From the NCBI GenBank assembly GCA_947626535.1, contig CANQSO010000007.1:1-39715 (forward strand): a DNA stretch of 39,715 nucleotides, written 5' to 3'. Source of the stretch: an uncultured Bacilli bacterium (GTDB lineage: Bacteria; Bacillota_I; Bacilli_A; RF39; UBA660). How positions within the stretch are numbered: the first letter of the stretch is position 1; each line of letters begins with the position of its first letter. Positions 1 to 39,715 of the stretch are shown one piece after another. The notes beneath the pieces are model-generated. The model saw only the letters and a program-made list of their open reading frames with translations, did not search any database and was not told where the DNA came from. The translations under genes and the position numbers were made by a program.

Positions 1-44
1 TCTTTTACCACCTTTTTTCTTTTTTATTATTATAATATCATAAA

Positions 45-68
45 AAACGCATAATTTCTCATGCGTTT
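45..68. repeat. Inverted repeat, terminator-like
   Basis: AAACGCAT and ATGCGTTT form an 8-bp perfect stem around an 8-base loop. On the + strand the stem is followed only by a weak T-run; on the - strand it is followed by six T. It may end transcription from a gene left of the window, insulating the surface operon. The direction is uncertain. Confidence 0.4.
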
Positions 69-92
69 ATCCTGCATTTGAATTTTTTACAA

Positions 93-121
93 TTGCATTT
101 TTAATATGATTTTAATATAAT
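93..121 (+). promoter_or_regulatory. Promoter of the dockerin/cohesin surface operon
   Basis: TTGCAT (93-98), a 17-base spacer and TATAAT (116-121) match a sigma-A promoter closely. It lies about 80 bases upstream of the first surface gene and is the only strong promoter seen before position 8,500, so it probably drives the first four genes. Confidence 0.7.
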
Positions 122-202
122 GTTTATAAAGAAAAAAAGTTGATAATTTGTAGTTTTTTAATCTTTGAAAATTATATATTATATGAAAAGGAATGGTTAA
201 AA

Positions 203-3034
203 ATGCGTAAAATAAGATTAAGCTTTGTTATTATTGTTTTTTTAAGTTTTATTAATGTGGTTAAAGCTCTTGATGATAGTGATAATGCATTAATTGAGCA
301 AAATATTTTGTATGCTATGGAACAGGTAAATGATAATATGAGTGACCATGATAAGGCAATGTTTTTTGGAGTTTATACACAACTTGGAAATGATTATGGA
401 GCTGCAAAATATGACCAAAGCTATTATTCAGTATTTCTTGAACATAATTCTGTATGTGCTGGTTTTAATGATGCCTTTCGATTATTAAATCAAACGGCTG
501 GATTATCATGTGAAAGAGTATCTAGTAATATGGGTGACCATGCTTGGAACATATGTAACTTAGATAATGAATGGACTTATTTTGATGCAACTGCAGGAAC
601 TGGTAATCATCCTAACCGTATTGATTTTACGGTTAAATTTAAGAGTAGAGATGACTTTCCAAAACAATTGGCATCAATGTTTAATTTTTCAGATGTTAGA
701 TTAGATAGTAATAATTTTTTTAAAAATTCTTCATCTTTTCCTAATGGTGTAACTAGTCAAAATGATTATTCAATATATTCTCAAACATATTATACTGATA
801 CTTATAAATATTATATTGATAGTGAATATAAACCTGGATGGGCTAGTACTTTATATAAAGAAAATATTAATAGTGGTAGTAAAGAAAAAATTGCTGATGC
901 TTTATATGATAATTTTAATTCTGGCTTAGTAAAAGATGGTAATTTATTATATTATGTTGGTAATGATAAAAATTTATATACATATAACATAACTAATAAT
1001 GCTATTAATAAAATCAAATCTTCTACATCTTCAGCTACTATTAATGGGGTATATACCATTGATGGAATTATTTATTATGTAACTCTAGATTCTAATAACA
1101 AGGCTACTAGTAATAAATTAGGAAATTTAAATGATTGGTCTAAACTTGGATATTATGATGTTACTAATGAAAATTATCGATTAAGATATATTGAATCAAA
1201 TAAACATATTGTAATTTTAGGTGCTGAAGGAAAAAATGGGGAAATTCCGAGTGGTAATTTAGTTTTACCAGATAAAATAAATAATAAACCTGTAATTGGA
1301 ATTGGTATCGAAGCATTTAGAAATTCTTCATTTTCTGGTGAATTAAAACTTCCTAGTCAATTGGAATATATTGGTAATAATGCTTTTGCTTATTCTAAAA
1401 GTTTTGATACTACTTTAAAATTACCAACAACTTTAAAATCTATTGGTCGTAGTGCATTTACTTATGTACCAATTAAAGGAGATTTAGTTATTCCTGATAA
1501 TGTTACTTATATTGGTAGTTCTGCTTTTGATGAAATTAATATAAGTTCATTAAAACTTAGTAATAATTTAAAATATATTTCTAGTGGTACATTTTCTTGG
1601 AATCGTAATTTAACTGGAGTTTTAACTATTCCATCAAGTGTAGAATATATTGGTGCTTCAGCATTTAGTCAATCTAATCAATTAAATGCTGTTATAATTC
1701 CATCTAATGTTAAAGAAATTGGTGATAATGCGTTTAATAATAGTAAAAATTTAGAAGAAATTATTATTGAAAGTGAAAATATTGATTATATGAATTTTGG
1801 TGATTTAACATCAACTGTCTATTTACATGAAAATACTAAAACTGCTTCTTATGCTGAAAATAATAATATAGAATATCAAGATTTAGTTTCTAAAGTAACA
1901 TTTAGCGATAAAGAAATAAATGGTAATGTAAATGACGTTATTGATTTAAAGTATACATTAACTCCTAAATATTATTATCCTGAAAAATTAATTTGGGATA
2001 GTACTGATAAAAGTGTTGCAACAGTAGATAATGGTAAAATTAAATTACTTTCTAAAGGTCAAACAACTATTTCAGTTAAAACTGTTACAGGTAATACTAC
2101 CACAATAAATGTTAATGTTACTGATATTTATTTAAAATTAAATTATAGTATTTATCAATTTAATAGTTTAAATGAAACTTTAAGATTAGAAGCTACTTTA
2201 AATAATGGCAGTAAAGTAAATGATGTAACTTGGAGTGTTGATAATAATGAAGTTATTAGTATAAATAATGGATTAGTAACACCAAAGCGAGGTGGACTTG
2301 TTTATGCTACAGCAACTTCTAAAAAATATGGTAGTACAAGTTGTTACATATATGTAAGTGTTCCCGTAACCTTAAGTGATGGTTCTAAACAATATGTTGG
2401 TGACTTAAATAAAGATGGACAATTTGATTTGGCTGATTCTAGTGAAATCCTAAATTTATTTAAATATGGAGCAAATAAAGACCAGATATTAATTGGTGAT
2501 TTAGATAATGATGGAGGAATAACTACTGCTGATAGTGCTGTAATAATGTCTTTATATAAATATCGATATTTTACTCCAGGAGCTTATAAAGAAATAAAAA
2601 GTGTTACTTTAAATAAAAACAATATAACTTTAAATATTGGTGGTAATGATACTTTAATTGCGACTATTAATCCAACTGATACTACTGATAGTCCTAAATT
2701 AACTTGGAAAAGTGATAATGTAAATGTCGCAAGAGTTGATGGAAAAGGTGAAATTACAGGAATTGGAAATGGAACATGTACAATAACTGTTACAACAAGT
2801 AATGGTAAAAGTGCTGAAGCTACCGTAAAAGTAGGAACAGGAATTACGCCTTATTTAAAAGGTGATTTAAATGAAAATGGTAAAATAGAAGTAATAGATG
2901 CCGTAGAAGCATTATATTATGCTTTAGGAAAAAGAGAATTAACTAATCATAAAATAGAAATAGGTGATTTTAATAACGACCAAAGAATTACGGCTATTGA
3001 TGCAGTTGATATTTTAAGATTATATATGAAATAG
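203..3034 (+). CDS. Secreted transglutaminase-like, BspA-LRR, Big_2 protein with two dockerins
   Basis: This 943-aa protein starts at ATG 203, behind AAAGGAATGG; that start places a signal peptide (MRKIRLSFVIIVFLSFINVV) at the N-terminus. The first domain resembles a transglutaminase/protease-like fold, with Cys85 (SVCAGF), His113 (GDHAW) and Asp128 (TYFDATAG) in the order of a catalytic triad. BspA-type leucine-rich repeats (IG..AF / LP..L..IG pattern) follow at about 355-540, then Big_2 immunoglobulin-like domains. One type I dockerin lies at about 730-790, another Big_2 module follows, and a second dockerin closes the protein (886-943, loops DLNENGKIEVID and DFNNDQRITAID). It has no sorting signal, so surface retention presumably depends on dockerin binding to the cohesins encoded downstream. 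Its substrate is unknown; protein crosslinking, proteolysis or adhesion are all possible. Confidence 0.85.
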   Translation: MRKIRLSFVIIVFLSFINVVKALDDSDNALIEQNILYAMEQVNDNMSDHDKAMFFGVYTQLGNDYGAAKYDQSYYSVFLEHNSVCAGFNDAFRLLNQTAGLSCERVSSNMGDHAWNICNLDNEWTYFDATAGTGNHPNRIDFTVKFKSRDDFPKQLASMFNFSDVRLDSNNFFKNSSSFPNGVTSQNDYSIYSQTYYTDTYKYYIDSEYKPGWASTLYKENINSGSKEKIADALYDNFNSGLVKDGNLLYYVGNDKNLYTYNITNNAINKIKSSTSSATINGVYTIDGIIYYVTLDSNNKATSNKLGNLNDWSKLGYYDVTNENYRLRYIESNKHIVILGAEGKNGEIPSGNLVLPDKINNKPVIGIGIEAFRNSSFSGELKLPSQLEYIGNNAFAYSKSFDTTLKLPTTLKSIGRSAFTYVPIKGDLVIPDNVTYIGSSAFDEINISSLKLSNNLKYISSGTFSWNRNLTGVLTIPSSVEYIGASAFSQSNQLNAVIIPSNVKEIGDNAFNNSKNLEEIIIESENIDYMNFGDLTSTVYLHENTKTASYAENNNIEYQDLVSKVTFSDKEINGNVNDVIDLKYTLTPKYYYPEKLIWDSTDKSVATVDNGKIKLLSKGQTTISVKTVTGNTTTINVNVTDIYLKLNYSIYQFNSLNETLRLEATLNNGSKVNDVTWSVDNNEVISINNGLVTPKRGGLVYATATSKKYGSTSCYIYVSVPVTLSDGSKQYVGDLNKDGQFDLADSSEILNLFKYGANKDQILIGDLDNDGGITTADSAVIMSLYKYRYFTPGAYKEIKSVTLNKNNITLNIGGNDTLIATINPTDTTDSPKLTWKSDNVNVARVDGKGEITGIGNGTCTITVTTSNGKSAEATVKVGTGITPYLKGDLNENGKIEVIDAVEALYYALGKRELTNHKIEIGDFNNDQRITAIDAVDILRLYMK
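2855..3034 (+). repeat. Dockerin-coding repeat, copy 1
   Basis: This 180-bp segment encoding the C-terminal dockerin of the first surface gene recurs at 4884-5063 and 7615-7794 with only one or two base differences per pair. Between copies 1 and 2 the similarity extends upstream across the preceding Big_2 module, from about 2,700 and 4,730. Confidence 0.9.
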
Positions 3035-3062
3035 GAGAAAAAATGAAAAAGAGGTATTTTTT

Positions 3063-5063
3063 ATGAAAAGATTGATGCGTCTATATATTACGGTTTTGCT
3101 GATTGTAGTTGGCTTATTTTGCAATAATGCTCATGCTTTAGAATCCTATAATATTCCTATAACTGTAATAAGGGATTATGATTGGGCCAATGAAGCATTA
3201 ACTGCAACAAATGAAGTAAGAAAAGAAGTAAATAGTAAACCTTTAACAATGGATAGTAATTTACAAGAAGCAGCCATGAAAAGAGCAGCTGAAATTGCTG
3301 TTCATTTTGACCATACAAGACCTAATGGTAAATTATTTTATACAGCTGTTTCAACTCCAAGTGCTTCAGGTGAAAATATTTTATATGGATATAGAACAGG
3401 GAATTCTGGGGTAATGTATGGTTGGAAAGAATCGCCAGGGCATTATAAAAATATGATTAAGGAAGATTATAAATCTGTTGGTATTGGAGCTGTTGCTGTA
3501 GAATATAGTGGTTCAAAAACTTATTTTGCTGTTCAAATGTTTTCAAGATATGATGCCATAAGTACTCCAAATAAAACTGGAAAAAGTGATACGATGATTG
3601 AATATGTAGAAAGTATTCCCGAATATATTCATGATTTTAATTTATATCATAGTAATTATAATGGTACGACAGAACATTATTATGTTGGCATAGGAGAAAC
3701 CCTAAACATTAAAAATGCCTATTATATTAGTGATGAAGATACCAAAGCAACCATTGATATTTCTAATGTTAAATTTAATACTTTAAATAGTCCTTATTTA
3801 AGTTTAAAAGATGGTTTGATAATGGGAGTAAAAGAAGGACAAACAACTTTCAAAGCATCGATGTTTGGTATGGAAAAAGAATTTCCAATTGATGTTGGTT
3901 ATATAATGGATAGCTTTAGTGTAAATGATATGACTGTAAAAATAAATGAAACTAAAAAAATTAGTCCTACTATCGTTCCTAGTAATGCGACAATATACTC
4001 TGTTACCTATACATCGCAAAGTCCAGAAATTGCTAAAATAGAAGATGATAAAATAGTCGGTGTTTCCAAAGGAAGTACCACTATAAATGTTTCGGGAATG
4101 TCTATAAATAAAAGTTTTCGAGCATCCTTTAAAGTAAAAGTAGAAGAAGATATTCGTTTAAAGTTAAATAATACTCAATATCAATTTAATAGTTTAAATG
4201 AGACTTTAAAGTTAGAAGCAACATTAAGTAATGGAAGTAAAGCAAACGATGTAACTTGGAAAACGGACTCCGATTTAGTTGCTAGTGTAAATAATGGGGT
4301 AGTAACTCCAAAAAGAGGAGGATTTGTTCGGGTAACTGCAACTTCTTTAAAATATGGAAGTGCAAGTTGCTTAATATATGTAAGTGTTCCCGTAACCTTA
4401 AGTGACGGTTCTAAAGGATACATTGGTGATGTAAACAAAGATGGAAATATTAATTCAATTGATTCATCGATGTTACAAGATTATTCTATATCAGCAACTT
4501 TTGATGAAGATATTAATATTTTAGGAGATATAAATAATAATGGCTATATTGATTTAGAAGATATAACTAGTATTTTAGATATATACAATGATAATTTTTT
4601 CTATACAAATGGTTATAAAGAAATTGAAAGTGTTAATTTAAATAAAAACAATATCACTTTAAAAATAGGTGGTAAAGATACAGTAATTGCAACAATTAAT
4701 CCAACTGATACCACAGATAGTCCAACTCTAACATGGAAAAGTGATAATGTAAATGTCGCAAGAGTTGATGGAAAAGGTGAAATTACGGGAATTGGAAACG
4801 GAACATGTACCATAACTGTTACAACAAGTAATGGTAAAAGTGCTGAAGCTACCGTAAAAGTAGGAACAGGAATTACGCCTTATTTAAAAGGTGATTTAAA
4901 TGAAAATGGTAAAATAGAAGTAATAGATGCCGTAGAAGCATTATATTATGCTTTAGGAAAAAGAGAATTAACTAATCATAAAATAGAAATAGGTGATTTT
5001 AATAACGACCAAAGAGTTACGGCTATTGATGCAGTTGATATTTTAAGATTATATATGAAATAA
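3063..5063 (+). CDS. Secreted CAP-domain (SCP/PR1-like) protein with Big_2 domains and two dockerins
   Basis: This 666-aa protein has a signal peptide at 1-25 (hydrophobic stretch ending near NNAHA). Residues about 39-170 form a CAP/SCP domain: conserved pieces include HTRPNG, SGENI and WKESPGHYKNM, with His and Glu residues as in bacterial CAP proteins. Big_2-like domains follow, then a first dockerin at about 449-512, another Big_2, and a C-terminal dockerin at 607-666 that is nearly identical to the one in the preceding gene. It lies 28 bases after that gene in the same operon. Bacterial CAP domains have no single agreed activity. The architecture says this is a secreted module meant to plug into a cohesin-bearing scaffold. 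Confidence 0.85.
   Translation: MKRLMRLYITVLLIVVGLFCNNAHALESYNIPITVIRDYDWANEALTATNEVRKEVNSKPLTMDSNLQEAAMKRAAEIAVHFDHTRPNGKLFYTAVSTPSASGENILYGYRTGNSGVMYGWKESPGHYKNMIKEDYKSVGIGAVAVEYSGSKTYFAVQMFSRYDAISTPNKTGKSDTMIEYVESIPEYIHDFNLYHSNYNGTTEHYYVGIGETLNIKNAYYISDEDTKATIDISNVKFNTLNSPYLSLKDGLIMGVKEGQTTFKASMFGMEKEFPIDVGYIMDSFSVNDMTVKINETKKISPTIVPSNATIYSVTYTSQSPEIAKIEDDKIVGVSKGSTTINVSGMSINKSFRASFKVKVEEDIRLKLNNTQYQFNSLNETLKLEATLSNGSKANDVTWKTDSDLVASVNNGVVTPKRGGFVRVTATSLKYGSASCLIYVSVPVTLSDGSKGYIGDVNKDGNINSIDSSMLQDYSISATFDEDINILGDINNNGYIDLEDITSILDIYNDNFFYTNGYKEIESVNLNKNNITLKIGGKDTVIATINPTDTTDSPTLTWKSDNVNVARVDGKGEITGIGNGTCTITVTTSNGKSAEATVKVGTGITPYLKGDLNENGKIEVIDAVEALYYALGKRELTNHKIEIGDFNNDQRVTAIDAVDILRLYMK
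4884..5063 (+). repeat. Dockerin-coding repeat, copy 2
   Basis: Second near-identical dockerin segment. It differs from copy 1 by an A-to-G change (I to V in the second calcium loop) and in the stop codon. Confidence 0.9.
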
Positions 5064-5076
5064 AGGAGCAAAGATA

Positions 5077-7794
5077 ATGAGAAAGATAAAAATGATTTTA
5101 ATATTAAGTATTCTATTTTTAATACCAATTAAAGTTTTAGCCTATAATACAGCTTATGTTGAAGAAAAAAAGATTACTCTTGAAAATATTCCAGAAGAAA
5201 TTAAGGATTTAGGAGCCAATGGAACTATTTATTATCCTGAAAAAGCTAATTATTATGAATTTATTGATGATAAAAATAATTATAATGTTATTTATGAAAT
5301 AAAAAATAATAGTAGTAAGCTAGGATGGGCAACTTTTGATTTAGATGGTAATAAAGTTTCAGAAAAAACTATTAATCGTTATTTAACATTATTTGGAACA
5401 GCTCTTTATTATAATAACTATTTATATGTATTATATGGAACAACTGATAATAAAACAGTTGATGCAAGTAGTCCTGATTATGCTTCAACACCGACTATTT
5501 TATTAGCCAAATATGATACTAATGGTGGGATAGTTAAAACAATATCAGTAAAAGGCTATGATATGAGTCCTACTTTAACAAAAAGTCGTTTAACTAGTTA
5601 CGATAAAGAATATGGAACAAAAATTGCTTTTAATGCTGGAAATGCTGATATGGCTGTATCTAATGGGATAATAGGTGTTAATTTTGCAAGAGAAATGTAT
5701 AATGGTCATCAAATGAGTTTTGCCTTATTTTTTGATGCTACTTCTTTAGATTGTTTAAATAAATCTAGTGATTTTACCGATTATGGAATTAATAGGTATC
5801 ATTGGGTTTCTCATTCTTTTGCTCAAAGAATAATTGGAACAAGTGATAATGAATTTTTAATGGCCGATCAAGGAGATGCCAATCCCAGAAGTTTAGTAGT
5901 ATTTAAAACAAATGGTATCAGTAATCCTTTAACTGCTAAATATAACCTTTATAATATTTTTCATTTTCGTGAAGCAAATGATAGTGAATATGGTTATAAT
6001 AATACATATGCTAACTTAGGAAACATTATTGAACTTAATGATGGTTATTTAGTTGTAGGTGCTAGTGAAAAAACTTTATCATTAAACTATGCTAATTCTT
6101 CATCAGTTAATGAACCAAGAAATATTTTTATTCAAAAATTAGATAAAAATTTTGAAGGCAAAAGTTCCGAAACTTTACAAAAATTTAAGACTGATTTAAG
6201 AAAAAGTGAAGAAAAAAGAACTAGTATTCAAAATAAAGGAGAATTTAGGTTATCTAATTCCCAAGTTATTGATTATGGAGTTAAATGGATAACCGATTAT
6301 AATGATTATAATAAAAGTGTTGTTAATGTAAGAGCAACTAAATTAGATAATGGTAATATTGCGATTATTTGGTTAGAAAAAGGTTTAAAAAATTGGACAG
6401 CTCCTCATGATAAAGAATATTATTTTAGTGGTGATTCAAAATATTATTATATGATAATTGATAGTGATGGTAATATTATAGAAAATCCTTTAGAAATTGA
6501 ATCAATAAATGTTTCATCGTTAATTAACTTAAATACTAAAGGTAATTTGATTTATTGGACACAAGAAGATAGCAATGGGCTTACTTTTTATAAATTAGAT
6601 ATATCTAAAACATCTTCATCTATAGAATTTGAAAGGGTTGGAGATGAAACTGTTTACATAACTGATAATAATATTAAAAATTATAAATTTAGTGTTAAAA
6701 CTAATAAAGATGGTGATTTAGAATGGCATAGTAGTAATGACTATGTTGCAACAGTAGATAATAGTGGTAATGTAACAATTTTAAAAAGTGGTACAACAAC
6801 TATCACTGTAACAAATAAACGTTATAATGTTTCTTTAGATTATACTTTAGATGTTAAATATAAAGTAGAAGAAATTGAATTAATTCCTGATGAGAAAAAT
6901 ATTGAATTAGTTGAAGGAAGAACTACAACTATTACTTATGTTGGACAACCATATATTGCTTATGATCGAAAAATTAATTGGCAAAGTAGTAATGATGATA
7001 TAGTAGCAATAGATAAAATAGATGCTACTCATGTTACGATAAGAGCTGTTTCTGGTGGCGATGCTAAATTAATTGGAACTGCTAATGATGGAAGTGGTAT
7101 TAAAGTTGAAATAAATGTTCATGCCATAGGTAAAATGACCTCTTTAAAATTTGAAAAGACAGATATTTATTTAAGAAATGGTCAAACATATCAATTAAAA
7201 CCAATTATTGAACCTAAAACGGCTAATGATACAATTAATTATTCGTTTAGTTATGGAAATACTTCTAAAATTACTATTTCTAAAGATGGTTTAATTACAG
7301 CAGGTGGAATGGGACATGTTGAGTATAGAGTTAGTGGAAGATATTCTGATGTTACAACATATATTAATATTTATTCTTATGATACTGTTTTAGATACGCA
7401 TTCTATTAATTTAAAAAATATTGGTGATACAGCAAATTTAAAAGTTACAACTTATCCTAATGATTATTATCCAGATTGGCAAACTTCTAATGTTGGAGTT
7501 GTTACAGTAGATAAATTTGGAAAGATTAAAGCTACAGGCAAAGGTATAGCGACAATTACCGTTACAGCTTCTAATGGATATAGTGATAAATGTACGGTAG
7601 TTGTTGGTGATGTTTTAAAAGGTGATTTAAATGAGAATGGTAAAATAGAAGTAATAGATGCCGTAGAAGCATTATATTATGCTTTAGGAAAAAGAGAATT
7701 AACTAATCATAAAATAGAAATAGGTGATTTTAATAACGACCAAAGAATTACGGCTATTGATGCAGTTGATATTTTAAGATTATATATGAAATAA
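5077..7794 (+). CDS. Large secreted Big_2 protein with a C-terminal dockerin
   Basis: This 905-aa protein begins at ATG 5077 behind AAAGGAGC and has a signal peptide (MRKIKMILILSILFLIPIKV). Residues about 30-520 are rich in beta-type segments with repeated 'LYVLYG', 'YLVVGAS' and 'LIYWTQ' phrases, resembling a beta-propeller, but I cannot assign a family. From about 525 come several Big_2 immunoglobulin-like domains (typical 'W.S.....A.VD..G....' pattern). The last 59 residues are a dockerin whose DNA is almost identical to those of the two genes upstream. It has only one dockerin, unlike its neighbours. The N-terminal part may bind a polymer or protein; no catalytic motif is visible. Confidence 0.8.
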   Translation: MRKIKMILILSILFLIPIKVLAYNTAYVEEKKITLENIPEEIKDLGANGTIYYPEKANYYEFIDDKNNYNVIYEIKNNSSKLGWATFDLDGNKVSEKTINRYLTLFGTALYYNNYLYVLYGTTDNKTVDASSPDYASTPTILLAKYDTNGGIVKTISVKGYDMSPTLTKSRLTSYDKEYGTKIAFNAGNADMAVSNGIIGVNFAREMYNGHQMSFALFFDATSLDCLNKSSDFTDYGINRYHWVSHSFAQRIIGTSDNEFLMADQGDANPRSLVVFKTNGISNPLTAKYNLYNIFHFREANDSEYGYNNTYANLGNIIELNDGYLVVGASEKTLSLNYANSSSVNEPRNIFIQKLDKNFEGKSSETLQKFKTDLRKSEEKRTSIQNKGEFRLSNSQVIDYGVKWITDYNDYNKSVVNVRATKLDNGNIAIIWLEKGLKNWTAPHDKEYYFSGDSKYYYMIIDSDGNIIENPLEIESINVSSLINLNTKGNLIYWTQEDSNGLTFYKLDISKTSSSIEFERVGDETVYITDNNIKNYKFSVKTNKDGDLEWHSSNDYVATVDNSGNVTILKSGTTTITVTNKRYNVSLDYTLDVKYKVEEIELIPDEKNIELVEGRTTTITYVGQPYIAYDRKINWQSSNDDIVAIDKIDATHVTIRAVSGGDAKLIGTANDGSGIKVEINVHAIGKMTSLKFEKTDIYLRNGQTYQLKPIIEPKTANDTINYSFSYGNTSKITISKDGLITAGGMGHVEYRVSGRYSDVTTYINIYSYDTVLDTHSINLKNIGDTANLKVTTYPNDYYPDWQTSNVGVVTVDKFGKIKATGKGIATITVTASNGYSDKCTVVVGDVLKGDLNENGKIEVIDAVEALYYALGKRELTNHKIEIGDFNNDQRITAIDAVDILRLYMK
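7615..7794 (+). repeat. Dockerin-coding repeat, copy 3
   Basis: Third near-identical dockerin segment. It differs from copy 1 by one synonymous change (GAAAATGG to GAGAATGG) and the stop codon. Unlike copies 1 and 2, the sequence directly before it is unrelated, so the repeat boundary coincides with the start of the dockerin. Confidence 0.9.
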
Positions 7795-7805
7795 AGGATT
7801 ATATT

Positions 7806-8537
7806 ATGGCTAAACTTAAATTAAAAAAGAAATATAAATTATTTATTTTAAATTTTATATTAATATTACTTATCATAATTTTTATTTTATCTTCTTATAA
7901 TTATTTTCATAATTTATTTGAAGATAAAAAAAATAATAATTTGTATCAAGAAATTATTAATGATTATACAATTATTAATGAAGATGATAATTCAAATGAA
8001 ATTAATGATTATATTGATGTAAAAAAATTAAAAGAGGTAAATTCTGATGTAAAAGGTTGGATTTCAATTCCAAATACGAATATTAATTATCCAATATTAC
8101 AGGGAAGCAATAATAATTATTATTTAAATAGAGATATAAATAAAGAATATAATCGTAATGGTTCAATATTTATGGATTATCGAAATCATGAATTTAATGA
8201 TAATAATACCATAATATATGGTCATAATATGAATACTGAGGCCATGTTTAGTGATTTGATTAAAATAATAAATGGTAATTTAGGAAATAAAATAAGTATT
8301 AAAATTACAACAATTGATAAAGAAATAACTTATGATATTTATAGAACTTATTTAGCATCACCAACTGATGAATTACCATTAGATATTAATAAGAATAACT
8401 ATGATTTATCTTCTTCAAATTATATATATAATAAGATAGAAGATAAGACACTTACATTATCAACATGCAATAATAATGGCAAAAAAAGGATTATTGTTCA
8501 TGCCATAAAAAGCCAAGAAAAAAATCTTGTCAATTAA
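7806..8537 (+). CDS. srtB: Class B sortase
   Basis: Sortases are membrane transpeptidases that attach surface proteins to peptidoglycan. This 243-aa protein has a cytoplasmic basic start, one N-terminal membrane segment (about 11-31) and an extracellular catalytic domain. His140 (YGHNM), Cys221 (LTLSTC) and Arg228 (KKRIIVHA) are the expected triad, and the 'TLSTC...RIIVHA' ending is typical of class B. It lies between the dockerin genes and the cohesin scaffold gene, whose C-terminus carries SPQTG. That agrees with the (N/S/P)PxTG preference known for the Clostridioides difficile class B sortase. The likely substrate is therefore the next protein in the operon. Confidence 0.9.
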   Translation: MAKLKLKKKYKLFILNFILILLIIIFILSSYNYFHNLFEDKKNNNLYQEIINDYTIINEDDNSNEINDYIDVKKLKEVNSDVKGWISIPNTNINYPILQGSNNNYYLNRDINKEYNRNGSIFMDYRNHEFNDNNTIIYGHNMNTEAMFSDLIKIINGNLGNKISIKITTIDKEITYDIYRTYLASPTDELPLDINKNNYDLSSSNYIYNKIEDKTLTLSTCNNNGKKRIIVHAIKSQEKNLVN

Positions 8538-8555
8538 AAAATAAAGTGATAAGAT
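8527..8555 (+). promoter_or_regulatory. Internal promoter before the cohesin scaffold gene
   Basis: TTGTCA (8527-8532), a 17-base spacer and TAAGAT (8550-8555) with an upstream TG (extended -10) form a good promoter about 40 bases before the scaffold start. It would let the scaffold be made in excess over the dockerin proteins. Confidence 0.6.
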
Positions 8556-8594
8556 TAAAGTGATAAATTTGAATAAATTGAAAGGGTGAAAGTA

Positions 8595-11500
8595 ATGAAA
8601 AAATTATCAAAAATGTCATTATTTTTACTTGTACTTTTAGTGTTTGCAATACCAATTTATGTATTAGCAAATCAAAATTCAGTATTTACTGTACAAGTAA
8701 AAGATTCTGAGGGTGTCAGTATTACAGAAGCACATCCAGGGGATACAATTGTTTTGGATGTTGGTTTAAAAGGAGCAACAGAATATGCTGCAATTGGTAT
8801 TGAAGTACCAGTTGATACAAGTGCTTTTGAAATTGTTAGTGTAGAAGAACCAGATGAAACAGAGTATGCAAGATATTATACAACTTTTGGAGCACACGCA
8901 GCTGCAGCTTCTAATGATAAAACTAAAGGTATGTTTACTGCTTCTTTTGCTAAAGCTAATGCTATAAATACCAATTATAATGGTGCATTTGGTAAGATGA
9001 CTTTAAAAGTCAAAGATGATGCTGCTGGTGATTATGAATTTAAAGCAACAGTAACCGAATTTAAAAAGAAATTAAGTGAAAATGCTGGTGATGATGAAGA
9101 TATTACTACTTACACAACTGAAGTAGGCAAAATCAAAATTCTTGTTCCAGCAACTGGTATTAATGTTCAAGAAGAAAATGTTGATTTATATTGGGGTGAT
9201 ACCTATCAAATAGATGTTACACCTATACCAGCAAATACTACTACGGCTAAAGACGAAAGTTATAGTATTTTAAGTGGAGAAAGTGTTACAGTTTCTACTA
9301 CTGGCAAAGTTGAAGCTGTTAAAAATGGTGAAACAAAAGTAAAAGTTAGTGCATACGGTTATGATAAAACTATTACTTTTAATGTAACTAATCCAATTAA
9401 AGAATTACAATTAGACCAATCAGACGTTGAATTAGAAATATTAGATAAGCAAAATAATGGTGGTGGGATTACTTATGGAAGTATTAATGTGACACCAAAT
9501 ATTGTTTTACAAAATCCTGATGGCGACTCAAGTGATGATGAAACTATTACTTGGGAAAGTAAAGAAAACTCTATAGCTAAAGTAGAAGATGGTAAAATAA
9601 CTGCTGTTAGTGGTGGAACAACTCAAATAATTGCTAAAACAACTACTGGAATTTCTGCCAGTGTTAATGTAACTGTTAAAGTTCCAATAACAAGTGCATC
9701 AATAAGTGAAACTGCAGATATTACTTTAAATCGTGGAGCTACAAAAGATTTAAGTGTTACATATTATCCATTAAATACAACTGATAATAAAACAATTAAA
9801 TGGGAAAGTACTAAACCACAAGTTGCTACAGTAAATAATGGTAAAGTAACTGCTGTTAGTGGTGGAGATACGGTAATTAAAGCATCTATTGGCGAATATA
9901 ATTTTGAAGTAAATGTTCATGTATTTGTTGATATTGATTCTTTAGATATTTTAGATGAAGATTTCTCATTAGTAGCACCACAAACTAAGAAATTAAATTT
10001 ACAAATTAATCCTAGTGATACAAGTGAAAAAAGTAAAATTACTTGGGAAAGTAATCATGGAGATATTGTAAGTGTTGATCCTGATGGAACTGTTCATGCT
10101 CTACAACCTGGTGATGCAACAATTACTGTAAGATATAAAGATAAAAGTGATTCAGTTAATATTAAAGTATTAATTCCAATTGATTCAATTACAATATTAC
10201 CAAATAGTGATATAACAATGAATAAAGGAGAAACAAAAAATCTTAGCGTTGATATCCAACCAGCTACTGCTGAAGAAGATAAAACTGTAACATGGGAAAG
10301 TGATAATCCTAATGTTGCTACAATTGATAAAACTAGTGGTTTATTAAAAGCTGTTGGTGGTGGAAGTGCAACGATTACAGCTCGTTTAAAAAATGGTAAA
10401 ACTGCAACTGCTACAGTTACAGTAAAAGTACCAGTAACAGAAGTAATTCTTGAAGATGGCAAAGAAAGTATTAATGTAAATAAAAATACGACTAAAACTA
10501 TCAAAATTAAAATAAATCCAAGTGATTATACTGACACAACCCCAACTCATTGGGAAAGTTCTAGTGAAGAAGTTGCAACAGTTAATCAAAATGGTGAGAT
10601 AACTGCTTTAAGTAATGGTCAAACTATTATAACTGCTACAAAAGATGGCAAAAGTGATACAATTATTGTTTATGTAATTACGCCAATTGAAAGTGTTGTT
10701 ATAAATGAAAAAAGTGGTTTAACAGATAATACAATGCAATTAGAAAAAAATCATGAAACTAATTTAACAGCTACTGTAAATCCTAGTGATACTAACGAAG
10801 AATATACTTTAAAATGGTCAAGTAGTGATGATGATATAGCTTCTGTTAGTGCAACTGGTGTCGTAACTGCTAAAAAAGCTGGTACAGTAACAATAACAGC
10901 AACAGCTAATAATAAAAGTGATAGTATCAAAGTAAATGTATTTGTTCCAATAAGTTCATTTACACCAACTAAAGAAGATATTGAAATTATTAAAGGTAAA
11001 ACTTTTAAAGTTTCTTATCAAATAAATCCAAGTGATGCAACTGAATCTAAAGTTATTGCTTGGTCTAGTAGCGAAAATTCTGTTGCAACTGTAAATAGTG
11101 AAGGAGTTATTACAGCTTTAAAAGAAGGTACTACAGTTATAACTGGTACATTAAAAAATGGAATGAGTATTAACATAAATGTTACAGTTAAAATTATTCC
11201 ATTAAATGATATCGAAATATCTGCACCTGAAGAAATGTTAAAAGGTGAGACTTATGATATGGAAATCACACCAGATCCTATTGATACTACAGAGTTAAAT
11301 AATGTATTATATAGTTCTAGTGATGAAAGTATTTTAACGGTTGATGAAAATGGTAAAGTTACAGCCCTAAAAGAAGGAGAAGCAAAAATAAAAGTTACCG
11401 TTGGTGAAATTGAAAAAGAAATAACTATTAAAGTTAATGAAATTCATGTAGAAAAGATTCAAATTAATTCTCTTGATGAACTTACAGTTGGAAATGGTGG

Positions 11501-11864
11501 TAAATTAGGTGTAAGTGCTTATCCAGCAAATAACACAGATAATTTAACATATACTTATGAATCAAGTGATGAAAGTATTTTAACAATTGATAAAGATGGT
11601 AATTTTAAAGCTCTAGCTAGTGGTACAGTAACAATTACCGTTACAGCATCAAATGGTCAAAAACAAACTTTAACAGTTAAAGTAATGGCAAAACCAGTTG
11701 AAGATGAACATACATCTGATGAAAATGTCACAAATAATGAAGATTTGGTAAGCCCTCAAACAGGTGCTACATCGAATATTGTTAATTTGATTTTATCCAT
11801 AATTTCTTTAGGATTAATTGGAGTATTTGGATATGCAAAACATAAAATCATTAAAAATAATTAA
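8595..11864 (+). CDS. Cell-wall-anchored cohesin/Big_2 scaffold protein
   Basis: This 1,089-aa protein is started at ATG 8595 because AAAGGGTGA lies five bases upstream and the signal peptide follows directly; an in-frame GTG at 8586 is part of that ribosome binding site. After the signal peptide, residues about 25-175 look like a cohesin domain (TEAHPGDTIVLDVGLKG, later GKMTLKVKDDAAGDYEF). About ten Big_2 domains follow as a stalk (residues about 180-1,040). The C-terminus is a sorting signal: SPQTG, a hydrophobic helix and a basic tail (YAKHKIIKNN). The preceding sortase gene is its probable anchoring enzyme. It would display a single cohesin far from the wall to capture the dockerin proteins encoded upstream. 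Sequence supports the architecture; the binding partners are inferred. Confidence 0.85.
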   Translation: MKKLSKMSLFLLVLLVFAIPIYVLANQNSVFTVQVKDSEGVSITEAHPGDTIVLDVGLKGATEYAAIGIEVPVDTSAFEIVSVEEPDETEYARYYTTFGAHAAAASNDKTKGMFTASFAKANAINTNYNGAFGKMTLKVKDDAAGDYEFKATVTEFKKKLSENAGDDEDITTYTTEVGKIKILVPATGINVQEENVDLYWGDTYQIDVTPIPANTTTAKDESYSILSGESVTVSTTGKVEAVKNGETKVKVSAYGYDKTITFNVTNPIKELQLDQSDVELEILDKQNNGGGITYGSINVTPNIVLQNPDGDSSDDETITWESKENSIAKVEDGKITAVSGGTTQIIAKTTTGISASVNVTVKVPITSASISETADITLNRGATKDLSVTYYPLNTTDNKTIKWESTKPQVATVNNGKVTAVSGGDTVIKASIGEYNFEVNVHVFVDIDSLDILDEDFSLVAPQTKKLNLQINPSDTSEKSKITWESNHGDIVSVDPDGTVHALQPGDATITVRYKDKSDSVNIKVLIPIDSITILPNSDITMNKGETKNLSVDIQPATAEEDKTVTWESDNPNVATIDKTSGLLKAVGGGSATITARLKNGKTATATVTVKVPVTEVILEDGKESINVNKNTTKTIKIKINPSDYTDTTPTHWESSSEEVATVNQNGEITALSNGQTIITATKDGKSDTIIVYVITPIESVVINEKSGLTDNTMQLEKNHETNLTATVNPSDTNEEYTLKWSSSDDDIASVSATGVVTAKKAGTVTITATANNKSDSIKVNVFVPISSFTPTKEDIEIIKGKTFKVSYQINPSDATESKVIAWSSSENSVATVNSEGVITALKEGTTVITGTLKNGMSININVTVKIIPLNDIEISAPEEMLKGETYDMEITPDPIDTTELNNVLYSSSDESILTVDENGKVTALKEGEAKIKVTVGEIEKEITIKVNEIHVEKIQINSLDELTVGNGGKLGVSAYPANNTDNLTYTYESSDESILTIDKDGNFKALASGTVTITVTASNGQKQTLTVKVMAKPVEDEHTSDENVTNNEDLVSPQTGATSNIVNLILSIISLGLIGVFGYAKHKIIKNN

Positions 11865-12699
11865 TATATTTATCTTATTAATTAGCATCTTTTTTCTAAA
11901 AAAAATTGATGCAGCAGAATTACCCACTTTTGAAGTGGGTAATTCGCTTGTAAAAACTGGTGAAGAAATTGAAGTTCCAATTGCTATTAAAAATAATGTT
12001 GGTTTTAGTATAATAGGAATGAAAATAGATTTTGATGAAAACAGTTTAACATATATTGATGGAGAAATGCTTGGCTTTGAAAATTTTAGTATGAAAGACT
12101 TGGCTATAAATGATTCAAATATTATTTCTTTTTATGCAATTTCTTTTAACGAAGTATATACTAATAATCAAAACCTTTTATTATTAAAATTTAAAGTTAA
12201 TGACAATGCCCTTGATAGTGATATTAATTTAGATGTTACTGATTATGCAACTAGTGATTTAGAAACTTTAGAATATCAAGTAATTAATGGAAGAATTACA
12301 ATTACAAATCCTAAAGAAGTTCAGAATGATAATAGTGAAAATAATAGTAAAACAAATAAAGAAGATAATTCAAAAACAGTTACTGATAAAAAAATAGAAA
12401 AAGTAAAAGTTGGAAATAAGATTAATTATAATCTTGAAAATAATCATAAATTAGAATCTTCAAATAATGATATTGCAGTAATTAATGAAGATAATACTAT
12501 TACTTTTAATAAGCCTGGAAAAGTAGAAATTGTTGAAACAAATGAATATGGTGAAATAGTTAATACAAAACAATATAATGTAGTTAAAAAAAGACCTATA
12601 ATTATTTATATTATTATTGTTTTAATTTTATTAATATTTATCTTAATTATGAAAAATATTAAAGATAAGAAGTCTAAAAAAAGCAAAAATTTACATTAA
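11833..12699 (+). CDS. Membrane-anchored cohesin-domain protein
   Basis: This 288-aa protein starts at ATG 11833, with GGAG nine bases upstream inside the end of the scaffold gene; the 32-base overlap suggests translational coupling. It has a signal peptide (about 1-28), then a cohesin-like domain at about 28-160 (GNSLVKTGEEIEVPIAIKNN, LLLLKFKVND, ending GRITI). A polar Asn/Lys/Glu-rich linker, a small Big_2-like strand region (KVGNKINYNLE...) and a C-terminal membrane helix (about 256-275) with a basic tail follow. It has no sorting motif, so it should stay in the membrane. It may be a second, cell-proximal docking site. A perfect 13-bp hairpin lies in its early coding region. Confidence 0.8.
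   Translation: MQNIKSLKIINIFILLISIFFLKKIDAAELPTFEVGNSLVKTGEEIEVPIAIKNNVGFSIIGMKIDFDENSLTYIDGEMLGFENFSMKDLAINDSNIISFYAISFNEVYTNNQNLLLLKFKVNDNALDSDINLDVTDYATSDLETLEYQVINGRITITNPKEVQNDNSENNSKTNKEDNSKTVTDKKIEKVKVGNKINYNLENNHKLESSNNDIAVINEDNTITFNKPGKVEIVETNEYGEIVNTKQYNVVKKRPIIIYIIIVLILLIFILIMKNIKDKKSKKSKNLH
11917..11945 (+). repeat. Perfect 13-bp hairpin inside a coding region
   Basis: GAATTACCCACTT and its exact complement AAGTGGGTAATTC are separated by only TTG. The hairpin sits just after the signal-peptide codons of the membrane cohesin gene and is GC-richer than its surroundings. There is no T-run after it, so it is not a standard terminator. Confidence 0.85.
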
Positions 12700-12716
12700 A
12701 AAATGTAATTTTTTTT
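12691..12716 (+). terminator. Terminator of the surface operon
   Basis: TTACATT and AATGTAA form a 7-bp stem with an AAAA loop, followed by eight T. The stop codon of the membrane cohesin gene lies within the hairpin. Confidence 0.8.
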
Positions 12717-12831
12717 ATTTATATTAATTTATATGTAAAAATATCATATTTTCTTTTGTTGCACGTAAATTAGCAAATATAATATATATTTTATTTATGT
12801 AAAGTAATATATAATTATCATTTATTTTAAC

Positions 12832-12873
12832 TGCAAATTTGCAAAAAAACATTATAAAAAATGCAAAATTGCA
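12832..12873. promoter_or_regulatory. Paired palindromic operators upstream of the LysR gene
   Basis: TGCAAATTTGCA (12832-12843) and TGCAAAATTGCA (12862-12873) are perfect 12-bp palindromes with centres 30 bp apart, about three helical turns. The second ends nine bases before the -35 box. The same pair arrangement recurs at 14872 and 17775. Confidence 0.7.
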
Positions 12874-12882
12874 TTTATGATA

Positions 12883-12911
12883 TTGACATTTAGATTAATT
12901 TAATATAAGAT
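12883..12911 (+). promoter_or_regulatory. Promoter of the LysR-type gene
   Basis: TTGACA (12883-12888), a 17-base spacer and TAAGAT (12906-12911). The -35 is perfect and the -10 is weak, a layout that suits activation from the palindromes just upstream. Confidence 0.65.
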
Positions 12912-12939
12912 AGGCATTAATCAAAAGGGGGAAATTATT

Positions 12940-13806
12940 ATGTTTCATACACCAAAAATGAATTTAGATTTAATTAGAACTTTTGTTATAGTTGGACAAT
13001 CAAAAGATTTTGCTGATGCAGCTTCAAAATTGAAAATAGATCAGACTAATGTATCAAGACATATTAAATCGTTAGAAAATCTGATGGGAACAAAATTAAT
13101 CAAGAAAAACTCTAAAAATTATATTGAATTAACTGAAGATGGAAAAACATTATTTGAAGGTTATGAAAAAGCATATAATTTACTGTTTATAACTGAAAAA
13201 ACATTTAAACAGAGTAAAGATTTAAATAGTGGTAAAATATCAATAGGTATTGCAGAGGATATAGAAATTAGCATGCTAAATGATAAAATAGAATCTTTTA
13301 AGAAAGATTATCCAAATGGAGCATTTAAAATTATTAATTTATCGACTAAAGATTTATTTGAAAAATTATATCATTATAATGTTGATTTTGTTATTGATGA
13401 AAAAATTGATAATTATGGAAAAGCAAATGAAATTAGTATGCTTGATTTATACAAAGAAGAATATTGCTTAGCATATTTAAAAGATAAATTTAATATAAAA
13501 AATCTAAGCGATATAAAAGGTATACCATTGATTCTTCCAATAAATGCAAAAAAAGAGAGAAAATATTTTGAAGAATTATTATTAAAAAATAAAATAGAAA
13601 AGAAGTTATCAATTGAAACTGCAAGTTATGAATCAGGTTTAGATTATGCAAAAAGAGGATTGGGAGTTGCATTACTTCCTATCAGTTTAGCAAAAACTAC
13701 AGACTTACAATTTTTAAATATTCCAATTTCAAAAGAAATAGCTATTGCATACATAGAAAAAAACTTATCTCCTTCATCTAAAGAATTTTTAAAAAAATTT
13801 TACTAA
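12940..13806 (+). CDS. LysR-family transcriptional regulator
   Basis: This 288-aa protein has the length of the LysR family. Residues about 8-67 carry the winged helix-turn-helix (LDLIRTFVIVGQSKDFADAASKL, then TNVSRHIKSLENLMGTKLI). A linker helix and a two-lobed effector-binding domain follow (about 95-288, with SYESGLDYAKRGLGVALLP near the end). The start has an AGGGGG site eight bases upstream. It is a lone gene in front of the AbiF-like module. The palindrome pair in its own promoter is shared with the radical SAM operon and with the first promoter of the conjugative region, so it is a candidate regulator of all three. The palindrome is not a textbook T-N11-A LysR box, so that link is inference. 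Confidence 0.88.
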   Translation: MFHTPKMNLDLIRTFVIVGQSKDFADAASKLKIDQTNVSRHIKSLENLMGTKLIKKNSKNYIELTEDGKTLFEGYEKAYNLLFITEKTFKQSKDLNSGKISIGIAEDIEISMLNDKIESFKKDYPNGAFKIINLSTKDLFEKLYHYNVDFVIDEKIDNYGKANEISMLDLYKEEYCLAYLKDKFNIKNLSDIKGIPLILPINAKKERKYFEELLLKNKIEKKLSIETASYESGLDYAKRGLGVALLPISLAKTTDLQFLNIPISKEIAIAYIEKNLSPSSKEFLKKFY

Positions 13807-13811
13807 AATTA

Positions 13812-13839
13812 TTGACATTTATAAATATTTGATTATAAT
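13812..13839 (+). promoter_or_regulatory. Promoter of the upstream AbiF-associated hairpin RNA
   Basis: TTGACA (13812-13817), a 16-base spacer and TATAAT (13834-13839). The expected transcription start is near 13,846, exactly where the conserved RNA hairpin begins. Confidence 0.75.
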
Positions 13840-13845
13840 TATAAG

Positions 13846-13891
13846 TAATTGGTACTCAGGAAACTTTAGAAGCCCTGAGTCAATTTTTTTT
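13846..13891 (+). ncRNA. AbiF-associated small RNA / leader terminator, copy 1
   Basis: AATTG pairs with CAATT and ACTCAGG with CCTGAGT, separated by a GT bulge on the 5' side, around the 13-base loop AAACTTTAGAAGC. Eight T follow, so the element can act as its own terminator, yielding an RNA of about 45 nt with read-through into the AbiF-like gene. The loop is identical in copy 2 while a stem pair changes in a compensatory way, which supports a selected RNA structure. An abiF-linked structured RNA motif is known in Firmicutes; whether this one belongs to it needs a covariance-model search. Confidence 0.75.
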
Positions 13892-13901
13892 AGGAGTTAA
13901 A

Positions 13902-14768
13902 ATGAAAGAGTACAAAAGCAACGAAGAACTATTAAATTATTTATTATCAAAAGGAGTAAAAGTTAAACATAAGAAAAAGGCTTTAGAACAATTTGAAAAG
14001 TATACATATTATTCTATAGTAAATACTTACAAAGAAGTATTTAAAGAGAATGATAGGTATATTGATGGAGTTACTTTTGAAGAAATTTTTGCATTGTATG
14101 AATTTGATAAAAATTTGAAAATTATTTTTTTAGAGTATTCTCTTGAAATAGAAATTGTTATTAAATCTTTAATTGCTAATACTATATCTGAAAAATATGG
14201 TGTAAAAGATTATTTAAAAGAACAGAATTTTGATGAATCTACAGATATAAATTCTATTAAAAAATTTTTATATAATATTGATGAAGAAATTCAAAAAAAT
14301 TACGAAAAACATTCAGCAATAACTCATTATCAAAAACAATATGGATTTATACCTCCGTTTGTTTTGACAAAAATTTTGACTTTAGGCCAAATAAGCAGAT
14401 ATTATGGGCTATTAAAGCAAGAAGATAGACAAAAAATTAGTAAGTATTTTAAAATATCTGATAAAATACTAAAACAAATTCTTGTAAATGTTACTTTAGT
14501 TCGGAATTTTAGTGCTCATAATAATAGACTATATACAATGCATAGTAAATTTTATATAAGTTTTAATAAAATAGATAAATCATATAATGCTAGTGATAAA
14601 TCAACAAATCTGTATATGATAATGAAATGTATGGAATTCTTGCTTGATGATAAAACAAAAAAGGAATTTAATAAACAAGTAAATAAAGAAATAAAAAAGC
14701 TAAGAAGAAAATTAAAATGTATTAGCATAAAAAAAATATTGAATATAATGGGTTTTCCTAATGAATAA
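13902..14768 (+). CDS. AbiF/AbiD-like (Abi_2) HEPN abortive-infection protein
   Basis: This 288-aa protein has the length and layout of the Abi_2 family (AbiD/AbiF): an N-terminal 'SNEELLNYLLSKGVKV' segment, the helix with 'EIFALYEFDKNLKIIFLEYSLEIE', 'YGFIPPFVLTKILTLGQ', and an RX4H motif (R201-NFSA-H206), the hallmark of HEPN RNases. Such proteins block phage growth by RNA cleavage and are held in check by a nearby small RNA. Here near-identical hairpin RNAs lie immediately upstream and downstream. The upstream copy ends in a T-run right before the TAGGAG ribosome binding site, so it may limit toxin expression as an attenuator as well. The C-terminus is very basic (KKLRRKLKCISIKK), as expected for RNA contact. 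Confidence 0.85.
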   Translation: MKEYKSNEELLNYLLSKGVKVKHKKKALEQFEKYTYYSIVNTYKEVFKENDRYIDGVTFEEIFALYEFDKNLKIIFLEYSLEIEIVIKSLIANTISEKYGVKDYLKEQNFDESTDINSIKKFLYNIDEEIQKNYEKHSAITHYQKQYGFIPPFVLTKILTLGQISRYYGLLKQEDRQKISKYFKISDKILKQILVNVTLVRNFSAHNNRLYTMHSKFYISFNKIDKSYNASDKSTNLYMIMKCMEFLLDDKTKKEFNKQVNKEIKKLRRKLKCISIKKILNIMGFPNE

Positions 14769-14784
14769 AAAAAAATATTATGTA

Positions 14785-14790
14785 TATAAT
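14785..14790 (+). promoter_or_regulatory. -10 element of the downstream hairpin RNA
   Basis: A perfect TATAAT ends six bases before the conserved hairpin, almost the same spacing as in copy 1. No good -35 is visible at 16-18 bases upstream, so the promoter may be weaker; transcripts from the AbiF-like gene could also supply this RNA. Confidence 0.5.
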
Positions 14791-14796
14791 ACTAGT

Positions 14797-14867
14797 AATT
14801 GGTATTTAGGAAACTTTAGAAGCCCTAAGTCAATTATTCCTAACTCTTTTAAAGGGTTAGGTTTTTT
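14797..14867 (+). ncRNA. AbiF-associated small RNA, copy 2 (candidate antitoxin RNA)
   Basis: AATTG/CAATT and ATTTAGG/CCTAAGT form the same bulged stem as copy 1 around the identical loop AAACTTTAGAAGC. Relative to copy 1, one C-G pair has become T-A and another has become a T-G wobble, so pairing is kept. Unlike copy 1, the hairpin is followed by a separate terminator at 14839-14867, giving an RNA of about 70 nt. Confidence 0.75.
14839..14867 (+). terminator. Terminator of the AbiF-like module
   Basis: CCTAAC and GTTAGG form a stem around an 11-base loop, followed by six T. It separates the module from the radical SAM operon. Confidence 0.8.
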
Positions 14868-14871
14868 GAAC

Positions 14872-14903
14872 TGCAAAATTGCATTTTCGATTGTAAAATT
14901 GCA
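14872..14903. promoter_or_regulatory. Paired palindromic operators upstream of the radical SAM operon
   Basis: TGCAAAATTGCA (14872-14883) is perfect and TGTAAAATTGCA (14892-14903) has one mismatch; centres are 20 bp apart, two helical turns. The pair lies directly upstream of the promoter, as at 12832 and 17775. Confidence 0.7.
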
Positions 14904-14905
14904 TG

Positions 14906-14934
14906 GCTACATTTAGAAGTTTTTATGCTAAAAT
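14906..14934 (+). promoter_or_regulatory. Promoter of the radical SAM/Nudix operon
   Basis: GCTACA (14906-14911), a 17-base spacer and TAAAAT (14929-14934). The -35 is poor, consistent with dependence on an activator bound at the adjacent palindromes. Confidence 0.5.
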
Positions 14935-14961
14935 AATCATCACAAAAAGCGAGATGATTAT

Positions 14962-16089
14962 ATGTCAGTTATAGAAATGCACTCTAGTTGGTTAGCGATT
15001 AATTCAATAGTTGGTTGTCCAAATGGTTGTAAATATTGTTTGCTTCAAGCAACTAATGATAATAATTGTTTACCAAAAGAACTTGCAACACCTAAAGAAT
15101 CAGTTAAACAATTACTTGAATATAAATATTATGATAAAGATATTCCTTTATGTTTGCTGCCTAATACAGATGTTTTTGTTAGTAAAAAAAATATAAAATA
15201 TTTATTGGAACTACTTAATGAACTTGACAAAAATAATGTTAAAAATGATTTAATAATTATTACAAAATGCAAAATAACTGATGAAGTTATAGATAAAGTT
15301 AAATATTTAAAACAAAAAGGTCAAAATGTAATTTTTTATATAAGTTATTCTGGTTTAGGGAAAGAAATAGAACCTAGAATAAATGAAGAAGTTTTAAAAG
15401 ATAATTTCAAAAAATTAAAAGAAAATAATATTGATGTTATTCACTATTATAGACCATTTTTACCACAAAACGCTGATCCAAAACAAATAACAGAAATTTT
15501 AGATTTTGTTAATCAATATACTGATATTTCAGTTACAACAGGATTAGCACTTATTGAAACATTTATTAATAAAATAAGTTGTTGGGAAGAAATTAAAAAG
15601 AATAAAGAAGAATGTTTAAAAGCTAACTGTGTTTGGCCTGAAAGTGCTTGGAATTATTTTAATAATAATTATTCTCATTCACAACAAGTTTTTCAAACTA
15701 ATACTTGTGGTTTAAATGCCAAATTGAATAGACCATCAACACAATATTATGGAACAGAAGAATGTTTAAACTATAATCATTGTAGTGATGAGCAAAGAGA
15801 ACGTTGTCGATTAGCACATCAAGAATTAAATGAAAAATTAATTATTTCTAAATGTTCTTTATTATTAGAAAAACTAGGTTTTGATACAAGTAAAGTAGAA
15901 TATAATTTTGATGAATATGGAAGTTTAGAACTTAAAAATATAGATTTAAAAATAAGTGATGCTTCTTATTTATCCTATAAACTAGGAGTAAAAGTTTATA
16001 TTACTACTAATAATATAGTTAAGGATACATATAACTCTACTTTAAATGGAGCTAAGCCACTTGTATTAAAGGTAGGTGGAAAAAAATGA
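14962..16089 (+). CDS. Radical SAM protein, spore photoproduct lyase-like
   Basis: This 375-aa protein carries the radical SAM cluster motif CX3CX2C as CPNGCKYC (Cys19, 23, 26). The next residues, LLQ, fit the YCxLQ pattern of spore photoproduct lyase-like enzymes. A (beta/alpha) barrel pattern follows (LIIITKCKI, VIFYISYSG, VIHYYRPFLP). The C-terminal half has more cysteines (NTCGLNAK, EECLNYNHC, RERCR) that could hold an auxiliary cluster or zinc. It ends in an ATGA overlap with the MazG/Nudix gene, so the two are co-translated. Known relatives repair thymine dimers, but a spore role is unlikely in this mobile context. A nucleotide or nucleic-acid modification is a reasonable guess; the substrate is unknown. 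Confidence 0.8.
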   Translation: MSVIEMHSSWLAINSIVGCPNGCKYCLLQATNDNNCLPKELATPKESVKQLLEYKYYDKDIPLCLLPNTDVFVSKKNIKYLLELLNELDKNNVKNDLIIITKCKITDEVIDKVKYLKQKGQNVIFYISYSGLGKEIEPRINEEVLKDNFKKLKENNIDVIHYYRPFLPQNADPKQITEILDFVNQYTDISVTTGLALIETFINKISCWEEIKKNKEECLKANCVWPESAWNYFNNNYSHSQQVFQTNTCGLNAKLNRPSTQYYGTEECLNYNHCSDEQRERCRLAHQELNEKLIISKCSLLLEKLGFDTSKVEYNFDEYGSLELKNIDLKISDASYLSYKLGVKVYITTNNIVKDTYNSTLNGAKPLVLKVGGKK

Positions 16090-17636
16090 AAGATATAATT
16101 AAATTTTTAGATACTTATTATGAAGATGCTTTAAAACTTGTAAGTGACTTTGATATAACTAAAAGTCAAAAATGGAATCCAAGAGATTATCTAAATGAAT
16201 TATATGTTCAATTAGGTCATGTTTATAATGTTTTATTTTCTAATGATAATGTTAATGAAAATAAGAGAATAATAGATAATTTAGGAGATGAACTGTCAGA
16301 TGTTTTGCTTCAATTGATTAATTTAGCTAGAGTGTTAAATGTTGATATGTATGGTATTAAAGAATATGAAGATTATAAATATGATGACATTAATGGTTTA
16401 ACAATTCTTTTAGGCCAATTAACAGAAGCAGTAATGGAAATTTATGAATGTCGATTTAAAAAAAGTCGAGCAAATTTTAATACCAGTTATGATTTTGTTA
16501 AAGATAGATTATATAAATTGTTTATTATAACTTATCAAATATCAAAAAAATATAAATTAAATATGATTAAAGAATTTGGTGAAATGCTTAAAGATGCTAA
16601 TGGCTTTTTAGATAGATTTAGAAAAGGCAATAATAATAAGATAGAATTTATTGATATTTTTGATAAAAATGGAAATCTTTTAGGTTATTGTGAAAAAGAA
16701 CAAGCACATAAATTGGGATATTGGCATAAAGTATTTGGGTGTTTAATTTATAATAATAAAAGCAATAAAGTATTTTTACAACTTAAAAATCCTAACCATA
16801 ATAAAGTTAATAAAAAGCCACTTTTTGAAATTACAGCAGGAGGACATTTATTATCTGGAGAAACACTAAAAAATGGAATAAGAGAGATAAAAGAAGAAAC
16901 AGGTTTAGATATTGAATATAACAAATTAACATTTTTAGAAGAAAGAATGTGTAATAAAGTTGTTTCAAAAAATTATAAAATTAAAGAATTTCAATATTAT
17001 TATATGGTTAATATGGATATTGATGTAACTGCCTTTAAAGATTTTGATAAAGAAGAAGTTATTGGGTTTATTGAAGTTGATATTAATAGTTTAATAAAAT
17101 TGTTAAATAAAAAATTAAAAAGAATAAAAGTGAAAAGAGAAGATGGTTCTGTTATTAATGTAAGTTTAGAAGATTTAGATAAAGCATTTATTGATAATGG
17201 GTTATATTTATCATTGCTAACTAAATTGAATATAAAAAAGGGGGTAAAATTAATGAATAATAGAATTAAAAAACTATATAAATACACTAATAAGCAAAAG
17301 AAGAAAAATCCTAATATGTATTATTTTGATGATGGTAGTGTGTGTGAATCTAAAGATTATGAAAAAGATGGCATGAAATATTCGGTAATCAAAGTTAATA
17401 CAGACCTTAATACATCTAATTATTTAGTTTATTTACTTGTAATTGCTAAAAATAAATCTATTCCTCAATTGTTATTAAAGAGTTTTAAAACAGATAGAGG
17501 AACAGAAAAATATTTTAATGAACTATGTTCTTTAATAGAAAAAAATACTAATCAAGATATTATTGAAAAGTGTTATGATAAAGCAATTGGAAATACTAAA
17601 AACTCTTTAAAATTTAAGAATAGATTATTTGGTTAA
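16086..17636 (+). CDS. MazG-like plus Nudix hydrolase fusion protein
   Basis: This 516-aa protein has three parts. Residues 1-180 contain two MazG-like helical units, with acidic motifs at 66-88 (LGDELSDVLLQLINLARVL) and near 110-126 (LTEAVMEIYE); such folds hydrolyse nucleoside triphosphates. Residues about 185-335 form a Nudix domain with the box at 252-275 (GGHLLSGETLKNGIREIKEE), one residue shorter than the canonical spacing but still with the RE..EE metal ligands. Residues 390-516 are a basic region of unknown function. An internal ribosome binding site and ATG at 17253 could produce this last part alone. It is translationally coupled to the radical SAM gene, so the pair probably acts on one nucleotide-type substrate. 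A housekeeping nucleotide-cleaning role is the alternative. Confidence 0.8.
   Translation: MKDIIKFLDTYYEDALKLVSDFDITKSQKWNPRDYLNELYVQLGHVYNVLFSNDNVNENKRIIDNLGDELSDVLLQLINLARVLNVDMYGIKEYEDYKYDDINGLTILLGQLTEAVMEIYECRFKKSRANFNTSYDFVKDRLYKLFIITYQISKKYKLNMIKEFGEMLKDANGFLDRFRKGNNNKIEFIDIFDKNGNLLGYCEKEQAHKLGYWHKVFGCLIYNNKSNKVFLQLKNPNHNKVNKKPLFEITAGGHLLSGETLKNGIREIKEETGLDIEYNKLTFLEERMCNKVVSKNYKIKEFQYYYMVNMDIDVTAFKDFDKEEVIGFIEVDINSLIKLLNKKLKRIKVKREDGSVINVSLEDLDKAFIDNGLYLSLLTKLNIKKGVKLMNNRIKKLYKYTNKQKKKNPNMYYFDDGSVCESKDYEKDGMKYSVIKVNTDLNTSNYLVYLLVIAKNKSIPQLLLKSFKTDRGTEKYFNELCSLIEKNTNQDIIEKCYDKAIGNTKNSLKFKNRLFG
17235..17255 (+). promoter_or_regulatory. Internal ribosome binding site and in-frame start
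   Basis: AAAAAGGGGG (17235-17244) lies eight bases before ATG 17253, in frame with the MazG/Nudix gene. Initiation here would give a separate 127-aa basic protein. The spacing and strength equal the best starts in the window. Confidence 0.55.
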
Positions 17637-17640
17637 ATAA

Positions 17641-17688
17641 AGTATCAGATTAAGTATAAGAGTAAGTATCAGTTTTAGTATCAGATTT
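17641..17688. repeat. Four tandem 12-bp repeats (AGTATCAG-type)
   Basis: Units beginning at 17641, 17653, 17665 and 17677 share AGTAT(C/A)AG with exact 12-bp spacing; a weaker fifth AGTATAA starts at 17694. They begin a few bases after the stop of the MazG/Nudix gene. They could be a decayed coding repeat or an iteron-like protein-binding array. Confidence 0.65.
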
Positions 17689-17728
17689 TTGATAGTATAA
17701 ATATAAGAAATATATGATATACTTGGTT

Positions 17729-17763
17729 AAATAGGACAAATTATGAAAAAGTCCTATTTTTTT
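17729..17763 (+). terminator. Terminator of the radical SAM/Nudix operon
   Basis: AAATAGGAC and GTCCTATTT pair over 9 bp around a 13-base loop, followed by a T-run. Confidence 0.8.
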
Positions 17764-17774
17764 ACTCTACCAAC

Positions 17775-17806
17775 TGCAAAATTGCAATTTAAAATGCAAA
17801 ATTGCA
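17775..17806. promoter_or_regulatory. Paired palindromic operators at the head of the conjugative region
   Basis: Two perfect TGCAAAATTGCA palindromes (17775-17786 and 17795-17806) have centres 20 bp apart. The second ends ten bases before a TTGACA -35 box, nearly as in the LysR promoter. Confidence 0.75.
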
Positions 17807-17816
17807 GTTATGCCCC

Positions 17817-17844
17817 TTGACATTTTTGCAAAAAGTTGTAAGAT
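17817..17844 (+). promoter_or_regulatory. First promoter of the conjugative region
   Basis: TTGACA (17817-17822), a 16-base spacer and TAAGAT (17839-17844). The spacer holds a further palindrome, TTTTTGCAAAAA (17823-17834), which could be a repressor site. Confidence 0.65.
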
Positions 17845-17885
17845 AAACAACAATTATTTATAATTTATTTGTAAATATGTTGGGG

Positions 17886-17956
17886 GTTCTAGTGATTAAG
17901 CAGAAGAAATTAAATTTACAAGAGAAATTACTAGAACTCAAGTAGTTTCTCTTTTT
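17886..17956 (+). promoter_or_regulatory. Attenuator with alternative hairpins
   Basis: Two mutually exclusive stems are visible. One pairs GTTCTAGTGATT (17886-17897) with AATTACTAGAAC (17926-17937) and hides the start of a leader peptide. The other pairs AGAGAAATTACT (17921-17932) with AGTAGTTTCTCT (17941-17952) and is followed by T-rich sequence, forming a terminator. They share 17926-17932. The leader peptide ends inside the terminator's right arm, so ribosome position could choose between them. Confidence 0.75.
17892..17945 (+). CDS. Leader peptide of the attenuator (17 aa)
   Basis: A GTG start lies five bases after GGGGG and encodes MIKQKKLNLQEKLLELK, ending with TAG inside the terminator stem. 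Lysine and leucine make up most of the peptide, so charged tRNA supply for those residues could control ribosome speed. Its sequence is probably regulatory rather than functional as a peptide. The layout recalls the leader-ORF attenuation described for Tn916-type elements, by analogy only. Confidence 0.65.
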   Translation: MIKQKKLNLQEKLLELK

Positions 17957-17976
17957 AATTTATAAGGGGGTGAAAA

Positions 17977-18456
17977 TTGCTAATGCGTGTAGAGTTTAAG
18001 AAAAAGTATCTTGATGAATATAATCTTAAAACAATAGTAAGAGCAGTTTATAATTTGTTTGATGATTATTACTACAAGGAAGCAGTAGCACAGGAATATT
18101 TAGAATCAATGGGAAAAAATAGATTTTCTAATGATAAAGAATATTCAAAGAATCAAAGAAAAGTTGATTCAACATATAAAACAGTAGAAAAAAGAGAGAA
18201 AGTAGTAAATTATCTCAAAGAATTTGATAGGAAGTTAGAACACTTATTAACAAGTTTAACTGATGATGAGATGACAATTTATAAGCATAGTATCTTAGCT
18301 AGAGAACAAGATAAAGTTGTTCGAGATAGAATCTGTAAGACAGATAAAACATATTACTTAATAAAGAAAAGTTGTTATGTTAAATTTGCTTTAAGATTTA
18401 GCTTAGTAGATGGATTTACAAAAGATGTATTTGAGACAATTAATCTTTATGATTAG
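17977..18456 (+). CDS. ArpU/sigma-like regulatory protein, paralogue 1
   Basis: This 159-aa helical, charged protein is the first gene after the attenuator. Its last third (LTDDEMTIYKHSIL... DKTYYLIKKSCYVKFALRF) aligns by eye with the paralogue at 18760, especially IKKSCYVK. It resembles the C-terminal helix-turn-helix of ArpU/sigma-70 region 4-type regulators, but the family call is tentative. The start is probably TTG 17977, six bases from AAGGGGG; ATG 17983 is possible. Position and promoter suggest an early regulator of element genes. Confidence 0.6.
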   Translation: MLMRVEFKKKYLDEYNLKTIVRAVYNLFDDYYYKEAVAQEYLESMGKNRFSNDKEYSKNQRKVDSTYKTVEKREKVVNYLKEFDRKLEHLLTSLTDDEMTIYKHSILAREQDKVVRDRICKTDKTYYLIKKSCYVKFALRFSLVDGFTKDVFETINLYD

Positions 18457-18621
18457 TTGTTTTTTAAATTGTCTAAAAAAATTTAAAATTTTTATTGAGC
18501 AAAATTTTAAAATACTACTTTTTATTAAAGTTTATTTTTTAATCTATACCGTATAAAATAAGGAAATTATAGAAAAATTACACAACTAAATTTAAAATAA
18601 AAATTGCGATAAAATTTGCTA
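18457..18621. other. AT-rich intergenic region without a gene
   Basis: This is very AT-rich sequence with imperfect AAAATTTTAAAA-type inverted repeats and a small palindrome TATACCGTATA near 18,545. I see no open frame with a ribosome binding site and no clear terminator for the preceding gene. Confidence 0.5.
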
Positions 18622-18650
18622 CTGACAAAGCAATATCAAGCTGTTAAAAT
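18622..18650 (+). promoter_or_regulatory. Promoter of the second regulator gene
   Basis: CTGACA (18622-18627), a 17-base spacer and TAAAAT (18645-18650) with a TG extended -10. CTGACA is also the -35 of the conjugation operon promoter at 19510. Confidence 0.65.
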
Positions 18651-18675
18651 GTAGTAAAATGGGATAAGTTTAAAG

Positions 18676-18700
18676 AAATGAGCTGTCTCATTTTTATTTT
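18676..18700 (+). terminator. Leader terminator 1
   Basis: AAATGAG and CTCATTT form a 7-bp stem with a CTGT loop, followed by T-rich sequence. It lies about 20 bases after the predicted transcription start, inside the leader of the second regulator gene. Confidence 0.7.
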
Positions 18701-18710
18701 CACTATTTTT

Positions 18711-18736
18711 AGGACAAAGTTTTTTGTTCTTTTTTT
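18711..18736 (+). terminator. Leader terminator 2
   Basis: AGGACAAA pairs with TTTGTTCT (one G-T wobble) around GTTT, followed by six T. It sits directly before the ribosome binding site, so two terminators in series separate this promoter from its gene. Confidence 0.7.
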
Positions 18737-18759
18737 GTACTTCAAAAGGAGATGGTTTT

Positions 18760-19209
18760 ATGCCGAAGATTAAAGAACCAAAGTTATATGCTAAGGAAGT
18801 TTTAGATGAATATGACTATCCACATTTAAGGACAGTTGTATTAGATTACTTTTCAAAGTATAGGGCATATAGTATAAAAGTAGAAGAAATATGTGATTCG
18901 TATAATTCGTCATTATCAAATGATACAATGGGAGTTTTTTCTTCTAATGTTAGTGATCCAACATCAAAAAGGGCTTTAAAGATTGTTGAATGTAAGGAAT
19001 ATCTTGATTCAATGAATAAGCAATTTAAGTCATTAAGATTAAGACTTACATCTGACGAGAAAGTAATATTCAATTATTCAATATTATCAAGGCATACTGA
19101 TGAAGAAATTGCAGAAAAACTATCTCTTGATAAAAGTAACATTTATATAAGAAAAAAAAGTTGTTATGTAAAAGTAGCAAAATATTTTCATATTGAAGTA
19201 TTTAATTAA
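18760..19209 (+). CDS. ArpU/sigma-like regulatory protein, paralogue 2
   Basis: This 149-aa protein starts at ATG 18760 with AAGGAG eight bases upstream; an upstream in-frame TTG at 18724 falls inside a terminator and is rejected. The C-terminal half matches the protein at 17977 (LTSDEKVIFNYSIL... DKSNIYIRKKSCYVKVAKYF), where 'DEEIAEKLSLDKSNIYIRKK' looks like a region-4-type helix-turn-helix. The N-terminal half differs between the two. It is probably a DNA-binding activator or sigma-like factor of the element. Its expression seems to require passing two leader terminators. Confidence 0.6.
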   Translation: MPKIKEPKLYAKEVLDEYDYPHLRTVVLDYFSKYRAYSIKVEEICDSYNSSLSNDTMGVFSSNVSDPTSKRALKIVECKEYLDSMNKQFKSLRLRLTSDEKVIFNYSILSRHTDEEIAEKLSLDKSNIYIRKKSCYVKVAKYFHIEVFN

Positions 19210-19260
19210 AGACAAAAATAGTGAAATGAAATAATTATATTTGGTTAGGAGGTGATGAAA

Positions 19261-19500
19261 GTGGCAGAGATGAAATTTTCGGTATCTGATGATTATAAAA
19301 AGGTAATTAATCAACGAGCAAGTAGTCTTAATATTTCAAATGCTGAATATTTTAGATTATTGGTTAATTTAGATATCTCATTAAATAGATATCAAATGTT
19401 AATTAAAAATGCTGATTATTTATACGAAAGAATTAACAGTTATCAACAAGCACTGGGTATGTATTCAACACCAATAGTAGATGTAGTAACGCATTTTTAA
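19261..19500 (+). CDS. Small RHH-like DNA-binding protein
   Basis: This 79-aa protein starts with GTG 19261, eight bases after AGGAGG; GTG 19252 overlaps the ribosome binding site and ATG 19255 is too close. The N-terminus (MKFSVSDDYKKVINQRASSL then SNAEYFRLLVNLDI) fits a strand-helix-helix, ribbon-helix-helix pattern like CopG/Arc proteins, and the rest is helical. It stands just before the promoter of the conjugation operon, so a role as its repressor or as a DNA-partitioning factor is plausible. The family assignment is from pattern only. Confidence 0.55.
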   Translation: MAEMKFSVSDDYKKVINQRASSLNISNAEYFRLLVNLDISLNRYQMLIKNADYLYERINSYQQALGMYSTPIVDVVTHF

Positions 19501-19509
19501 AAATAAATG

Positions 19510-19538
19510 CTGACAAGCATTTTAAATAGGTGTATAAT
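19510..19538 (+). promoter_or_regulatory. Promoter of the conjugation operon
   Basis: CTGACA (19510-19515), a 17-base spacer and a perfect TATAAT (19533-19538). The predicted start is near 19,545, giving a 5' leader of about 170 bases. Confidence 0.75.
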
Positions 19539-19555
19539 AATAGTACCAATAAAAG

Positions 19556-19613
19556 AGAAGAAACTTGTTCTTCTTAAAAGCTAACTTTTAATGTACTAGC
19601 AAATGGACTAGTA
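19556..19613 (+). ncRNA. Structured 5' leader with three consecutive hairpins
   Basis: Three short perfect hairpins follow each other: AGAAGAA/TTCTTCT (19556-19574), TAAAAG/CTTTTA (19575-19590) and TACTAG/CTAGTA (19594-19613). No T-run follows, so this is not a simple terminator. It may be a protein- or RNA-binding leader controlling the conjugation operon. No known riboswitch is recognised. Confidence 0.5.
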
Positions 19614-19715
19614 TAAACTATTTATAAAAATTTAAAATGAGCAAAAGGTCATGATTAAATTAAACAAGATTTTAAATGCAAAAACTATTTTAAGAAATGA
19701 AAGGATTGGAAGTAT

Positions 19716-20567
19716 ATGAAAAAATTTAAAATTGATATGAAGAAAGGAAATCTAAAGTATTTTGTAATGGGAGTAGTTATCTTACTAATTGTTGTAGCAG
19801 TAAGTTTTGGTATTTATCGGTCATTTGTAAAAGATGAAAGTGTTGAGGAAATTAATAATAATTATCTTCCTGTAAATGAAGAACAACAAGAAGATGAAAT
19901 AAAAGAAGATTCACAATCAAATGAAACGCAAGAAACCGAAAAAAAAGAAACCATAGATAATAAGCAAACTACAACTAATTCTAATGAAAATAGTCAAAGT
20001 AGTAATCAAACTTCAAATACAACAAATAGTCAAAATCAAACTTCAACACCAAAAACAAATACTAATTCATCATCAAGTTCAACCACTTCTACTAATACTC
20101 AAAAAAGTGAAGAAAAGAAAGAAGAAGTTAAAGAAAGTAAACCTGTTACTAAAGAAGAACCAAAAGTTGTTGAATCAAAAGAAAAAACTGAAACACCTAC
20201 ACCAACTGTTCCAAAAGCAAAAGTTACTTGTAGTGATGCAAATTCTAAATGGAAAGCATTTAAAAACGAATATCAAGTAAGTCATAAAGCAAAGATAACA
20301 TTAAATAGAGCAGATGGGGTTAATTACGGCACTAAAGCAAGTCACTATGGTTATGGTTATTTAATTGATACAATTGCGAGAAATTATTCAGATGATGAAT
20401 GTACGGTAGAATACTGGACAACAACCATTTTTGTTCCAACGACAACTTGTGGCGAAAATGACGACATTCACATAAAAGAATTTATCTTGCCATATACGGA
20501 AAATTTTATTTCAATTTTTGATTATTTGAATAATCTTGGATATGATTGTCACGATCGAAGTTTATAA
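19716..20567 (+). CDS. Membrane-anchored protein with Cys-containing extracellular domain
   Basis: This 283-aa protein begins with a basic N-terminus and one membrane helix (about 15-38). A low-complexity Ser/Thr/Asn/Gln/Glu/Lys linker runs to about 165. The C-terminal domain of about 115 residues has four cysteines (VTCSD, DECTV, TTCGE, YDCHD), which could form two disulphides outside the cell. I recognise no family. It is the first gene of the conjugation operon, directly before a surface adhesin. It may span the wall as part of the mating channel or help mating contact. Confidence 0.6.
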   Translation: MKKFKIDMKKGNLKYFVMGVVILLIVVAVSFGIYRSFVKDESVEEINNNYLPVNEEQQEDEIKEDSQSNETQETEKKETIDNKQTTTNSNENSQSSNQTSNTTNSQNQTSTPKTNTNSSSSSTTSTNTQKSEEKKEEVKESKPVTKEEPKVVESKEKTETPTPTVPKAKVTCSDANSKWKAFKNEYQVSHKAKITLNRADGVNYGTKASHYGYGYLIDTIARNYSDDECTVEYWTTTIFVPTTTCGENDDIHIKEFILPYTENFISIFDYLNNLGYDCHDRSL

Positions 20568-20591
20568 AATTAAATTGAAGGGGGAAAAGAA

Positions 20592-23500
20592 ATGAAATTA
20601 AAGAAAAATAAATTTTTAAAACATGGACTTTTTTTAACAATGTTAATTGGACTTATGGTAAGTCCTTTTTCTTTTGGTAAAAAAAGTGTTAATGCTCAAA
20701 CATATACAGACACAATTACCGAACATGGACAAGACACGGAAGATTATGTCTTTTATCGGCATTTAACAACACCATCACTAGCAAAATCACATTTAATTAC
20801 AGTAATTAAAAGGGATAGTGATGGACATTTTGTATATTGTATTCAACCAGGTAGTCAAATTATCTCTGGAGTGCAGTATACTGGCTATACTAGTGATTAT
20901 GCTGTAATTACTAGTATGACACCAGAACAATGGAAGCGAGTTCAATTACTTGCTTACTATGGTTATATGTATAAAGATAATGAAGTAGACCATACTTCTT
21001 TAAAGTGGTATTCAATTACTCAATTTATGATATGGAACAGTGTCCCAAGAGAATATGAAATATATTTTTCATCTGATTTAGGAAATCACAGAATTGAAAA
21101 ATATACAAATGAAATTGCAGAAATGGAAAGACTATTAGCAAAACACTCCATGGCAGTAAGTTTTAATGGAAAAACTGTTAATTTAGCAAAAGGTGAAACA
21201 AAAACTTTAACCGATTCTAATGGAGTTTTAAAAGAATATACAGTTGAATCAACTGATAATGTAGATGCGAAAATTTCTGGAAATACCTTAACATTGACAG
21301 CTAAAAATGATGGTGCATATAAAGTTGAATTATCAAGAAAAGATAAAAAATATAATACACCACCAATTGCTTATATAAGTTCAGAAAGCCAAAATGTTGT
21401 TATGGTTGGAAGTTTTGATCCAATTTTAAATACAGTAAAAGGAACTACTAAATCTGGTTCTATAAACTTAAAAAAATATGATTCAATAACTAAATCATGC
21501 AAATCTCCAGAAGGGGCTAGTTTAAATGGAACAACTTTTAAATTATATAAAGAAGATAACACATTTATTCAAGATTTAGTAGTTGATTCAAGTTGTAATG
21601 CTAATGCTTTAAATTTAGGAATAGGAAGATATTATTTAAAAGAATCAAAAGCAGGAAAATATTATGAAGTAGATAGTGAAAAGCATTATTTTAATATAAC
21701 AGCTGATTCATTAAATGCTAGTCTTACTCTTTATAATACTCCAATGTTAGGACAAGTAAGTATTAAAAAATTTGATTCTAAAACCAATAGTTGTAATTCA
21801 CAAGGTTCAGCAACCTTAGTTGGAGCAGTTTATGGTATTTACAAATTAGATGGAACACTAGTAAGTAAATTAACAATTGGAAATAATTGTACTTCAACAA
21901 GTGAAAAAAACTTGCCTATTGCAAAATATTATATTAAAGAAATTACAGCTCCAAAAGGATATAAGTTAGACGAAACAACGCATCCATTTGAAATTAGTGA
22001 ACAAAATTATAAAGCAACAGTAAACTTAACTTTAACTGATGAAGTTTATACATCAAATTTAGTAATTAATAAAACATATTTAACCGAAAATGGAGTTAAA
22101 GCTGAAGTAGGAGCTAAATTCGACATTATCTCAAAAACAACAAATAAAGTAGTAGCAACTATTACAATTGGTGATTCTGCAACAGGTGAAGTAAAATTAC
22201 CATTCGATAACTATATCATTCGTCAAACTAAAGGAATGAGTGGTTATAAAAAATCTGATGATATTGATTTTACGGTTAATGAAAAATCAAAAGATAAAGA
22301 ATATATTACTTTAATGAATGAACCTTATGTTGCTAGAGTAAAAGTAAAGAAAGTTGATACAGATGGAAATGCAATACCTATGAGTGGCATTAAATTTAAA
22401 ATTTTTGATATTACAAATAATAAATATGTATGTCAAACAATTGCTTATCCTAATCAAATGACTATCTGTGAATTTGAAACTAATGAAAATGGTGAATTTA
22501 TAACACCTAAAGAATTATATCCTGGAAAATATCGATTAGAAGAAGTAGACCAACTTATAGATGGCTATTTATGGAATAGTGAGGGTATTGAATTTACAAT
22601 AGATGAACATTCTAAAATAATTAAAGATAAAGACTTAGGAGAAATTTTAAGTTTAACTTTTGAAAATCAAGAAGTTAAAGGAAAATTAGAAATTCAAAAA
22701 ATTGGTGAAAAAGTTGTAATTAAAGATGGCAACTTTACCTATGTTGAAGCACCACTTCCAAATATTACATTTGGTTTATATGATGAAAGTGGAAATTTAA
22801 TTGGTAAATATAAAACTGATGAAAATGGATATTTAAAAGTAGAAAATTTAAAACTTGGGAAATACTCTTTAAAAGAACTTGAAACAGTAGATGGCTATAT
22901 TTTAGATGAAAATGTATATGAATTTGAACTTAAATATCAAGATCAATATACACCAATCGTTACAAAGTCATACATATTAAGTAATTATCTAAAAAAATCT
23001 AATTTAGAATTTACTAAAAGTGATTTAGCTACAAGTGATGGAATAAAAGATACTAAGATAGAAATTTATCATTTAAAAGATGATGGTGAATCTGAATTAA
23101 TTTTTACAGGTTTAACTGATGAAAACGGTAAGATAACTATTACTGATTTATTTGTAGGAAAATTCTATATTCTTGAAAGTGAAGCAGCAACAGGATACCT
23201 ATTAAGTGATGAAAAAGTTTATTTTGAAATTAAAGAAAATGGTGAAATTGTTAAAGCTGAAATGAAAAACCAAAAAATTACTGGAAGTTTAGAATTTTCT
23301 AAAGAAGATTTTTCCACAGATGAACCTATTCCAAATACGGAAATTGAAATTTATGATGCTAATACAGATGAATTAATTTATACGGGTAAAACTAGCGAAG
23401 AAGGAAAAATTGTAATTAGTGAAATCCCATATGGAGATTATTATATTTTAGAAAAAAATGCACCAATTCCCTATGCATTAAATGCTGAAAAAATGTATTT

Positions 23501-23969
23501 TAGTATTAAAGAAGATGGTGAAGTTATAAAAGCTACTATGAAAGATAAAGTTATAACTAGCAAAGTAGGTCTTCACAAAGTAGATGAAAAGAACAAACCA
23601 ATTGAAGGTGTAATAATAGGTGTTTATAAAACTGATGGAACATTATTAAATGCTTATGTTACTGACAAAAATGGTGATATTGAAGTAGAACTTGAATACG
23701 GTTCTTATTATTTTCAAGAAATTGCCACAATTGATGGTTATGTCTTGAGTGATGAAAAAGTATATTTTGATGTCTTAAATGATGGAGAAGTCATACAAAA
23801 AACTTTAGTAAATGAACTTGAAGAAATTGAAGTGCCAAATACTTTATCAAATTCATATTTAGATTTAGTGGCTATAGGAATGATTGGTTTAGGTGGAGTT
23901 TTATATATTACATCTAAACATAAAAAGAATAAAAAGGTTGAAATAAATAAAGAAAGTGAGGAAAAATAA
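20592..23969 (+). CDS. Thioester-domain adhesin with eight SpaA/Cna-B-like repeats
   Basis: This 1,125-aa surface protein has a signal peptide (about 1-35). A thioester domain follows, in which Cys83 (VYCIQPG) and Gln144 (ITQFMIW) are the pair that forms the internal bond used for covalent host or cell attachment. About eight prealbumin-like SpaA/Cna-B domains form a stalk, each beginning with a K-[KE]-x-D-type strand and ending near 'Y.L.E....GY'; many probably carry isopeptide bonds. The C-terminus has a VPNTL motif at 1081-1085, a hydrophobic helix and a basic tail, an atypical sorting signal. The gene lies inside the conjugation operon, so it probably promotes cell-cell contact during transfer. 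Confidence 0.85.
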   Translation: MKLKKNKFLKHGLFLTMLIGLMVSPFSFGKKSVNAQTYTDTITEHGQDTEDYVFYRHLTTPSLAKSHLITVIKRDSDGHFVYCIQPGSQIISGVQYTGYTSDYAVITSMTPEQWKRVQLLAYYGYMYKDNEVDHTSLKWYSITQFMIWNSVPREYEIYFSSDLGNHRIEKYTNEIAEMERLLAKHSMAVSFNGKTVNLAKGETKTLTDSNGVLKEYTVESTDNVDAKISGNTLTLTAKNDGAYKVELSRKDKKYNTPPIAYISSESQNVVMVGSFDPILNTVKGTTKSGSINLKKYDSITKSCKSPEGASLNGTTFKLYKEDNTFIQDLVVDSSCNANALNLGIGRYYLKESKAGKYYEVDSEKHYFNITADSLNASLTLYNTPMLGQVSIKKFDSKTNSCNSQGSATLVGAVYGIYKLDGTLVSKLTIGNNCTSTSEKNLPIAKYYIKEITAPKGYKLDETTHPFEISEQNYKATVNLTLTDEVYTSNLVINKTYLTENGVKAEVGAKFDIISKTTNKVVATITIGDSATGEVKLPFDNYIIRQTKGMSGYKKSDDIDFTVNEKSKDKEYITLMNEPYVARVKVKKVDTDGNAIPMSGIKFKIFDITNNKYVCQTIAYPNQMTICEFETNENGEFITPKELYPGKYRLEEVDQLIDGYLWNSEGIEFTIDEHSKIIKDKDLGEILSLTFENQEVKGKLEIQKIGEKVVIKDGNFTYVEAPLPNITFGLYDESGNLIGKYKTDENGYLKVENLKLGKYSLKELETVDGYILDENVYEFELKYQDQYTPIVTKSYILSNYLKKSNLEFTKSDLATSDGIKDTKIEIYHLKDDGESELIFTGLTDENGKITITDLFVGKFYILESEAATGYLLSDEKVYFEIKENGEIVKAEMKNQKITGSLEFSKEDFSTDEPIPNTEIEIYDANTDELIYTGKTSEEGKIVISEIPYGDYYILEKNAPIPYALNAEKMYFSIKEDGEVIKATMKDKVITSKVGLHKVDEKNKPIEGVIIGVYKTDGTLLNAYVTDKNGDIEVELEYGSYYFQEIATIDGYVLSDEKVYFDVLNDGEVIQKTLVNELEEIEVPNTLSNSYLDLVAIGMIGLGGVLYITSKHKKNKKVEINKESEEK

Positions 23970-24373
23970 TGAATATATTTCAAGTAACAGGAAGATTAGT
24001 AAAAGATCCTGTATTAAATGAATTAGATAACGGTTCTAAAGTTGCAAATATAACTTTAGCAGTTGAAAGAAGATACAAAACAAAAGAAAACAAAAATATA
24101 GTTGATTTTGTCGATTATTCTTTATGGGGAAAATTAGCAGAAAATATTTGCAAAATTAGTAAACAAGGTTCAGTTATTCTGCTAACAGGTAATTTAGAAA
24201 CTAAGAAAATTAAAGTAGGAGAAACAGAAGTGTCTGTATTAAATCCAGTAGTTGATAGTTACCAACATATTGCATCAAAGCATGCAACAATGGAAACTGA
24301 AACCGAAGTTGAAAATAAAACTGAAAAATCTAAGAAAAAAACTACTAAAAAATCAGAAGAAATGGAAAAATAG
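23969..24373 (+). CDS. ssb: Single-stranded DNA-binding protein of the element
   Basis: This 134-aa OB-fold protein begins MNIFQVTGRLVKDPVLNELD, followed by VANITLAVERRYK and VDFVDYSLWGKLAENICK, standard for SSB. It protects single-stranded DNA during transfer or replication. The C-terminus is a Lys/Glu-rich tail ending EEMEK and lacks the acidic DDDIPF-like tip that host SSBs use to recruit partners. The start codon overlaps the stop of the adhesin gene (ATAATG context), so it is co-translated in the transfer operon. Confidence 0.85.
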   Translation: MNIFQVTGRLVKDPVLNELDNGSKVANITLAVERRYKTKENKNIVDFVDYSLWGKLAENICKISKQGSVILLTGNLETKKIKVGETEVSVLNPVVDSYQHIASKHATMETETEVENKTEKSKKKTTKKSEEMEK

Positions 24374-24375
24374 AA

Positions 24376-24960
24376 ATGAATAAAAATAAGATATATAAAT
24401 TAAAAGAACTTCTAAAAGAATTTAGTATGTATAACTTAGATTTCTCTTTTTATGGTAACAATGATAAGGGAGAATTAGAATTGTATTTGAAGACAGATGA
24501 TGGAAAATTATCTGTCTTTAAATCTATTAAAAATCAAACAAAAGCAGATTATTTGAAATTAACAGAAGAAGAAGCTCAAGAAACTGAATTTAAATTTGAT
24601 AGGGAGGTAAACGACATAGAATTAGATATTGTAGTAATTGTATATAAAACTAGTGATATAAATATTCCATCATCGAAGTATAGTCTAAACACATTAAATA
24701 AATTAGTAATTGAACAAGATAATGAAGAAAGAAAAACAACAGATGGCTTAGAAGATGGAATTGTATATGCAATTGTAGATCAAAACACAGGTTGTACTTT
24801 ATACGATAATGTATACCTATTTAATAAAAATAATGGTGGTTTAATAAACGAATTAAAAAAAGAATATGAAAAAGAAGAAGATAAACTAATTAAAGATAAT
24901 TTAAAACTAATTTTAGATTATTATGATAATTTAGAAAAAGAATTAAATTATACGTATTAA
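24376..24960 (+). CDS. Hypothetical acidic protein of the conjugation operon
   Basis: This 194-aa protein lies two bases after the SSB stop and has no signal peptide or membrane segment. It is acidic and lysine-rich, with mixed strand/helix pattern and a C-terminal long helix (ELKKEYEKEEDKLIKDNLKLILDYY). I do not recognise a family. The weak ribosome binding site suggests coupling to ssb translation. Location between ssb and the VirB2-like gene points to a cytoplasmic accessory role. Confidence 0.6.
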   Translation: MNKNKIYKLKELLKEFSMYNLDFSFYGNNDKGELELYLKTDDGKLSVFKSIKNQTKADYLKLTEEEAQETEFKFDREVNDIELDIVVIVYKTSDINIPSSKYSLNTLNKLVIEQDNEERKTTDGLEDGIVYAIVDQNTGCTLYDNVYLFNKNNGGLINELKKEYEKEEDKLIKDNLKLILDYYDNLEKELNYTY

Positions 24961-24975
24961 AAGGGGGAATTGTTG

Positions 24976-25308
24976 ATGAAAAAAATAAAAGAAAAATTAT
25001 TAATATTAATGGTAGGAGCATTTTCATTTTTAAATGTTTTACAAGTAAAAGCTATAAGTAAAATAGAAGGTGGAAATGTAACGATAGATAGTCTAGGAGC
25101 AATTATAAAAGACTTAGCAACAAAAGTGCAAATATTTGGAATAGTATTAGCTTTTGTGGCATTAGTAATTTTTGTGATTCAATTTATTATAGGTGATGAT
25201 GAAACAAAACAAAGAAGAAAGAAAACAATACTATATACTTTAGGTGGTGTAGCATTGTTAATTTTAGTGCCTTCTATAATAAATTTTGTAATAGATATGT
25301 TAGGATAA
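24976..25308 (+). CDS. VirB2/TrbC-like pilin-type membrane protein
   Basis: This 110-aa protein starts at ATG 24976, eight bases after AAGGGGG. A signal peptide (about 1-27, ending VKA) precedes two membrane helices (about 52-70 and 86-107) separated by a short charged loop (DDETKQRRKK). This is the standard layout of VirB2/TrbC-family subunits in Gram-positive type IV secretion systems. It is followed four bases later by the VirB6-like gene. Confidence 0.75.
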   Translation: MKKIKEKLLILMVGAFSFLNVLQVKAISKIEGGNVTIDSLGAIIKDLATKVQIFGIVLAFVALVIFVIQFIIGDDETKQRRKKTILYTLGGVALLILVPSIINFVIDMLG

Positions 25309-25311
25309 ATT

Positions 25312-26976
25312 ATGCTCTTATTAAGTATAGGAAGTGATATAAAATTTGGCGTATTAGATATTTTAAGAGGAATTGGTATGGCAATTATCAATATCATATT
25401 TTCAACAATAGATACATTATATAATGTAGCAGAAAAAATAAATAGTTTAAATTTAATTCAAATGTTGGAGAATGTAGATAATTCACCATTCACTAAAATA
25501 TTTAATGCCTTTTTTATATTATCATTTGTAGTATTGCTATTATTTGCAGTTTGGAAAATATCATTTAGAATATTAGATGCCGATACTAATGAACAACCTT
25601 TGTTTGAATTAGTAAAAGAAATAGTAAAATGTGGTTTTTTAATTTTTAGTATTTACTTAATTTTTAATACAAGCATTAATATAGGAATCAATTTATCATC
25701 TTCAATTTATAATAATTTTACAACAACAAATTCAACTATTGGAGATAAGATGAAAACATCATATTTAACATTAAATGAAGCATGTTATAAAGTTGATAAA
25801 GGCGATAATGTAGATAAAGAAAATGTCAAAAAATTAAAAGAAAAATTAGAAGGCTATGCAAATGTTTCTAGTGCTAAAACAATGGCAGATTTTGAAAATT
25901 TAATAAGAAACGATACTATTAATGCAACTCAAATATCAGATTCAGGTTCATTTTCATTTCGTTGTTCAATTTATAAACAAGGAATATGGAATGATAAAGA
26001 AGATTATGCTTTTAATTATAATTTTTTATTTGGAATTATAATAGGAACAGTATTTTTATTTAGTATAGGTTTTTCGGTTTTAATGTTAGGTAGAAGACAA
26101 TTAGAATTAGCATTTTTAATGGTAATTTCACCATTAGTAATAGCAACTAGTGTGGGAAGAAAAGAACAACGTTCAGCATTGTATCAACAGTTAGCAAGTT
26201 TAATTTTGCAAGCTGGAGCAATGATGTTACTAATTGGTTTAACTTCCATAATGTTTAATGCGATTCAAAATAGTCCAGAAATAAATAATTTAGATTATTT
26301 TACAAAAGTTGTAGCTCAATCAGTTTTATATTTAGGTTGTGCCATGATGTTAATGACAGGTTGTACTTCACTTAATAGATTTATAGGTGAAAATGTATCA
26401 GCAAATAGTGGTAGAGATATGATGATGGCTATGAGAGGTTTAAAATCAGGAATAATAGGTGCAGGAGCTATAGGCTTAGGTGCAACAAAAGCAGCAAAAG
26501 ATATAGGTGTTGGCACTATTAAAGCTGGTAAAGGAATAGGACAAGTAGCTAAAGGTGGAATAAAAACTGCCAAAGGAATGTACTATGGAGCTAGTAATTC
26601 ATATTCACCATCATCACATCAAGGTATATCTAGAAGAATGGGAGAACAAGTTGGCAAAGGAATTAGTCAAATGATGAAAGGTGAAGAATTTCAAAAAAGT
26701 AGTAATCCTATTGCTAGGGCTTATGGAAGAATGCTTTCATCACATGGCGAAAGTAATATTAATGACCTTAAAAGCAAATGGGACTTTTCTAGTGATACAT
26801 ATAACCCAGATTATATTAAATCAGGAGTGAATCTTGCTAGAGCAGGAATTAATAATATTAAAGATGGTTTTGGAGGAGCATTTAATAGTATTAAAAATAT
26901 TGGTAATCCAAATAGTATGCGATACAAAAAACGTCCAAAAATAAGTGAAATATTTAAGGAAAGCGAAAAGATATAG
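25312..26976 (+). CDS. VirB6/TrbL-like polytopic channel protein
   Basis: This 554-aa inner-membrane protein has several membrane helices in the first 360 residues (for example FNAFFILSFVVLLLFAVWKI, FLFGIIIGTVFLFSIGFSVLM and LILQAGAMMLLIGLTSIM). A Gly/Ala/Lys-rich cytoplasmic tail follows (about 380-554). The order VirB2-VirB6-VirB3-VirB4 and the 'LELAFLMVISPLVIATSVG' segment are typical of TrbL/VirB6 proteins of Firmicutes conjugation systems. It would form the DNA-conducting membrane pore with VirB4. The start is four bases after the previous stop. Confidence 0.75.
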   Translation: MLLLSIGSDIKFGVLDILRGIGMAIINIIFSTIDTLYNVAEKINSLNLIQMLENVDNSPFTKIFNAFFILSFVVLLLFAVWKISFRILDADTNEQPLFELVKEIVKCGFLIFSIYLIFNTSINIGINLSSSIYNNFTTTNSTIGDKMKTSYLTLNEACYKVDKGDNVDKENVKKLKEKLEGYANVSSAKTMADFENLIRNDTINATQISDSGSFSFRCSIYKQGIWNDKEDYAFNYNFLFGIIIGTVFLFSIGFSVLMLGRRQLELAFLMVISPLVIATSVGRKEQRSALYQQLASLILQAGAMMLLIGLTSIMFNAIQNSPEINNLDYFTKVVAQSVLYLGCAMMLMTGCTSLNRFIGENVSANSGRDMMMAMRGLKSGIIGAGAIGLGATKAAKDIGVGTIKAGKGIGQVAKGGIKTAKGMYYGASNSYSPSSHQGISRRMGEQVGKGISQMMKGEEFQKSSNPIARAYGRMLSSHGESNINDLKSKWDFSSDTYNPDYIKSGVNLARAGINNIKDGFGGAFNSIKNIGNPNSMRYKKRPKISEIFKESEKI

Positions 26977-26984
26977 GAGGAATT

Positions 26985-27251
26985 ATGTTTATAACTTTAC
27001 AATCTATTAAAAGAAATTTAGGACTATTTAATTTAGAAGTTTCCGATATTATAATTGGAACAATTTTTGTAGTTTTGTTTATAATTACCTTTTTATTAAA
27101 ATTTTATACTTTAGCTATAGTAATAATTGCAATAGGCATCTTATCTTTAGTGCCTGTAGATTTTAGTAAAGCAAACAGAATGTATCGTTTGTTTTTAATA
27201 TTTATTAAATTTATGGTAAAGGATAAAGTTTATTATTTTTATAGAAATTAG
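26985..27251 (+). CDS. Small VirB3/PrgI-like membrane protein
   Basis: This 88-aa protein has two closely spaced membrane helices (about 22-40 and 44-58) and a basic amphipathic C-terminus. It sits between the VirB6- and VirB4-like genes, with AGGAGG upstream. Size and position match VirB3/PrgI/TcpE-type partners of the VirB4 ATPase. The assignment depends mainly on context. Confidence 0.65.
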   Translation: MFITLQSIKRNLGLFNLEVSDIIIGTIFVVLFIITFLLKFYTLAIVIIAIGILSLVPVDFSKANRMYRLFLIFIKFMVKDKVYYFYRN

Positions 27252-27260
27252 GGGTGTTAA

Positions 27261-29720
27261 ATGAAAGAAAAAAGAGATATTAAGAAAAAATTAAAAGAGG
27301 CTAAGAATGTGAAAATTGCTAAAGAAAAAAAATCAAATGTCTATTTATCTAGTAAAAGATTAAAAAGAAAATTGCAAAATTCACAAAGTATAACAAACAT
27401 CAAAAATATAAATGATGATGGTATTATTGAATTAAAAACAAATCAACTTGCAATTTTTTATAAGGTAAATCCAATTGATTTATCATTAACTAATAGTAAT
27501 GAACAAAATTTGTTTTTTTCAACTTTAGCAAAATTATTTAGATTATCATTTCCAATTAAAGCATATAAATTTGATGAAAAAATAAATCTAAATATTAATA
27601 AAGAAAATTATTTGCATTTAATAGAAAAAAATAAGGATAATCAAGCAAGAAAAGATTTATTAATAAATAATCATAATTTTATAGAACAAATAGAAAATGA
27701 AAATATGACATCAGCTAGTTCATATTATTTTTCAATTATAGCTAAGAATAAAGAAAGTTTAGAAAAAAACAAAGAAGAATTTGAATTAGCTTGTAGTGAA
27801 ATTGTACCTAAGTTAGAAATTGAACAGATAAAAAACAAAAAAAATTTAGTAAAAATATTTGCTAATATGTATTTTGCTAATTGCAATTTAGACCAAATAA
27901 TTTATTATGATTTTATTGATTTAGTTGCGCCAATAAAGATATCTGAACAAATGTCATTTTTAAAGTTTGATGATGAAGAAATTCAATTATTATCAATTAA
28001 AAATTATCCATTGTTTATAGAACATGGCTTTTTAGATAGAATAATTAATTTACCAAATGTTAAAGCATCTATAACAATAAATGAATCAATCGAGCAATAT
28101 AAATTGATTAATATTTTAAATAGTAGCTTTAAAGCAGTGTTAGCAGATTATAATTCAAGTAAAAATTTAAGTGATGTAACTGAAATGCAATCTTTAATGA
28201 ATAATTATAAAATGTTAATAGAACAGATATCATCAAATGATGAAAAAATAAAAGATGTAACCGTAATATTAGCAATTAGTGGTAATAAAAAAACAAGAGA
28301 GGATTTAGTTAAAGAAATAAAACGAAATGCTGAATTATATCAAATTAAGGTAGATATTCCAAGATTAAGACAAATGGAAGCATGGCAAAGTTATGATTTA
28401 ACAGATAAATCATTTAAAGATTATAATATGTATTTACCAACTGTTACTCTAGCAAGTACTTTCTTTTTTACAGAAAATTATCATAATGATAGAACAGGGT
28501 GGTTAATTGGTGAAGATTCAGCTTATGGCTTACCAGTTTTTTTTGATCCATATTTTCTAAATAAAGAAAGAACAAGCCATAACATTGGGTTAATTGGAAC
28601 ATCAGGTTCAGGAAAAAGTTATTTGTTAAAATTAATGATAACTAATGAGTTTGCAAGAGGAACAAAATTATTTTTATTTGATATTGAAAATGAATTGCAA
28701 AAACTATGTGAAAGATGTGGTGGAGAATATATTGATTTATCTAGTAAATCATTGATTAATCCACTGCAAATACGTTATGTACTTACAGATGATGATGAAG
28801 AAACATCAATACTTGGTAAACATTTAGGTTTTTTAGAAAACTTTTTCATAACAGCATTTGAAAATATTTCTGAAAAAGAATTAGTCGTTTTATTAGATGT
28901 TGTAGAAAAATTTTATAATAGTCGAGGTATAACTAAAAAAACGCCAATTGAAGTTTATGAAAAAATGAGTGCCAAAGACTATCCTATTTTTTCTGACTTG
29001 TATGCTTTTTTATTAGAAGAACAACGAAAAAGTGAAAATGAAGATATTGCTAAAATTTTAGTTAATATTGAGATTCTTTTAAAACGAATGGTTATTGGAC
29101 AAGATAGTAATTTATTTAACGGTATAACAACAATTGATTTAAGTAATAATTTAGTAGTATTTAATTTGCAAGAATTATTATTTAATTCTAGTAGAAGATT
29201 AGTAAATACCCAAATGATAAATTTATTAACGTATTTGAGTAATGAAATTGTTGATAATAAAAAACGTAATACTAAGTTTAATGAAGATAATAAAATGCTA
29301 ATAGTATTAGATGAATTTCATAATTATATTGATGAAGATAATCCAACACTTTTAAAATATTTCGATCAACTAAATAGACGAGCAAGAAAGTATAACTTAG
29401 GAATTGTAGTAGCAAGTCAACAACCAAGTGACTTTACTACTAGAAGTAATATTTTAAGACACGCATCAGCAATATTTAATAATTGCCAATACCAGATAAC
29501 AGGAATGTTAAAAGACACAGATGTTGAATCAGTAGAAAAATTATATTCCAATACACCTTTAACAGAAACCCAAAAAGCATTTTTATCTAGTTGTAATCAA
29601 GGGCAATTTTTGTTAAATATTACAAATAAAAATCGTCTTAGAATAAATGTTTTTGCAACACCTTTACAACGATATTATATGGGTGAAACGGATGAATTGC
29701 CAATTAATAGTGAACAATGA
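27261..29720 (+). CDS. virB4: VirB4-family conjugation ATPase
   Basis: This 819-aa protein is the energising ATPase of the type IV secretion system. The N-terminal 350 residues form the divergent VirB4 domain. The motor domain has Walker A (GTSGSGKS, about residue 445) and Walker B (LIVLDEFHNY, about 680), followed by the RRARKYNLGIVVASQQPSDF motif of VirB4/TraC proteins. 'TERTSHNIGLIG'-like text before Walker A and 'GQFLLNITNKNRLRINVFAT' near the end are also typical. Length is normal. It overlaps the next gene by four bases (ATGA). Confidence 0.92.
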   Translation: MKEKRDIKKKLKEAKNVKIAKEKKSNVYLSSKRLKRKLQNSQSITNIKNINDDGIIELKTNQLAIFYKVNPIDLSLTNSNEQNLFFSTLAKLFRLSFPIKAYKFDEKINLNINKENYLHLIEKNKDNQARKDLLINNHNFIEQIENENMTSASSYYFSIIAKNKESLEKNKEEFELACSEIVPKLEIEQIKNKKNLVKIFANMYFANCNLDQIIYYDFIDLVAPIKISEQMSFLKFDDEEIQLLSIKNYPLFIEHGFLDRIINLPNVKASITINESIEQYKLINILNSSFKAVLADYNSSKNLSDVTEMQSLMNNYKMLIEQISSNDEKIKDVTVILAISGNKKTREDLVKEIKRNAELYQIKVDIPRLRQMEAWQSYDLTDKSFKDYNMYLPTVTLASTFFFTENYHNDRTGWLIGEDSAYGLPVFFDPYFLNKERTSHNIGLIGTSGSGKSYLLKLMITNEFARGTKLFLFDIENELQKLCERCGGEYIDLSSKSLINPLQIRYVLTDDDEETSILGKHLGFLENFFITAFENISEKELVVLLDVVEKFYNSRGITKKTPIEVYEKMSAKDYPIFSDLYAFLLEEQRKSENEDIAKILVNIEILLKRMVIGQDSNLFNGITTIDLSNNLVVFNLQELLFNSSRRLVNTQMINLLTYLSNEIVDNKKRNTKFNEDNKMLIVLDEFHNYIDEDNPTLLKYFDQLNRRARKYNLGIVVASQQPSDFTTRSNILRHASAIFNNCQYQITGMLKDTDVESVEKLYSNTPLTETQKAFLSSCNQGQFLLNITNKNRLRINVFATPLQRYYMGETDELPINSEQ

Positions 29721-30715
29721 TTAAAAAAATTATTAAACTGAAATTAATTATAATTTCATTTATTGTGGCTTCATTGTTCACTTTTATATTTGTAGTTGTT
29801 GCAGCAGTTTGTGGATATAAAATTGGTGAATCTTATGTTGAAGAACAAGCAAATCAATTAAGGGCAAAAAGTAATGTAATTAATAATCAATTATATGCTG
29901 ATAGATATAGAGAATTATTAAATAAATATTTACTTACTAAAGGCTATGTGTCTTTAGAAAGATTAGTTTTTTATTTGCAAAGAACAAATAATGTTTTAGA
30001 TACTTCAACTTTAAGTTATGAAAAATGGGATAAGGCTTATTTAGATAATGTTAATGAAGAAGAAAAACAAATGATACCAATTAAAACCATTTGTAAAGAT
30101 TTAAAAGAGAATACTAAGATTCCGACTTTTACATTAGAAAATGGTGTAAATGATAATGGTGTAGCAATTGATGTTATTAATTTGTGTAGCAAAGATGGAG
30201 TAGATATTACAGAAAGTAATGATTATGATGAAATGTATTATCCTTTACCATTTGCTTTTCCATTGAAAGTAGGATTTACTATCACATCAATTGTATTTGA
30301 ACAAAGAAGTGTTGAACTTAGTGATTCTAATGTATTAACTGATTCTCATTCTGGTTGGGATATTGCTGTTCCAATAGGAACTAATTTATATAGTATTTGT
30401 GATGGGGTAATATCTAATATTACAAATACCCAAGCAAATGACTATCCATATAGTCAATCTGGAAATTCAACTGGTAATTATATGATGGTAAAGTGTGATA
30501 ATGAATTAACTGCCATGTATTGGCATTTACAATATCATAGTCAGCCATTTAACCTAAAAGTAGGAAGCCAAGTAAAAAAAGGTGATTTAATTGGAAGAAC
30601 TTCAACTACAGGTCAGTCAACAGGTCCACATCTACATTTAGGATTAAAAGATAAAGATGGGAATTTATTAGATGCAATGTCTTATATAGATTTTACGCAA
30701 TATGAAAGAACCTAA
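29717..30715 (+). CDS. Membrane-anchored M23 metallopeptidase of the transfer apparatus
   Basis: This 332-aa protein has one N-terminal membrane helix (about 11-33). An extracellular helical region of unknown type occupies about 40-180. The C-terminal M23 (LytM-like) domain has zinc ligands in HSGWDIA (His and Asp near 211-215) and HLHLG (near 304-306). M23 enzymes cut peptidoglycan cross-bridges, so it would open the wall for the conjugation channel. It is the last gene of the transfer operon, before a terminator. Confidence 0.85.
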   Translation: MIKKIIKLKLIIISFIVASLFTFIFVVVAAVCGYKIGESYVEEQANQLRAKSNVINNQLYADRYRELLNKYLLTKGYVSLERLVFYLQRTNNVLDTSTLSYEKWDKAYLDNVNEEEKQMIPIKTICKDLKENTKIPTFTLENGVNDNGVAIDVINLCSKDGVDITESNDYDEMYYPLPFAFPLKVGFTITSIVFEQRSVELSDSNVLTDSHSGWDIAVPIGTNLYSICDGVISNITNTQANDYPYSQSGNSTGNYMMVKCDNELTAMYWHLQYHSQPFNLKVGSQVKKGDLIGRTSTTGQSTGPHLHLGLKDKDGNLLDAMSYIDFTQYERT

Positions 30716-30730
30716 AATGGGTTCTTTTTA
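30705..30730 (+). terminator. Terminator of the conjugation operon
   Basis: AAAGAACC and GGTTCTTT pair over 8 bp around a 7-base loop, followed by T. The stop codon of the M23 gene is inside the hairpin. Genes downstream may rely on read-through, since I see no strong promoter before 30,756. Confidence 0.75.
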
Positions 30731-30755
30731 AATGCAACAAAGGAGGTAGATTTAA

Positions 30756-30983
30756 ATGAAATGGAAAAAAAATTTTGGAAAATGGTTAAAATTAGAAAGA
30801 TTAACATGGGGAATGTCACGTAGAAGACTTTCAAAATTATCTCATGTTGATATGGAAACAATTGCAGATATTGAAAATGGAATAAATAAAGAACCAGATT
30901 TTGATGAAATGCTAAATATTTGTGATGTATTGGAATCTTCTGTTTATTTTTTCTTAGAGGAAGGTTGGGATAAAAATGATTAA
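30756..30983 (+). CDS. XRE-family small DNA-binding protein
   Basis: This 75-aa protein fits a single Cro/C1-type helix-turn-helix: FGKWLKLERLTWGMSRRRLSKLSHVDMETIADIENG, then EMLNICDVLESSVYFFL. It has an AGGAGG site eight or nine bases upstream. It is the first gene of the replication/maintenance block and overlaps the next gene by eight bases. A role as regulator of this block is likely. Confidence 0.75.
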   Translation: MKWKKNFGKWLKLERLTWGMSRRRLSKLSHVDMETIADIENGINKEPDFDEMLNICDVLESSVYFFLEEGWDKND

Positions 30984-31395
30984 TGAATTTTTAGAAGATT
31001 TAAAAGGAAGTAATAAACTTACTAATCACGTTATTGATTATTATATGGATAGAGAATATGAATCATCTGATGAATTGTTAAAAAGTATGGAAGATTTACA
31101 ACAATATGGTTGTATATCTGGTATGATTAATGAATTAATTTATTATGATGATACAACAAAATTTTTTGATAAATATAAAGAAGAAATTAATGAACTTTTA
31201 AGTAATTTAATAGATGGAACTGGTTTATCAATGCAAGAATTATTTGGCGACAAATTTGATAATGATGATCCATTAATAGTTGATTATAATAACAAAAATT
31301 TACTAGCATGGTTTGGTTTTGAAGAAACAGTAAATAATTTATATGAATGTATTAGAGAAAAATTAAAGAATAATAATTTAGATTATGAATATTAG
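30976..31395 (+). CDS. Conserved mobile-element protein of unknown function
   Basis: This 139-aa acidic protein contains 'GCISGMINELIYYDDTTKFFDKYKEEI' style text (residues about 44-70) and 'LLAWFGFEETVNNLYE' near the C-terminus. I recall that combination from a widespread uncharacterised family on plasmids and conjugative elements of Firmicutes, but I assign no function. It has no signal peptide. It overlaps the XRE gene, implying co-expression. Confidence 0.6.
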   Translation: MINEFLEDLKGSNKLTNHVIDYYMDREYESSDELLKSMEDLQQYGCISGMINELIYYDDTTKFFDKYKEEINELLSNLIDGTGLSMQELFGDKFDNDDPLIVDYNNKNLLAWFGFEETVNNLYECIREKLKNNNLDYEY

Positions 31396-31406
31396 GAGGT
31401 ACTTTA

Positions 31407-31679
31407 ATGATATATAGAGATAGAATTGAAAGAAATATAGATTACATAAAAAATAATGATGGAATATTTCATGAATTATATGTTGCAATAATGGTATATG
31501 ATGTTATGAATATACCTTTAGAATTAGTAGATGATGAAAAACTAAATAGAATATCCGAAATTATTGATTTTGATAAAATGTATGATGAAAATTTTAAAAA
31601 GAAAATATTGGATATAGAAAAAGAAGTAGAACAAGAAAAAATTTTTAAAAGACATAATGGTTCTGAAATAAATTTGTGA
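31407..31679 (+). CDS. Hypothetical protein
   Basis: This 90-aa protein with TAGGAGGT upstream is mostly helical and acidic (ELVDDEKLNRISEIIDFDKMYDENFKKKIL). It has no recognisable domain, signal or membrane helix. It lies within a tightly packed run of element genes. Confidence 0.55.
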   Translation: MIYRDRIERNIDYIKNNDGIFHELYVAIMVYDVMNIPLELVDDEKLNRISEIIDFDKMYDENFKKKILDIEKEVEQEKIFKRHNGSEINL

Positions 31680-31692
31680 GGTGGCTAATAAT

Positions 31693-31821
31693 ATGATTTA
31701 TGTTTTTTTAGGAATAATTATAATTTTAATTATTCTATTTTTATTTTGTTGTTTAACAATTTCAAGTAAATATTCAGAGGAAGAAGAAAAATATGAAAGA
31801 GACAAAAGAAATATTAGATAG
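31693..31821 (+). CDS. Small single-pass membrane protein (42 aa)
   Basis: ATG 31693 follows GAGGTGG and opens a 42-aa frame: a hydrophobic helix of about 22 residues rich in Ile and Leu (MIYVFLGIIIILIILFLFCC) and a short charged tail (SEEEEKYERDKRNIR). It overlaps the start of the methylase-like gene by 29 bases. The ribosome binding site, the membrane-helix composition and the tight packing support it as a real gene. Function unknown. Confidence 0.6.
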   Translation: MIYVFLGIIIILIILFLFCCLTISSKYSEEEEKYERDKRNIR

Positions 31822-32515
31822 GACTTTTATTTTAAATTCAATAAAAAAATTAGGAAATAAATATGGGGTTCATGAAAGTTTTTCAGATGTTGTAATTGTT
31901 TGTGCATATTCATTAGCAAATCAAAGTGAAAAAATTGATAGACGTGAAAAGGAATTTATGAGAGTAGTTAATAAATATACCAAAGAAGAACAACAATTAT
32001 TTCCAAAAATTTTAGCTGCTTTAGTATTGGAATATGATAAATATTATAAAGCAGATGAGCCTTTAGATATTCTTGGCGATATTTATTTAGAATTAAATTT
32101 ATATAATAAATCAACTGCTCAATTTTTTACTCCAATGAATGTATGCAAACTTATGTCGAACCTAGTAATTGATAAAGAAATAATTAAAAAGAGTTTAAAG
32201 CAAAAAGGATATATTACTATTGCTGATCCAGCTTGTGGTAGTGGAAGAACATTATATGCTTCGTATAGTAAATTATTGGAAGATGGGGTAAATAAAGAAG
32301 ATATATTAGTAGAAGCAGCAGATATTGATTTAGTTTGTAGTTGTATGACTTACATTCAACTGTCTATTATGGGTGCAAGTGCTATTGTATATCATCAAAA
32401 TAGTTTAAGTAAAGAAACTTATGATACCTTTTATACACTTAATTATGTATTAAACACTAACTTACAAGAAAAAATGGTAAAAAATACGTCTAAAGGAGAT
32501 GATTTTGAAGTATGA
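31793..32515 (+). CDS. N6-adenine methyltransferase-like protein lacking the NPPY motif
   Basis: This 240-aa protein contains 'QFFTPMNVCKLM' and the SAM-binding motif I DPACGSG (about 144-150) of HsdM-type adenine methyltransferases. After motif I it continues with 'AADIDLVCSCMTYIQLSIMGASA' but ends without the catalytic NPPY/DPPY motif and without a target-recognition domain. It is about half of a normal HsdM subunit. It may bind SAM or DNA without methylating, or act with a partner. A catalytically active enzyme seems unlikely from this sequence. It overlaps both neighbours and belongs to the operon. Confidence 0.75.
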   Translation: MKETKEILDRTFILNSIKKLGNKYGVHESFSDVVIVCAYSLANQSEKIDRREKEFMRVVNKYTKEEQQLFPKILAALVLEYDKYYKADEPLDILGDIYLELNLYNKSTAQFFTPMNVCKLMSNLVIDKEIIKKSLKQKGYITIADPACGSGRTLYASYSKLLEDGVNKEDILVEAADIDLVCSCMTYIQLSIMGASAIVYHQNSLSKETYDTFYTLNYVLNTNLQEKMVKNTSKGDDFEV

Positions 32516-33045
32516 ATTATTTATATAAAAATAAAGTTGAAGATGTTTACTTAGCAGATATAGGAAAAATATCTAAAATTATAGATGTTAATTCAAAATA
32601 TAAAAATAAATTAATATATGAATCTGGAGGAACAGATAACGGATATTGTTATAAAGATTACAATAGTTTTAAAAATAAACCAGATGAAGTTTGCTATATT
32701 CCAGAGTGTAGTTTTGATTATGATACTTTATTTGTAGATTATGTAAATGAAAATAAAGATAAATTAATTGAAGAAGGAGGATTATCAACTGCTAATTCCA
32801 TAAAGGAAGAAATAAGAAATTATTTAGAATATGAAGAATATTATTATAGATATCAAAAAAAAGATATTTTTTATACAATTAAAGCTAAAGATTTTGATGA
32901 TGAATTAATTAACATTATTGCATCAGAAGTTTTTGAAGCAGTTGATTGGGAAGCTACACAAACATATATAAGTGATGTAGATTGGGAAGAAGAAATTAAA
33001 AGTTATTATGATGAAAAAATAAAAGGAGATGAGTTAGAAATATGA
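32512..33045 (+). CDS. Hypothetical highly acidic protein
   Basis: This 177-aa protein overlaps the methylase-like gene by four bases (ATGA) and the following gene in the same way. It is strongly acidic and Tyr-rich (EYEEYYYRYQKKD, EAVDWEATQ, DVDWEEEIKSYYDEK). Acidic proteins next to methylase-like genes on mobile elements are sometimes DNA mimics that block restriction; that is a guess, not a family assignment. Confidence 0.55.
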   Translation: MNYLYKNKVEDVYLADIGKISKIIDVNSKYKNKLIYESGGTDNGYCYKDYNSFKNKPDEVCYIPECSFDYDTLFVDYVNENKDKLIEEGGLSTANSIKEEIRNYLEYEEYYYRYQKKDIFYTIKAKDFDDELINIIASEVFEAVDWEATQTYISDVDWEEEIKSYYDEKIKGDELEI

Positions 33046-33272
33046 ACTTTGATAAGATAATAAATGATATGCAATTGCTTCAAACAAAAGTTAAAGATTA
33101 TGAGCAAAAATATAAATTTATTGAGGATACAATTAGTTCAATCAATAAAGATATAGCTAAATTTGAAAAGAAAAAAGATAATCTTACAGATGAAATTGAT
33201 AAGCATATTTTAAGTATTAAAATATTGGCTATGAAAGATATAGTTAATAGATTTAATATGAATGACAAATAA
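33042..33272 (+). CDS. Small coiled-coil protein
   Basis: This 76-aa protein is almost entirely helical with heptad-like spacing (MQLLQTKVKDYEQKYKFIED, then IAKFEKKKDNLTDEIDKHIL). It overlaps the preceding stop (ATGA). It probably forms oligomers or binds a partner; the function is unknown. Confidence 0.55.
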   Translation: MNFDKIINDMQLLQTKVKDYEQKYKFIEDTISSINKDIAKFEKKKDNLTDEIDKHILSIKILAMKDIVNRFNMNDK

Positions 33273-33286
33273 GAGGGGGTATAGTA

Positions 33287-34255
33287 TTGGAAATGGAAAA
33301 AGAATTTTTTGATTTTTTAAAAAGTGATAGAGTTATAGAAACATTTAATTATAATAATAATTCAAAAATAATGGTTAATAAAATTAAATGTAACGATAAA
33401 ATAGATATATTATATTCATTAGATACCTATAATGGAACTTTTTTTGATTTGAAAACACCGTTTAAATATAGTGGTATTTATGATAAAGAAAATAATAAAT
33501 TGTATGATATTGATTATTTTTTAAAAACACGTTTATTAGATTGGGATTACAATGATGATAGGTCAATAAGTTCATCTGAATTGCATAAAAAAATAAGCCA
33601 AGATATGAATGATAAAATTAATGAATTAATAGTTGATAATAAAAACGATATTTTTAATATTGAAGAAGTTGAAATAGCAGAAGAAATAAGCGAAAAAGAT
33701 ATTTTAAATGACTTTATGGAGGGAGAAACATCTGCCACATTAAAAGATTTTTATATAGAATATAGAAGTGAAAAACCACAAAATATAATTGATTATTTAA
33801 CTGATAAAGAACCATTTTTAGAGGAAGAATCAAGAGATTTTATTATGAATAATATGACAAAAATTATAAAAGGTTTAGTTATTTCAAATGAAAAAAGAAA
33901 AGTACTAAAACAAATTGAAGAAGATAAAACGCACCCTTACCATAAAATAAAAGAAATAGTAGATTCTGTAATTAAAAATAGGTGTGTAACTGTTAATTTA
34001 ACAATAAATAAATCTGGAATAGAACAAACTTTTAAATATGATGCAGAGATGCTTAAAAATAATTTTAATTCATCTTATTTATCAACTTATGGAATTGAAA
34101 AATTAGCTGAAAGAGATTTATTTGAAAAAACTTACGGTAGATGTGAAGTTATACATTATGAGGATATTGTTAAAATAACCTATGGTAAAAAAACTATTTA
34201 TGAAGATTTAAATTTTAAAGAAAAAGAAAAGCAGGAAGAAATATGCAGTTTGTAG
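33287..34255 (+). CDS. Hypothetical protein before the primase gene
   Basis: This 322-aa protein probably begins at TTG 33287, seven bases from GAGGGGG; ATG 33293 is the alternative. It is charged and cytoplasmic, with an N-terminal strand-rich part (about 1-100) and an acidic helical middle. Its C-terminal section (VTVNLTINKSGIEQTFKYDA, IVKITYGKKTIYEDL) looks like a small beta-rich domain. No family is recognised. It overlaps the primase start by 13 bases. Confidence 0.55.
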   Translation: MEMEKEFFDFLKSDRVIETFNYNNNSKIMVNKIKCNDKIDILYSLDTYNGTFFDLKTPFKYSGIYDKENNKLYDIDYFLKTRLLDWDYNDDRSISSSELHKKISQDMNDKINELIVDNKNDIFNIEEVEIAEEISEKDILNDFMEGETSATLKDFYIEYRSEKPQNIIDYLTDKEPFLEEESRDFIMNNMTKIIKGLVISNEKRKVLKQIEEDKTHPYHKIKEIVDSVIKNRCVTVNLTINKSGIEQTFKYDAEMLKNNFNSSYLSTYGIEKLAERDLFEKTYGRCEVIHYEDIVKITYGKKTIYEDLNFKEKEKQEEICSL

Positions 34256-35223
34256 ATAGAGATGATATAGATGCTTTTAAATCAATGCTTGCTGATTATT
34301 TAATAACTAAACACAATATTACAAATTTAAAAGATAACTTTACTTGTTTGAATCCTAATCATGAGGATAAACACCCTAGCATGAATTATTCAAGTAAGTA
34401 TAATATTTGTCATTGTTTTGGTTGTGGAATAACATATGATATTTTTGATTTAATTGGACAAGATTATGGAGTAGATTCTTTTAAAGAAAAAATTCAAATT
34501 GCTCAAAGATTATATCCAAATATTTCAAATATTATATTTAAAAAAGCAGATGTAATAGAATCAGAAAATAAAATAGATTTTACAAACTATTTTAAAAAAT
34601 GTCTTAATAAAATAAATGAAACAGATTATTTAAATAAGCGAAAAATAGATTTAAAATTACTAAAAAAATATAATATAGGGTATGATGATAAAAAAGAAAT
34701 GGTTATTTTTCCAATTAATAAATATTGTTATTTTGCTAGAAGTGTTTCAGGAAATAGTAAGATGAAATCTAAAGGAAAAAGTTATTTGTGGAATGAAGAA
34801 TTAATCAAAAATTCTGATAAAAAAACATTAATATATGTAACAGAAAGTATCATAGATTCTTTATCATTAGAAACAATAGATCCAAATGTTAATACCGTTG
34901 CGTTAAATGGTGTTACTAATTATGGAAGACTATTAGAAGTGGTTAAGGAAGAAAATTTTAAAGGAACTTTTATACTAGTTTTTGATAATGATAAAGCTGG
35001 TGAAATGTATCAAAATATTGTGAAAGATGAATTAAAAAAAATAAATATTAATTCATTTAAAGCAGATTTAATTTCTAATTTTAGTACGGAAGAAGTCAAA
35101 GATTTAAATGAAGCATTGATAAAAAATAAAGATATTTTGTTAGAAAAATATAATTATTTTAATGATAATTATAAAATGTTTGTAGAAAAAAATAATGAAA
35201 ATGAGGTGGATTTAGAACTATGA
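34243..35223 (+). CDS. DNA primase (CHC2 zinc finger plus Toprim)
   Basis: This 326-aa protein has the CHC2-type zinc finger with ligands Cys35, His40, Cys58 and Cys61 (CLNPNH ... CHCFGC), followed by a Toprim-type domain: the acidic Glu in IYVTESIIDSLSLE (about 198-212) and the DxD in LVFDNDKAG (about 245-253). It would make RNA primers for replication of the transferred strand. It is much shorter than host DnaG and lacks a helicase-binding domain, as is usual for plasmid and element primases. It is coupled to the next gene by ATGA. Confidence 0.85.
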   Translation: MQFVDRDDIDAFKSMLADYLITKHNITNLKDNFTCLNPNHEDKHPSMNYSSKYNICHCFGCGITYDIFDLIGQDYGVDSFKEKIQIAQRLYPNISNIIFKKADVIESENKIDFTNYFKKCLNKINETDYLNKRKIDLKLLKKYNIGYDDKKEMVIFPINKYCYFARSVSGNSKMKSKGKSYLWNEELIKNSDKKTLIYVTESIIDSLSLETIDPNVNTVALNGVTNYGRLLEVVKEENFKGTFILVFDNDKAGEMYQNIVKDELKKININSFKADLISNFSTEEVKDLNEALIKNKDILLEKYNYFNDNYKMFVEKNNENEVDLEL

Positions 35224-35669
35224 ATAATGAAAAAAATTTGAAAGAAAAAATAAGTGAAAAAGATAAAGCTAAGTTAAATTATAAACAAAAATTAGAACTT
35301 ATTAAACAACATTATGGAGTAGAATTTGATGTAACATCTTTAAAAGATGGAAGTATAAATGATGTTAAATTTATGAATTTAAAATACAAAAATGAATTTA
35401 ATAATTTAACAATTGTATACAACAATGTTTTAAAAAAATTTGATTATTTATTTTGTGAATATATTGATGTTAAGACAGTTAAAAATTTAAATCATAAAAA
35501 GGTAATTCCAATCTTAAATAAAGAATACAAATTAAAATTGATAATAGCTGAAATAAATCGAGCAAATGAAGAATACAGAAAAAAAATTAATGAAATTGAA
35601 TCTAAATATCAAGCAACAATTGATAATAATGAAAAAGTGTTACAAATTAAAAAAAATGATGAAGAATAA
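35220..35669 (+). CDS. Hypothetical charged, partly coiled-coil protein
   Basis: This 149-aa protein is very rich in Lys, Glu and Asn. Helical coiled-coil-like ends (NEKNLKEKISEKDKAKLNYK and NRANEEYRKKINEIESKYQA) flank a short strand-rich centre. It overlaps the primase stop by four bases and ends the replication block just before oriT. Function unknown. Confidence 0.55.
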   Translation: MNNEKNLKEKISEKDKAKLNYKQKLELIKQHYGVEFDVTSLKDGSINDVKFMNLKYKNEFNNLTIVYNNVLKKFDYLFCEYIDVKTVKNLNHKKVIPILNKEYKLKLIIAEINRANEEYRKKINEIESKYQATIDNNEKVLQIKKNDEE

Positions 35670-35731
35670 GAGTTGGTAATACATTTTAAGCCTTAATTAA
35701 AAGGGAAAAATTAAAAAAGATAATACATTTA

Positions 35732-35847
35732 GCATATAATTATATGCGTTTTTGCAAGTGCAAAAACATTTTTACACCAAAAATTTTGAATAGAAGCCTT
35801 ATAAAATAAGGGTTCTTTTCAAAATTGGTGTAATCATCATATCCTGT
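35732..35847 (+). other. oriT: Candidate origin of transfer (oriT)
   Basis: In order: a perfect 16-bp palindrome GCATATAATTATATGC (35732-35747), a palindrome GTTTTTGCAAGTGCAAAAAC (35748-35767), and a long imperfect hairpin (35774-35831) with arms beginning ACACCAA and ending TTGGTGT. Its inner stem is CCTTAT/ATAAGG. Then comes TATCCTG (35840-35846), the core of IncP-type MOBP nic regions, where the cut would fall after the G. This lies just upstream of the RHH accessory and relaxase genes, as in many MOBP systems. The exact nick site is inferred. Confidence 0.75.
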
Positions 35848-35904
35848 TGAAGTTTGAAAATAGCAAAAAACGGGTAGTTTTGGATAAAAAAGGAGGTAGT
35901 TAAG

Positions 35905-36072
35905 ATGATAAAGATATTTGAAATAATATTTTTTTTAATGTCTATGAAAGCATTAATAATTCATAAAAATTCAGTTTTTGATTTCTTAATTATTTTGATT
36001 GTTTTAATAATTTTTTTTCTACTTGAAAAATTAATTGAATTAAAAATTGAAAGGGAACAACATAAAATATGA
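35905..36072 (+). CDS. Small membrane protein (55 aa)
   Basis: ATG 35905 follows AAAGGAGGT and encodes a 55-aa protein with one hydrophobic segment at about 25-40 (FDFLIILIVLIIFFLLEK), possibly a second weaker one near the N-terminus, and a charged C-terminus. Its stop overlaps the next start (ATGA). Strong ribosome binding site and coupling support it as a gene. Function unknown. Confidence 0.6.
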   Translation: MIKIFEIIFFLMSMKALIIHKNSVFDFLIILIVLIIFFLLEKLIELKIEREQHKI

Positions 36073-36467
36073 AAGCATATATTTTTATAAATGGTATGGT
36101 GATACCTAAAACTTTAAATAAAAAAAATGAAGCTGATTGGATAGATTTAGATGAACAATTTTCTTACGAATTATGTAACTATGGTATAAGTAAAAAATTT
36201 GAAAATTGTAAACAAGGTGCAATAGAAGATATTACTAAAACACCTCTTGGAAATTTAAATATTATTCCAAATAGTTACATAGGAATATTTGAAGTTGATT
36301 TAGATTTAGAAGAATATGATTCAATTGATGATAATAGTTTTCTTGCTGATTTTGATATTTTAGAAAAGGTAAATAAAAATAAAGATAAATTAATTTTTAG
36401 TGCTATGTATGATTCAAAGAAAAATTATGTAGAAAATTTTATCAATCAAAAAAATATGGAGTATTAA
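36069..36467 (+). CDS. Hypothetical protein of the mobilization block
   Basis: This 132-aa acidic cytoplasmic protein is coupled to the small membrane protein before it. It shows a mixed strand/helix pattern (NSYIGIFEVDLDLEEYDSI, LIFSAMYDSKKNY). No domain recognised. Its place between oriT and the RHH genes suggests a relaxosome or plasmid-biology role, without direct evidence. Confidence 0.55.
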   Translation: MKAYIFINGMVIPKTLNKKNEADWIDLDEQFSYELCNYGISKKFENCKQGAIEDITKTPLGNLNIIPNSYIGIFEVDLDLEEYDSIDDNSFLADFDILEKVNKNKDKLIFSAMYDSKKNYVENFINQKNMEY

Positions 36468-36469
36468 TT

Positions 36470-36787
36470 ATGAGCAGATATACTATTTATTTAAGTGAAG
36501 ATTTAGAAAAAAAATTAAATGAATATATGAAACAAAATAAAATAAAAAAAAGAAGTGTAGCAATAAAAGAATGTTTATGCAAAATAATTCAAAAAGAAGA
36601 TTATGATAGTTCAATTTATGAAATAAATGATAAATTGAATAGAATTTTATATCGAGAAAGTTTAAGTAGAAAATTGTTGGAACAGTTTTTTGCTAATATG
36701 GGATTTCAAGTTAATGAACCAACTGATAAAGATGAATTGTTAAAAGCATTTTATGAAAAAAATAATAATTTTAGGAGGTATGAATAA
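36470..36787 (+). CDS. Ribbon-helix-helix mobilization accessory protein 1
   Basis: This 105-aa protein starts MSRYTIYLSEDLEKKLNEYM, then KKRSVAIKECLCKIIQ, a clear strand-helix-helix pattern of CopG/MobC-like DNA-binding proteins. The C-terminal 50 residues are helical and may contact the relaxase. It lies between oriT and the relaxase, with another RHH gene next. It probably binds the oriT palindromes. Confidence 0.7.
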   Translation: MSRYTIYLSEDLEKKLNEYMKQNKIKKRSVAIKECLCKIIQKEDYDSSIYEINDKLNRILYRESLSRKLLEQFFANMGFQVNEPTDKDELLKAFYEKNNNFRRYE

Positions 36788-37015
36788 ATGAGAGAAAAAG
36801 TTGTTAGAAGAAGTGTTACGATTCCAAAAAATTTAGATACAAAAGTTTCTGCACTAGCTGAAAAATATTCATATAAAGTTAAAAACGATTTGTATGTAGA
36901 GTTATTAGAATTAGGAGCAATTAAATTTGAAGAAGATATTTCATTAAAAAATACGGTTTTAAATTTTATGAATAGAGTTGATGCTGTATTAGAAAAATTA
37001 GAAGAACCTAAGTAA
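36788..37015 (+). CDS. Ribbon-helix-helix mobilization accessory protein 2
   Basis: This 75-aa protein begins MREKVVRRSVTIPKNLDTKV, with ALAEKYSYKVKNDLYVELLELG after it, matching an RHH fold. AGGAGG lies inside the end of the preceding gene, and its stop overlaps the relaxase start (TAATG), so both are translated together. A relaxosome component, possibly a heteromeric partner of the protein before it. Confidence 0.7.
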   Translation: MREKVVRRSVTIPKNLDTKVSALAEKYSYKVKNDLYVELLELGAIKFEEDISLKNTVLNFMNRVDAVLEKLEEPK

Positions 37016-38481
37016 TGTTAGATGATTCAAAAACTATATTTATTACGCATCCTTATTATGCAGTTAATAACCCAGATAATAATTTTAGAATTTATAAGAA
37101 AGGCAAAAATTCTGATAGATGGCATTATACACAATGTAAAAATAAAATTGAATACCAAAAAAAGATAAAGGAATATATCTTAGGTTTTTGGGAATATACA
37201 AGAGATGAAGAAAAAGCATATACAAATGTTAGTGATTATCTTGAAAAAGATAACTCATCAATGTTTGATTATTTTATGGGTGGAAAAAAAGATGAAAAGA
37301 TTTTAATTGAAAAAAAGATGAAAAGAGAAGAAATGGCTATGACTAATAATGGTAATTTTTTAACGGATAATGATGCCAAAAACATGAGTAAACGTTGGAG
37401 CAAATATATTGATGATAGCAATATTGAATTAGCTGTTTTATCATTTAATCAAAAATATGTAGATAAAAATATTGATATTAAAGAACTACATAAGAAAATT
37501 ACTACAGATGTTATGCCAAAATTTTTGAGTTATTGTGGTTATGAAAAACCAAAAGAAAATTTGGAGTGGATTGTCGCATTGCATAATGATAGAGATAATA
37601 ATTATCATTTTCATATTGCATGGATTGAGAAAAATAAATGTTATAAAACCAAAAATAATAAATTAGAACACCGTAGGAAATTAATGTTAGAAGAAAAAGA
37701 GATTAATTTTATGAAAAGGCAAGCAGTTTTAACAATAGAAAGAAAAAAACTGTATACACCAGCAATTATTGAATTAGGAAAGAATTTAGATCAATTAAAG
37801 AGTTATTTTAACCCTAAAGATTGTAATTTTACTTTAAAAAATATAAAAGACTTAGAATTTGAAGAAAAAATAATTAAGTTAGGTTTTCTAATAAATGAGA
37901 TTCGTTCTACTGATAAAAAATATATTAAATATAATTCTCTACCAAAAAATCAAATAGGTTATGATATTAGGAGTTTAACAAAGGAAATTAAAAAAGATAT
38001 TTTTAAACAAAGTAAAATGAAACAATTAACAAAGGAAATAGAAAATGCAATCAATAAAATTAATGATATATTAATAGATATAGATAAAAGAAATAATATA
38101 TCAAAAGTAGGGTTTGAAAATATTTTAGAAAATAAATTAATCAAGGAAAAGATTGAAGCAGAAGATAATTATATTTTAAATGCTATTGTGAATCATGCTT
38201 TATATAATTTTTCTTATTATCGAAAAAAACTTAATAAAGACAATTTTAAATTAGAAGATTTAATTGATGAGATGGCATATCAATTTTATAAAAAAGATTT
38301 TAAAGAATTAAGAAATAAAAAAATATATTATACAAAAAAGAAATTGTTGATAAGAACTTTTAAAGGAAAAAGATATAAGAGTAATATTGAATATGCACTT
38401 GATAGACTTGGTTATGAACAAGAACAAGCTGCTAAAAAATTCTATGATATGTTTAATGAAACAAATGAATATGAAATATAA
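37015..38481 (+). CDS. MOBP-type relaxase
   Basis: This 488-aa protein has the metal-binding relaxase motif HNDRDNNYHFHIAW (His190, Asp192, Asn195, His198, His200), equivalent to HxDxxNxHxH of MobP/MobL enzymes. The N-terminal 180 residues hold the catalytic Tyr region (YEYTRDEEKAYTN-like text near 59-71) and SKRW..YIDDS; the precise nicking Tyr cannot be assigned by eye. The C-terminal half is helical and basic. It would nick oriT and stay attached to the transferred strand. Coupling to two RHH genes and the upstream IncP-like nic core support the call. Confidence 0.82.
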   Translation: MLDDSKTIFITHPYYAVNNPDNNFRIYKKGKNSDRWHYTQCKNKIEYQKKIKEYILGFWEYTRDEEKAYTNVSDYLEKDNSSMFDYFMGGKKDEKILIEKKMKREEMAMTNNGNFLTDNDAKNMSKRWSKYIDDSNIELAVLSFNQKYVDKNIDIKELHKKITTDVMPKFLSYCGYEKPKENLEWIVALHNDRDNNYHFHIAWIEKNKCYKTKNNKLEHRRKLMLEEKEINFMKRQAVLTIERKKLYTPAIIELGKNLDQLKSYFNPKDCNFTLKNIKDLEFEEKIIKLGFLINEIRSTDKKYIKYNSLPKNQIGYDIRSLTKEIKKDIFKQSKMKQLTKEIENAINKINDILIDIDKRNNISKVGFENILENKLIKEKIEAEDNYILNAIVNHALYNFSYYRKKLNKDNFKLEDLIDEMAYQFYKKDFKELRNKKIYYTKKKLLIRTFKGKRYKSNIEYALDRLGYEQEQAAKKFYDMFNETNEYEI

Positions 38482-38573
38482 AAAAGAAGTGTGACAATTT
38501 TAAAAAAAACACAAGATTATTTAAACAAAGAGAAAAGTGTGGCTTTTAGAGGTGAATCTCATTATGATGAAAA

Positions 38574-38602
38574 TACGTACAGTACTTATATAATGATACG
38601 TA
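38574..38602. repeat. Pair of TACGTA direct/palindromic repeats
   Basis: ATACGTA occurs at 38573-38579 and 38596-38602, each containing the palindrome TACGTA, centres 23 bp apart. They lie inside a wider 9-bp inverted repeat, TCTCATTAT (38557-38565) and ATAATGAGA (38631-38639). This is the gap between the relaxase and HU genes, a candidate regulatory or recombination site. Confidence 0.4.
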
Positions 38603-38680
38603 AAATAATGTTTAGATACTAACAGCAAAGATAATGAGAAAGTTAAAGTGTTAGAATAATTATTTGTTTTATAGAAATTA

Positions 38681-38689
38681 TGTTACAAT
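38681..38689 (+). promoter_or_regulatory. Extended -10 promoter of the HU gene
   Basis: TG-T-TACAAT (-10 at 38684-38689) lies about 25 bases before the HU start. No consensus -35 is seen at normal spacing, as extended -10 promoters allow. Confidence 0.55.
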
Positions 38690-38714
38690 GTATATAGATA
38701 GGAGGTGTATGCAG

Positions 38715-38990
38715 ATGAAAAAATCAGAAATGATTGAAGCAATTGCTAATTCAGCAAGCGTATCAAAAGCAGATGCTGAAAGAGTATTTAATGCAACTTT
38801 TGATTTATTTAAAGATGAATTATCAAAAGGAGAAAAAGTTTCAGTTGCTGGATTTGGTGTTTTTAAAACATCTAAAAGAGCTGCAAGAACTGGTCGTAAC
38901 CCATCTACTGGTGAACCAATTAAAATTGCTGCTAGTACAAGCGTTAGTTTTAAAGCTGGTACTGCTTTAAAAGAAACTGTAAATAAATAG
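38715..38990 (+). CDS. hup: HU-family nucleoid DNA-binding protein
   Basis: This 91-aa protein starts at ATG 38715, nine bases after AGGAGG; an ATG at 38709 is too close. The sequence is a full HU: MKKSEMIEAIANSASVSKAD, then the DNA-binding arm region with RAARTGRNPSTGEPIKI. HU bends and packs DNA, and helps recombination and replication initiation. It has its own promoter and terminator and higher GC than its neighbours, as expected for a highly expressed gene. It may be a chromosomal gene beside the element or an element-borne copy. Confidence 0.93.
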   Translation: MKKSEMIEAIANSASVSKADAERVFNATFDLFKDELSKGEKVSVAGFGVFKTSKRAARTGRNPSTGEPIKIAASTSVSFKAGTALKETVNK

Positions 38991-38991
38991 T

Positions 38992-39020
38992 AAGACTAAT
39001 CGAAAAGATAGTCTTTTTTT
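38992..39020 (+). terminator. Terminator of the HU gene
   Basis: AAGACTA and TAGTCTT form a 7-bp stem around a 10-base loop, followed by a T-run. Confidence 0.85.
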
Positions 39021-39028
39021 CATGGACA

Positions 39029-39037
39029 TGATATAAT
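39029..39037 (+). promoter_or_regulatory. Extended -10 promoter
   Basis: TG-A-TATAAT (-10 at 39032-39037) lies between the HU terminator and the next small gene. Predicted start near 39,044. Confidence 0.6.
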
Positions 39038-39064
39038 TTAGTTGTAAAATTAATGGTGGTATAT

Positions 39065-39301
39065 ATGAAGTATAGGGAAATGGAAAAATTATTTTATGCT
39101 AATAATGAATTAGAATTTAAATTACTTAACTTGATATATGTAATTAAAAGTACTGAAAGTGGAGTTGTTATATATCCAAAAATATATAGTAATAAAAAAA
39201 GCTATTATTTAGATTTTAATGATGCAATGAATAATTATGAAGTATATAAAGAACCACTTATTTCATATATGGATAGAATACATATAATTACAGACCAATA
39301 A
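39065..39301 (+). CDS. Hypothetical small protein
   Basis: This 78-aa protein starts at ATG 39065, with GGTGG five bases upstream; an in-frame ATG at 39053 would leave almost no leader before it. It is charged and strand-rich (NLIYVIKSTESGVVIYPKIY). No family is recognised. It has its own promoter and terminator. Confidence 0.55.
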   Translation: MKYREMEKLFYANNELEFKLLNLIYVIKSTESGVVIYPKIYSNKKSYYLDFNDAMNNYEVYKEPLISYMDRIHIITDQ

Positions 39302-39316
39302 CGGTCTTTTTGTTTT
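39292..39316 (+). terminator. Terminator after the small gene
   Basis: AGACC and GGTCT pair around a 6-base loop followed by a T-rich run. The stop codon lies in the loop. Confidence 0.65.
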
Positions 39317-39336
39317 ATATAAAAGGGGGTTTTAAA

Positions 39337-39715
39337 ATGAGTGTATTACAAGAATATGAAAAGATTAGAGAAAATATTGGACCTGAAAAATATGATGCAA
39401 TTGATGAGTATTTAAAGGAAGTTTGCAAAGAAAATAACATTAATAAATATTTTAAAAAAATGAATAAAATAAATTTTTCTTTACCAAATTATAATAATGA
39501 AATAATTAAATTAAAGAATAAATATAATATAATTTTTTTAGATGATGTTTTGTATAAAAAAGAAGAATGGTTAAAATTTGAAATATGGTATAACGAAAAT
39601 CATTTAAAAAGAAATATAGAAATATTAAATACTTGGGCTGTAGATGATGAAGAAATATATTGCAATGCAATTTTATATGAAAATAATAAACAAGTTGCTA
39701 ATATTACTGCTAGTT
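39337..39715 (+). CDS. Hypothetical protein, partial (runs off the window)
   Basis: ATG 39337 follows AAAAGGGGG and opens a frame that continues to the right edge, 126 codons without a stop. The N-terminus is helical (MSVLQEYEKIRENIGPEKYD), then strand-rich with 'KYNIIFLDDVLYKKEEWLKF'. No domain recognised. Its style resembles the small hypothetical genes of the conjugative region, so the element may continue here. Confidence 0.7.
   Translation, partial: MSVLQEYEKIRENIGPEKYDAIDEYLKEVCKENNINKYFKKMNKINFSLPNYNNEIIKLKNKYNIIFLDDVLYKKEEWLKFEIWYNENHLKRNIEILNTWAVDDEEIYCNAILYENNKQVANITAS

Follow-up and report, generated by a model that had tools for sequence, protein, structure and literature searches.

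The stretch of DNA analysed here (the window) is a complete contig of 39.7 kb, from a parent genome of 1.53 Mb that is 68% complete and whose nearest records are 'uncultured Bacilli' MAGs from rabbit gut and other animal guts. Conjugation genes in this window are followed by a non-coding gap, between the end of an ORF at 35669 and the start of a short ORF near 35905, and then by two small genes with RHH-like products and a relaxase gene. The sequence-only reading had placed two adjacent palindromes, a long hairpin and the motif TATCCTG in this single gap, ahead of RHH and relaxase genes in an AT-rich Bacillota element, and all of these are indeed present. The features are as follows.

25312-26976, plus strand: VirB6-like conjugation membrane protein (pLS20_p028 family, E 3.9e-16)
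27261-29720, plus strand: VirB4-type conjugation ATPase (Mbov_0397 family; NCBIfam E 1.6e-140, below the curated cut-off)
34243-35223, plus strand: DnaG-like primase (zinc finger and Toprim), directly upstream of the putative origin of transfer (oriT)
35732-35747: palindrome 1, GCATATAATTATATGC, a variable inverted repeat
35748-35767, plus strand: palindrome 2, GTTTTTGCAAGTGCAAAAAC, with the core TTTYGCAAGTGCRAAA at 35750-35765, the near-invariant box of the oriT family
35772-35833, plus strand: hairpin of the putative oriT, outer stem TACACCAA/TTGGTGTA, inner stem CCTTAT-aaa-ATAAGG
35840-35846, plus strand: putative nic core TATCCTG, at a fixed position in relatives
36069-36467, plus strand: small protein between oriT and accessory genes, found in close relatives, absent from L036/L037/L039
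36470-36787, plus strand: candidate relaxosome accessory protein 1, 105 aa, RHH-like N terminus (NikR-type RHH match, E 4.6e-4)
36788-37015, plus strand: candidate relaxosome accessory protein 2, 75 aa, RHH-like, conserved in relatives
37015-38481, plus strand: relaxase, 488 aa, assigned to a diverged MOBL/MobP2 type; H190, H198, H200 triad and candidate catalytic Y61/Y86

The contig stops 1.2 kb past the 3' end of the relaxase gene, and the integrase and the ends of the element therefore lie outside view. None of the window proteins scanned was recognized as a coupling protein.

The gap is organized as an oriT would be: it is non-coding, adjoins a relaxase gene and has inverted repeats 5' of a conserved core, these features sitting 1.17 kb upstream of the relaxase gene. 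The arms of the hairpin are at 35782-35802 and 35806-35826, and the fold extends pairing to 35772-35833. As single-stranded DNA the hairpin reaches -21.0 kcal/mol, compared with -5.7 (sd 1.9) for 200 shuffles, none of which is as good (z = -8.3); hairpin and palindromes folded together give z = -10.2 relative to shuffles. TATCCTG alone is unremarkable (six occurrences in the window vs 3.0 expected), and what makes it notable is that relatives keep it at a fixed position behind the hairpin. The extended core of the window is CATATCCTGTTG, and by analogy with IncP-type sites the nick is predicted between 35846 and 35847 (TATCCTG/T).

We searched for the relaxase in 291 genomes of the bacterial family (28 positive) and in the species collection (8 loci), and compared the upstream regions. 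The box TTTYGCAAGTGCRAAA was found upstream of 34 relaxase genes of related gut Bacilli, on the same strand and 0.6-2.4 kb away, and the module order in these loci is the box, a hairpin and then a TATSCYS core 61-77 nt past the box. The reversed box, used as a control, does not occur in the 291 genomes. Palindrome 2 is a conserved element of the family, and TATCCTG follows the hairpin in all close relatives. The sequence of palindrome 1, which an RHH protein of relaxosomal or regulatory function may bind, is kept only in the closest relatives (L032, L042 and partly L035), with different inverted repeats at its position in other clades. The core and its distance from the box define three classes: CATATCCTG at 74-77 nt (class 1, including the window), CTTATCCTG at 61-67 nt (class 2; 76 in L037/L038) and CTTATGC(T/C)C at 63-67 nt (class 3). 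The genome of the window (G000) contains two further oriT-relaxase modules of the same family (L046 and L054, at G000:C1:38238 and G000:C3:29095), both with TATGCYC cores.

Outer stem sequences vary widely (ACACCA, GCACCA, GATATCAC, GGTACCA, TGTGTAT, TCCCTAT and others) and show strong covariation across 110 distinct oriTs. At least 7 contiguous Watson-Crick pairs form in 80% of these sites. Pairing the arm of one site with the opposite arm of another in its class lowers the share to 18%, and shuffling the arms lowers it to 3%. Among 392 genomes sampled across the phylum, only the bacterial family of the window showed the module, bar one chance match, and among known plasmids there was no convincing case of the TTTYGCAAGTGCRAAA box. 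Seven pattern matches on viral contigs have neither hairpin nor relaxase and are put down to chance, and carriage of the module by phages was rejected.

On its own, the window relaxase matches no relaxase family model, including MobL, MobP2 and PF03432; it has no tblastn match among plasmids, and its AlphaFold model (pLDDT 77) gave no significant PDB fold match to a relaxase. It aligns over its length with full-length homologues that match MobL (PF18555, 15 of 33) or MobP2 (NF041498, 19 of 33) at E<=0.01, two paralogues in the same genome score above the MobL cut-off, and RelLS20 of pLS20 is recovered by a family profile, with a domain E of about 1e-6 when two sequences were searched. Judged by these homologies, it is a diverged MOBL/MobP2 enzyme of the pLS20/pWBG749 type and not plain MOBP. 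The three-histidine motif III and N-terminal tyrosine of that class are present, and H190, H198, H200, Y61 and Y86 are invariant in a 33-sequence alignment. The gene order is also that of MOBL/MobP2 systems, with the oriT upstream of the relaxase and one or two RHH-like (weakly assigned) genes between them. The RHH assignment of both small proteins is weak: the best PDB matches to the profile of the first are the RHH proteins NikR and 2kel (E 0.012-0.019), and the second gives a weak best match to NikR (E 0.1).

Two known systems share this layout. In pLS20, the MOBL prototype (PMC5313138), the oriT is followed by two RHH proteins and the relaxase (PMC5675868), and a related VirB6-like protein is found in the window; unlike the window, pLS20 has neither the GCAAGTGC box nor TATCCTG. 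The oriTs of the pWBG749 family likewise have a hairpin 5' of a TATSCTS core, with an RHH gene and then the relaxase downstream on the same strand, and SmpO, the RHH protein encoded between oriT and relaxase, determines oriT specificity (PMC8136818). The window differs from that family in its TATCCTG core and in the TTTYGCAAGTGCRAAA box, which in the genomes surveyed was confined to the bacterial family of the window.

The module also occurs away from relaxases. Sites with box and core number 112 in the 291 family genomes. A MOBL relaxase adjoins 26 of them, and the other 86 are relaxase-less, meaning that no MOBL relaxase lies within about 5 kb or within the shorter distance to a contig end; MAG fragmentation may hide some relaxases. 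Both kinds of site are carried by 11 genomes, and 53 have only relaxase-less sites. Nine more box matches are without a core (five chance or coding-looking, four truncated or decayed). A large serine recombinase is encoded in 57 of 84 relaxase-less loci (PF00239 and PF07508 confirmed for five), upstream or downstream of the site, on either strand and 0.05-5 kb off. Restriction-modification genes and amidases are also among the neighbours. Other relaxase families are absent from the 25 commonest Pfam families among 124 neighbours of these sites (singletons are not listed), and a MOBV-looking protein lies about 4-5 kb from a few of them. Empty-site searches for two of the elements did not reveal the element ends. 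Many copies of such large serine recombinase genes are present in G126 and G006, and the relaxase-less sites span L115-L206.

These 86 copies look like relaxase-less integrative elements mobilized in trans by oriT mimicry, a strategy already known from staphylococcal plasmids. In some genomes the stem of the mimic resembles that of the resident relaxase-bearing oriT: both contain GGTGCAACTACGA in G163, and TTTGATATCAC is shared by the two in G008 and G019. The copies could instead be what is left of former MOBL elements after decay, and not functional mimics, as a few are clearly decayed (L165, L186, L191), the MAGs are fragmented and some sites are near contig ends. We consider this unlikely, given that 86 of 95 retain the core at the right distance along with covarying stems, that an accessory-like gene is kept beside the oriT in only 8 of 84 loci, and that cassettes of recombinase and oriT are shared at 80-99% identity between genomes in which their flanks differ. 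As mimics, the small serine-recombinase elements would most likely excise by their own recombinase and rely on MOBL elements, co-resident or incoming, for nicking and transfer in trans. Relaxase-less copies are also widespread in the pWBG749 family, there on staphylococcal plasmids (PMC4652767, PMC8136818), whereas here the hosts are uncultured gut Bacilli, the mimics lie beside serine recombinases and the contigs look chromosomal. Relaxase-less islands of the MGIVflInd1 type similarly combine mimicry of an ICE oriT with their own recombinase (PMC5704250), but with tyrosine integrases and SXT-type oriTs in Gammaproteobacteria, in contrast to the large serine recombinases and MOBL-type oriT described here. 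Relaxase-free mobilization has so far been documented mainly for staphylococcal, E. coli and Acinetobacter plasmids and for proteobacterial islands, and comprehensive searches for relaxase-less islands had not been made according to a review (PMC5704250). In dozens of related genomes, near-identical start sites lie on small relaxase-less elements, which probably borrow the nicking enzyme. The TTTYGCAAGTGCRAAA box is a simple tag for finding such elements, making it testable who can move whom.

The core itself differs among relatives of the window locus: many carry the published CTTATGCTC-type core, and sister clades with the same box and hairpin have TATGCYC. Core type tracks relaxase phylogeny, changing three times on the relaxase tree (none of 500 shuffles was as low), and every TATCCTG clade is fully supported. 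A hairpin with CTTATGCTC is present in 11 of 13 MobP2 plasmids, pLS20 and pWBG637 among them. From this we infer a rooting in which TATGCTC probably came first and the IncP-like TATCCTG arose from it. At MobP2 loci of other families of the class, detected with NCBIfam, a simple pattern did not find the core within 1.5 kb, with one possible exception. These natural switches of the nic core within one relaxase family offer a handle on the residues that read the nicking site. Column 139 of the relaxase alignment is K in all aligned TATGCYC relaxases and L, Q or M in the TATCCTG ones. As sole determinant of core type this residue was rejected, RelLS20 appearing to have Q with a TATGCTC core, and it is a weak lead. 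For the family as a whole, we lean slightly towards a large relaxase-in-trans network whose specificity classes are set by the hairpin stem and by a nic core that changed between TATGCTC and TATCCTG about three times within one relaxase family, and in which few MOBL elements serve many serine-recombinase elements that share the oriT only.

The nic site of RP4/IncP (MOBP) is YATCCTG/Y with a hairpin 5' of the core, and the TATCCTG/T of the window fits this consensus. The gap had accordingly been read as a MOBP oriT with an IncP-like core; the oriT and the IncP-like core hold, and the MOBP assignment does not. The window relaxase does not match PF03432, the cognate relaxase type of MOBP, and phylogeny and homologues point to MobL/MobP2. 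It is very unlikely that the element captured a true oriT of the MOBP/IncP lineage together with a MOBP relaxase. The heptamer and the position of the hairpin would suit such a capture, 15 of 33 family relaxases weakly match PF03432, and pLS20 itself is typed as MOBP by MOB-suite; however, the relaxase groups with MOBL/MobP2 in the tree, the hairpin differs from that of RP4, and close relatives join the same box and hairpin to TATGCYC, which shows that the core varied within one family. TATCCTG is thus a variant of CTTATGCTC, the standard MOBL/MobP2 core, and not proof of IncP descent. The MOBP label was near, not exact, because MOBL has been reported as the family closest to MOBP (PMC5313138) and because of the MOB-suite typing of pLS20.

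Still less probable is that neighbouring serine recombinases use the module for attachment or resolution, and that it is no oriT. The recombinases in 57 of 84 relaxase-less loci agree with this, as does DNA homology between several of these loci that ends 30-105 nt past the core. The side, strand and distance of the recombinase are variable, and the site is therefore not a fixed att site; moreover, only two relaxase-bearing loci have a serine recombinase in the sequence stretch examined, the module in relaxase-bearing loci invariably precedes the relaxase closely and in the same orientation, and its core equals or resembles published nic cores (PMC4652767). We see next to no likelihood that the hairpins serve to terminate transcription or act as a regulatory RNA element ending the primase operon, since palindrome 2 followed by ATTTTT scores as terminator-like but this T tract is not conserved, the GCAAGTGC centre is, there is no Rfam match, and the core is conserved outside any helix.

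We conclude that 35732-35847 is almost certainly the oriT of a mobile element, judging from the stability of the hairpin, the conserved co-oriented module beside 34 relaxases, the covarying stem and the RHH genes in between. MobP2 plasmids share the hairpin and CTTATGCTC, the core that holds the pWBG749 nic site (within CCTTATGCTCTTACGG; PMC4652767), core type follows relaxase phylogeny, and conjugation genes lie upstream. The oriT core of the window does not match the published MOBMG core, CTTATGCTCTT (PMC4652767), whereas sister clades have CTTATGCTC. Against this reading we counted the lack of a direct family-model match and of a significant fold match for the window relaxase, the weak RHH assignments, the contig end near the relaxase, the missing coupling protein and the published pLS20 nick, which is elsewhere and on the other strand. 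With these included, we are highly confident that the whole represents an oriT, belonging to an integrated conjugative element or to a fragment of a conjugative plasmid, in the genome of an uncultured gut Bacilli bacterium.

In pLS20 (NC_015148, L209:13480-13900), a hairpin TGGTACCA...TGGTGCCA is followed by CTTATGCTC. The published nick, mapped on the opposite strand (PMC5313138), is about 40 bp downstream of CTTATGCTC. The comparative pattern predicts a nick at CTTATGCTC itself, in conflict with the published position, which may need remapping; the conserved hairpin and CTTATGCTC thus question the true nick position of that model plasmid.

From the anatomy, conservation, covariation, gene order and dispersal of the module we infer how protein binding, nicking and transfer might proceed. 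The two RHH-like proteins would bind the palindromes, and possibly the hairpin arms, and would help to bring in and place the MOBL/MobP2-type relaxase, whose gene lies 1.2 kb downstream. Opening of the strand would let the hairpin extrude, and the relaxase would cut the plus strand after TATCCTG (35846/35847) and remain on the 5' end. It could then pilot the strand, with the accessory and relaxase genes leading, through the VirB4/VirB6-type channel encoded upstream.

A half-site of the oriT had also been reported in a promoter spacer at 17823, hinting that a relaxosome protein may regulate early expression. The site at 17823-17834 is TTTTTGCAAAAA, between TTGACA and TAAGAT. Its two half-sites overlap rather than flank AG, no GCAAGTGC centre is present, and the window has 11 copies of TGCAAAAA where 7.9 are expected, which is no enrichment. 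The spacing and enrichment do not support an oriT half-site there, or regulation through it. Directly 5' of the promoter-like TTGACA, where the transfer region starts, operator-like repeats (CTGCAAAATTGCA.. / TGCAAAATTGCAG) are present at 17775-17834.

The window also encodes surface proteins. An adhesin-like protein with a thioester domain and multiple SpaA domains lies within the conjugation region (20592-23969), and a series of large secreted Ig-like (Big2-type) proteins occupies 140-12699. Three of these share one dockerin-like stretch at the C terminus, and a sortase-like gene lies among them at 7806.
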